Shown here one piece after another: positions 1-64,000 of a stretch of 64,000 bases of DNA. Position 1 is the first letter of the stretch. The number at the start of each line of letters is the position of its first letter. The stretch is from Schistosoma haematobium (lineage: Eukaryota > Platyhelminthes > Trematoda > Strigeidida > Schistosomatidae), in the NCBI RefSeq assembly GCF_000699445.3, contig NC_067198.1, positions 30,817,536 through 30,881,535 on the forward strand, read 5' to 3'. The notes under the pieces are model-generated. The model saw nothing but the letters and a program-made list of their open reading frames with translations, searched no databases and was not told the origin of the DNA. Position numbers and translations under genes: made by a program.

Positions 1-166
1 CGGGCAGACGCAATATCGTGCCGTATACTATTTCAGCGGAGGAACATTGTATATCTGCCTTCAAGCTCGTTCGAATACCTAAGAGGACGAGCGATAAGGT
101 TTCGTACCAGTCGTCGTTCTCGTGTGCTCGTAGAGCACTTTTAAGTTGGCAATGAAACCGTTCAAC
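1..166 (-). pseudogene. Integrase fragment of a further array unit, cut by the window edge
   Basis: Positions 1-166 match 2077-2242, the upstream end of the integrase fragment, so at least one more unit lies to the left. The rest of the frame is outside the window. Confidence 0.85.
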
Positions 167-497
167 TTAACCATTTGATACTGGGAGGTAGACGTTAATG
201 CGTATGCGTATGCATTCCGTACCAAGCAGCCGGGTCAGCGAGGAGAATAAATAATAGGGGAAAATTTCTCGAATAAAGCGTGGAATTCATCGTCACGCGA
301 ATAAAAAGTAACAAGGATTCGGTACACATACATGTGAGTCTATTATATTAATACTATTCTTATCGTTATCCGTCATGTCGAGTATATTATATATTAAATA
401 TGAAAATATACGACAGACGTGGATAGATAAATCATAGACTCACCGAATTGGCTTCTTTGGAAGATTTGACCAGAAGCAGAGGCGTGTTTCAAAATAC

Positions 498-506
498 GGG
501 TCACCA
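498..506 (-). promoter_or_regulatory. Primer binding site, tRNA-Trp type (repeated at 2574, 4651, 6730)
   Basis: The minus strand reads TGGTGACCC two bases after the LTR end, complementary to the 3' end of tRNA-Trp. CsRn1-clade elements such as Boudicca use this primer. The same nine bases follow the LTR in every unit (2574-2582, 4651-4659, 6730-6738). Confidence 0.75.
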
Positions 507-508
507 AT

Positions 509-915
509 TGTAGCGTGGCGTCGAGTTGGGATTAACTATGAACACCGCTACCAAGAAACACGTGCCAAATAAATCAGAAGGCGAGGGTTGAACGTAACCA
601 AAGAAAACCATAAAATTTACGAGAAGTCAATTATCAGAAGGCAATTAATGGACCAAGTCGAGTTATATTTGCTGGCGATCTCGTGGCATCGAAAGGATAC
701 CGAGATCGTGCCAGGATACAACCTTGGTTACAGAAGGTAACCGAATTCGCGCGAAGTTACAATCGAAGTGTCAGTATAAGAATGGAAGCACAAAATAGCT
801 GTCATTAGCACAGTCAAACAAAAGCACATTAAAACAAACACTGGTACAGTTGGTTATAATAATAATTGTTTTTATTAAACCAGTCGTGTTCTCGTGATAA
901 ATGTGAGTCACTACA
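509..915 (-). repeat. LTR copy 1 (407 bp)
   Basis: On the minus strand it starts TGTAGTGACTC and ends GCTACA. It is followed after two bases by the primer binding site at 498-506. It reads the same by eye as the LTRs at 2585, 4662 and 6741, which implies very recent amplification or gene conversion. A run with AATAAA lies within it on the minus strand, as expected for an LTR poly(A) signal. Confidence 0.9.
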
Positions 916-927
916 GGAGCCCCCGCT
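916..927 (-). promoter_or_regulatory. Purine-rich tract before the 3' LTR (repeated at 2992 and 5069)
   Basis: The minus strand reads AGCGGGGGCTCC directly before the TGTAG start of the LTR, the expected place for the plus-strand priming tract. It is present at all three inner LTR junctions and absent at the outer LTR edge, 7147. Confidence 0.6.
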
Positions 928-1471
928 AGAAAGGGTTTACACTTTCGATAAATAGCGGTTTGAATCGTGGGACTGATCGGCTTACGAGCGATTGTAGGAC
1001 GGAAGAATTGGCGAACAGGAAAGCGATCGTTGATCGTCGAGTTGCCAACGAAGGTCGTTTTCGGAGAACGGTACCAGGAGCGATGTGTTGTATTTATTGC
1101 TTGAGTTGGCATGCTACACCAGAGTGGTTTGTATCCAGAATCTGAAGAGGGCGTTCGTAGGAGTGCGCACCAGAAACGCTGCAGACGTAGGACGAAACCA
1201 CGTTGAGCCGATGAACCAGAAGCGACCATAACGACCGAGTTCGAGACCAAGCGTATGCCAAGCATTCGAAACCAATATATCGACTGAGTGCGTTGACAAG
1301 AGCGTGGGTGGCCAATCCAGCTTTCGCCAAAGTTGACTGAAGTCGACGGAACCAAACGGAGATGGTCGAGGCGTGGGCTCAGGAAACAAAAAGAAAATCA
1401 AAAAAGAGAAGAGTGTAGCATGCAAGTAGCATAGGAATATTCCTACACCGTATCGGTTGTCGACTGTGCGA

Positions 1472-2242
1472 CTAGTCGAGGAAGCGTACGGGTAAACGTA
1501 CTCGGCGACCGGAACGTGAGACGGCAGTCTCGTTCGCATCGCGTGAGCCTGCAATCTCATCCGAAGTCAAGGGCGGCGTGGTCTGCTGATCTGGACGTGA
1601 GACTGTCGTCTCGTCCGTAGACGGTGCAGATGACGCGTGCTGTTGACTGGGACGTGAGAGTGAGGTCTCAGGTGTATCTAGCGTGGGACCTGAAGATGGT
1701 TTGAGGATCCCGCTAGTAGGTTTGCTTGGTCTAGCATTGAATCTCAGGTTATCAGATAGGGCACTGTCATCGACGTGTGCTGGTTTGAGACGATCAATGC
1801 TGACGATCTCGACGCGGCCGTGTCGATCAACCTTGAAGGTCTTTTCGTGACGAGCGATCACGCGAAAAGGGCCTTCGTAAGGTTGTTGCAAAGGTTTGCG
1901 TACCGAATCTACTCGTATGAAAACATGTGAACAGGTGGATAACTCTCGAGGGAGAGCGACCTGTCGATGTTGTATTCGAGTTGACACCGGAGGCAGCGTT
2001 CGCATAAATGCAGACAGTCGATGGACGTAGTCTGATTTAGCGAAATTAGGTCTGCTCCGTGATGTGAAGAATTCTCCGGGCAGACGCAATATCGTGCCGT
2101 ATACTATTTCAGCGGAGGAACATTGTATATCTGCCTTCAAGCTCGTTCGAATACCTAAGAGGACGAGCGATAAGGTTTCGTACCAGTCGTCGTTCTCGTG
2201 TGCTCGTAGAGCACTTTTAAGTTGGCAATGAAACCGTTCAAC
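1472..2242 (-). pseudogene. Integrase C-terminal fragment, array unit 1
   Basis: The frame opens after a nonsense codon that falls inside the conserved NG-VERFH-QLK helix of gypsy integrases (the residue after NG is TAA). It continues through LRAHENDDWYE, the VLLGIRT-LKADI motif and VYGTILRLPGEF. Then come a chromodomain-like GPFRV and a DRLKPAHVD end motif, followed by a Ser/Thr/Pro-rich tail ending RRVRLPVRFLD. The DDE catalytic triad lies upstream of the retained part and is deleted. About 256 residues remain open. A Met-initiated reading does not reflect the real protein start; the apparent start near 2140 is a leucine codon (TTG). This unit reads Ile where the other two read Met after the SSAE residues. 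Confidence 0.85.
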
Positions 2243-2584
2243 TTAACCATTTGATACTGGGAGGTAGACGTTAATGCGTATGCGTATGCATTCCGTACCA
2301 AGCAGCCGGGTCAGCGAGGAGAATAAATAATAGGGGAAAATTTCTCGAATAAAGCGTGGAATTCATCGTCACGCGAATAAAAAGTAACAAGGATTCGGTA
2401 CACATACATGTGAGTCTATTATATTAATACTATTCTTATCGTTATCCGTCATGTCGAGTATATTATATATTAAATATGAAAATATACGACAGACGTGGAT
2501 AGATAAATCATAGACTCACCGAATTGGCTTCTTTGGAAGATTTGACCAGAAGCAGAGGCGTGTTCCAAAATACGGGTCACCAAT

Positions 2585-2991
2585 TGTAGCGTGGCGTCGA
2601 GTTGGGATTAACTATGAACACCGCTACCAAGAAACACGTGCCAAATAAATCAGAAGGCGAGGGTTGAACGTAACCAAAGAAAACCATAAAATTTACGAGA
2701 AGTCAATTATCAGAAGGCAATTAATGGACCAAGTCGAGTTATATTTGCTGGCGATCTCGTGGCATCGAAAGGATACCGAGATCGTGCCAGGATACAACCT
2801 TGGTTACAGAAGGTAACCGAATTCGCGCGAAGTTACAATCGAAGTGTCAGTATAAGAATGGAAGCACAAAATAGCTGTCATTAGCACAGTCAAACAAAAG
2901 CACATTAAAACAAACACTGGTACAGTTGGTTATAATAATAATTGTTTTTATTAAACCAGTCGTGTTCTCGTGATAAATGTGAGTCACTACA
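2585..2991 (-). repeat. LTR copy 2 (407 bp)
   Basis: Same 407-bp sequence and ends as the LTR at 509-915. It serves at once as the 3' LTR of the unit to its right and the 5' LTR of the unit to its left. Confidence 0.9.
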
Positions 2992-3547
2992 GGAGCCCCC
3001 GCTAGAAAGGGTTTACACTTTCGATAAATAGCGGTTTGAATCGTGGGACTGATCGGCTTACGAGCGATTGTAGGACGGAAGAATTGGCGAACAGGAAAGC
3101 GATCGTTGATCGTCGAGTTGCCAACGAAGGTCGTTTTCGGAGAACGGTACCAGGAGCGATGTGTTGTATTTATTGCTTGAGTTGGCATGCTACACCAGAG
3201 TGGTTTGTATCCAGAATCTGAAGAGGGCGTTCGTAGGAGTGCGCACCAGAAACGCTGCAGACGTAGGACGAAACCACGTTGAGCCGATGAACCAGAAGCG
3301 ACCATAACGACCGAGTTCGAGACCAAGCGTATGCCAAGCATTCGAAACCAATATATCGACTGAGTGCGTTGACAAGAGCGTGGGTGGCCAATCCAGCTTT
3401 CGCCAAAGTTGACTGAAGTCGACGGAACCAAACGGAGATGGTCGAGGGCGTGGGCTCAGGAAACAAAAAGAAAATCAAAAAAAGAGAAGTGTAGCATGCA
3501 AGTAGCATAGGAATATTCCTACACCGTATCGGTTGTCGACTGTGCGA

Positions 3548-4318
3548 CTAGTCGAGGAAGCGTACGGGTAAACGTACTCGGCGACCGGAACGTGAGACGG
3601 CAGTCTCGTTCGCATCGCGTGAGCCTGCAATCTCATCCGAAGTCAAGGGCGGCGTGGTCTGCTGATCTGGACGTGAGACTGTCGTCTCGTCCGTAGACGG
3701 TGCAGATGACGCGTGCTGTTGACTGGGACGTGACAGTGAGGTCTCAGGTGTATCTAGCGTGGGACCTGAAGATGGTTTGAGGATCCCGCTAGTAGGTTTG
3801 CTTGGTCTAGCATTGAATCTCAGGTTATCAGATAGGGCACTGTCATCGACGTGTGCTGGTTTGAGACGATCAATGCTGACGATCTCGACGCGGCCGTGTC
3901 GATCAACCTTGAAGGTCTTTTCGTGACGAGCGATCACGCGAAAAGGGCCTTCGTAAGGTTGTTGCAAAGGTTTGCGTACCGAATCTACTCGTATGAAAAC
4001 ATGTGAACAGGTGGATAACTCTCGAGGGAGAGCGACCTGTCGATGTTGTATTCGAGTTGACACCGGAGGCAGCGTTCGCATAAATGCAGACAGTCGATGG
4101 ACGTAGTCTGATTTAGCGAAATTAGGTCTGCTCCGTGATGTGAAGAATTCTCCGGGCAGACGCAATATCGTGCCGTATACCATTTCAGCGGAGGAACATT
4201 GTATATCTGCCTTCAAGCTCGTTCGAATACCTAAGAGGACGAGCGATAAGGTTTCGTACCAGTCGTCGTTCTCGTGTGCTCGTAGAGCACTTTTAAGTTG
4301 GCAATGAAACCGTTCAAC
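3548..4318 (-). pseudogene. Integrase C-terminal fragment, array unit 2
   Basis: Same fragment as at 1472-2242, with the same nonsense codon at its upstream edge and the same missing catalytic core. The copies differ by isolated substitutions only. Conservation of the open frame across three units reflects recent copying and is not evidence of selection. Its product, if any, would lack integration activity. Confidence 0.85.
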
Positions 4319-4346
4319 TTAACCATTTGATACTGGGAGGTAGACG

Positions 4347-4529
4347 TTAATGCGTATGCGTATGCATTCCGTACCAAGCAGCCGGGTCAGCGAGGAGAAT
4401 AAATAATAGGGGAAAATTTCTCGAATAAAGCGTGGAATTCATCGTCACGCGAATAAAAAAGTAACAAGGATTCGGTACACATACATGTGAGTCTATTATA
4501 TTAATACTATTCTTATCGTTATCCGTCAT
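4347..4529 (-). pseudogene. Gag-like start remnant, array unit 2
   Basis: A 60-codon frame starts MTDNDKNS downstream of the primer binding site, where gag normally begins, and stops near a repeated GCATAC run that marks the deletion junction with the integrase fragment. The frame exists only in units with six As (here and 6426-6608). The two leftward units have five As and are shifted. I recognise no gag domain in what remains. Confidence 0.5.
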
Positions 4530-4661
4530 GTCGAGTATATTATATATTAAATATGAAAATATACGACAGACGTGGATAGATAAATCATAGACTCACCGAA
4601 TTGGCTTCTTTGGAAGATTTGACCAGAAGCAGAGGCGTGTTCCAAAATACGGGTCACCAAT

Positions 4662-5068
4662 TGTAGCGTGGCGTCGAGTTGGGATTAACTATGAACACCG
4701 CTACCAAGAAACACGTGCCAAATAAATCAGAAGGCGAGGGTTGAACGTAACCAAAGAAAACCATAAAATTTACGAGAAGTCAATTATCAGAAGGCAATTA
4801 ATGGACCAAGTCGAGTTATATTTGCTGGCGATCTCGTGGCATCGAAAGGATACCGAGATCGTGCCAGGATACAACCTTGGTTACAGAAGGTAACCGAATT
4901 CGCGCGAAGTTACAATCGAAGTGTCAGTATAAGAATGGAAGCACAAAATAGCTGTCATTAGCACAGTCAAACAAAAGCACATTAAAACAAACACTGGTAC
5001 AGTTGGTTATAATAATAATTGTTTTTATTAAACCAGTCGTGTTCTCGTGATAAATGTGAGTCACTACA
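4662..5068 (-). repeat. LTR copy 3 (407 bp)
   Basis: Same length and ends as the other three LTRs and shared between two neighbouring units. No target-site duplication separates the units, which argues against independent insertions. Confidence 0.9.
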
Positions 5069-5626
5069 GGAGCCCCCGCTAGAAAGGGTTTACACTTTCG
5101 ATAAATAGCGGTTTGAATCGTGGGACTGATCGGCTTACGAGCGATTGTAGGACGGAAGAATTGGCGAACAGGAAAGCGATCGTTGGTCGTCGAGTTGCCA
5201 ACGAAGGTCGTTTTCGGAGAACGGTACCAGGAGCGATGTGTTGTATTTATTGCTTGAGTTGGCATGCTACACCAGAGTGGTTTGTATCCAGAATCTGAAG
5301 AGGGCGTTCGTAGGAGTGCGCACCAGAAACGCTGCAGACGTAGGACGAAACCACGTTGAGCCGATGAACCAGAAGCGACCATAACGACCGAGTTCGAGAC
5401 CAAGCGTATGCCAAGCATTCGAAACCAATATATCGACTGAGTGCGTTGACAAGAGCGTGGGTGGCCAATCCAGCTTTCGCCAAAGTTGACTGAAGTCGAC
5501 GGAACCAAACGGAGATGGTCGAGGGCGTGGGCTCAGGAAACAAAAAGAAAATCAAAAAAAGAGAAGAGTGTAGCATGCAAGTAGCATAGGAATATTCCTA
5601 CACCGTATCGGTTGTCGACTGTGCGA

Positions 5627-6397
5627 CTAGTCGAGGAAGCGTACGGGTAAACGTACTCGGCGACCGGAACGTGAGACGGCAGTCTCGTTCGCATCGCGTG
5701 AGCCTGCAATCTCATCCGAAGTCAAGGGCGGCGTGGTCTGCTGATCTGGACGTGAGACTGTCGTCTCGTCCGTAGACGGTGCAGATGACGCGTGCTGTTG
5801 ACTGGGACGTGACAGTGAGGTCTCAGGTGTATCTAGCGTGGGACCTGAAGATGGTTTGAGGATCCCGCTAGTAGGTTTGCTTGGTCTAGCATTGAATCTC
5901 AGGTTATCAGATAGGGCACTGTCATCGACGTGTGCTGGTTTGAGACGATCAATGCTGACGATCTCGACGCGGCCGTGTCGATCAACCTTGAAGGTCTTTT
6001 CGTGACGAGCGATCACGCGAAAAGGGCCTTCGTAAGGTTGTTGCAAAGGTTTGCGTACCGAATCTACTCGTATGAAAACATGTGAACAGGTGGATAACTC
6101 TCGAGGGAGAGCGACCTGTCGATGTTGTATTCGAGTTGACACCGGAGGCAGCGTTCGCATAAATGCAGACAGTCGATGGACGTAGTCTGATTTAGCGAAA
6201 TTAGGTCTGCTCCGTGATGTGAAGAATTCTCCGGGCAGACGCAATATCGTGCCGTATACCATTTCAGCGGAGGAACATTGTATATCTGCCTTCAAGCTCG
6301 TTCGAATACCTAAGAGGACGAGCGATAAGGTTTCGTACCAGTCGTCGTTCTCGTGTGCTCGTAGAGCACTTTTAAGTTGGCAATGAAACCGTTCAAC
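5627..6397 (-). pseudogene. Integrase C-terminal fragment, array unit 3
   Basis: Third copy of the integrase tail, 256 open codons after the TAA at 6398-6400. It ends 559 bp before the next LTR. That gap holds several overlapping open frames on the minus strand that look like frame shadows of a non-coding 3' region. A genuine small third frame cannot be excluded. Confidence 0.85.
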
Positions 6398-6425
6398 TTA
6401 ACCATTTGATACTGGGAGGTAGACG

Positions 6426-6608
6426 TTAATGCGTATGCGTATGCATTCCGTACCAAGCAGCCGGGTCAGCGAGGAGAATAAATAATAGGGGAAAATTTCT
6501 CGAATAAAGCGTGGAATTCATCGTCACGTGAATAAAAAAGTAACAAGGATTCGGTACACATACATGTGAGTCTATTATATTAATACTATTCTTATCGTTA
6601 TCCGTCAT
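6426..6608 (-). pseudogene. Gag-like start remnant, array unit 3
   Basis: Same 60-codon remnant as at 4347-4529 with one Arg-to-His change. It is preceded by a 5' leader of about 130 bp after the primer binding site. The product is too short for a capsid and is probably non-functional. Confidence 0.5.
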
Positions 6609-6740
6609 GTCGAGTATATTATATATTAAATATGAAAATATACGACAGACGTGGATAGATAAATCATAGACTCACCGAATTGGCTTCTTTGAAAGATTTG
6701 ACCAGAAGCAGAGGCGTGTTTCAAAATACGGGTCACCAAT

Positions 6741-7147
6741 TGTAGCGTGGCGTCGAGTTGGGATTAACTATGAACACCGCTACCAAGAAACACGTGCCAA
6801 ATAAATCAGAAGGCGAGGGTTGAACGTAACCAAAGAAAACCATAAAATTTACGAGAAGTCAATTATCAGAAGGCAATTAATGGACCAAGTCGAGTTATAT
6901 TTGCTGGCGATCTCGTGGCATCGAAAGGATACCGAGATCGTGCCAGGATACAACCTTGGTTACAGAAGGTAACCGAATTCGCGCGAAGTTACAATCGAAG
7001 TGTCAGTATAAGAATGGAAGCACAAAATAGCTGTCATTAGCACAGTCAAACAAAAGCACATTAAAACAAACACTGGTACAGTTGGTTATAATAATAATTG
7101 TTTTTATTAAACCAGTCGTGTTCTCGTGATAAATGTGAGTCACTACA
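6741..7147 (-). repeat. LTR copy 4, outer 5' LTR of the array
   Basis: Same 407-bp LTR. Homology to the other units stops exactly at 7147, where all inner copies continue into the purine tract and the next internal region but this one passes into unrelated DNA starting ACGTA. This is therefore the true outer edge. A matching 4-5 bp target-site duplication should lie left of the window. Confidence 0.9.
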
Positions 7148-10100
7148 ACGTAATAATGTCCATTTAAATTTATGATGAAATATAGAACGGTCTTTTTACC
7201 CAATTACTTTGTTTTGTTTTCAAACGGGCAAGGGCGCGTATCTATCGCACCTAATAAGCTGTTCATCAATCGAAACCTTAGTTTGGATCTTACAGTATAT
7301 GCTTCACGTTTCATTAAATTTATAAAACAGAAAAGCTGTTTCATTTTTTTCACTGTTTCTTGTGACCGGTTTTCAGGCAGTTGCTATAACAGCCTTTATT
7401 GTAGAAAGATTTTTTATCAGAAGTATGAAAAAGGAAGTGCTCTGACGTTACTTTCTGGATACATAATTTAGACACTGTATTAGGATAATTTATTCAACAT
7501 TGACATAGGTGAATTTTCGACATTAATTCTTTTATTTTAATTATTTACACCAAATTGTTAGGATCACTGATGCTATGTGTTAAAGAGCTGCGTTGATCAA
7601 ACTTGTTGATATCCATTATTTTAGGAGAGATAATCGGTGAAACAGCCGAGGAATAGTGTTGTTAACCACTCACAAACGGATTAGTGTCTCATATTTAGAT
7701 ATTTGGAAACTTCTAAGACTTCACTTCGACTTGAGAGGCAAAGATCATTGATAACAACATCCAGCTTGAGGTCCCCAAAACATTTAAGGTGATGGTACAA
7801 TGCAGTACAACCATGATAGAATATTAGTTGTAGTAGTGTAATTTAACTTAAATTCTATATTTTATAACATCAATTTGTTTATGACAAGAAAAATAACGGA
7901 AACAGCGCAAGTCACCAAAAGTTTTCGAATATATCCCATGAAACATAATGTATATTTTCATATTCTTCTGATTCTTTCGCCTAAGAAGCATATATTTACT
8001 TACTTGGCCTTTCTTATTTTGATAAACTATTGGTCTTGGGTTTTGTGCCTACTCGAAAAGTGTATGAGGGAAGTATGAATCAACTTTTAAAAAGTTTATT
8101 TTAGGTGAATAATTAGTGGACTTAAACTAATGTAATAGGGAATTTCGTAAATTTATATTACGTATCAAGCAGGCCAAGCACATTGCAGTGGTAAATCCCA
8201 AAAACAAATAGCTCTGTAAGTCTTCGATATCGGATGCTGACCATACTAATTCTAATGGATTCACTTAGCTGAAGGCGCTCGGTCATGCATCCTCACCAGA
8301 TCAGGAGTAGGAACGCCGTGCTCAACATTCCCTGCAATCGCTAGTCAGATGATCCTCGATGTATTGATAGCCTATCAAATATATCTTCGAACCTCCTCGT
8401 TTCTGTCTTTTGATTTCACTTAGTGGATACGATTCATATTAAGTGTTGCTGGTTAAAGCGTTGTCAAAGTCCAAATACCTGTGGCATCTTCAACATCTTA
8501 AGAAGCACTGAAATATTACTACATGTAAGCATTATATACAGGGGCTTTAAATATGAGTTTTTAAGTAGAAACCATTTATGACAATGCTATGCCTCATCTT
8601 CCGTGGTAGATTGAAAATCTTACAACTAACTGTGACAATGTTTTTATAGAGGCTAATGTTAATGTGCATTCATTTGATGGTGATTAAAAGCCCGTAGTAA
8701 AATTACATACTGTGTATTGGTGAAAAGTTCTTTGGAACGACTATCACTAACAACGTAATTATATAATACTGTCAGTTAAATTAGTTAGACTAACGTATCT
8801 CATTTGATTTAAGACGTCTAGGACGAAATGACAGTTGGCAATATTTAAGGCGGTTGTATCTCCATCTACGATTCTCTTATTAACAAAAAGAGAAAATATT
8901 GGAAGTAATGCCGCAGAATAATTTATAGTCTTACTTTTTTCAGAAAAGGAGCTTTGTATAAATCAAGATATCAACGGGATCACATGTAGTGCACTTTGTT
9001 CAGTGACACGATTTACAATGCGCATGGCTTCCATGGTCATTAAAAACTACAAAGTAGGACGTAGACGTTAATCTTCACGGCACAGAATGACTAGCTTGAC
9101 GAGAGTAGTAATGAACACCATAGGGAATCATGACGCACAACCTTATGGCCTTCTTCGAAAACCAGAGCCTGAGGTAAAGTAGATTGTGAGGCTTTAGAGA
9201 CGGTTGAATGTGTATTATAGTTGCTCATAAACGATATAGTCTACATGGACTAAAGCAAAGCCCTTGACATAGCTAACCAAACTATGTTTTTGGCGTTTGA
9301 TGAATAATCTTTGTTGATGAGCTTGCAGGTATCTTTTCATTTGAATTTTAAGTCAAATTTTTACAAAGAAAGATTTATTTTCAGTTATAATGAGGTGTAA
9401 TGAATCTGTTTGATCTTTACGAAAATGATTCCAGTAATAGTGCATCCAATGTCACCCATTTTGGTTATGATATTTCGTAAGCTTAATGAAATTACAACTG
9501 TTTATTCTGATCTGTTTCCAAACTTAGAGGACTTTTTAAAAAGTCGTCGACATCATTCTGGTGGTGGTCGCACTCTCTTCATTGTAGCTACTTTTACCAA
9601 ATTATTTCTGTAATAACGTCCTCCAAAGTAGCCCTAGGGTCTTGACACAAAGAATGGTTAATCCGCGTTAGGTGCTGATCGCGAGGTGTGAATTCAGAGT
9701 TTCTGTTTCAGCGCACCACACTTATGTTCTCGAGTAGGCACCTAATTATTCCAGATAGATGATCTACGTTACCGATCTGTAATGTCATTCAATATGCCAA
9801 AAAGAGGAACAGTTTGAGATGTTCTGGAAAATCATTTTCTGAGTATATATTATGTTCAATACAGACATATTTATACTAGGCTCAGAATTGTGTATTGAGA
9901 ACAGAAGACCTAAAGAGAACAGAATCTAAAATGCGTTCCGTTGAGTACATGACCTCACACGAAGAGATAGTGGTATCCGTTAAAGTGCACACTATCAAGA
10001 GGAACATTGAATGCTCTTTATACTACTCTGTTCGCTAGGGTCAATATACAGAACGAAAAAACTGTGTTCAGAGACTATACTTTCCTCTCAATTAAGCATG

Positions 10101-10328
10101 TATCTCGACTCGGTATAACGTTACTCGTGCGTCATTGTTTTTGAATATCGTTTAGGCGGGGGACTTTATTATCCATCCTTATTTATTTGAACGTTGTTTA
10201 AACTTTGAACTCGTGATTCAAATCTCTATGTTACGCCGCGACAAACGACTTTTACGCCACACGTAAGGTCGTCTAGTTTAGGGTAAGAGACGGATCGCCC
10301 TGAAATTTATGTTCAAGAGAATTAACTG
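7148..10328. other. AT-rich flank between the LTR array and the REEP gene
   Basis: I find no protein homology, RNA gene or clear mobile element here. Small open frames (for example 7172-7471 plus) have no recognisable motif. Two patches with higher GC, about 8190-8480 and 9610-9740, may be old repeats. The REEP promoter must lie in the right-hand part, but I see no core promoter I would call. Confidence 0.5.
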
Positions 10329-10885
10329 ATGTTGCCAGCGTTTGTCGCCAGGCTCATTATGTAAGCTCTCCATGTCACTCCCTCATATATAGAACTGTTT
10401 TCGGAGTTATGCACCCCTCTTATAGAACTTATAAAGCGATTAAAAGGAAAGATTATCAGGAAGTGGTATGAAAGTCGTATTTCTTTCCAAACTTTTATGA
10501 ACTTTATAGGTGACACTTGGCATGTACTGGGTAGTGTTCAGCATGTATATAACTTTGGAGCTAGTGACGGATATTTTACTCCAGTGGTATATTTTTCCTA
10601 AGTATTGGTTATTTCTAGGCTGCCTTTTTATTACGAAGCGAAGACTCTATTCGTCATATGGCTTGTCACACCAGCCACTTCTGGGTATAGTTTTATATAC
10701 CGAAAAGTGATCCACCCAGAGCTTACGAAGAGAGAAACCGTATGTTCTTCAAAATGTACTCACTTTTTCAGGAAATTGACGAGGCCATAAACAGAGCAAA
10801 AGAAAAAGGATATTCGAAAGTCGTGGAGTTTGGTGCCAAAGGACTAAATTATGCTGCGAAGGCTGTTCTTTCCGGTGCACTGTTG
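10329..10885 (+). CDS. REEP: REEP exons 1-5, the reticulon-homology membrane core, with four micro-introns
   Basis: Introns 10361-10392 (32 bp), 10466-10509 (44 bp), 10587-10618 (32 bp) and 10740-10771 (32 bp) all begin GT and end AG, and each removal restores the REEP frame exactly. For example, TG joined to G makes the conserved Trp61 before LPFYYE. Residues 1-139 lie here and hold the paired hydrophobic hairpins (about 1-17, 36-61 and 70-88). Exon 5 ends at the GTTTGT donor after Leu139. Without splicing the exons are split among short frames, so ordinary frame scanning misses the gene. Confidence 0.92.
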
Positions 10886-13800
10886 GTTTGTTCCTGGGCT
10901 GTTTTATATATATTCTCATAATTTTTTACTCCTAATTGGATTGTAGATTTTCATGTACCGAGCATCGTATAGTGTATTTGAATTTATATTATTTTTAGTG
11001 CAAAATACTTTGGTCGTTTTAGGTGTTAGTTTATATGCTGGCAATCATATATGTTCAGCGGTAATGACAAGTTTGTCTGCGAGACCACTGCGAATTTATA
11101 CTGTCAAACTCCTATTGTAATCTAATGTAACGAAACCGTCAATACAAATCGCCCGACAAATTAGTCATATTTGTCTCTTAGTAAGTGAAATAGGCCATCT
11201 TGATGGACTTTAGTCATACTGGTCTGAATCTCGCTTATTACCATCAAGTAAACTGACCAAGTGACGACACTATAATTTATGGACAAACCAATAACATCTA
11301 TTATGGTGTCTTGGATTTTGCTGGAAATTGGTCCATCCATATGGCTAAGCAGCATTTTAGCAATCTAGTTGATATTATTTGGCGATGAAAACCCTTGCTC
11401 TAATTTCTAATCTGAACTTCTAACTGTAAATTCGGATTCTGATTCCTCACACTAATTTTTGACGCTTTTCGATTTTATTAAGGAGTTAAATTTTTTAAAG
11501 TTCATATTAGCGCCACTTAAAGGTACTCCATAAATCATAGTCTCACCGACAAAGTTTGTATATTGTGGTTCTAAGAGTAGTGCAGTTTATACTTATATTT
11601 GTATAGCCCTGAGCTTTCATAGCTTATATCAGCACACCGGACATGAGTTTACGAATAAAGGAGTGATTATGTGACAATAATGTAATGTAGAAGGAGGGAG
11701 TAAAACATGACAATATTGCTATATAAGTCGTTTGCTCAAAGTGCGCATGTGTAGCTGAAATGTATATAGGGCATGTCACACAAAGTCTACAACCACTAAA
11801 TAAATTATCTCATACATATCGATCTAGTAGTATGAGCCACTAAATAACTAAAATCAGTAGTCAGTGACTCCACGGGTAACCGCCCTACTTATCTTCGGAG
11901 TTTAGTCAGTTCCGATAGACTGATGTCGGATGGAATCTCTGAACTGATTTAGAAGCCTCGATTGTCTTTTATTAACTTGCATCACTTGTGACAGGCGATA
12001 TATCTGTCTGCCAGCCAGAGGACGAGTTTACTGCGCAGCAGTTCGCTCCGTCCCATGAAACATGACCATTTAGAATAGAGCATATTTGTAGGTTACTAGT
12101 AATTCATCATTGGTATATTCGGAGCTTCGTTCTTTTATTTCGGAACCATCGAGTAAGAAGTGTTGTTGTTTGACACAGTACTAAGTAAATATGGGGAATA
12201 ATTTGTTGGGGTACTGAAATTTTACCAGCTGTGGCTGACATGTGTTTCATATAACCTACCGCGTACCACGACAGGTGATGTTTGGTATTGGACTGAGCCA
12301 TGCTGATAGGTGTAGATTACCTAATTGATGTCCGGGCGTTTATGGTAACCAATGGCTAGAGGTTCTGAATGACACGGCTTAAAATCTTTTACAATGGTGG
12401 CGGTGCATTCACTTTATTTTCCTCTAAAACCTGAGTCCCGAAATCTTTTTACACCTTTTTTCTTCTTTGTGTAAATAATCTCTACTAGTGCTGCTACTAC
12501 TAATGTTGTTGCTGCTGCACAGACTTGTTTCAATAATCTTATCTCTGTGCTAATGTGATGCTGCAACCTGGACCGATGTATATATGTATCAGGTTCTACG
12601 TTGCGCATGACTAACTAACTGACCTGGTACAAGCCCTCGTCTTAATTTGTTCATTTCAGTTTTTCTGTCCCACTACTTTGCTAGTATAGAGTACGTTGTT
12701 GTAGTTGATGGTCAAATATTCAAAACTTGTTTATCAACTACGTTGACTGACAAAGGTTCGTATCCTAATCAGCTTATTTATTACATTTATCTATGGATAT
12801 GTGTACATATTTCTTTCTTAAACCAAATTACTCTACTCCTACGGCAGGACTCATTTTACAACTTACATTTAGATGAAGTCAGTGTATTAAATCTTAGTCG
12901 TATGCGTATTTATGCTTTGATATCTCAGTACTAGTTCTAGACATAAAATTTTTTTTCTGGTTTGAATATTGTAAGATGACTTGTATTCTGAAATACAGTC
13001 TCAAACAATGTTGATATTTAAAACATTTTATTGTCGATACCAAGTACATTACCAAGTGAATTTCTAAAAAAATATATGGCTAATAGAATGATATAAAAAT
13101 CTAGAAAACGTTTAACAAAAGAGATGACAATTGTCAATCAAACGGACTCATATTTTAGATATTTTTGAACCTTTGACATTTACAAACGAATTATCAGATT
13201 TCAATCAAAGATGAGTCTTCGTCAAAAATTTATTTACACTAATTACTGACACCTCTGTGTTTGAATGAATAAGTAAATAGTACAGCTTATGTTGTACTCG
13301 TGCGAGATAGTTATGAAGAAAACAAATCAATGAATATTCAATAGAATTGAATGTTGCGATATATAAATGTTTCCTATTTGCAGTGTGGTTATGAAAATAA
13401 GTAAAATCAATCCTACTCGACCGTAGCTGCTACCTTGACGCGGTGGTCGGGCTTACCTATCGTGATGACCCAACCGAGCTATATTGGCTGGAACATATGT
13501 TCATGTAGGTACTACCATGCCAAGCAGGTCGATTGGAGAACGGTAAGATTAAAAGCAGCAACTCAAGGTTTGAGGGTGAAGTCGTACTGCTGACTGTAGA
13601 GGGGTGTGGCAGCAGTAAGGTGTCTCCCTCGGACAAACAGCATCTACAGCAATGCTGTCTTCTCACAAGGAAGGAAGGGGTTAGAAAAGCTCGACCCTAA
13701 AAACGTCATACCTCACCTTACCTCACGGATTTCCGTCTCCGGTGGTAAGGCCCTTCGAAGAACGGAGCTAACACATTAAAAACCTCCCACAAAAAAGTCG

Positions 13801-16800
13801 TGCGCGACCGGCCTCAACCAGTTGTCCCCTGGGCTCTGCGGTCACGCTTCCAGGCCGTTATTAATCCAATTTCCTTTTCAGGTTCCTCAAGAAATACCCT
13901 TCCACGGTGTGGGCAGCCAAGAAGTGACACCAGCCCTCATACCCGTAACAGCACACGAGACTGACATTTGCTTCTCCGGCAACTACTAAAAGGATTGATT
14001 GTATGGTTCGCAGTAAGAGGGATAAATCAGTATATGTGAATGAATTTAGGCCACGTGGAACATTATTCTACTTTCATTAGCCATTACTTAGATGAGTGTT
14101 GGCACTAAAGACATACAGAATGTCAAAACTTCTAAGGATGCAAACCTACATTTTCAGAAACATACGAATTAATGTTTTATGTCTCATTTTGAAAACTAAG
14201 TTTTGTTTATTATACCACATGTATTCTTTCAAGCACTAAGTGCATTGCTGACCGTTAAGATTGTAGAAATTCGAAATGAAACTGTTACACTGGAAGTTAA
14301 TTTCTGTGCATGAATTGAAGGTTTAAATAATGAGGCACGACAGTACTCAGGTTTCTATGATGATTGTTTTTTGATAAAATTAAGTCCGTAAGTTTTATTT
14401 TACTATAACTAGTGCTATGTTGATTATAACTCTACCCACATTTTCGAATACGTCATATGCTGTCCTGTTATAGATTTAAAGTATAAATATTATTGTTACT
14501 GTTATTTTTTATGGACATTTCGAAATTCACATGTTTTATGTGGAACATTATTTTTATATCACTCCTTTTCTCTAGGGACAAGATTTTCTAGCTGATCGTC
14601 TTGGTAAACGAAGCTCAAGCATGTTTGAACTTAATCGTGGACCTATAGTGAGACGGCAGAAGCTGAGGACCACTGAGGTATTCGATTATGATGATCCCGA
14701 CTTCGTTAGTCATTTACGAGGTTGGTATTGACTTTTTCTACTCCTATATCTGATTTCTCGTTTCGACATATATTTTAGTTACACACGAACATGGGTGTTT
14801 TATCAATCTTTTTATATCCTGCTTATAATCTTGGTATCAGTCATCACTTAATCCAATTATCTTTTTGGGTCAACATAACATTACTAACTTTTTTTCTTTG
14901 TAGTAGTTTGTTTAATCTAACTTTCATGTTTTAATCACATGGTCTAAATTTTTAGAAAGAACAACTCAAGAGGATGATCCATTTGCACTTAACTGGCTTC
15001 AAATGGGATCAACAGGGTCACTAGGGCGACATTGGAGACCAGGTTCTAAAGGTGTGCTGTGCAATTTTTTTGTTTTATTCATATACTGTGAATGTTGCTG
15101 TCTAATAATTTTATGAGTTTTGTCATTTTGGCACACGATATATCAGTAGAACACCTAACCATTACATTTCATTTCCGGATATTCTAAGTATTTGAAACGT
15201 GGTGAAATTATCCAATGTATTTTAGTCAATCTTTTTTCATGTTTTGTTATCTTGAACCGTGTATTTAGTTGAGTAATTTATTCCTTTGGTGACTAACTTG
15301 TTTTACCCTTAATCATGTATTTATAATTCCATTGTTGGATTTGTCCAACAGTTTTCTGGTATACATTTAACACTCTAGATTTCATATACCCTAAATTGGC
15401 TGAATGCCGGTACACAATTAAAGTCTGTTTTCTTAGTAACAGCTGATTATTTCCTTTTCTTTGAAATAAAAGTAAGACTTTGTGGCACTTTTTAGTCGAA
15501 CATCCGATTTGTAGCTCAAAAGAGTTTGGTTGCGTGCCTGCGGGTGAATCATGGTATTAAACAAGTAGATCGCTTTACATCGTGGCAACAAAGACGTCAA
15601 TAATCTTTTGTATTTTAATCGATTACTGTTCACTACTAATCTAGTAATAATCCATCGGGACAAGTAACCATATGAATATGTTCACTTGAAGGATTTTTGA
15701 ACTACTTGGAGGTATGGTTTACGTATGGCTTTTGTCCGATGTTACTATACATGTTGATAACCGCCCTCATACCTCTAGCAGCACTCAGGATCACTGTATT
15801 CATAATCAATCTCCCTCTTCAATTGCTATTATTTCTCCTACCTCCACTTTCAACTCTAAACTTCCTCTTTTGACTTCCTCCTCAAGTGTCACCATGGCCA
15901 ACGATTCTAGTGCCCGAAAGCATATGTGTGCCTGGTCCTATGTTGTAGTTGACTGACATGTTGAAACACTGTCTACTTCACCCTGTCATAGGTTGAATGT
16001 GATACTTTTGAAGATATCATTCAGTCAGTAATAAAAAACATAAGATTTGGTTCAAATATGTATCTGCTTTGGTTACCAAAACTATCACCAGAAACTCGTT
16101 CGGATATTTCACACCCAATAGTTTAACCACAAACGCCCGCTATTTTGAATACTCATAAGTACACATGTCGAAATTTTCATCTAGATAACATAATTATGTG
16201 GCTGTCAAGAACATTCATAATCATGTGTTAGTAATTACCAGTATATGGTGCTTACAGTTAAACCGATTTCGCAGCATATATCTGAACCTAAGCACAGTGT
16301 CAATCTCAAATTATCCTTTCTATTATAATACAAATGACGAACGGAGATGAAATCATTAATGCCAATTTCAGATTGTAGACAAATTATTACTTAGTGTTTA
16401 AGCGTTTGTAAATATATAGTTCACAAAAGAGTTTATAATTTATTTTGACTCATCACAGTTATATGTCATTGTTGCTGAAGAGATATTTAAACTGTTCACG
16501 AGTATGCTTAATGTTTGCTTACAGTACGTTTGTTCTGTGTGATCCATAGCTCTCCTGTTACTTTAACCCTATAGTTGATAGTATTACACTCCTGTCGATT
16601 TCCTCTTTATTGATGTGAATTGTGATACCTTTGACCAACAAACATTTATGCTTGGATCACTAAAAAAGAATTACTCTATAGAAAGTTTGCTTGCAAAAAT
16701 AGTTATCTTTTCATGAGGTTATATGCAAATACAAAGTAAAACAATCATAATTAATACCTAGCTGTTTTTAAATTTCCCATTGATCCTATGTTGCGATTGA

Positions 16801-17583
16801 CTGACTTAAATTCGGGGATTGACGTCAATAATTCTGTCATATGATAATAGTCATCACTCAGACATATTTCATATTGTTTATCATCTGTCTATCAATAATT
16901 TTTCCTCTTTTATAACAATCAAAGATTTCGTCCACTTAACTTCTATTGATAACAATCTCCTAATCACTAGAATAAGCATAAGTGGCTGTTTATATTGATG
17001 CCAAATCTAGTTAAACACTATTGATATGAAGTCGATAATATGTTCATAATAAAAAAATTTCATCTGAGTATAATATTATGTAGAGTGAAATAAATTAGTC
17101 TTTATAATTTTACTTCTCTGTGTTGATGTGGTGTGGTAACGTAAATTGATGCACAAGTTCTATGTTACTTTGACTAACTGAGTCTAAAAGTCTGTAGCTC
17201 AATGTAACACACCAACCAACTGAAGATCCATGTACTCAGCTTTAAGTCAAATAGTCTTTTTCAGGATTTCTAATATTACGTGATTACATACATTGTTGAT
17301 GCATACATGTTGACGTCTAACCTTGTTCATATAATACCTACCTATCTTTTTCAGTCGATTTTTGTTCTGTATGATGGATACAAACATTCTTGAATAGTGA
17401 TTCTTTAAATCATATCATATCTTTGTGATAACAGTATTTACTTTTTAAACTCTCTTCATTAACATTTTATAATTCATGTACTCAAGTAACTATTAATTGA
17501 TAGTTATCATTAATCTACTCATTATCATTTTGTTGTTTGCTATAGCATTTCTTATTATCGAATAATGTTGGTAATTATTCTCA

Positions 17584-17631
<48 letters not shown>

Positions 17632-20600
17632 ATATGTTTTTGTTGTATATATCATAAATCTCATCACTTATTTCACAATGTGTTTTTTTTTTTCATACTA
17701 ATCTTGTATGGGTCTAAATTTATAATAAAAAAATTTCGTTAACTATATTCATTTACTAATAAGATTTCATTGATATTGACATCTATTTTGTTTTAAATAC
17801 CATATGAATGACACACTAATTCAAAATTTTCATTTAGTCATATCATACTTGAAAAAGATGGATTATAAAAATAATATACCGGATAGAAATGATAATTATA
17901 CTGTTTAAATAAAATATGAAAGAGAAACTAAAGAAAATATAGTTTGTTAGTATTGAAATAACATAATATTGAAGCTTTTCAAGAAATTAATTAACTACTT
18001 ATATATTCGCTTTTAGTAGATTTTCAGTAGTATGTCACTTAGCATTTGAAATTGTTACTTTCTATTATTTTACTATCTATTGTAAGGAAATCAATTTTTT
18101 ATATATTATACTTCTTAAGAACACGTGGGAATTCAGCGGAATATTATTATTTCTTACGAATTTACCACTAAAATATGCTTTCAACATCTAACGCCAATAA
18201 TGGTTTATTGGTGGTTAGTACATTAATGTGCAAATTTGAATTTTGCTACATTGATTTCAGTTTTGGATTGGTACCTTTAACTGGAATATAAAATGTGTCT
18301 TGAAGTTAAGTATAAAACGTTACATTATTCTGAATTTGTATTTCATTATATACCATCTTAACTAGTGTTTTATGTTGTAGTTGTTAAATTTTAGCACATC
18401 TTTTTGTGTCCATCATGACTGTGAAGACAGGTCCATTTCTTCATAATGGTTGTAGTTAAACGTATATTAAAAGTCAAGGATTGTTTGAGACTAGTTAAAC
18501 AGTCAAATTACACTACTTAATTGCTTAGCTATTTTTTCTAAGAGCTTATCATTTTATCTTAGTTAATTGAGCATGACAATCAACAACACCGTTGAGCTGT
18601 AGCAGTGGTTCAGCTAATCCACTTTAATACTCCACTTAGGTTCATACTTGGATTTTCAGATCTCTTAGAGAGCTGTTTATATTCAGGTGTCAAAAAAGTC
18701 TGTGCTTTCCCATAGTTTCCCTCGCACATATATTAAGTTGTATTTGTGTATGGTTTCTAAATGGAAAAGTTATGTTAATGTTAGTCAATGGGAATTTAAT
18801 GAAGCATATAATCCATCATTGAGTTATAGCTACCAGTTTACATTAGGAAATATTCTCCTTTCTTTTATCAAACATCTGCATAGTCATGTTGCATTCTGAT
18901 AAAAACACGTATTTTAGGAATTCCTTAGAATCTTTGCATCGATTATGATTATGTACAATTTTTATTTATTTATTTATTCATTTATTTAAACACAATAACA
19001 TTGGTACAATGAGGCATCAAATAGATATGCGCCACATAAATCATTCCATTTGTGTGAGGGCTGGGATACTGCCCGGGTGCCCAAACCGAAGCAGGTGGTT
19101 TTCTTCGGGGGCCACACCCCAAGCCTTCGACCTGAAGGTTTGATCCACAAAGCAGTGGAGCATCGTAAGGAGGTGTAGTCTCATGGTAGCCGGTGAACAA
19201 CGATTGGTTCATACGCCATTTGTTCCCGCAGGATACTGGAGCCCATGTACACCATTGGTTTGGGATCCGGCTAAAGCGCCGGACATTCGCTTTTCGTCCT
19301 CTCATTTTCGTAAACAACAGTAATGCCACGAGAAGGCAGTGAGTAGGACTTCCCTAGCAGAGGCTATATAAGTATGGCCATGTGAGAGCATTTCGAGAGG
19401 GAGAGCGGACTTTCCCCACTCTCGGCCGTACCAGGGAATTTGGGGGCGATTATGTACAATTGTCAGATATAACTAGGTTGACTCATGCCATACAACCCTT
19501 ATCCTTTAACGGAGATGTCATAATATGCGACACAGTTTTCTTCTCATTAACTAGGGTCGACTTTATGTGAAAAATCATTTTTGTGTTCTAATTCAAAGGA
19601 ATAATCGTTCGTTTTCTCATTGTCTTCTGCATCATTCGATATGGTCATTTTTTTAAAGATCCTATTTTTTTAAATATATACTCTGCTTATTTACTACATC
19701 GATAACACACATTCATATACAACAGGTCAAATATCTATATTCGTCTCGAAGGTTTAGATATTTAGTGTACTTGTAATCAGTATATCTGCACTATTTTTAA
19801 AATTTTTCTTTACTTGTTGTTAACTGAAATCTAATGTTTACTCTTATGCCGACTTTCTGTTTGATAATAATATTTGAACCAGTCGTTGTATAGAAATAGA
19901 TACTTCCACCTGTTTCAATTTTAAACATATATGTGAGCTTAACGACTTGTTGTTTCTAATAATCCCATACAACGTCGAAATTCGACTTTTTTAAAAATCA
20001 TTTAGATAGCTATGAAATGTGGTTTTGTATTAAGCAAAGTAAAAACAATCACAATAAATTAATAAGTAAAACGTCAGAACTTATATAATTAACTCATTTA
20101 CCAGGTACATGTTAGTGTAATTGGCTTCGAGCCAGAATTTAATTGTATGGGCTAATAATTCTACGACTCGATTGCCCAAAATGAAATAGCCATAAGCATA
20201 ACAAAACAGTGTCCTCACTCTAATTTGTTGGTTGCATAGTTAGAATGTATATTTGCATAACTTGATTCCTTATTTCTAGTGTTATTTGTGATATGTATAT
20301 GCTTTATGTGTTTATTCACCTTTTTTCTTTTAAAAACAATAATTTATACTAAACAGATGGATAAGTGAGTGTACTGCTTTGTTTATTTTATTTTTCCTCA
20401 TACTCAGTAGTTTGTTATCATTGATACATTTGCACTTGGTCCATTCCACCCTACATGAATACACAAATAATATTTTCAACGGAAAGATGTTAAAGTTTGA
20501 AGCATTAACTTTATTTTTTAATTATTCTATAATCTTCACAGTTGATACCGATATGGTTACTCCTATTCTTCTAACATTTTCATGTATCCAATCGTAAGGT

Positions 20601-23600
20601 GAAGGGGTCACGTTTGTAATTGACCTTTTGTAGATATCTTTCATTCTGACTTAAGGATAAAGTCAACCAGCGATTGACTAGATAATTTCATGTACCACAT
20701 GTTTAAACCACTCAGTTTACGAGCTGTAAACAAAAATCCCTATTTCATTTGCATGGTTTCTACAAAATAACTATATTGTGCCTTAATTTCCACTGAGCTA
20801 GTAAGGTAATCCTTTCATTTTATTGGACAGTTAAAGCAATTTGTTATTATTGTTGTTCACTATCTAGAGTATATGAATTTTAATTAGTTCAATAAATATT
20901 CTGAAATCCTTGTTTTGGAAAATAGAACTATATAAAATTAATTGGTCGAAATCAATCAGATCGCCATGCATCTCTGTTTATATCAAATTCGGCGTTCAAC
21001 TCCCCCATTATATCTCGTGCTCGTATCGGATCGTGCCCGAATACACCTGTTACAGAAGTATCTCTTCCACCAAAGCCACCTAGGAAATAACTCTGCCCAC
21101 AGATGTAGGTATGATCTGTCATCTTATACGATCTATGAATGACTGCATGATTTTACCACAAAATTAGTGTGAATGAGGTTCGAGTTTTCAAATCCCAATG
21201 CATGATGTGATATGAAAATTCTAATTTCTTGTTAAAACAAATGAATTATGTATTTGAATTGAATATACTGCATATGTATGCATGGTGATGCAAATTATTT
21301 ATCGATTGCACATATGTCTACTTGAGTCTGAGCTGTACTTTTAGTGAGGGTTGTTAATACTACCGGCCTGTCGAGACTGAAGTTGGCATAGCGATGTTCG
21401 GATCTGTAACCTGTAGATTGATAAACGAGCAATTTAACTAGTAAGCCACCGCCACTGATATCGCATAACTGTTTTGCTTTTATTGTAATCGTGAAGTTTG
21501 TACTCAATATTTGTTAGGTTACAAATGTTTATTATTTTCGGGAACCTCTTCACTGATCTGACCCTTTTTTACTACTATTCAGTGATTAATTTTCGATTGT
21601 GTTTTGTATACTTTTTGTTCTTAATAACTGACTTTTAGCAACTCAAAGTAGCTGGTTTCTTTTCTTGATCAGCTAATCTATGAAAAACTTCAGCTGATCG
21701 ATTCTAAAGTGTTGTACATTATCATTAAACTAATCCTTATCATCATGCAATAGGTTCAAAAACTCCATAATGAATTGAGTTCATAATGAATTCTGTCCAT
21801 TTTTGTTCAAGTAGGTGATAGTAATGTAACCTATTTATCAAGTCTAGCTCCATGTACTCTCTTTTGATCCACAATACAAGACCTAGTGATACGAATCGTC
21901 TGCTTAAACCAAATTAATTGCAGTGGTGTTTGGACTGTCAACCTATCGACGTTTTATCTAATAAACAATCGTCTCTTCTCTGGGGATATTAGCCGTAAAA
22001 TTATTCCAGTTTCACTTAATATGAGCCTATTCAAATATTTACATTAATGAGAATATTCTAACTTTACTTACACAAAGATTGGGACTGAGTTATTCGGTAT
22101 ACTATTTATGAGTTTATCAATTGTCCGTTACTTATTGAGGTTGAATTTCGAATAGCCTTGTCAAAACAAACACATCAGATTCCTTTTAGTTAGCGTAACT
22201 CGGTCTTGATTATGTGAAAGAATAATGTTGTTTTCGGGAAGCCTTTACTGAAATAGTTAAGTCATAATATTTTAAAACTACTAACTTAGGGTCGAAAGGC
22301 AAGTGTTTCTAACGTTAAACTGTACCTTAACACTATTTATACGGACTGGTGCCTTGAATCAGTGCATGAATCGCCATTAAAATTCTTCATGAGTATTCCC
22401 AATTTAATTCAGGCGACATCATGTATATATATATATGCTGATGACGATGAATTGGTTAGATAGCTTTTACTCATTAACATTTAATTTCAACTAAGAATAT
22501 ATAGCTAATTGAACTGTTGTACTTTTATTTGAGGTTTTCTTTTCTTTTTCTATGTGTGCACAAGCCTGTGTGCGTTCACTTCAAAAATTTCTTGTTCTTA
22601 TCGATCGATTGGTAGTATGTTGTAATAGTTTGACTTTATAATAAATCGATAAATATTTCTGAGGAATTGTTTTCTTTGTAGGTATCTACTTTTTGTGTTG
22701 TTTTTATTACACGATACTATTTACATATATGTAGTACCTGAAATTGCACCAGATGCCCTGGTACGGCCGAGGGTAGGGAGAATCCGCTCACCCTCTAGAA
22801 ATGCTCTCACATGGCCATACTTATATAGCCTCTGCTAGGGAAGTCCTACTCACTGCCTTCTCGTGGCATTACTGTTGTGTACGAAAATGAGAGGACGAAA
22901 GCGAATGTCCGGCGCTTCAACCGGATCCCAAACCAATGGTGTACATGGGCTCCTGTATCCTGACGGAACAAATGGCGTATGAACCAATCGTTGTTCACCG
23001 GCTACCATGAGACTACACCTCCTTACGATGCTCCATTGCCCTGTGGATCAGACCTTCATGTCGAAGGCTCCGGGTGTGGTTCTCTAAGGAAACCACCTGC
23101 TTCGGTTTGGGCACCCGTGCAGTATCACAGTTCTCACAGAAATCAAATGAGATTTGTGTGGCGCATATGTATTTAGTGCCTCCTTGTACCAGTATCTATG
23201 TGTTCAAGTAATAAATACAATAACAAGTACCTGAAATTAACATTCATATGATATATTTGTATAGCTAAGGTTTTATTTTCAGTTAGCTTGTAATCCCACA
23301 AGTACTTAGAACATATTAACTTCACTTGTATATATTATATATTATTTTGATAGATTATCCCATTTACCTTTATGCATTTTATTTGTGTTAAATTTGTAGT
23401 TGATGAGAACTTACTAAATTAATGCTGATGTGTATAGAAATTCTACCATGTTGGCTAAATCTAATCCCGTTCACATTTGAACCCTGAGATAGTTTGTATG
23501 TGCTAAAGTAGTTGCCTCAGTCCTAGGTGTCTTTCATACTAGGTTGATGAAGAAGCCATTGTTGCTGTACAGTTATTAACCCAGTTTTTTATTATCAGTC

Positions 23601-24034
23601 TTCATAGAAGAGATCCAATCTTCTGTTAAATTTTAGTTTTTGTATCATGGTTTGTAAGTTGGTGGCTGCTATCGGATACTTTCCCCATGTTAAGTGTATT
23701 ATACTGACTTTTATGATGTGAATGTTTGTCAGATCCCTTTTATTCTGCTTATCTATTTTTTTGTTATAACTACAGGTCAATTATCTATGAAATTAAGCGC
23801 TGTTATTACATTGCTTACGCATGTTTTTGCAAAACAACGGTGAGGATAATACGGTTAACATTTGCGTATTTAAACTTGTCTTTCGATAATCCAATTGTTT
23901 CTTAAAATTTTTTTTTCCCTCTTCAGGAAACGACTATGACTCTGCCACGTCGTACTTCAGCTCGTCGTACTATTCGACCTCAATCAACCCCACAGCCAAT
24001 CAAAACAATAGGGATTGGAGATCCGATTGACTAA
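10329..24034 (+). CDS. REEP: REEP1-4-type receptor expression-enhancing protein (nine exons)
   Basis: Joined exons are 10329-10360, 10393-10465, 10510-10586, 10619-10739, 10772-10885, 14576-14720, 14956-15051, 20960-21057 and 23927-24034, giving 287 residues. REEPs are ER membrane proteins of the TB2/DP1/HVA22 family that bend ER tubules; the REEP1-4 branch also links ER to microtubules. Seen here: a hydrophobic N-terminus (MLPAFVARLII), HPSYRTYKAIK at 18-28, the MYWVVF segment at 40-45, LPFYYEAK at 62-69, FIYRKVIHPEL at 86-96, and the REEP1-4 helix EIDEAINRAKEKGY at 102-115 with FGAKGLN at 120-126. An RSSSM stretch corresponds to the RSFSM motif of animal homologues. The start codon gives a length matching vertebrate REEPs. 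Exons 1-7 are firm. Exon 8 is inferred from splice phase, so the C-terminal 68 residues are less certain. No symbol more specific than the family is justified. Confidence 0.88.
12370..12625 (+). mobile_element. 3' end of a LINE of family B, in REEP intron 5
   Basis: It matches the minus-strand 3' region of the LINE at 28434-29545, from the codons before its stop through CTGTGCTAATGTG to an ACTAACTAACTGAC tail. It is heavily 5'-truncated and lies in the same orientation as the REEP gene. Confidence 0.6.
13425..13990. repeat. GC-rich repeat-like block in REEP intron 5
   Basis: A 560-bp segment of clearly higher GC interrupts the AT-rich intron and begins about CGACCGTAGCTG. It has no long open frame. 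Its composition and sharp edges suggest an inserted repeat, perhaps the 5' region of a LINE, but no second copy occurs in this window and I see no flanking duplication. Confidence 0.35.
14576..15051 (+). CDS. REEP: REEP exons 6 and 7
   Basis: Exon 6 (14576-14720) follows a CTCTAG acceptor in phase 0 and encodes GQDFLADRLGKRSSSMFEL, then an acidic YDDPDF stretch. It ends at a GTTGGT donor in phase 1. Exon 7 (14956-15051) follows a TTTTTAG acceptor, starts ERTTQEDDPFALNW and ends ...RPGSK at a GTGTGC donor, again phase 1. The intron between them is 235 bp. These are residues 140-219 and are probably cytosolic. Confidence 0.82.
17095..17192 (+). mobile_element. Short 3' end of a family B LINE, in REEP intron 7
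   Basis: CTGTGTTGATGTGGTGTGG followed by AAGTTCTATGTTAC and a GACTAACTGAG tail matches the 3' ends at 12370-12625 (plus) and 28434-28560 (minus). Confidence 0.5.
17585..17629 (+). repeat. (TTA)n microsatellite
   Basis: About 15 uninterrupted TTA units in REEP intron 7. Confidence 0.95.
18961..19447 (-). mobile_element. Non-autonomous LINE-A derivative, copy 1 (487 bp)
   Basis: On the minus strand it opens GCCCCCAAATTCCC, runs through about 400 bp matching the 5' region of the LINE at 44521-48364, then jumps to that element's 3' tail (TATGTGGCGCATAT) and ends in repeated AAATA-type units. The insertion is bounded by a perfect 14-bp duplication, GATTATGTACAATT, at 18947-18960 and 19448-19461. 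It has no coding capacity, so LINE-A enzymes probably mobilised it. It lies antisense in REEP intron 7. Confidence 0.88.
20960..21057 (+). CDS. REEP: REEP exon 8 (predicted)
   Basis: This 98-bp segment stands out from AT-rich intron by its higher GC. It follows AATCAATCAG and ends before GTATCT. Entered in phase 1 from exon 7 it reads D-RHASLFISNSAFNSP and ends PVTE in phase 0, exactly the change needed for the preferred frame of exon 9. The polypyrimidine tract is weak. If this exon is skipped, exon 9 is read in another frame and ends in a Tyr/Ser-rich tail with GC-ending codons unlike the rest. An alternative-exon status is possible. Confidence 0.5.
22746..23225 (+). mobile_element. Non-autonomous LINE-A derivative, copy 2 (480 bp)
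   Basis: Same head and tail as the copy at 18961-19447, in plus orientation, starting GCACCAGATGCCCTGG. The 13-bp duplication AGTACCTGAAATT flanks it at 22733-22745 and 23226-23238. It ends in TTCAAGTAATAAATACAATA. It lies in REEP intron 8 in sense orientation. Confidence 0.88.
23927..24034 (+). CDS. REEP: REEP terminal exon 9
   Basis: It follows a long pyrimidine tract and CTTCAG acceptor. In the preferred frame it encodes 35 residues rich in Arg, Thr, Pro and Ile (LPRRTSARRTIRPQ), ending TAA at 24032-24034. A basic tail would suit microtubule or membrane contact, as in REEP1-4 C-termini. The competing frame stops at 24028-24030. A poly(A) signal lies 264 bp downstream. Confidence 0.65.
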   Translation, partial: ETTMTLPRRTSARRTIRPQSTPQPIKTIGIGDPID

Positions 24035-24297
24035 TTGTTATACAGTATAAATATATATCACTTGAAGCCTTCATATCTCTTCCAATTTAGATTTCCATGC
24101 TTCTGCTACTGTTGTTGTTAACTAGGTTTATTCTTATACTGTACAGTTGCTTCCTTCCTGAGCAGATTGGATTTCGATGCTGTTTATCTAGATTGGCTTA
24201 TTACTATCCGGGAAAAAACATGTATTTCCTTTGTGTTTGTGTGTGTGTGCATGCAAATTTACGCATTTCGTTTTCTTCCCTTTTGTCTATTTTGTCC

Positions 24298-24303
24298 AAT
24301 AAA
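24298..24303 (+). terminator. Poly(A) signal of the REEP gene
   Basis: AATAAA lies 264 bp after the stop codon, which implies a short 3' UTR. It is the first AATAAA on the coding strand after exon 9 that I found. Confidence 0.55.
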
Positions 24304-24319
24304 ATCCTGCCTGATATCA

Positions 24320-25900
24320 CATAAATGTCAATTAAAAGAAATCTCCAGTCATTTTTTTTCTAATATATTTCACTTTTCCATTCAGACATTACAGACACAT
24401 AAACAAGCACATGATCAAAATTACTACAAAGTTCTTATCAGTAAATTTTCTAACTCCTATTTTCTTTTTATTGGGCCTCAGAAGGACAATTGTTTTTTTT
24501 CCATTTTAATTGTGTAATGTGTATAAAAAGAGATAATCTCTCGAAGACTTAAAAAGCTGTTCAGTCAGACTGTAAAAATAACGATATATATATTTATATG
24601 TATAGTTTTTAAACAACATTGACGGTCAATTATGTAATTCAATTTACGTTCTCTTAATGAAATGTCCCTGAAAGAGGATTCGCTAACGCTAACAAACAGG
24701 TATTATAAATATATATGGTTGGCTAGGTTAGTTTTCCAGTTCACCTGAATTCTTCGTCGTATTCATTTTAAACATGTCTTCATACATTTATTACAACCAT
24801 TATTATTTAGGTTTCCTAACGCTTTTATATAACTTAAATTATTTTTGGTATCATGTTTATTTGTGTTATAACACATTAGTGTATGTTTGATGGATATGGA
24901 CATGTATTGTTATGTATGTATATCACCATTTAATATGTTTATGTATATAAAAGAATAAGGTAATCACACATATTTCATATATATATATGGTTATTTTTTT
25001 AAAGTGGTAATAACAGTTGGATTTCACCTCGGTAACAACATAACTCTGTTCCAATTGTGAATGTCAATATTATGCTCTTCATTGTCTATCATCTGATTGA
25101 TAATTCCCTTTGATTCTCCGAAATATAATATATATATATTAGGCATTAGTATTTTTGAAAGCCTTTCTCTTTGCTTATTTTTTTAAATGTGTACATGTTA
25201 TTTATGTTATTCAATTTTCGTTTTACTACTGTAAGTAAGCGTTAACTATTTTTATTGAATTTATAAAGCGACAAGTGTGTAAAACTCCGATAGGATGTGT
25301 TGACAAACTATTTCAGGCTAGTGACATTGAAGCATTTGTCAAAAAACTACAACCTTCACAAGTTGGTATTCAACTGATATTTTGAGTATATTTTTTCTTT
25401 GAAGTTGACATTTTTTGTATGAGATAAGTGAATAAACAAGACAATTTTAAATGTAAACTACTGCGTAATTGTACCATAGAATGATCTAAGATTTCAAATA
25501 TCAAAAGGAAGTTGCGCAATAATCAAGTAGTTAGCGAAGAATAGGAGGATGAAAATACAGGACAATGTTCTCCATAAAATCGTTTACTTAACTATACATT
25601 TTTATAGTTGTTTGATAGATATATGAGTCTTGATCATTACACAGCCTTTTGATATTTGAAATCTCGAGTCACTTTATGATACTATGGAATTCTTTGCAAA
25701 AGGTGAAGTCAGTTCTACCGGTTAAACATAACATCTTTGCACCGAAAATCAACATATGAACGCTCATAATAGTCAAGTAAGATCTCCCAACATATAGTGT
25801 CATATGAGCCCTGTTTATGAATTTGAGTAAAGCGTGGTTATAAAATCAGGGCAGAATAATATAAATTCATTTTCATATCGTGGTTTTTTTTACCAGTTGC
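24320..25900. other. AT-rich intergenic DNA
   Basis: Downstream of the REEP poly(A) signal. It has short AT dinucleotide runs (near 24983 and 25125) and no supported gene or repeat family. Confidence 0.5.
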
Positions 25901-25939
25901 TTTGAAGCGCATTCTTGTTGAAAAATAGCATAATAAACA

Positions 25940-26880
25940 TTGATGACTGAAAAACTAAAGTTACGGAGATTATATATATATATCATTAGGACACTTAAAA
26001 ATCTTGACATCGGTGAACGAGATATCAAGGAGCCAATAAAGAGAGCAAAGAACAGATATGCCCAAGGTAAAATTTGTGGAGATTGCAAAATCACCAACAG
26101 AAGAAAACACGACAAAATAACCTCTGACGAACGCAGGAGAACACCTAAAAGGATTAAACTGCAATGCAAAATTCTTTGCTGTCATTCCTCAATTCATTCG
26201 GAATTAATGATATTCAACAGGAGATAACCCAAATAAAAGTGCTTCTTACTCGACAAAAGGAAGAATACACCTAAATAACCATACAGGAATAAATCACTCT
26301 GATAAAAGTCAGAAGCACGAAATATATTGTCGTAATCCCAGTTTGCAAACAACGATTTACATTAATTGTAGATAAAGATTAATGTATCGGGAATGCTGTG
26401 GAGCTACTTAGAGATAAAAATGTTCACAAACCAATGGACAGAAATCAAAAGTCTGAATAGATCTCTGAACCTTTAAACAGGTTCATTCAAGGCAGGACGA
26501 ATATCTAAATAAAACCAATGAACACACTGAAGCAGTTTTCATATAGTTGTACTGTATGCTTAGAATACGCAGGCCAAACATATAACTACACCCAATTTTA
26601 TTACTCTCTGAAATCCCGGTTTACAATTTGTCAAGAGAAGTTTCAAGAACACCAAAACATTCGATGGATTTATCCAAATACTCTATCATACCATTTTTGG
26701 ATAATATTGGGGACATTGAAATCAACATTTACAAACTGATGACATCCTTCTATTCACCTCGAATAACCCGAAGTTAGCGATGAACACTTTGTCCCTGCTC
26801 CTGCCCAATGACATGAATCTCTCAAAGCACACATCCGAAGTCAAAGTCCACTAAAAGCCATCGAGTTATAATAATGACTT
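25940..26880 (+). other. Unrecognised degenerate coding-like region
   Basis: It has higher GC than its surroundings and broken frames on the plus strand, including a Lys/Arg-rich stretch with spaced Cys (GKICGDCKITNRRKHD). A decayed mobile element is the likeliest source, but no domain can be named. A similar decayed stretch follows at 27770-28340, beyond the LINE-A fragment, and the two may be halves of one older element. Confidence 0.3.
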
Positions 26881-26960
26881 TATTCATTACTATAAATTTT
26901 GTTACAATAAGGAATTCTCAGAACCAGTTGTGTATTATTGCAATAACTTTCTCTTCAACA

Positions 26961-27516
26961 GCTACTGTATAAGTTGAAAAATAAGGATACATAAAGTGGG
27001 AATAAAAGAGAGTGAATGAATGACGTAGTAAATAATAATAATGTGAATTGTTTGACTGTTAATCGAAGCGTGAATAGAATTTTAAGTTAATATCATCATT
27101 TTTTTGTGTGCGGGCCGTGATACTGCACTGGTGCCCAGACCGAAGCAGGTGGTTTTCCTAGGGAGCCTTTGACCTAAAGGTCTGACCCACAAGGCAGTGG
27201 AACATCGTGAGATGCAGTCTCATGGTAGCCGGTGACCAACGATTGGTTCGTACGCCATTTGTTCCGTCAGGATACTGGAGCCCATATGGAATCAGGGTTT
27301 CCCAACTTGCCTGGGTGGACTCTCCATGTCCACCAACCAGGTCAAAGCTCCGGACATTTGCTTTTCGTCCTCTCAATTTCGTAAACAACATCCCCTCCAC
27401 GAGAAGGCAGTGAGTAGGACATCCCTGGCAGAGGCTATTTACGTGTGACCATGTGGAAGCATTTCGAGAGAGTGAGCGGATTCCCCCTACTCTCGGCCGT
27501 ACCAAGGCGTTCGAGG
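26961..27516 (-). mobile_element. LINE-A 5' region fragment
   Basis: It matches the 5' UTR of the LINE at 44521-48364 from its first bases (27516) through the AT-rich leader containing GAATGACGT and AATAATAATAATGTGAATTG, stopping at 26961 before the coding start. Unlike the 450-490 bp derivatives it keeps the leader and lacks the 3' tail. No target-site duplication is visible, and 5'-only pieces are unusual for a LINE. Confidence 0.65.
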
Positions 27517-28433
27517 CTATCGGGTTGTAAGCTTTTTGTGTTACGGAGTGAGTACACACCGAATTTATAACAATTTAGTTCAAGCGAATCTAAAGCCGGG
27601 TGATTTACCAAAACTGCACAGTTGGAAAATAAGTGGCCTAAAACCTGAACAGGCCACTTTACAACATATTTTTCACCCCAAAATATAATTATTCATGAAC
27701 CATGAATAGAGACTAGAACCCCTGATTTTACTAATGTTTAGGCCAGATATGTGGGTTCTTCTTGTAGTCAACACATTTGTCATCAAAAACGCTGAGGTGT
27801 CCAAATTTTATCATCAACGTATTCGACAACAAAACATTCGCATTGAAAAAATTGTACAACGATAAACTACTGTTTTTTCATGTTTTGAATACCGATTTCA
27901 GCCCAGGAAAACAGTTGCAACTGACGCCAATCCACACAGATCAAAGTTTCAACTACAATAGCAACAATGCGAGAACCCATAATGTCCACTGCGTGTATGC
28001 TTTATTTAAAAGATCTAAACCACAGTGCAGTTAACTTACGAAGAAATGAAGAGAAATACCTAATGACTTTTTTAAATGAACAATTATCCAGTTGTCGTCA
28101 TGAAAATCTGTCAATCAAACTAATCGACAAATCTGAAATCAATGAAAATAAAGTTCAACAACATCTAATCAAGATTGAGGTCTACAGGACTAACTGATAT
28201 TTATATGTAGAGAAGTTCGAATAACTCACTTTTACCAAGCAATCTGTGTTCATGTTTCCCAGGACAAAGAAAGCCTCTTGATTAAACTATCCAACTAAGA
28301 TAAAAACACTCCAAAAACAATTCTTAATCCATCTCTTCATGATAGTTACCTCCAACCATTTGAAATGAAGAAAACCCTATTGTAATTTCCAGTCCATGTC
28401 TATGTGATCTACTTTAAAATGTAGCACATTATT

Positions 28434-29545
28434 GTCAGTCAGTCAGAAACAACGTAGAACTTCGTACGTACGTACATCAGTTCGAGTTGCCACACCACAT
28501 TAGCACAGAGATGCAGTTGTCGATTCAAACCCCGTAGTGGTAGAGGTAATAAGAGTATAAGCAGTAATCCGAAAGATTAGGGTTTGAAGATGTTATTTAA
28601 GGAGTATAATATAGTGAAATAAATTTGGAAAGAGGAAAAAAGGGACATGAAGAATTCAGAAGATTAGAATTTGGGAGAACACAAAGAGTGGATGCATCTG
28701 CGCCATTGCAAACGATTTTGAGCCATATCATTCAAAGTCTCTAACCATCGGTTGCTGTCATCTGGCGGTCCCCAACCAGGTAGTCTACACCTACCAACAT
28801 GACTCAGTCCACTTGTCAGTGACTTCATGGACTTGTGCCATGTTTTGGTCTGGCCGACCCTAGCTTTCTTCCAATCTACTCCTATACCATAAAACATAGC
28901 ACGTCGAGGCAGTCGGTCGTTGGGCATACGTAACACGTGTCACAGCCATCTCATCAATTGGTTTGCCATCCTTACGTAGTACCCGTTTCCTAACAACTGC
29001 ATTACTTACTCGATGGTCCCAGGATATACGAGCAATGTTTCGAAGACACCTATGATCAAATACTAGTAACCTACGAATATCCTCTACTCCTACCGGCCAT
29101 GGTTCACTGCCGTAAAGTAGGACGGAACGAACTGCTGCACAGTAAACACATCCTTTGGTTGATAGACGGATATCTCGCCTACGCCATAAATGACGCAAGT
29201 TGGCAAAAGCTAATCGAGTCTTCTGTATCCGTACTGGGATTTCGTCACACATCAGACCACAAGGGCTGATGAGACTTCCAAGATAAGTGAAGCGGTCGAC
29301 ACACTCAACTACTTCACTCCCTATCACTAGTTCGGGTGTCGATGTAACCCAATCCTGAAGTAACATTTTGCATTTCGAGGGAGAGAATCGCATCCCGAAC
29401 ATGCTTGCATTGTTGGTTAGAGTGGTCAGAAGACTGCATTTTGTCAGCGTGTTCACCAAATAAAACTATGTCATCAGCATATTCTAAGTCAACAAGTGAA
29501 CCTCCCGGTACAAGTTCAACCCCTGGAATACTAAAAAGCGCAGAG
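28434..29545 (-). pseudogene. 5'-truncated LINE, family B (RTE-like reverse transcriptase C-terminus)
   Basis: On the minus strand it begins within the reverse transcriptase at DLEYADDIVLFGEHAD (catalytic YADD at about 29470-29481). A frameshift follows, then FSPSKCKMLLQDW, FTYLGSLISPCG, the SVLLYGSEPWP and VFDHRCLRNIARISW blocks, another frameshift near 28900, and a C-terminus of the LGWGPPDD type. The 3' region reaches TGACTGACTGAC at 28434-28446. The endonuclease and N-terminal half are absent. The layout endonuclease-RT without RNase H is typical of RTE-like LINEs. Related 3' ends lie at 12370, 17095 and 41812. Confidence 0.8.
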
Positions 29546-29964
29546 TTAAATTATTATCTACATATTCCTAGATTATTTTTCACTCATTCTATCATTATTT
29601 TTCTTTCTGAACTTTATGTTGAAACTATGATTTAAGATCAAACGAAATTGCATATTTTCTTAAGTACTTAAATTATTTCGATTTTGTCTGTTTTAATGTT
29701 TTCATTTGCTTTTTTTATGACTAGAGCACCATTAACTTTCTAAATTGTTTTTATTATCTTTAGTTTATAACTGCAATTTCTTTTTGTAAGATAGTATTTC
29801 TTTATATACCGGTAAAATAATGGATGTAAACATTGATAAGTCTTGCAAAAAGTAAGTTTCACAATTGTCAACTATTACTGAGCATACTTTTATTCTATAT
29901 GGAATAAAATCTTAATGATTTGCGCAAAAATATATTTCCAAGTGTGCAGTCAAATGTCATCGTT

Positions 29965-29969
<5 letters not shown>

Positions 29970-30038
<69 letters not shown>
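29970..30038. repeat. (AT)n microsatellite
   Basis: About 34 uninterrupted AT units. Confidence 0.95.
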
Positions 30039-30040
<2 letters not shown>

Positions 30041-30617
30041 ACTTTTATAAAGAAAAAGTAAGATTGTTAGATTTTTATTTCTAATTTACTATGAATTTGT
30101 ATATTCGTTTCGATATTGTTCATTATTAAAGCGCACTAACACACTCTCCTCTCCTATGATAGCAGTCACCTTTTTTTAAAAAAAAGCACTTGTTACTTCT
30201 TTTGCTGTGATCATATTTATTGACTGATGTACACTTTTTGAAAAAGTCAGTTCTGTATTCAACACAGGCAGGATGTGAATTTGAATAGGATTATTAACCA
30301 TAGAGTGTTGTCTTCTAATTAACTATACAAAAAATAACTTGAATTAATTAGGATATTTTGCCTGTGTATAACAATACACACTTGAAATGTAACATGAAAT
30401 CAAACTCAATGTCTTTAGTTTTATTAAAGAGCAACATACCATTTAGTACCTATATAATAAACCAACAATTAACATTATTGAATTATCAGTTGACACTATT
30501 CTCATCTGGTTTCATTATTCACTTAGTGATCTATCCCTAATGTTTTCACAGATTATTTATTTTCAATATCAATAAATAAAGTGTATCTTCAACTTAGTCA
30601 ATAGTGAACATACAGTT

Positions 30618-31070
30618 GCCCCCAAATGCCCTGGTACGGCCGAGAGTGGGGAGAGTCCGCTCTCCCTCTCGGAATGCTCTCACATGGCCACACTTATATA
30701 GCCTCTGCTAGGGAAGTCCTACTCACTGCCTTCTCGTGGCATTACTGTTGTTTACGAAAATGATAGGACGAAAAGCGAATGTCCGGCGCTTTAGCCGGAT
30801 CCCAAACCAATGGTGCACATGGGCTCCAGTATCCTGCGGGAACAAATGGCGTATGAACCAATCGTTGTTCACCGGCTATCATGGGACTGCATCTCCTTAC
30901 GATGCTCCACTGCCTTGTGGATCAGACCTTCAGGTCGAAGGCTTGGGGTGTGGCCCCCGAAGAAAACCACCTGCTTCGGTTTGGGCACCCGTGCAGTATC
31001 ACAGTTCTCACAGAAATCAAATGAGATTTGTGTGGCGCATATGTATTTGGTGCCTCCTTGTACCAATATC
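30618..31070 (+). mobile_element. Non-autonomous LINE-A derivative, copy 3 (453 bp)
   Basis: It starts GCCCCCAAATGCCC and ends TTGTACCAATATC, with the same head-to-tail join as copies 1 and 2 but no A-rich tail. The flanks TGAACATACAGTT (30605-30617) and TGAAGATACAGTT (31071-31083) are a 13-bp duplication with one mismatch. Confidence 0.85.
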
Positions 31071-31179
31071 TGAAGATACAGTTATTTTTTATTCAGTTTC
31101 TTTTATGATGTTTTATTCAACTTAAAGGCATTTTTCATTATACACTACGTATTTATTCAGTTTAATAAAAATTTTATAG

Positions 31180-31657
31180 TGTTATAACTTGTGACCGCCT
31201 ATTAGACAGCAGTGACTTATCGATCGGATCAAAGACGCGTAAACCCGTATGAGAAGCCTAGAGTTCTGATTGGCCCTACTTTTGCCTAGCCCAGCCTGTT
31301 AAGTCCAGAACACAAGTGTCAGCCTCTGCGATATGAATCATTATATTTCAAACATACTCTGTTTATATACCACTCAAGCAGACCACAACGTACCAATCAA
31401 ATATAAAACAACATTTGTACAAGAATTAGCCAGATGTGGCTGTGAATAAGGGAGGTAGTAATTAATATACTGGGTATAACTCAAGAATGGTGAAACGTAT
31501 AATAATAGTTTATGAGTCAAAATAAAGCTTATAATGAGAGGAATATGAATATACATAGTTTAGTTACTTAATAATTATACAATAGAAATATACGTTTAGT
31601 ATTGGTCGATAAAAGGATCCCAAAGTGACCATTCATTATGTTTCTCGGGTCCTAACA
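31180..31657 (-). repeat. Solo-LTR-like repeat, family L2, copy 1
   Basis: One of three dispersed copies of about 450-480 bp with the others at 40900 and 60519. Shared blocks include GATTGGCCCT, AGCCCAG, AACATTTGTACAA and CATTCATTATT. The ends are TGT...ACA on the plus strand. The minus-strand sequence has AATAAATGATTC-type poly(A) signals in the other copies. No open frame lies inside and no internal region adjoins. The target-site duplication is not clear, so LTR identity rests on length, ends and solo dispersal. Confidence 0.5.
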
Positions 31658-31999
31658 TAGAGGTAGTTGTTTTATTTTGTAAAATTAATCTAATCAAGTT
31701 TTATACAAAGTTTTCATATGAGTAATCATAAATAGTTCTATTGAATCGATGAAAAACCACGTAGTTTTCATTTGTTTTTTTTTAAAACAAAATATTTACA
31801 CTATCAATATACTAATCAGGGTTATCATTGAAACTTAAATGTTTCAGTTCCTGGTATTTTTACATATAGATTTTTATTTTAATGTTAGTCTCAGTTGGTA
31901 ATTTGCAATCCCCTGTCTAGTTATAGGGAAAAATTGATTTAATTTTGCCTTTGTTAAAATTCTTGAACGTGTTAAGGTATACTTCTGTTAATTTGATTG

Positions 32000-34080
32000 A
32001 ACACTGAATACTACTCGCATGATATCCACTGTGTAGGTTACCTACTTCATAATATTGAGTTTTTAAGCGATTCACAATGAATTTCCAGTTAAGAACCTTT
32101 CAACTAAGTTATTTTTTATTCCCTGACTGATATTTTTCTTTTAGGTCATTACCATAAACTCAAGTAGGTTATATTGCAATCAACTCTATATGAAATGTAA
32201 CTACCAGTACTTTTGAAACTTGTTTTCTGGTTATTGACTGTAAGGATGTTGAATGCTAACGTTTAATGAAACCAATATAACTATTCTGAAGTAATCCATG
32301 CATCCAAAATGATTGTATTTAAAACTAGAGTTGACAACAAACGTATTCCATGTCAATTGTTTGTTCATTAGCAATGACTGACTTTTATCAGTTTCCGTTA
32401 TAGAGTAGATTTTCATAGTTTTTTGAACGAATTTTCGAGTGCTAATTTAAAGAAAATAATGTTAATCGACAGATATCCAACCATATACTGTGGTTGACTG
32501 TTGGCTGTTCGTGAGACTGAATTATCAATGTGTACTCTCGAATGATGACCTTAATTATGAATAGATTTTTTATCTAGTAAAATAAAATACTCATCTACAA
32601 CATATTAATACGAATTCAACATAACTGGATGATATAAACGATTGAACGAATGAAGTTTTGCGAGTTGTTTATTCTGCAAGGAATAAAGGCCTGGTCGTTC
32701 AATACAATATTTCCGTGTCATATCAGTTTGGTGCATGAAACCATGGCATATAAAAGTACTTGATATGATCTGAATTATTCCATGACGAGTTTTCTAAAAC
32801 AAAGCTATGTTAAGTGAATTGAAATCAATTAGATAGTATTATCTACTTATAGTTTACAGAGAGACCTTGTTGATGAATGTCAATGATCGCCACAACGCTA
32901 ACCAGAATCTAATGTTTTCTGATGAAATTTAACAGCAAGAATTTCGTTTTCATTAAACAGTTTGCTAAAATAACAAAATACGTATTTGGCGTCGAGAAAA
33001 CTTTGAAAATATTACATCATATGTCATAATTGTCAATGAAGAAATAATATCCTCGATCTCGGTGAAAATCGACAATGGTGAATATTAAAAGAGGCAAATG
33101 GCAAAAAAATGCAGGGATCAGATGACTAACATAGACATGCAGGGAATATAAATAATCTTATTATGTGATGATCAACAAGAATATGGATTAGAAGCTGTAA
33201 TCGTATTACTATGAAATTAGTTTAAATGTCATACCGTAACATTCTAGCTGTAATATGAATACAAAACGTTCACGAATACAAGAAAACTGAATGCATTTAG
33301 GAACCTAGGAAATGTAAAATGGATCAGAGCAACAGGTTATGACAACCCTTCAAATTCCTTTTTGGGTGAAATTAGTAAACTGATTTACTTGCTAGGGTAT
33401 AGTGATCTGATGTAATTCATATGGACCTTCCGATACTTGATCGTTTAATTTTATAAGAATATATCAAAATCAGCATTCGATGAGCACTGGATTAAATTTT
33501 AGTAATATTTATTAAAAATCATCAAAATTTATTGTCCTTTAGCACCTGATCTTGGACAACAGCAAACTGGTGGAACTCACACCTACATTTTACATTGTCA
33601 TGAACCGTAGGATTGAGTCGTTCATAAAACTATTTGATTACATGATGCAGCATTAAGGGCATTGATATTCAGTATCTATCATCATTCTCTACTATTGAAC
33701 GTCTTACAACTACTCACATACTTCATCTCACCTCAGTAGTGTTCTTATGTGTTTCAGATCTTATTAATTTTCTTTTTTCGCTCTTCCAATAACTGTCATT
33801 ATCTGAAATAGTTCAATTTATTCAGATTTGTACATCGTTCAATTATTTTTCCGCCTAAAAGAAAATGAATAATTCTTTACTGATTTATTTACCGTCGATG
33901 TTCAACACCTTATTAACAAATTCACATTTTACACAGACATATGTTCATCTACCTTATAACATTACTATTTTGTATAATACATTAGTTTAATTCATTCTTT
34001 TTTACTAGAACATGATTTATATCTTAAATCAATTGTGATCTCTGACATAAAAAGTATCTTCCAGAATTAAGCATTTATGC
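32000..34080. other. AT-rich intergenic DNA
   Basis: I see no gene, RNA or repeat family shared with the rest of the window in this stretch. Confidence 0.5.
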
Positions 34081-34090
34081 TTGTACTATA

Positions 34091-34340
34091 GTACATGCTA
34101 TTTATATTTGTCGACATAAGTAGCGTGTAACATCAGCCGGAAGTGGAAAACCTGACACCAGAAAGCTAAAATATCGAATTAAAGAGAATGGATGGGAAAA
34201 TAGAAAGAAATTTTGAACTGGAAGAATCATACAGAATATGAAGGACAAATGATGGAAGTTCGCAAATAAAGTATTTAGTGTATGATTCTCATATTTTACC
34301 AAGAGATTCTGTAATTTTGTATCCAAGGTAAACTTTTGAC
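34091..34340 (+). repeat. R270 dispersed repeat, copy 1
   Basis: A family of about 250-270 bp with copies at 36829 and 56683, all in the same orientation. Shared blocks are the ACATAAGTAG head, GGAAGTGG-AAACCTG, GAAGAGAATGGA-GGAAAATAGAAAG and a TTCAGTGTATGATTCTCA tail. Not a known family to me. Confidence 0.6.
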
Positions 34341-34973
34341 CTCACTAATGTTTCTATTCATTACAGTGCTTTGAATATTTTGTGTATAATGTCGATCCAT
34401 GTTCTATGCATGTAGTATTTATATAATAAAGCACCGTAATCCGTAAGCATCAATTTTGAACGTAAACCAGATCCTAAATAGCTTAACTATATTTGTATTT
34501 TATAGCCTTAAATTGTAAGATGCCATTTTCTAAACACATATTTTACATATTCTCACCATTAGCCTACAAAAGTTGATTGTTATATACAATCTATCATTTT
34601 ATTAATATACTATATAAAAAAGAAATATACTAACTGTGAGTATAATCTACTATCAATTAGTTAGAATTTTGCTTTTATTTCTCAATTCAGAATGTGAATA
34701 TCAATCTTTTCTTTATATTTGATCAGTCTACTGAATCAGTTACTCTATGGGAACAAGTAAACGACATAAGTGTTCTAGCATTAAACTGAATTGTCAAATT
34801 TAACATTTTATAAATAAGCTATTAAAATAAATCATTGTACTTAAATTTCAGTTTATGTATATCCCAACGGTTTATTATTTATCTTGTGTTATTCTTAAAC
34901 GAATAATCAATACTGATACTTTGTTTAGATGATATTAAATTCTATGTGCCTTCAATAAATATGTGTACACCTG

Positions 34974-34974
<1 letters not shown>

Positions 34975-35014
<40 letters not shown>
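34975..35014. repeat. (AT)n microsatellite
   Basis: About 20 uninterrupted AT units. Confidence 0.95.
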
Positions 35015-35016
<2 letters not shown>

Positions 35017-35627
35017 TAAAGATCATTGAGCGGTGAATTTATTGTTAAAGCACTTGACCTTCAACTAGTATGACATAAAATCTAACTCCATTGAATCTAG
35101 TTCAGTTTGAATGGACATACATTGTCTATAAAACTCACACTTTAAGTGTGCCTTAAAGCTTAATGCACAAATCTGTGCCTAGTAAATGAGTTACATTTAA
35201 TGTAATTTTTATAAATAGTTTAAAAATCATAACAAAATCAATATATTCCAATATTATGAAAAATTAAAAGGGGAGTTAAAAATATTCTTTCCATGAGCAC
35301 TAATAATTTGAACAATAATTTAATAGTTGCCGATTAGTAAATTACTTTCATGTGATAACATACCATGATGTTAATGAATGTTGAAATTCCTAGCTTTCTA
35401 ACTTAAATCTGAAAAATAATGCTATTTTTGCAATATTTATTAAATTTAGTCATTCATCATAATAATAATGTAAGTAGAGATTAAACTATCAAACTGAAAT
35501 GACAATATTATTATTATTATTTTCTATTCAAATCGCACCATGTAGAATGTGTTTTTTTGACTCAATTTTTGTTAAAATTCTACGTAACAATTACATTTTT
35601 ATAATCACAGAGCGGTTTTGTTGATAT

Positions 35628-35780
35628 TATGGTCCTGGGCCCTGGGTTCGAACCTCGCGAGCGGGGTCGTGGATGCGCACTGTTGAGGAGTCACACAATA
35701 GGACGAAACAGCTGTCCAGTGCTTTCAGGTTTTCCATGGTGGTCTAGCTTCACTTGACTCGTGATCTAAACTGTTGAAAT
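35628..35780 (+). mobile_element. Hammerhead repeat family H2, truncated copy
   Basis: It begins in the tRNA-like part just before a Pol III B-box (GGTTCGAACCT, 35645-35655), runs through a hammerhead at 35677-35722 and ends in the shared TTTTCCATGGTGGTCTAGC and TGACTCGTGAT tail. The A-box half and the upstream 200 bp of the unit are missing. Confidence 0.75.
35677..35722 (+). ncRNA. Type I hammerhead ribozyme motif, family H2 (probably weakened)
   Basis: Stem I is GCACTG pairing with CAGTGC. The core reads TTGAGGA where CUGANGA is expected (first C to U). Stem II is GTC/GAC with one mismatch, followed by GAAA. Stem III is the self-complementary ACAGCTGT, and the expected cleavage site is GTC at 35714-35716. 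Other copies have ACGGCCGT at stem III, so both partners of one base pair changed together here. Confidence 0.7.
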
Positions 35781-36045
35781 ATGATTCTTAATCATCGTTA
35801 CTTTTTTCTATTATAATATAAAATATTTAACATAGATAATAATCATATTGTTTTCATTAAGGAACAAACATAGTTTACTAATTACAATTGATTGATCACT
35901 GGGTAGTGATCAATGTCATGCTTGTCTAGTCCTTATTAGTGCAGATCGAATGCTATCGATCATGTTGCAATGTGGCCACCAGTCTAGGTGACTCGACACT
36001 GTGGGCACTATGTATTGAGATTTAGATGGTGGTTGGAGGTAGTCA

Positions 36046-36105
36046 ACAGGAAACCCTGGACCCGGGTTTCGTGCTACTTGGCACTCGTCAGCAAGATGTA
36101 CTTGT
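36046..36105 (-). ncRNA. Type I hammerhead ribozyme, H1 left arm
   Basis: On the minus strand the core CTGACGA, stem II GTGC/GCAC with loop CAAGTA, GAAA, the self-complementary stem III ACCCGGGT and the cleavage triplet GTC are all intact. Stem I is ATCTTG/CAGGGT with wobble pairs. Beyond an internal loop the outer helix ACAAG/CCTGT has one mismatch. Confidence 0.85.
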
Positions 36106-36433
36106 AATCTTGAGGGAACTGGTGCTCCCTGGCTGATTTGATCTCGTGTCACCCAGCTTCATAGTCAGAGACGTTACCACTGAGCTATCCGAGCCGTGAC
36201 TAACCTCCTGTAGGACTGGGATGTAATCACAATTGATTGATCACCACCATCTAAATCTCAATACATAGTGCCCACAGTGTCGAGTCACCTAGACTGGTGG
36301 CCACATTGCAACATGATCGATAGCATTCGATCTGCACTAATAAGGACTAGACATGCATGACATTGATCACCACCCAGTGATCAATCAATTGTGATTACAT
36401 CTCAGTCCTACAGGAGGTTAGTCACGGCTCGGA

Positions 36434-36444
36434 TAGCTCAGTGG
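36434..36444 (+). promoter_or_regulatory. Pol III A-box in the tRNA-like head of family H1
   Basis: TAGCTCAGTGG fits the A-box consensus exactly. A decayed B-box-like GATCAAATC follows at about 36479-36487. The mirror copy lies in the left arm on the minus strand. It would allow internal Pol III transcription of the unit. Confidence 0.6.
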
Positions 36445-36515
36445 TAACGTCTCTGACTGTGAAGCTGGGTGACACGAGATCAAATCAGCCAGGGAGCACC
36501 AGTTCCCTCAAGATT

Positions 36516-36575
36516 ACAGGTACATCTTGCTGACGAGTGCCAAGTAGCACGAAACCCGGGTCCAGGGTTTCCTGT
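36516..36575 (+). ncRNA. Type I hammerhead ribozyme, H1 right arm (intact)
   Basis: Core CTGACGA at 36530-36536; stem II GTGC (36537-36540) with GCAC (36547-36550); GAAA at 36551-36554; stem III ACCCGGGT at 36554-36561; predicted cleavage after C36562. Stem I pairs 36524-36529 with 36563-36568 (two G-U pairs). After a small internal loop, ACAGG (36516-36520) pairs with CCTGT (36571-36575). The short stem III is typical of metazoan hammerheads that cleave better as dimers. This is the best-preserved ribozyme in the window. Confidence 0.88.
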
Positions 36576-36828
36576 TGACTACCTCCAACCACCATCTAAA
36601 TAGTTTACTAATTAGACTGTATAGAAGAAAAAAACATTAGTCGGATCAACTAAATATTGTATATAAAGATTATAATGATGACTTAGATGGAATGATCAGG
36701 TGATATATCTTTACAATTCAACCTGGAATTATTCTGAAGTTAGAAGTTCATTTGTATTATTGTGAATTTAAGTTAAGATTACTAAAATTTTCATTTCATG
36801 TTATTAAATTGTGTTAAATTATAGTGTT

Positions 36829-37080
36829 TGTGCTACTTATATTGACACCAGTAGTAGATGATGTTAGTCGTGAATAGAATGTCTGGCAGCAGAGAGACAA
36901 GAAGATCGAACAGTATAGAATCGAAACAGAATGCAATATGTATGAAAATGCAAGAACAATGAAGTCTGAGTCATTTTGAGACAATTGATGGACATTTTGC
37001 AAATTAAGCACTTACTTTATGATTGTTAGATTTTATTAACATGTCCTGTAATTTTGTGTTAAATACATTCGACTGTCCTC
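36829..37080 (+). repeat. R270 dispersed repeat, copy 2
   Basis: The most diverged R270 copy: TGCTACTTAT head, an AAGAAGATCGAACAGTATAG middle and ACTTACTTTATGATTGTTAG tail align with 34091 and 56683. Confidence 0.45.
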
Positions 37081-37958
37081 ACTGGTGTTCTTGTTCACTA
37101 CAAATAATTAGTCCGCATACATTTTATTTCTATTCCTTAAATACATCATTTACAATACGAATAAACAAATAATTACACTAACTTTTTAAAATATTTTACT
37201 ACATTCTCATAAACTTTGGATCATTCATGCCTATGTCTTTTCCAATCACTTTATATGTACAAATAAACTAGGTATTTCACGAAATACGTATATACCATAT
37301 ACAAAGTGTATTAATGTTTACTGACAAACTGAACAAGAAATTATTATCTAAGACTTCACTTTAAATTTATTGATGACAGTATGAACGTTCATAAAAAATG
37401 GCAGTTTCTACAGATAAGTGAAAAAGGTGAATCTCTAAAATTCATCAAGAAAACATAAATTATATAATTATTAGCGAATAATTGAGTGATTTTACTGATG
37501 TCTTTATTCGATTTTACTATAAATTACAAATTGTGAACATTTGAATCTGAAACTTTGAAAGAGCATTTTTGTGGCTTGATTAAACATTAATCAAACGTAA
37601 CCTTGAAGTGATGGTTTTCTCTTAGGGAACAATGGCCCATCGAATGTTTGATGAAATTAGGAGAGTTTCAAGATTTCATGGGATGTTCATGGTTGTTTAT
37701 GAAAATAACTAACAAAAGTAATCGCTTTTCTCAAATATTTCAAGAGAATCTGTGAATGTGATGAAGAATATAAATATGATACAATTCTAGAAATATCGTT
37801 CAAATTTTGTGTAGTTGGAAAAACGAAAATGTTTGACATCTAAGACTTTCGGGTTGCCGATTCTTTGCCAGAATAACTGATGATAAATTGGACATGAAGA
37901 AGCGCACTGTATAAACTATTTCAGGAAAATAACTGATAAGACAATAGGGGGTGAAAGA

Positions 37959-38207
37959 TTGGTTCAGCAAAGAGTTCTTTTTTCGGAGCATCAATTTTCA
38001 AAGCTGTACAATCGCAAACTTTTCACAGATCACTCAATCAAAGCGGACCCTGCGCTCACAGTCATCTACAAGATAAATAGAATGCCGCCAAAGGTAGTTA
38101 TATTGCATCTTCTTGACATTGCTGAAGCAATACCCATACATCTGAGGAAACGAGAATTATGCGTCCAAAAGAAATTGGTAAAATCTTTCCTTCTACCATG
38201 TTCTTAA
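37959..38207 (+). pseudogene. Probable Penelope-like retroelement C-terminal remnant
   Basis: An 82-codon frame contains IKADPALTVIYKINR, then IAEAIPIHLRKRELCVQKKL and a short hydrophobic end LLPCS. The ending AEA-AI-----LCVQK---LLPW is, as I recall it, a recurring tail of fluke retroelements of the Penelope-like type. That is recognition by memory and cannot be confirmed here. Upstream sequence (37600-37950) is too decayed to extend the frame. A pyrimidine-rich stretch follows to 38440. A relative of these elements would be a candidate enzyme source for the hammerhead repeats. Confidence 0.4.
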
Positions 38208-38927
38208 TTTTTCATAATTTTATTTCATCTCCATACTTTTCATCACACCTATCTGCTCCCTTTTTCTATCTTCTGCATAGACCTCTTACACCCCGACTGG
38301 TTTATTTCTGTTTATATGATCCTCCTAATTACACTTAATTTCGACATTTTATCTCATCATAATAAGCTTCCCCTTCCCAATTATAATTTTCCTATCTATC
38401 TTCATGATGAATATTCAAACCCTGATCAATAAAACTGATATTAGTTTCTCTGATAAAAAAATGTTTTAATAGATTTGTTTATTCTACCTCACTGTTACCA
38501 TGTTTAACAGAATTTTGTTATTACTTTTATTGTTAATAATATAATTTTAGCCATCCTGGAAAATAAATATATATTTTAGTAAAGTTTTTTTCTCTGAGCT
38601 GAAAGGTTTGGTTGTGGAGTTTTCGTTGTTCTTATCAGCACAAACGTCAGTATGCAGAACGCTGTACCAGTTTTTTGACCGATTGGTTGTTTACGTTTGA
38701 TGTAATAAATTCTTTTAACTCGAAATAACTGAAAATATACGAACAATAAACAATCTTGTTCATTGTGTTACTAATTTGACGAAACGAAAGTTGATTAGAC
38801 TCATTTGGTATCGTTTGTTTGAATCTTCTCATTGATTTCTAGGACTGTAATTGATCAGTCTGTTATTGGCATATTTACATTCTGTATAGATTGTTTCGAT
38901 ATTGTCTTGAGTCACAAACATTATAAC

Positions 38928-39023
38928 CAAAGATGGATGGCATGCAGACACATCTATCTAACGAGTCTCAAATAGGACGAAACGCGTTCCCTGGATTCCA
39001 CTACCAGCCACTATCCATCTTTG
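38928..39023 (+). ncRNA. Smalpha-type hammerhead, degenerate, with outer helix
   Basis: CTAACGA, GTCTC/GGAC with loop AAATA, GAAA, then CGCGTTCCCTGGATTCCAC closely follow the classical schistosome Smalpha hammerhead. One core base is changed (CUGA to CUAA), which should abolish cleavage. CAAAGATGGAT at 38928-38938 is perfectly complementary to ATCCATCTTTG at 39013-39023, an outer helix enclosing the whole motif. Confidence 0.65.
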
Positions 39024-39684
39024 CCTATAATAGTTGATTAACTTGACATAAATTTCACATCAGATGTAAAAAATAAAAAAGGCAAACAGATAACGGAACT
39101 AAGCCTTTTGTTAATTTATTGGTCAATTTAACAGAAAAATATCTTGTTTTTTTTATTGTTTTCATTTTTCTGTAGTCATTGTTTACGTGTTTATTTTAAT
39201 AAATAAGCAATAAACGTGCTTTTTGTTTTCATTTCATTTAAGAGATAGACAACGGCGGAAAAAAATAGGTTAGTTATTATGTTCGTAATACTTTGTAAAA
39301 AGAATCTAATCTATAAACGTACAAACCAGTGTTATTTTGTCAATCTGTTTTCAGCAATATAATTCAGCGGTTATTTTGAACTAAATGTATATATTCGTCC
39401 ATGTATCATATGATCGTTTCAGGTCTACAAATTTTCACATGTTTTAGTTATAGACAATAATAAGTTTTTTTTATAGAAAATATGGATAATAATTTATTAC
39501 TATTGATTTTTAGTTATAGAAGTCAATCAGACTAAAGATCATTGTTTGATTCAAGCTATTTCTGAAGAACTTTAAATTAGAAAATACTGAGATTTGTAAA
39601 TATATGACACTGTCATAACAATAGAATAATCCATGACATTCCAAATTGAATTATATGCTCATAATTATTGTACAAGTGAGTGGC

Positions 39685-39845
39685 TGTCTGGACTCAATAT
39701 TTAAGTGGATAGCGTGATCATGTTTTCAGTAAACTGTACTAAATTTGAGTCCCAGAATGAACATTAAGTCCATCTGACAAGTCCCAAATAGGCCGAAATG
39801 CGCATATCAGATTCCACTGTTAACCACATTCCACCTATTTTATAT
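39685..39845 (+). mobile_element. Smalpha-like repeat with degenerate hammerhead
   Basis: A tRNA-like head (AGTGGATAGCGTGATCATG, then TTTGAGTCCCAGAATGAAC) leads into CTGACAA, GTCCC-AAATA-GGCC, GAAA and a self-complementary ATGCGCAT, then CAGATTCCACTG. The core G-to-A change (CUGANGA to CUGACAA) and a broken stem II should inactivate it. Order and spacing match the Smalpha family of schistosomes. Confidence 0.65.
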
Positions 39846-40899
39846 TAAGTCGATAATTATTATTCATACTACTCTTTCTGTTAACCACCTTATCTGAATG
39901 CTGTTCCTCCGTATAGTTCTTCTTTTGAATTTTCGAAGTTTTAAAGTTTCTTCACTTATGATTTTATGAATTATTACTAGATTATGTTAGAAGCTAGTCG
40001 TAGCTAATCCGAACTACTTATTTCAAGTAACTTAATATTGGTTTCATTCATACATATATGTGTAATTTTCATGATAATGTTTCGCAAGGTCATAAAAAGA
40101 AGTTGATGTGAAAGTGAGGATTATAATAAGTCACAGTTGCAACTTTGCTTTCAGCGTTTGCTTCGCTCAAGATTTTGCTCACATTAATGTTCATTATCAG
40201 TCTTCTTTTTACTTGTACTGATTTTGCTTTTTTATACAGTAGATGATCGTGGCAGTGTAAAGTACTGTATCATTTCCTCTAAGTTCTACATTATAAGCTT
40301 TACTGTTTCTAAAATGAAACAGAATAGTGGTTTTATCCTCGAGAGATGTTCATTTTGAAAAAAGGATGGAAAATTGAACTTACAAGAATACTTTATTTAC
40401 CTGTGAAAAAATAGGTACGTTAAAATTCTGCATCTAGGTTGTGGAACCACATTGTGTCCATTATTGTTATCAGGTTTAAAACCACGATATGAAGAAATTA
40501 ATCTGCTAGCTATATTGTTAAATCTTATCAACTAAAATAATTAATACTTTTTTTATGCATAATGAGGCATATTCTACGTCAGTGTCTATATAGGGTGCTA
40601 AGATGAGTGGAAAATACTTCATACTGACCATACTAAGTAGACTCAAATTATTGAATCTTATATTACTGACCTATACAGTTCACTGAAACCACCTTAAATT
40701 ATAGAACCCACTGCTTTGAAAAGCCAAATACATTTTTTCTTTGGTTCTCGGCCACAAAGTTTGTTTTTAGACTCATGGCACAAACCAATGTTACACTTTC
40801 GTTCGATTGTCCTAAATCTCCAATTTGTTGTTATACTATTTGTTGTGTCTTTTAGCCGGTTAATTATCATTTGACTTATCCGTTAATCGGAATACGACT

Positions 40900-41340
40900 T
40901 ATACAATCTTAACACCGTGCCAAACCAATGACGTTCGAGCTGTATGAGCAGCCGAATGCCCTTATTAGTCCTTTTTCCTACTAGCCCTGCCAGTTGAGTC
41001 CAGAACACCAACGCCAGCTTCCACTATGCGAATCATTTATTTCAGACATGCTTGGTTTATATGCAAGCCAAACAGACCACAAAATAGGAAATAACATCTG
41101 TACAATATTAAGCCAAAAAGTAGCTGTGATTACAGGAGTCGGTAATTAATAAACTGGACATAACTTCAGCATGGCAAATTTTATGATAATAGTCTATGGG
41201 TTGAAATAGTTTATAATAGGAGGAATATGAATATACATAATCTAGTTACTTAACAAATGTACAATAAGAGTATATGTACGGTATTAGCCCATAAATAGAT
41301 CTCAACAGTTACCATCCATTATTCTCGTTAGTGTATAACA
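40900..41340 (-). repeat. Solo-LTR-like repeat, family L2, copy 2
   Basis: It aligns with 31180-31657 and 60519-60998 and ends GTGTATAACA. The left end is diverged, so its start is approximate. Confidence 0.5.
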
Positions 41341-41811
41341 CTAACCACTACTGAATATCACAGTTGGTAATGCGTAATACTATGTTCATGTCAATAATCA
41401 AATATCAAGCAAATACAAAATCCTTTTCTCCTTGGTTTATGATATTGCTTGGCTTTGGTTTCTAGTCAACAGACTATGTTTGAATAAAACTACCTTAGAC
41501 TCTGTCATATATCTCCATAAATTAAAATGATATTTATTCAGATGTTATAATGATTGAACAGTACACATGGGTGTTAGATGACATATCAAGGAAGTTATTT
41601 GAGCACGTGGATCGATTCATTTCCATTAATTAATTCACAACAAGATGAATTAATATCCCTTCAAATATCTGAATAAAATGACATTCAGAATTATTGCAAT
41701 CACTGATTAACAAATTTCTTAAAGAAGACTAATTTTGAACAACAATCATTACTCATTAATAGTAGAGGGATATATTAGGTACCAAAATACGATACTTGGT
41801 AATTCAAATAC

Positions 41812-42130
41812 ATCGATCAGTCAGTTATTCATATCCAACTTGAAACGTAGTAAATCAATTCAAGTCGCCACACCACATTTGTACAGAAAGATAAAATTTC
41901 CAAAACAAATCCTAGGGTAGTTAAATTAGTAACAGTATCAGTGGTAACAGGACATATTACATATGGAAAAAAGAAAATTGTATGGAATTCTGAAACTCAT
42001 GATCTAAAGGAACAATGAATGAATTCATCTGAGCCATCAAGAATAATTTTGAGCTATATCATTCAACGTCTTCAACCACTAGTTAAGATAATCACTTACA
42101 TCCTCAGTACTCAAGCAAAAAAAGTGAACA
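41812..42130 (-). mobile_element. Decayed 3' end of a family B LINE
   Basis: On the minus strand it aligns with 28434-28760: ATGATATAGCTCAAAATTAT, TGTACAAATGTGGTGTGGC and an AACTGACTGATCG end. The frame is lost. Confidence 0.5.
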
Positions 42131-42912
42131 CTAGGAAAGCTTACTGTACCCTTTTCATACCTTGTCATTCACTTAGATATTATTGTATTAGCTCCAATAC
42201 AGACCTAATTAAAAATAAATTAGAAAATTCTTTTATTATATAATATGTGGATTAAATAGTTCGTCATGGTAATAATAAGAAAAAGGTCATGTGAATAACA
42301 GCAAAACTATTTCATAAATAACAATCCGATCGAACAATATACTTAGATTAAATCATGACATTTGTATTGATCGATTTCACTTCTAATGAACTATTGCGGT
42401 TTTGAGTTTTATCAGATAATTTATAAAATCCTAATGTACAAAGTTGAAAATATGCGGAGGAATTCTTTGACGTTTACCATTTAACCAACTCAACAGTTAA
42501 CAGACAGATAAATTATGACATGAATGATGAACCAATTATTTGTAAATACATGACGTACTGTATGATGTGAAGATATATCAGTGGCGATCAATGGAATAAC
42601 TGGAAAAATAAAAAAAAACGAAATAAGATACGTTTAATCAAACAGTTTAGAGTGATTGGAATAAGTAGAAGGATTATGAAATCCGTATCAAACAGTAGAT
42701 AAACAAGTGACGACAGGCTAAGATAATAACTAAAGTTACATACTTAACCCAACTAGTCAATCCTTATCCTTTTATGGAAATTAAGTGATATAACTACTAA
42801 GTAAAGTAAGCTCCAAAAGGTAGAGGAGACCATTTGGGTTGAAGTGCACAATATCAACTGATAAAAATGAGAAATTATCAATATGAGGTTTTGTAGACTG
42901 ATAATTTTTTGA

Positions 42913-43083
42913 TTGAGATCATGTATCGATTGATGTTAGACCACCATGGAAAACCTGGAAGCAATGAACGGCCGTTTCGTCTTAGTACGGAACTCCCCAG
43001 CAGTGCTCACCCACGACCCCGCTCGCGGGACTTTCGGTCTCGCGTGAACGCTTAATAATAAACCACCGATTCGACATCCAGAG
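42913..43083 (-). mobile_element. Hammerhead repeat family H2, partial copy
   Basis: The minus strand carries the decayed tRNA-like head and the hammerhead at 42961-43006, ending in TTTTCCATGGTGGTCTAAC. The core is CTGGGGA (A to G), so it is predicted inactive. Stem II (GTTCCG/AAGAC) is weak and stem III ACGGCCGT is intact. It abuts the LINE at 43140. Confidence 0.7.
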
Positions 43084-43139
43084 GTATACAACTCACAATT
43101 CAAGGAATTTAAAACTAACAAGGCAAACATTTCTCACAA

Positions 43140-44156
<1,017 letters not shown>

Positions 44157-44838
44157 GTGGTCATGTTAGTCATTTACATTATTCACGTATCTTTTTAAAT
44201 TATTCTGAATAGGAGTTGGAACAGATCAAGTAGTTTCCAGTTGAATAGTCCTCTCTCTCTTGAAGGCTTGTCAACCAATTAGGTGACAGGATAGTTTTCA
44301 TCTCTCTATTCAAGGCAGTTAGTTTCACTTCAAACTCACGCCATGCTAGCCTCAATGTTGAACAAGTCAACCTATCGTGTCAAGGCCTTGATATAGATTG
44401 AGACCAGTTATTTTCTGTATATTAGTAGGTAGATAGATCAAGGAAGTAACTCGCTGATAAATAAGTTAATACTTGAAAGTACCACTGGTTGTGTATATCA
44501 TGTTATTATCAGATAGGTATTATTTATTTATTTATTTGAACAATTAAATACTGGTACAAGAGGGCACCAAATATAGATGCGCCACACAAAACAATGAGAA
44601 TTTAAGAAGAAAAAAAAACGAAGGTAAGGGGCGTAAAAAAAGAACAATAACGAACAGATTAGTGTAAGGTAGTGTAATAATAATTAATATTATAATGGAG
44701 GGGACGGAAAGGTACAATCAGAAGGAATCTTTCAGTTAAGGAAGAAACAACCACTTTTTATGAAGAAAGTAAAAGAAGGTTACTGCAGGATCGCCACTGG
44801 CTTCTATTCTGAGCCATATCTGATAACGTCTCTAGCCA

Positions 44839-45222
44839 CTATGTCGCACCATCTGTCGGACCCCAGCCAGGGAGTCGTGAAGGTCTAACACAAGCCAGTC
44901 TTTTGCAGCTTTCTTTCATACCACGACACCATGTCATACACTGATCACCTCTCCGCTTTTTCCAACCAGTCCCAGAGTCGGCAAATAATGCACGACGTGG
45001 AATTCTCTGGGACGACATTCGTAGAACATGTCCAAGCCACCGAAGTCGGTGTTTCAAGATGGTGACACCGATTGGATTATCGTCTCTGCGCCCGAATACA
45101 CGATGCCGAACCTCTGCATTACTGACATGGTGTTGCCACTGGATGTCAGCAATCCTACGAAGACATCGATGATCGAACACAGAGTCGTCTAACATCCTCA
45201 ACTCGGAGAGGCCAGGTTTCAC
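44839..45222 (-). pseudogene. LINE-A reverse transcriptase C-terminus
   Basis: A frame of 127 codons with VFDHRCLRRIADIQWQHHVS, LRWLGHVLRM and a CVRPSRLPGWGPTD end, in a different frame from 45155-46084. These are the thumb/C-terminal blocks seen also in family B at 28664-29459, so families A and B are related. Confidence 0.75.
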
Positions 45223-46084
45223 AAGCGTAGAGTAGAACTGCTCTCACTGACGCGTTGTAGATCCGACCTTTTACAGCCAGACTAACAGCACGAAGGCGCC
45301 AAAGGTGGCCCAGATTGGCATAAGCCGTTCTGGCTTTCACTATACGTGCATTGATCTCATCACTCACGCCACCACCAGCACTTATGCAGCTACCCAGATA
45401 CACGAACTTCTCGACTACTTCTATCTGCTCACCATCCAGGGTGAGTACAGGATTAGGATCCTGCCAGTCTTGTAGAAGTACTTTGCACTTCGAAGGTGCA
45501 AAGCACATGCCATGCCTACGGACATTGATCGCCAACTGATTAAGCGCGAATTGCATGTCTTGGGCATTATCGCACAGTAAGACAATATCATCCGCATACT
45601 CAAGGTCGAGAAGTCTTTCTCCAGGCAACAGATCCACACCACCATTACATACATTCATCAGAGCTGTTTCCAGAATGTCATCGATGGCAAAGTTGAAGAG
45701 GAATGGTGAGATTGGGCAACCCTGCTTAACCCCACTGCTCGAATGGAACAATGGAGAGAGGTGGTTGTATCCCCTCACTCTGCCTGAAGTGTTTGTATAT
45801 AGGGCTTTTAGGATGTTAATAAACTTCTCAGGCACACCCTTCTTCAATAGACAATCCCAGAGAACAGTCCTATCCAACGAATCGAAGACAGCCCTGATGT
45901 CAAGAAACACTACGATTGTTGGCCTTTGATAAGTATGGCGGTGTTCTAACATTTGGCGGAGGGTGAAGATAAGATCAATACATTCTCGACCAGAACGAAA
46001 CCCAGCCTGCTCCTCGCGAGTCAATCTTTCTCGAGTTTTGAAACAACCTACGAAGTATGACGGAAGCCAATAGCTTGGACGCAA
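45155..46084 (-). pseudogene. LINE-A reverse transcriptase core
   Basis: A 309-residue frame with EEQAGFRSGRECID, the FLDIRAVFDSLDR block (the first catalytic Asp lies in FLD), GVKQGCPISPFLFNFAIDD, LEYADDIVLL with the catalytic YADD, and FAPSKCKVLLQDW and KFVYLGSCISAGGG. FLDIRAVFDS departs from the usual FLD-KAAFDS, an Ile-Arg for Lys change of uncertain effect. The frame is lost near 45200. Confidence 0.85.
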
Positions 46085-46166
46085 CCGGAAGTAGACTTAT
46101 CCCCCGATAGTTGTTACAGGAACGACGTGAACCCTTTTTAAAGATAGGGACAACTATCGACTCATT

Positions 46167-46499
46167 CTATGACGTTGATACACTCTCTAGCTCCCACACC
46201 TTTGTAAACAACGTCGTCAGTTCCTTAGTCAGAAAGTCACCACCATCGTTAAAAAGGGCAGGAGATAAGTCATCTGGGCCAGGTGATTTGTAACACTTCA
46301 AGAGTTGAAGTTCCTTGCGGACTTCCGCCTCATTTGGTGGATAAGTCGTCACCGGCCATGGAGGGCAGGACAGTCTGACCGATGTTGCCGGAGCAGCAGG
46401 CCAGCTGAACTGCCCTTCGAAAAATTCTGCCCATCGTCCAAGACGTCGATTGATGTTAGTGATTTGCATCCCATCATCCTCGCAGATTGTTTCGCTCAC
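46167..46499 (-). pseudogene. LINE-A segment between endonuclease and reverse transcriptase
   Basis: A 110-codon frame with a WAEFFEGQFSWP linker, then LQLLKCYKSPGPDDLSPALF, the start of the reverse-transcriptase domain (SPGPDD motif). It is shifted relative to both neighbours. Confidence 0.7.
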
Positions 46500-46629
46500 A
46501 CCAGACTTCTTGCTGCCAGTGGTTCGGATGAGTTAGAAGAGCTTCCGGTAATTACCAGATGCAGCTGCTGCTTCCAGCTCATTAGCACGCTTGGGCTACC
46601 AGGCTTCTCGGTCCTTACGCAAGCTTTTC

Positions 46630-47742
46630 TCAATTTTCTTTACGTAACATCCTTCTTTTGGGGTCAAACTCACAGTCACTCAGAGTAGACCGACGAGCTT
46701 CGATGAGTTGTAAGGAGCCTGAAGAAACCCAGTGCTTATAAGCGAGACGTTTCGCGAAGCCGCAAGCTGTTTTACTCACCATTTTCGTGGCGTCATGAAG
46801 TTGCAACCAATTCTCATCTATACTTTTCTGTGGAATGGTAGCTAGCCTAGAAGCTAGCTCGGTTGGATACTTACTTGCAACAGAAGTTGCAACCAGCTTG
46901 CTAATATCAATCCGTTGATGGCGGTCACTTCGTTGGCCACTGAAAAGTAAGGTCAGATTTGCGCAGACCAAGGCGTGGTCACAGTCCAGATAGGTACTCC
47001 AAAAGGAGCGGCAGTCTTGTACACAACCACGCCAGCGGTAGCTGATCGCGATGTGATCAATCTGAGTCCAGGCTTGAAATGCAGAGGGAGGACGCAAGGT
47101 GGCACATCGGCGATGACTGTGCCGAAAGTTAGTGCTAGCCAGAAACAGGTTGTGGTCTGTGTACAGTTGCAGTAGACGGTCCCCGTTATCTGACCTGCGA
47201 CCAACAAGTCCCCATGGGCCAATATCTATCGAACGCACTTTCTGGAGAAGAACAGATAACTGGTGGTGAAACTCATCCTTGATTGCATCCGGGCTGCAAT
47301 CTGTCGGAGCATAGGCGGAGATGACGAAAATACATCGTTTCTCACGCCGATTTCTTCCCACTTTGATGGAACTCTCTAATCTAACAGCACATAACCGACT
47401 GTTAATGGGGATCCAATCGATTAGTGCTGCCTCAGCTCTAGCGCTTAGTGCAACACCAACGCCAGCAAGACCAGACGAAGATGCCATAGGGTCCCCGGAT
47501 AAGCGCACGTAAAACAAGCTTTTCGAAGCGACAGATGGAGATCGAATTTGTAGTACTTCACCAGAGTCATGAATACGGGTCTCGGATAGACAACAAACGT
47601 CGATAGTAAGACTTTCCAAAGACATAGCCAGCCCTATTTGTTGTCCGACCTGCATAAATGTGTGAACGTTGAAGGCAGCCAGTTTGAACGGTGCACGTGG
47701 TTTCAGAATAACTGCTCCAGTATTCGTATTCGGTGGTGACAT
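46630..47742 (-). pseudogene. LINE-A endonuclease domain (inactivated)
   Basis: A 370-residue frame opening MSPPNTNTGAV. Apurinic-endonuclease blocks are in order: AAFNVHTF (about 20-27), CCLSETRI with catalytic Glu (about 50-57), ISAYAPTD, TQIDHIAI and CDHALV. The block GDFNA, which supplies a catalytic Asp/Asn in this family and usually sits just before the GPWGLVGRRSDNG motif, is missing at about 47210-47235, consistent with a small in-frame deletion. The usual SDH reads CDH (46978-46986). Both changes should abolish nicking. Confidence 0.8.
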
Positions 47743-48663
47743 ACAATTTTCAACCGAACAATGACTCGAGAACGTTTAGATAGAACCGTGTTTCCACCAT
47801 ATACAAGCTGCTGTATAAGTCGAAAAATAAGGATACAGAGTGGAAATAAAAGAGAGTGAATAAATGACGTAAATAGTAATAATAATAGTAATAATAATGT
47901 GAATCGTTTGATTGTTAATCGAGGCAGAACAAGTATTTCCCATAATTATCAACAGTTCACCGTATTTGTGTGAGGGCTGTGATACTGTCCGGGTGCCCAG
48001 ACCAAAGCAGGCGGTTATCTTCGGGGGCCACACCCCGAGCCTTTGACCTGAAGGTCTGACCCACAAGGTAGTACAGCATCGTGAGGAGATGTAGTCTCAT
48101 GGTAGCCGGTGACCAACGATTGGTTCATACGCCATTTGTCCCGTCAGGGTACTGGAGCCTATGTGCACCATTGATTTGGAATCCGGTTAAAGCGCCGGAC
48201 ATTCGCTTTTCGTCCTCTCATTTTCGTAAACAACAGTAATGCTACGAGAAGACAGTGAGTAGGACTTCCCTGGCAGAGGCTGTATACACGTGGCCGTGTG
48301 AGAGCATTTCGAGAGGGAAGGTGGGCTTAACCCACTCTCGACCATACCAGGGCATTTGGGGGCTAGATAGGTATAGTTCCAGTTTCTTACTATAAGATCC
48401 AATTAATCAAGTTGTAACAACTAAAATGCCAGCTAATTTACTAGTATGAGTTTTTGATTGGTGACAGTAAAATATTCAACAGATGACGTATCTCTTACTA
48501 TCCATTTATCTTATAAACTCGAATCTAGCATGGTATGCTAATCCATGGCAGAGTATAGGCTGGAGTAGTTGAAATAGATCCACTACAATGAAAATTATAT
48601 TGCAGTTCACATTATTTCTAAGATTTAACCGTTAATTTTGTAAAGGTGGTTTCGTATTCCTAA

Positions 48664-49034
48664 TCAGAAAGGGGTTTTGTGGATAATGTGGTAACTTAGT
48701 AGTTGAATTCATGTGTTAATTGGCGCTAGACCACCATGGAAAACCTGGAGGTACCGAACGGCCGTTTCGTACTAATATGGGACTCCTCAACAGTGCGCAT
48801 CCACGATCCCGTACTAAAGGAATTCGAACCCGGGATCTTCAATCTCGTGTGCGGACCCTTAACCTCTAGACCACTGAGCCGATATCCGACGGTGTTACTG
48901 TTTAACTTCAACCAATGCATGAGATTGCGCCACCGTCCACCATTGTCATCAGTGAGTTACTATCACAACAGACCGCGTTGAAATCCATTGGTTACTGCCT
49001 CTCACTAGAACTTCAGGAAATACTTCTTGAAGCC
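48664..49034 (-). mobile_element. Hammerhead repeat family H2, nearly complete unit
   Basis: The minus strand holds the upstream part, a tRNA-like head with A-box (GTGGTCTAGAGGTTAAG, about 48867-48883), a B-box-like GGGTTCGAATTC, a hammerhead at 48751-48796 and the tail to ATCCACAAAACCCC. The ribozyme core reads TTGAGGA (C to U), with a one-mismatch stem I, so it is probably weak or dead. TAATCA occurs at both flanks (about 48659 and 49044), too short to count as a duplication. Confidence 0.75.
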
Positions 49035-49499
49035 AGTTTGATGTAATCAAAATGATAAAATTCATTTCTTCCTGAATGGAAGATATTACTACGACTTTAA
49101 ATGTATTTAAACGTCAATTTTATTCAGGATTTACAGATCACTGATTTTTCTGTATTATAAAAGTTTAAGTCTTTAAATTTTATTATTCGTACATGTATCA
49201 TTTCAAATTCGTTTGACGTTTTCTCTCAAAGTGGTTTATTAGTTAGACTGTTAAACAACAGTCTACAATAGAGTTTCAAACTTCTGTTTATTAGCTTACT
49301 TTAAGGTTAAGCCTACGGATATAAATAGCAATGTTCCAAAATTCATACTTGATGTTTCACTACTTGTATTGCTATCATATTTGATGATAATGTCTTCTTG
49401 GTCGCCTTACACTGGAAATTTACTCATTTATTTCAATCTTCAGTTCTTCTTAATACTTATATTTTCATCTGAATTAAACTCTTAAATAAAGAAACCAAT

Positions 49500-49700
49500 C
49501 TACTACCCCTTGAATAATGATGGCAGCGAAGTTGGGTGCAATCACCACTCAATAAAGGCAATGGTGGATGTGTCGCTCAATTTCGTGGATTAGTTGAAGT
49601 TAGACAGTACCACCGTTAGATACCAGCTCAGTGGTCTTGAGGTTAGGCGTTCAAGCACGAGATCGATGATCCTAGGTTCGAATCCTTTTGGTTCGGAATC
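49500..49700 (+). mobile_element. Hammerhead repeat family H2, head fragment without ribozyme
   Basis: TTTCGTGGATTAGTTGAAG and ACCACCGTTAGATACCAGC lead into A-box GTGGTCTTGAGGTTAGG and B-box GGTTCGAATCC (about 49676-49686). Homology stops before the hammerhead. Confidence 0.65.
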
Positions 49701-52197
49701 TTTAATAAATTGTAATAATCTCACAGACTATTTTGTAAATTATTCTAGAATTTATTGTATTTGCCATTTTCATTAAATATTTATGTTAATAATTACTATG
49801 AGTAAATCAAATTGTTCTTGATTTATTTAAATGAACAAAAGATAAATATATTTCTTATAAATTTACTTTTGAATAGTGTCACTCATTTGAATTTTAACCT
49901 AATTTAACCTTAAATAGTTTTAATTGAATTTATGATTAAAATTATAAAATACTTTTAATATGCTGGTAGATAATAATCATATCAATGTAATTTAATTAAA
50001 TTATTATTTAAGATCACAACATATTACTATTAGCATTTGGTTAATAATGTAACTTTGAAAAATTAACAATCAACCATACATATTATACACTCAGCTTTTA
50101 ATCATATTTAATGCCACATCAACCTAGTCTTAATCAATAGAATGATATTCAAATATATAACTTTATATCTGAGAATCTAGTGATTGAATAATTTCTCATT
50201 AACGGGATCAGACTTTATGTTAACTATACATAAATAATAAGTTGATCTAATTCATCAATAAAGTATATGATACTTTTACAATCAAGACAATATTCACAGT
50301 ATACATATATGCCAATAAGAGATTGATCAATTGCAGTCTTAATCATCAATAGGGAAGATTCAGGTGAACAATACCAAGGGAATTCAAACGATTGAATAGT
50401 TAACTATGAAATGAACAATAATTTAATCATAGTTTACAAGAACTATTCTGAGTAATTAATTTTCACATGGATTTGGAAATAAAACCTATGAACATAGAAG
50501 AGAATCAAGCATAAAAGAAACATTTACCTTTTTTTGTTAATGAAAGTTTGAATAACTATATAAACATAAGTAAACTGGCTGAATTTTCTCATGTAAATGA
50601 GTTATTCCAGGAGTTTTCTATAATGAACGCTAAACAAGTTCATTCATTACATAAACATATGCCTAAAAACAACGTTTTTTTTTATTTTTTTACTGCAGAG
50701 ACAATTCATGAAACATTTCAAATAATTGCATCCTATTAGTCTGGTAAGGTTGATTTCTTCCCTTCCTGAAGATTGGTTTTATAATTATGCTTCACAACTT
50801 TCATTTGGTAAATAAACTTCACATTTCATAGACCCAAAAAACACTTTGTTGATTAAGTATTATATTTAAATCTTTCACCTTCCTTTCTTAAAATAAAGAT
50901 GTTTAATCCATAGACTTTTATAAAATTACTTTCTTAAATAATATTTCAAACAATCAAGTCATTGAGTTATTAGTTATAGTTGATTAGATGTTTCCTTAGA
51001 TTTCTTTTCATTACAAGAATTCTGACCTAATGAAAAATTCACAATGTTTTTGAGAAACAGTGATTATATTTCAATTCATTAAACAAATAGTTTTCTATCA
51101 GTATTATATATGATAAATTTAAATGTAAACAATTCTACATTTCGTTTAATATAGTTAAGTGCTTCAAACAGGATGTCATGAACCCTTATTTTATGCATGT
51201 CGATGGTCATCAGAAAGAAGAGTATAATGATTCATGGACAGTTAAAAAATTATCCATTGTATCTTACAGCGGAAATAAGATTGAGCTACTCTTACCTTAC
51301 TCTTACATGACTGTGATATTTATACTAAGTGGCCACTAAGTAGTAATCAACTTCACTCAATCTTTTCTTCATTAATAATATCAGTTAAGTAATGTAAAAT
51401 ATATATTTATGGCTACCATCAGATGGTTTACAACCACTCAACGTAAAAAGATAATGTAACATGATGTCGTACTACTTACAATAGTTGTCATATTATTACT
51501 TTATCAACAAATTAAGACTAGCAATTATGTAATGTTATATAAGATCACATCATTTTTATTTGCTTTTCTTTTAAATAAATAAGTTAGAAAAGTGAATGAA
51601 AATATTTTATCCAATGCAGTTGTATACGCCTTCCATTACGCTGGTTGTACGAACATTAAACAAACAAGACAGATTGTTTAGCCATGTGTACGGCTTCAGT
51701 ATACCTAATTTCAGTAGCGAAACTAGAGTCCTTCCATAGATGAGCTAGTACTTTGTCTTCACAGTAAGATATTAATAAATTCAGATACAAAATCCATGAA
51801 GTAATTAGTATTTCTAAGTTTTTTATTCACTGGAGCCGATTCTAACAATTCTATCCATGAGAAAACCAAAGGATAATAGAGAGAATTTTCATATGGCCGA
51901 TCTTTTCTAACCAGTCGATCATGGTTGCTCAGACGTATCAGAATCCATATTGCTTCGGTTTAACAGTCATAATCTCCCTGACGAAAGATTCAGATAAACT
52001 TCACTGATATAATTGTCCAATAACCCCTCGTTTTTGAACGTTATTTAATTAGTCTAAGCTCGAAATGAAAGTTATTTTTTGATCAAATAGATATCGACAA
52101 AACTACCCAACGAAACAAAGGATTAATTATTCTACTGCTCAGAAGAAAAAGACAAAAATTATTTATTTCAGTAAACAATAATAAATATCATATTTGG
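49700..52197. other. AT-rich intergenic DNA
   Basis: No supported gene or shared repeat. Short open frames lack motifs. Confidence 0.5.
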
Positions 52198-54425
52198 ATC
52201 CGCCTGGAGCCCCTCCGGGGCTACTGATTGTCCCAAGCCCGGATAAAGGAGGAGGGTTAAGCATGGGGATAGCGACCCCATCCCGTGGAAAACTAACTCG
52301 CTAGAAAAAAACGCTAACCAGAAAAAGTTATTCAAACCTTTTAAACTCTGCCCTGGGAGTCAGAAGGTTTTCATTTAGAAGAGTTATGACATCTCATGGT
52401 GAAAGTCGAGTTCCTTCGGAAGTCACGAGGCCGATGCCCCTTCTGAAAACCAGAGCAACCATTTATTTAGGTACATGGGGTGCTCGTACAATGTGGGAGA
52501 CCAGTAGAGTCTTCCAAATTGCTGCAGAAATGAGGAGATATAACCGGGAGGTGCCTGGGGTCAGTGAAACACATTGAACGCAAGTTGGACAACAACGACT
52601 AGCTTCAGGAGAGCTTCTGTTGTACTCTGGCCGCGAGAAAGGAGACGCCTCATCCAAACAAGGAGTTGCATTGATGTTGTCCAAACAAGCAAAAATGCAT
52701 ATATAAGATGGGAATCTCATGGACTAAAGATCATCAAAGCTTCCTTCAAAACAAAGAAAGAGGGCATTTCAATGAACGTCATCTAATGCTATGCGACTAC
52801 CAACGACTACAATGAAGACGCTAAAGATCAGTTCTACGATAGGCTGCAGTCAATCATTGAGAAGTGCCCATCAAAGGACCTGACCATTCTGATGGGAGAT
52901 TTAAATGCCAAGGTTGGAATGGACAACACCGGATATGAAGACATCATGGGAGGACATGGACTGGAAAAAAGGAAGGAAAATGGTGAGAGATTTGCAAACC
53001 TGTTTGCCTTCAATAAACTGGTCATAGGAGACACTATATTCTCACACAACCGCATATACAAAATAACATAGACTTCACCGGATAACACTTACTTAGTTAC
53101 CTTCGCCTGTTACTCCCAATGGAGCATAGGCCACCGACCAGCATTCTATAACCCACCTTGTCCTGGGCCTTTCTTTCTAGTTCCATCAAATTTTTTTCAT
53201 TTTTCTCATGTCGGTCTCAATTCTCGACGTAATGTGTTCTTTGTCTTCCTCTCCTCTTTTGGCCTTGAGGATTCCATATGAGGGCTTGCCTTGTGACGCA
53301 GTTAGGTGTTTTCCTCAATGTGTGTCCTATCTGATGTTGACCCACCAACAATTGAAGAGATCAGCATGGCCATCAGACAAATCAAGAATGGCAAAGCAAC
53401 AGGACCAGACAACATTCCAACAGAGGCACTGAAAGCAGATATAGCAGTAACTGCAAGAATACTCCACATTCCCTTCAATAAGATTTGGGATGAAGAACAA
53501 GTAGCAACAGACTGGAAAGAAGGACCTCGGATCAAAATACCAAAGAAAGGCGATCTCAGCAACTGTGATTACTACAGGGGCATCATTCTTCTCTCAATAC
53601 CGGAGAAAGTCTTCAACAGGGTATTGTTAAACAGAATGAAGGACTGCGTAGACGCCCAACTTCGTGACTAATAGGCAGGATTCCGTAAGGATAGATCCTG
53701 TACAAACCAAATCGCAACACTACGGATCATTGTGGGACAATCAATTGAATGGAATTCATCACTCTACATCAACTTCATTGACTACGAAAAGGCATTTGAT
53801 AATGTGGACAAAACAACACTATGTAAGCTTCTTCGAAACTACGGCGTGACTCAGAAGATAGCCAATATCATACAGAACTCATATGATGGATTACACTGCA
53901 AAATTGTGCATGGAGGACAGTTGACAAAGTCGTTCGAAGTGAAGACCGGTGTTAGGCAAGGTTGCTTACTCTCACCCTTTCACTTTCTCCTGGTGATCGA
54001 CTGGATCATGAAGACGTCAACGTCTGAAGGGAAGCGCGGGATACAATAGACATCTAAGATGCAGTTGGATGATCTAGACTTCGCAGACGATCTGGCCCTT
54101 CTATCCCAAACGCAACAACAAATGCAGGAGAAGACGAACAGTGTGGCAGCAGCCTCAGGAGCAATAGGTCTCAATGTACACAAAGGGAAAAGCAAGATTC
54201 TCCGATACAACACAGCATACACCAATCCAATCACATTTGACAGAGAAGATTTGGACAATGTAAAAACCTTTACATATCTGGGCAGCATCATTGATGTACA
54301 GGGTGGATCCGATGCAGGTGTGAAGGCGCGGATCGGTAAAGCAAGAGCAGCATATTTACAGCTGAAGAACATCTGGAACTCAAAACAACTGTCAACCAAC
54401 ATCAAGGTCAGGGGGCACTCCAAAT
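52198..54425 (+). pseudogene. LINE, family C, rearranged (5' UTR, endonuclease, inverted 3' piece, reverse transcriptase)
   Basis: It opens with a GC-rich leader (CGCCTGGAGCCCCTCCGGGG). The endonuclease begins LGTWGARTMWETSRVFQIAA at about 52468 and continues in broken frames through VSETH, GVALMLSKQAK and MGDLNAKVGMDN (about 52890). At 53086-53308 an inverted copy of the family's own 3' end interrupts it. The reverse transcriptase resumes at [20 protein letters not shown]: 53306-53671, then KAFDNVD, TGVRQGCLLSPF (53732-54049), FADDLALLS and FTYLGSIIDVQGG (54059-54436). The element stops at 54425 without its 3' end. The linker between endonuclease and RT is missing. Confidence 0.85.
53086..53308 (-). 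mobile_element. Inverted LINE-C 3' end inside the LINE-C copy
   Basis: The minus strand encodes the C-terminal [13 protein letters not shown] and a GGLCSIGSNRR end followed by a TAACTAAGTAAGTG tail, matching 43910-44150. The tail faces the endonuclease half and the inner end faces the RT half. No target-site duplication is evident at the joins. Confidence 0.85.
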
Positions 54426-54439
54426 ATACAAAGTAACCT

Positions 54440-56680
54440 TTATATCAAAAGAAAACTGTGTAGAATTTTCACATATTGAATGGGCAAATCAGAAATATCT
54501 CTTTTTAATAGTGAGTCATGATGTTCAGTTTCAACTAAAAATAACATATTGCATTCTCCTAGCTCTTCAAATTGTAGTTATTAGTAATTAAACTACCTAC
54601 AATTGACGGTATCCAAGGATTAAAATAAAGACCTGAAGTAAAAAGAAATAAATTTCAATAGTAAATCTTAGAGTTTATTACATATACTAGCCTTAAACCC
54701 AAGAGATAATCACATACGGTTAGCTGAAGTGATAGAATTATCTAAATTCATTCAGAAGTATTTTTTTTAAATTTCCACTTCTCATTATTTTGAATGTTAG
54801 GCCCATTCACTTGTTTGTTCCATATTTCCATGTTCACAAATTTAAGGAGGCTTTAGAAACACCACGCCAAACAAATTCACTTCACTTAAAGATTGCAGAA
54901 ATGCCTTATGTTCATTGCTATACCACAAACTGTATACTGTTGTGAACGTATAATGATCAGTCACAGCAATCTATTTACTAATGTTACACATACTTCCATT
55001 TGCCTTTTTACATTTAACAAAGAAAGAAAATAGATTAACGACATTGATTTCATCATTAACAAAAAGCAAGCAAGATTTATTGTTTACTCCTAATTCATCT
55101 TCTTTTTAAAAACTTATGCTCATTGACTTGAAACGAATTTTATCAAATTTTTGATATGTCACTGTTAATTTAACTTTATGTTTCCAAAGAACCAACTCAT
55201 TTTTCTGACTTTTATGAATACTAAACTGAAAATCGATAAAGAATAAAAAAATTTGTATCGTTGTACGTTATATACAAAGAAGCTATTTCTTTGATATAGA
55301 AGACACTGCATACAAACAATGGTATTGGGATGTAGTTATTAGGGACAATGTTTTATATTAATATTTTAGAAAGTGATTAGCAATTGAACTCAAGTAGCCT
55401 AATTTATCATATTTAGAACTCGTCAGATGCATATGTCTGAATCTTACAAGTATTGATATTTACAGAAAGATTCAAACCTTAGATTCACTAGCAAAAATGC
55501 CAGAGCACTAGTTACGAGGTGACTGAGTCGTGATAATCACTATTATTCAAAATTTAATCAATTTACAACTACAAATAATGATCCTTTACACTGACAGAAG
55601 CAAATCAAGATGAGACCTAGATTGTCAATAACATGAAAATTAAATAAACTCTTGAAACGACTAAGAATTGTTAAAAGCTATCCAGCAACTCATTATTTTT
55701 GGGTGAAAACCTACCAATGAAATACACGCTTGTAACTAGGTATGATAGTAAACCAAATGCTTGAAGCTACAGCAATTAAAATTGAACATGGAAATAACTC
55801 TAAGGTCATCTTTAAAATCTTCCTAATACAGACCTATAGAGAGTGAAAGATTATTCATAAGCGTAATTTCACAAGAATTAAATAGTATCAACAAAAATAT
55901 GAACAACATATCAAGTAATCAACTATTTTGCCATGTTTATCTTAACAGTCTATCTAAATAATAAAGATAATACAATGCGTTTTATTCCAATCAATTAACT
56001 AGTAACGAAATGTATTGTTTACTCTCTTTTGGATATGATATCTGCTTTTAGGAAATATATTGTAACCAGATTCCAGGTGGTTGGGATATAAATTTTCCTA
56101 TCTTTACTCAAAATTAAGTGTTATGTATTAAGATAAGTAAATAATTACGTCGGCAGACTAATCATTGAACCATAATAATTGATTGCAAAGTATAATTTAT
56201 GATATGTTAAATATACCTAGAGAAGACTAGAACGAAAATGATAGCATTCATTTGTTGATCATTTTGACGAGATCAACTTACGAATATGCCTAATGAAAGA
56301 TCATTTATTTACCTGTCAAACTTACAATATAGGAATACGACACTGGAGAATTTTAATTTCAAAATTCATACTTATTAACTCAATAAATGGGGATTTCATT
56401 TCATTAAAAACTCATCAATGTATGGATGTAGTGGCAAATAATTTAATCAAGAGTAGTCCTTTTTCTTGGCTGAATATCGTCGACTACGTTGTGAACTGAC
56501 CACCAGTCTAATTGATTCAACATTGTAATCCATTTTGTTTCTTGTTAACTGGTTGAAAACTATAGTCGGAAAACTATAAAATAAGATCTCATGCTAATCG
56601 GTATTCGTCGACAAAGAGCGTTAACAATCTAGCAGATAAATGATATTTAAGTAACAGATTTTAATTGCTAATACTCTTGT
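54440..56680. other. AT-rich intergenic DNA
   Basis: No supported gene, RNA or repeat found. Confidence 0.5.
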
Positions 56681-56682
56681 GC

Positions 56683-56945
56683 ATGCTACTTATGTCTGCC
56701 GACATAAGTAGTATGTAAATCAATTGGAAGTGGGAAACCTGGTAGCAGAATGCTATGAAGATCGAGTTGAAGAGAATGGAAGGGAAAATAGAAAGGAATT
56801 GTGAACTGGAAAAATCATGCAGAATGAGAGAGAGGAATGATGGAAATTCGCAAACGAAGTATTCAGTGTATGATTCTCAAACACTGTAATTTTATACTTA
56901 AGATACATTAGTTGTCTTCACCTGTGTTCTACCCAATTCAACATT
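56683..56945 (+). repeat. R270 dispersed repeat, copy 3
   Basis: Best-preserved copy. Near its left end CTACTTATGTC (56686-56696) and GACATAAGTAG (56701-56711) form an 11-bp perfect hairpin with a 4-base loop. Confidence 0.65.
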
Positions 56946-57665
56946 AGTTTAAATCATCTGATTTCCATAACTATTAAGTGTTTATATAATTAATTAATAT
57001 TTTGATTATATAATGATATGATAATGACCAAATATAGAACAATATATTGTACGAAATATATAATATTGAACGAAGTCTATATAAGTATGCTGTTAAACTA
57101 AACATTTTTCTCAATCTTTTTTATTTACATGATTATTCATACTAATGTATACCAATAGTTAATATTGGTGATAGTCTGACCGTTTGTCCAACTGATGCTC
57201 AAGTTTTCATAAGTAGCCTACGTATATCTAAAAGCTGGTAATTCCCATGTGAAACAAAGTGGATTAGTGTTAGACAATTTGTATATCCCATAGAAAGTGA
57301 AATACTCGTGGAGTTAACAGTAATAAACAATTTAGAATCTGATAACAAAGCCTTTAGGTCTAAACTGCCATATATAATTTAAACATGATGAGAAAGAAAA
57401 TTTGGAGGGTGCAAAACGGTGTGTATTGAAGGATTTCGAACTTTTATATGAAGTGAAACATGAAAAAGTAACTCAAAAGCAGCAAAAGAAATGGAAGAAT
57501 GAATAGGACAGAGTGAAACCGAACTCACGATTTAGAAGAATGTAGTTTTAGCTGACTTGATACTATGTCACAAATGACTTTTCTTCGAGAATTAGATAGG
57601 GACTTGTATTTACCAATATTGACCAATACAACCTTCAGTGAATATTTTAAGAAGGTATTTTCGGT

Positions 57666-58012
57666 TGTAGCGTGGAGTCGAGTCACAATCGACTATGAAC
57701 ACCACTACAAGAAAGCGCGTACCAAAGAAACCAGAAGGCGAAGATGAAGCGTAACCAAATTTATTTCGTTGGCGATGTCGTGGTATCGAATGAATACCGA
57801 GATCGTAGCAAAAGAAATACAACCGGAATTAGTGGGAGAGAGTACAAGCGTATAATGTCACAGTCCACAGGAAAGTATGGAGAGTGATGGAGTAGTAATA
57901 TGGCACAGTTAAACAAACAAGCACAGTAAAACAATCACCGGTACAATTAGTTATGATAATGATTGTTTTCATTAAACCTATCGCATTCTCTTGATAAAAG
58001 TAGGTCACTACA
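57666..58012 (-). repeat. Solo LTR of the CsRn1/Boudicca-like family
   Basis: A 347-bp diverged relative of the 407-bp array LTR with the same ends (TGTAGTGACCT...GCTACA on the minus strand). It is flanked by the 4-bp duplication CGGT at 57662-57665 and 58013-58016. No internal region remains, as after LTR-LTR recombination. Confidence 0.85.
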
Positions 58013-58775
58013 CGGTCTATATCTTCTACTCTCAAAATCCACTTTTTGTCGCTATTAGAAAAATGATTAACTTCTGATGATTTCTCATAACTGAATATAC
58101 CCAAGTAAGTAAATTTATATTGACAGAAACTTAACTCATTTTTAATTTGGTCACTTAAAATTATGTATTAACTGTTCAATTACTTATTTCTGTCTGATTT
58201 TCCACTTATATGTTTATATACAAATATTGGTTTTATTCCAAATGCTTTGCATCTATTAAATTATCTTTATCAAATGAAAGGCACACTATATATTAATATA
58301 CTTTTACATATTGAAGAATCTTTCGAATGAAACACTTTAGCATACTAAATGTTATTTAGCATTTTGTTTGTTTGTTTCAAGGTTAAATTAATTTCAAGAA
58401 AACAAAATCGACAATCATTTAATTGTGTTTCCAACGTGATCTTATGATCTAACTTCTATAAATATATTCAAATAAAATGCGTTACGTAATAAGTAAATGT
58501 AATTTTTGACTTGATTAATAGATTAAATTTAGATAAATTGATGAATATCACTCATTATAAACATAGAAATTATTGATTAACAATTATTGTTAAGAGATTA
58601 TTTTCGAAATGATCGTATTGGTGAGAAATGTGTTTGCTATAAATTAACATATAGAATTCATAATTCGGTCATTTGTTTTTTTTCTTATCGTAGTAGTCTA
58701 TACCTTTTCAAAGAAAAAGAAACAGAAATTCAGACTATTATATAACGTAATATATTAGTTGGTAGATAATCATTT

Positions 58776-59200
58776 CACTGGTTGAAATCATGAGTCAATT
58801 GAAGCTAGACCGCTGTGGAAAACCTAGAAGCACTGGAAGGCCGTTTCGTACCAGTGTGGGACTCCTCAGCAGTGCGCATCCACGATCACGCTCCTCGCGA
58901 GGTTCAAACCCAGGACCTATCAGTTTCGCGCTCGAGCGCTTACCCATTAGACCACTGAGTTGGCATCTAACGGTGGTAATGTTTAACTTCAACCAATCCA
59001 CGAAGTTGCGCCACCGTACACCATTGTCTTCAGTGAGTTCCTATCTCACAACAGACCCGGCTGAAATCCACTGGTAACGACTTCTCACTAAAACTCCAGG
59101 AGTGTCCCCTGAAGTCAGTCACTAGTGAGCAGGTGATTATTATTATCAGAATGGGTTTTGTGGAGATTTTTTTACAAATTTCACTGGTTGAAATCATGAG
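58776..59200 (-). mobile_element. Hammerhead repeat family H2: complete unit with terminal redundancy
   Basis: The 10-bp duplication ATAATCATTT lies at 58766-58775 and 59201-59210. On the minus strand the insertion both begins and ends with CTCATGATTTCAACCAGTG, at a period of 406 bp, so it is one unit plus 19 bp of its own start. Inside are the tRNA-like head (A-box GTGGTCTAATGGGTAAG, about 58940-58956, and B-box GGTTTGAACCT) and the hammerhead. Confidence 0.88.
58830..58875 (-). ncRNA. Type I hammerhead ribozyme, H2 unit (core intact)
   Basis: The minus strand shows stem I GCACTG/CAGTGC perfect, core CTGAGGA intact, stem II GTCCC/GGTAC with one internal mismatch, and GAAA. Stem III is ACGGCCTT, where relatives have ACGGCCGT, so the cleavage triplet is TTC rather than GTC and stem III is one pair weaker. 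Activity is uncertain. Confidence 0.78.
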
Positions 59201-59210
59201 ATAATCATTT

Positions 59211-60518
59211 ATTAGTTGAATTTTTCATAATTTCTAATCGTCGTTTGCAATAAATCCCTAAACACAGGGATACGGTAGCCTTCTGAAATGCTTAGGCTAT
59301 TTATTTTCTAAACGTGTAAATATTAGAATTAACCTGGATATTTTAGGATTCTTTGAAATGATTAATTATAAATGTTGATTATAAGTACTCGCGAGCTATT
59401 ACAAAAGAGTTATAAATTTCTTCGATTTAAAATACTAAAAACACAAACACTAACTCTGTAGTTCTTGGCATATTTTCCACGCTAACTATAATATGAAGAA
59501 AGGATAAATGAATATACTGAAAATTAAACATCTTATATAAGATAGATGGAAAGGTGGTTGCAACATTTCAACTAGTGGAAAACTTTGCTGATTTAAGACT
59601 GCTAGCAGACACTGACTGTTAATAACCTTTTTTGAAATATGTTTTCAATAATTACAATTCGAGTTCATATCAAAGAGATATTTGTTGTAGTATTGCACAA
59701 CTAGTAATCAAAATTCTGAACTGTAACAAACGTTATAGTATCGAATAGAGCTATTATTAGTATTAGTATCAAGATATCTCGAATAGATTGCAATGAAAAG
59801 CTAATCAACCTTGTGTCATCTCCTACGCTATATATTAGAAGAAATAGCTCCAACTGCAATCAGTTATATTGGTATGACCATTATGTGTAACTTGATAGGG
59901 AAGAGTGTAGTAACAGAGATATGTTGTTGGAATATTTAAAAAAGAATGACAATTCACAAAGAATATCAGGAAATTTTACGTGAGCAGTGAAAAGTAATCA
60001 TACACTTATCGTTAACGTTTAAGTAAGTTAAATCATTATTCCATACTATGATCAGCGATTTGACTACATACGTTCAACAAAGCAAAAAAAATTAGCAGAG
60101 AAATTTTAAAAAATCATTATTAATAAACATATATATGCCTCACAATTTTTCGTAGTTTTTTGCACGGATTGTTTTCCATATCGATAACAAATAAACATTA
60201 TATTGATTAACTGATTATATTTTACTCTGGAATGTATAAATAATTTCAACACCTAAAACTGAACCGTTATTCGATATTAGGACAGCACAGATTGAACTTT
60301 TTGCAATGTATGTGAATTCATAATAACTGGTTGTACATTACAGTTAATATTATGGGGGTTACCCATTACACATCAGAAAATCAAACTTTATTACATTTCT
60401 TTAATTAGCTTTGTAAATGCGTTTCAGTTAGAAAAAAAGACAATTAGCACATTTGAAATATTATGAATATTCAATTTCACTATCTGTTATATCTTGTGGA
60501 TTTGTGTGCCCTGTTTAT
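59211..60518. other. AT-rich intergenic DNA
   Basis: No gene or repeat supported. Confidence 0.5.
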
Positions 60519-60998
60519 TGTATAACGCAACGATACCGCCTATTAGAGAACAGTGAATTATCGATCGAATCAGTGATGCATAAAACACGTGCGAGCAACC
60601 TAGAGTCCTGATTGGCCCTGTTTTCCGCCTAGCCCAGTCAGTTGAGTCCAAAACACCAATCTCAGCCTCTGCAATATGAATCATTTATTTCAAACATACT
60701 CGGTTTATACACCAATCAAACCGACCACAACGTACTATAAAATAGGAAATAACATTTGTACAATATTTGGCCAGAAGTGGCTGTGAATGAGGGAGATAGT
60801 AATTAATAGACAGGCCATAACTCAAGAGTAGTAAATTGTATAATAATAGTTCATAGGTCAAAATAAAGCTTATAATAAGAGGGAAATGAATATGAACAGT
60901 TTAGTTACATAACAATTGTATGACAAAATATACTCATAGTATTGGTCCATAAATGGATCCCAAAAGTTACCATTCATTATTCTTATCGGGATATAACA
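60519..60998 (-). repeat. Solo-LTR-like repeat, family L2, copy 3 (480 bp)
   Basis: Best-preserved L2 copy. The minus strand starts TGTTATATCCCG and ends GCGTTATACA and contains GAAATAAATGATTC as a possible poly(A) signal. Flanking duplications are not visible. Confidence 0.55.
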
Positions 60999-61259
60999 CT
61001 ATCCTAATTTGATTTATATTGGTTTTCTTATTATTATTTATTTCTAATCAAGAACGAACATGTATGACTATAATTACTTAGTTTCTAATAAGAAGAAAGA
61101 TTATAATTCTCTAATTCAATACACAATAATATAAATAATAAATGTATCGTTAATTTAGCAGTGGTCAAGTGCAATACAGTAGTGAAATAGTAACACAATT
61201 ATATATTTCCAAGTGAAAAATACTTAAACAGGAAAAGAGTTTTAAACTATACAATATTC

Positions 61260-61490
61260 ATTAATATGGTTGTGGATAGACATCTAAAGTCATGCAAACT
61301 CCTGGCAGGTGTTATTTTATCCGATACTATCCATCCCCTTCACTCTTATCTTTCTCCTTGTATATCTTCTGGTAGAACGAGACGTATTTACATTAAAATC
61401 CATGTACTCAAGCAAAAGTATAAAAGTTCTATAATACCTTACCTAGAAAATAGACTCTGTGACGAACAGGTTGTTAGTCAACCTAGTCAA
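61260..61490 (+). pseudogene. Possible LINE C-terminal remnant
   Basis: A 75-codon frame contains HPLHSYLSPCISSGRTRR and KYKSSIIPYLENRLCDEQ. The HPL...RTRR...KY-SSIIPYL arrangement resembles the C-terminus of fluke LINE polyproteins of the CR1/jockey type. Recognition is from memory only and no RT motif adjoins. A pyrimidine-rich AT stretch with an (ATA)n run at 61617 follows. Confidence 0.35.
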
Positions 61491-62715
61491 TAACCTGCAT
61501 TCTTAACATGTCTCTAATTTGAAAAGCTGGACAGTTTTTTTTTGCGTAAGTAACTTGTTGAAATACCTTGTGCTGAGAATTCTATATTGTACCAAAATAT
61601 AATATTCAATAAAGCCACTAATAATAATAATAATAATAATAATTTCTCCATATGGTTCCATTTCTTTGATCCATTACCGAATTCTTATTTTATGTACATT
61701 TTAGTCACCCCTTTATTTATACATTTCCACTTACTCAGTTCTCTTAAATTATGTAAACTCTTCAATTCTTGTTCAATTATTACGTAACCCACCTTGCCAG
61801 TCTTTTTAATTCCATGAATCTTATGTAAACCCTTCATCACATCTGAACTTCATTTACTTATTACACCACCCATTTCTAATGTTTTCTTGATTCTAACACC
61901 AAATAACCTCTGACCTTACACATATACATATTTAGTTATTACTGATAACATTTGTCATTCTCATTCTTTTCATTCCACACTATATCTTACCTCAATGTAA
62001 AATTTTATTACATATTTGGTTGCAAACAGCTGTTAAGAAACCACGATATACAAAGGAAATATTCAACAGCTTTTTAGTGAATTATTCAATGTTGGTATTA
62101 GATTGATTCGAAAATAATGAATCTTTCCTAAATTGATCATTAAATAATTAACAGATGTCTAACCTGTTCTTTTCCGATTTGGCTATTTTTTTTTGTAAAT
62201 GAAGTATAAATTACATATATAAACATAACTAAAACTGCCGATGTCATAATTCCATTTAGTTCCATAAATAAAAATTGACGTCGTTATTCAGAGATTAGAA
62301 TTTGATGTTTCTGATGTTGTATGTTAAAATGTATTTTTATTACAAAATTATGTAATAATCTATAAAACCATTGGTTTAACCAATATGATGATAAACGGAA
62401 ATAGTTAAACAATATTAGAAGTTATGAATTTGGAAATTTGAATATTTACGTCGTTTGTAATCATAGGGACTTTGAATTTTACAGAAGAAATAGAAAGTGA
62501 AAAAGGAAGCTATATGAAAGAAATGTAATAATACTGTCATTTAAAATAACAACCATGTATGTGATTTCCTCTGATTGATATTTAAAAGTATCATTTTAGC
62601 AAGCAACAAATCGGTTTACCATTTAAATAAGAAAAGTATTTCAGAATTACATTTAAGCAATCGGGATATTTCAGAATAATTAGTACCTAAATAAAGATAC
62701 AGTCAAATGATTTTA

Positions 62716-63304
62716 TAATTGAAATCATGGGTCACTTGAAGCTGGACCACCATGAAAAACCTGGAAGCACTGAATGGCCGTTTCGTTCTAATATGGGACT
62801 CCTCGGCAGCGCGCATCCACGATTCCATGGTGGTCTAGCTTCAATTGACCCATGATTTCAACTATTAAAATTTCTAAAATCTCCACAAAACCCCTTCTAA
62901 TAATAATCATCTGCTCACTAGTGACTGACTTCAAGAGATACTCCTTGAGTTCCAGTGAGAAGCCGTTACCAGTGGGGTTCAAGCAGGTCTGTTGTGAGAT
63001 AGGAACTCACTGAAGACAATGGTGTACGGTGGCGCAATTACGTGGACTGGTTGAACTTAGACGTTGACATCTTTGGATGCTGACTCATTGGTCTAACGGT
63101 TAAGTGCTCGCACGCGAGACTGATAGGGCTTGGGTTCGAATCTCTCGGGGAGCGGGATCGTGAATGAGCGCTGTTGGGGAGTCCCATACTGGCACAAAAC
63201 GGCCGTCCAGTGCTTCTAGGTTTTCCATGGTGGTCTAGCTTCAATTGACTCATGATTTCAACTATCGAAATTACTAAATCCTCCGCAAAACCCCTTCTGA
63301 GAAC
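62716..63304. mobile_element. Hammerhead repeat family H2: short inverted arm plus redundant unit
   Basis: 62716 to about 62822 is a minus-strand piece with a hammerhead at 62767-62812 (core CCGAGGA, changed). From about 62823 the plus strand carries a 400-bp unit and then about 76 bp of its own start again (TTCCATGGTGGTCTAGC at 62823 and 63223), ending at 63304. The plus-strand hammerhead, 63168-63213, is degenerate (core TTGGGGA, CAAA for GAAA). GATTTTA at 62709-62715 and 63305-63311 may be the target-site duplication. The design mirrors the inverted dimer at 35885. Confidence 0.78.
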
Positions 63305-63311
63305 GATTTTA

Positions 63312-64000
63312 CATCATTTAAAAATCAAAATTAAAGCCTTTCATTAACAGAATAAATAACATTAACTTTAAAAACTATTCCAACCGAAGTACGAAATAGT
63401 ATGACTGCTCTTTCTGAATCTAATGATGCATATTATCTTGAGGAAAACTAAATTTAAACCTTTGACGGAATGGACGCTTGTTTTTGGTTATATATTTTCA
63501 ATATTCCTAGATAAATGAATTATTGATATCGTTTTCACTCAATTCCTTAATCCATAAATTTATTGTGATCATAATAAAATACCACTTATGATGAAACGGT
63601 AACTTCATAGGATATCTAGAAATTATTTACTTACTTTTCTAAATAAGACTTTAGTTTCAATAATTAAAGGAATTTGACAATTTTAGGCACCATCTTTTTA
63701 CTGATCGACCTACATATCTGTCAATTTTGTTTTCAGCTTTATTAAAGTCGGTCTTTTCATCCATATAAAATTTCACCATTTTAAGCAGTGAACTGTTAAA
63801 AAATACAGCACATTGTGACATAAGATTTACAACCAGACTAACATATTTACAAACCAGACGTTGGGTTTATCTACTCACCGGCTATTAATTTAGTTTCCAA
63901 AACTTTCGCCAACCAGATACTCGATTTAGGCTGAAATTGAAATATTCACGTCGATTTGTCGCTGAGTAATAACTAATACCATGTTTTCCTAGTACGCATT
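63312..64000. other. AT-rich intergenic DNA to the window edge
   Basis: No gene, RNA or shared repeat seen. Confidence 0.5.

Follow-up and report, generated by a model that had tools for sequence, protein, structure and literature searches.

Head-to-head, permuted hammerhead insertions in Schistosoma haematobium suggest target-primed reverse transcription from two fixed sites on retrozyme-like RNA

Among the systems described so far, animal non-LTR retrozymes are one of the closest to the elements considered here. Retrozyme copies in tandem are reported in PMC7229834, whose main text does not use the word "inverted", and the accessible part of a 2020 review (PMC7761336) predicts that circular RNA gives rise to cDNAs longer than the unit, while stating that no motif of animal retrozymes tells which retrotransposon mobilizes them, so that the partner escapes deduction. 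For schistosomes, the available portion of PMC8490949 documents Sma-like and other hammerhead satellites of S. mansoni; Sma corresponds to its W36.2.

Head-to-head arms are known from two further groups of retroelements. For Penelope-like elements (PLEs) of Adineta, the accessible text of PMC3846280 describes terminal repeats in head-to-head arrangement, in one case with a 15-bp overlap, together with 9–10-bp duplications and a "tail" that is not always present. One PLE, when purified, is reported to cut both target strands, to extend them and to begin copying inside its RNA, at a site non-homologous to the target; its start sites did not differ between strands, unprocessed RNA was its main substrate and ribozyme cleavage was not needed (PMC11167929). 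L1 twin or dual priming, as set out in the available sections of PMC2837659, has in common with the loci described below that both strands prime and that inverted arms, a duplication and microhomology result.

Here, we analyzed a 64,000-nt stretch of the S. haematobium genome (NC_067198.1, positions 30,817,536–30,881,535; hereafter, the window) that contains a palindrome composed of two copies of a 345-bp hammerhead unit. Its features, with positions counted along the window or, where indicated, along the unit, are:

35870–35884, no strand: left copy of the target-site duplication, ATAGTTTACTAATTA; the last base may belong to the element
35884–36244, minus strand: A arm, one 345-nt unit plus 16 nt; runs from the central 5′ end (unit 135) to the 3′ end at 35884, where the A start site (unit 150) lies
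36053–36097, minus strand: A-arm hammerhead, type I, 44.4 bits; cleavage predicted between 36059 and 36058
36243–36244, no strand: inner junction of the two cDNAs, with 2-bp microhomology
36243–36601, plus strand: B arm, one 345-nt unit plus 14 nt; runs from the central 5′ end (unit 1) to the 3′ end at 36601, where the B start site (unit 14) lies
36434–36486, plus strand: putative tRNA-like motifs of the B arm that resemble the consensus, with box A at unit 192 (TAGCTCAGTGG) and box B at unit 236 (GATCAAATC)
36524–36568, plus strand: B-arm hammerhead, type I, 44.4 bits; cleavage predicted after 36562
36600–36614, no strand: right copy of the target-site duplication; AT at 36600–36601 is common to arm and duplication

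The 5′ ends of the arms thus lie centrally and the 3′ ends point outward (head to head). That both arms arrived in one insertion, as the original prediction held, is supported by a single exact target-site duplication enclosing the permuted head-to-head pair. The duplication had been put at 14 bp; it is exact over 15 bp here, and as one base is possibly the element's, 14 bp is also a fair figure. In random boundary tries, a flush 14-mer duplication was matched in 2 of 200,000 cases. The expected 716 bp between the duplications was borne out, the arms overlapping by 2 bp at the center. The proposed unit length of 345 bp likewise stood, while the terminal redundancy, claimed to be 14–15 bp, measured 16 (left) and 14 (right) and is identical inside each arm (16/16 and 14/14). 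The arms begin at different points of the unit, as had been noted, with the left arm running from unit 135 round to 150 and the right from unit 1 round to 14. The hammerheads, described from the outset as intact, score 44.4 bits each against Rfam Hammerhead_1, and the two arms mismatch at five positions (unit 112, 129, 160, 217 and 277).

A genome search for the unit returned 77 matches in 19 scored regions among 2575 candidates, and all 19 regions were mapped to the unit. The query was the full A arm, which tilts the sample toward young, long, A-containing copies, and the share of two-arm loci given here is that of the 19 regions rather than of the whole family. Fifteen of them were two-arm head-to-head loci (the window locus, the ten loci L009–L018, and L020, L022, L023 and L024), and four were single-arm regions (L019, L021, L025 and L026), three without a duplication and L021 with one. 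The 3′ end at site A (unit 149–159) was present in 19 of the 19 regions examined. On the other arm, 14 of the 15 two-arm loci ended at site B (unit 11–22), the B end of L012 being taken from flank sequence; the exception, L017, lacks a duplication, and its other arm ends at unit 68. Pairs of A+A or B+B ends were absent among the examined loci (0 cases): the start sites differ by strand, one arm using A and the other B, and the head-to-head A+B pair is the commonest form among the 19 examined regions.

Flush duplications of 12–17 bp were found at 14 of the 15 two-arm loci, that is, at all but L017 (nine exact, five with one mismatch), whereas a control of random boundary pairs reached a score of 10 or more in 3 of 376 cases. 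Target sequences vary between loci while the A and B ends stay fixed. Arms inserted separately, each with duplications of its own, would speak against a single insertion; they were not seen, the outer duplication enclosing both arms at the same 14 of 15 loci. Priming from both target strands, proposed for the window locus, is supported there, and 18 other regions of the S. haematobium genome now add to it. Closer to the window, 264 kb of contiguous sequence that includes it holds ten blocks matching the unit, namely the window pair, a diverged head-to-head pair at 78109–78581 of the joined stretch with a second copy at 86395–86867, two blocks on their own and a pair in opposite orientation separated by 377 bp.

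Single-turn A arms (n = 16) were 352–464 nt long, corresponding to one full turn plus 7–119 nt, and none of them reaches B again. B arms measured 37–422 nt, L012 and the rearranged L014 aside. The query favors full-length arms; it does not set the upper limit of arm length. A rule by which both arms equal the unit plus about 15 nt fits the window (14 and 16 nt) and was dropped in view of the excess of 7–119 nt in 16 A arms and of these B-arm lengths. The cleavage site (unit 320) is crossed by the A arms of the window and of the mapped loci. At the window, the template of either arm must have run without a break through this site and exceeded one unit in length, which excludes a cleaved linear monomer. 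Of the circular or multimeric hammerhead RNA originally suggested, a template of this kind is supported; its circularity we infer, and a linear uncleaved concatemer would serve as well.

Less than two units per arm were found in 16 of the 19 examined regions; tandem copies of the unit occur in L012, L022 and L014. The largest, L012 (C1:57769263–57778005), is an 8.7-kb palindrome with 13 hammerheads per arm, in which 24 of 24 complete 344-bp units are identical, the outer ends are A and B, and an exact 16-bp duplication flanks the whole. In the A arm of L022, six complete units alternate between two types one base apart, as expected if a dimeric template had been copied about three times; an array of dimers read as one RNA would fit too. 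In L014, the A arm is 762 nt long and the B arm is rearranged. B is no absolute stop, since both L012 and L022 have arms that run past it repeatedly. That single-turn A arms stop before a second B would be natural on a circle bearing two priming complexes.

The inner joints carried 1–5 bp of microhomology at 12 of 12 loci measured, with a mean of 3.1 versus 0.68 by chance (0 of 20,000 simulations as high; overlaps from BLAST ends, with L012, L014 and L022 left out). A minor variant carried by at least two arms was seen at nineteen positions of the unit. Eight of these variants are private to both arms of one locus, two are common to exactly two arms of different loci, and nine to three or more arms. 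Differences between arms amounted to 33/3024 within loci (14 loci, L014 left out) versus 2616/117690 between loci, and when B arms were shuffled over 12 loci (L012, L014 and L022 left out), none of 5000 shuffles was as low in difference. Three of the 14 loci exceed the between-locus mean (L015, 7/180; L018, 3/55; L016, 1/37). Given the private variants shared by their arms and the low difference within loci, both cDNAs of one locus were, as a rule, copied from the same or identical RNA. This same-template origin, the fixed two-ended structure and templates longer than the unit can all be read from the sequence.

At 345 nt and a GC content of 48.7%, the unit lies inside the retrozyme criterion (about 170–400 nt, GC below 50%). 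With animal non-LTR retrozymes, it has in common a type I hammerhead with an intact core, unit size and GC content, and the existence of tandem copies. It differs in its inverted two-site architecture, which we did not find in the accessible text of PMC7229834 and PMC7761336, where tandem copies are described. Cleavage of the unit is predicted after position 320 (type I hammerhead; Rfam gathering score 34), and the hammerheads of L011 and L023 scored 42–46.4 bits in Rfam. ARAGORN called no tRNA for the unit with its box A and box B motifs. Folded as a circle, the unit was stabler than its shuffles (z = −3.98; 0 of 60 shuffles as good), no such stability being seen in the circular fold of two Sma-like units (z = 1.6 and −1.32); a linear fold of the ribozyme region was no better than shuffles (z = −0.61). 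The A+C richness of PLE start sites (PMC11167929) is matched at start site B, where 10 of 345 windows were equally high, but not at start site A (193 of 345). A scan of viral contigs for a 27-base piece of the ribozyme matched nothing.

The window also contains copies of a second hammerhead unit of about 400 bp, which is presumably Sma-like:

62711–63303, no strand: Sma-like head-to-head pair; left arm (minus) 112 nt to unit 47, right arm (plus) 400 + 76 nt to unit 76
58764–59210, minus strand: Sma-like single-arm copy (also delimited at 58772–59198), one 406-nt period plus a 23-nt redundancy, with an exact 12-bp flanking repeat AGATAATCATTT
35602–35780, no strand: Sma-like copy in which a possible inverted tail of about 30 nt (weak) adjoins a sense arm with its end at unit 49

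A third two-arm Sma-like copy, with ends at unit 73 and 38, lies upstream of the window. The duplications of diverged Sma-like copies are weak and are regarded as candidates; that of the pair at 62711–63303, AAYGATTTTA, has a score of 7, which 67 of 1500 random pairs equalled. For the inverted tail at 35602–35780, 23 of 2000 random 53-mers scored equally. Start sites are spaced by about 27 nt in the Sma-like family, as against about 140 nt from A to B in the 345-bp unit. Sma itself, a SINE-like element of schistosomes according to the available portion of PMC8490949, carries a type I hammerhead as the 345-bp unit does, and the Sma-like copies of the window are also head-to-head, but the two units share no sequence here: no homology was detected at the threshold used, the only other match being a 37-bp hammerhead at 38950–38986. 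Five of the ten inverted repeats of at least 40 nt within 3 kb in the window fall in hammerhead copies, one of these five pairs being possibly two separate insertions, and four others are one AT run.

Other repeats were recorded in passing. ORFs at 44839–47775 form, by eye, one broken LINE, with RVT_1 at 45155–46096 and best matches in schistosomes. A tandem array holding long ORFs (VERFHCQLK...) and repeating about every 2077 bp extends over 771–6397 of the window and C4:30787142–30817535 (L043–L046), with one ORF in 15 copies upstream and three in the window; the ORFs resemble the end of an LTR-retrotransposon polyprotein by eye, and Pfam returned none. Further upstream, C4:30617536–30650600 (L027–L030) holds a large inverted duplication around about 16.7–16.8 kb of the joined stretch (paired repeats 9100/24204 and 12439/21019, paired ORFs 1378/31452). 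Two places in the window match Rfam mir-3492, 29217–29294 and, with a score short of gathering, 11881–11958. They represent a single repeat in diverged form (71–73% identity), so that the "microRNA" sits in a dispersed repeat here. A twister-P1 match at 52194–52260 was sub-threshold (33.3 bits versus a gathering score of 67.2).

Taken together, the palindrome probably arose by target-primed reverse transcription (TPRT) from both cut strands, starting at two fixed sites of a circular or concatemeric hammerhead RNA and carried out by Penelope-like machinery. A non-autonomous, retrozyme-like hammerhead element would thereby yield a palindrome in one retrotransposition. Tandem genomic copies would be transcribed and the RNA cut by its hammerheads, after which unit-length, sometimes dimeric, RNA would be closed into a circle. 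An endonuclease/reverse transcriptase would make a staggered cut with 3′ overhangs of about 12–16 nt, as the duplications suggest, and both 3′ ends, to judge from the fixed ends of the arms, would prime on the same or identical RNA. One strand would start at A (unit about 153, about 178 nt past the cleavage site) and the other at B (unit about 11–22, about 36–47 nt past it). Each cDNA would circle the template, often for more than one full turn and in one locus for about 12 turns, before the cDNA 3′ ends are joined via 1–5 bp of microhomology and gap filling produces the target duplication.

Two alternatives keep much of this scheme. One replaces the Penelope-like enzyme by a LINE enzyme of the RTE or L1 type acting through twin or dual priming, as in human L1. 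Twin priming by L1 is recognized by head-to-head arms in one duplication, a model of dual priming with two RNAs exists (in the accessible text of PMC2837659), and the window does hold a reverse transcriptase ORF that is LINE-type by eye (RVT_1 at 45155–46096, best matches in Schistosoma). In that same text, however, L1 twin priming yields two fragments of one RNA with an internal deletion and is a variant, whereas the head-to-head pair is the commonest form examined here, with overlapping arms in the loci compared, two fixed ends and varied targets; two unrelated RNAs are disfavored by the variants that the arms share, and a TTTT/A motif was not apparent by eye at the target ends. We regard a LINE enzyme as unlikely. 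The other alternative retains the two-ended mechanism and lets it act on a linear, uncleaved concatemer transcribed from a tandem array. Arrays exist (L012 and L022) and their arms pass B repeatedly, the purified PLE uses unprocessed RNA (PMC11167929), and a long linear RNA would explain arms of more than one unit as well as identical units, a homogeneous concatemer also accounting for alternating ones. Against this, all 16 single-turn A arms stop at most 120 nt past a full turn and before B, for which a circle with two complexes offers a simple explanation and linear RNA does not; the alternating units are in keeping with a dimeric circle but could come from a dimeric array as well. A linear template is thus unlikely in our view, yet deserves to be taken seriously.

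The remaining explanations concern the origin of the inverted arm itself. Self-priming or fold-back of one cDNA, a model for PLE inverted repeats, explains the head-to-head repeats with palindromic joints in the accessible part of PMC3846280. At the window, however, the left arm continues for a further 136 nt beyond the point where the sequence of the other arm stops, before it meets the target, and so cannot be a copy of that cDNA; the inner ends fall at unit positions 135 and 1, which are unrelated, and meet over 2 bp. Fold-back was rejected at this locus, unless a longer cDNA was trimmed afterwards, and is very improbable as the source of the inverted copy. Since the family has tandem copies, two independent insertions or a later inversion within a tandem copy might be invoked; the window arms abut directly with no internal duplication, an outer duplication surrounds both arms at 14 of 15 two-arm loci, 14 loci show the same pair of ends and private variants are common to the arms, on which grounds this history was rejected and seems scarcely credible. 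Palindromes are also a known artefact of assembly or library fold-back, and for the symmetric 13 + 13-unit L012 with its identical units, the exact unit count is suspect. Permuted arms, differing end pairs, inter-arm substitutions and target duplications are nevertheless unexpected of a fold-back, and the window palindrome ends at a target duplication, has permuted arms and finds head-to-head counterparts in 14 of 18 other regions, which makes an artefact barely conceivable; it, too, was rejected.

Returning to TPRT from two fixed sites, the machinery is, by analogy, most likely Penelope-like: purified PLE cuts and extends both strands and starts internally, PLEs have head-to-head repeats with duplications, and reverse transcriptases read as PLE are present in S. 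haematobium. The likeness, as far as the accessible PLE literature goes, extends to head-to-head terminal repeats within one target duplication, hammerhead motifs, an internal start non-homologous to the target and both-strand cutting, and the optional PLE tail corresponds to the stretch between the two start sites (PMC3846280, accessible text). There are also differences. PLEs encode RT-EN, whereas the 345-bp unit is without such an ORF; PLE start sites are 30–40 nt apart, compared to about 140 nt between A and B; and the purified enzyme showed no strand difference in start sites (PMC11167929), while here A is used on one arm and B on the other. We prefer PLE machinery, an attribution that we infer with moderate confidence, as the strand result and the tentative label of the reverse transcriptases count somewhat against it.

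The S. haematobium reverse transcriptases are presumably Penelope-like, a label based in part on a sequence motif. They were read as PLE in L011 and in relatives with precomputed PF26215, one relative being named a predicted GIY-YIG endonuclease; Pfam gave RVT_1 only on these reverse transcriptases, and no GIY-YIG. No PLE with the A and B start sites was found in five PLE-bearing stretches, where the unit matched only the inserted copy itself and the 37-bp hammerhead at 38950–38986. Several associations between PLE and hammerhead sequences were noticed besides. In L011 (C1:75404722–75405268), a two-arm hammerhead insertion appears to interrupt a PLE, whose match reaches the insertion edge. In the window, a fragment at 38025–38198 is related to the C-terminus of a Penelope-like protein and is followed on the same strand by hammerheads at 38952–38996 (40.4 bits) and 39768–39812 (25.9 bits, below gathering), with AC-rich sequence past the cleavage site. 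Upstream of the window, L027 1–2400 is an old Penelope-like copy (a P0193 relative) with an inverted C-terminal/3′ piece, in which a Sma-like hammerhead/tRNA segment is fused between residue 445 and the 3′ untranslated region; this fusion may reflect template switching that involved PLE and retrozyme RNA.

In the open-access papers searched, and our claim is limited to these, we found no description of inverted two-site retrozyme insertions. The parts have precedents in L1 twin priming, Penelope repeats and animal retrozymes; it is the two-site mode on retrozyme RNA that was not found in these papers. More speculatively, and with the case for it still somewhat short of balanced, schistosome hammerhead retrozymes in general might move by an obligate two-site rolling-circle TPRT, in which a Penelope-type enzyme, probably a dimer, would cut both target strands and synthesize one cDNA per fixed site on a ribozyme-made circle, sometimes for a dozen rounds that would found satellite arrays in one step. 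L012 may be an example of a satellite array made from an RNA circle in a single step. The fixed A and B ends, one per arm, are a clue to the mobilizing enzyme, pointing to both-strand target-primed synthesis and to Penelope-like enzymes. They provide concrete start sites to test and could account for inverted Penelope repeats without antisense templates. If true, the mechanism would resolve the long-standing puzzle of head-to-head Penelope repeats and would tell which element mobilizes animal retrozymes.
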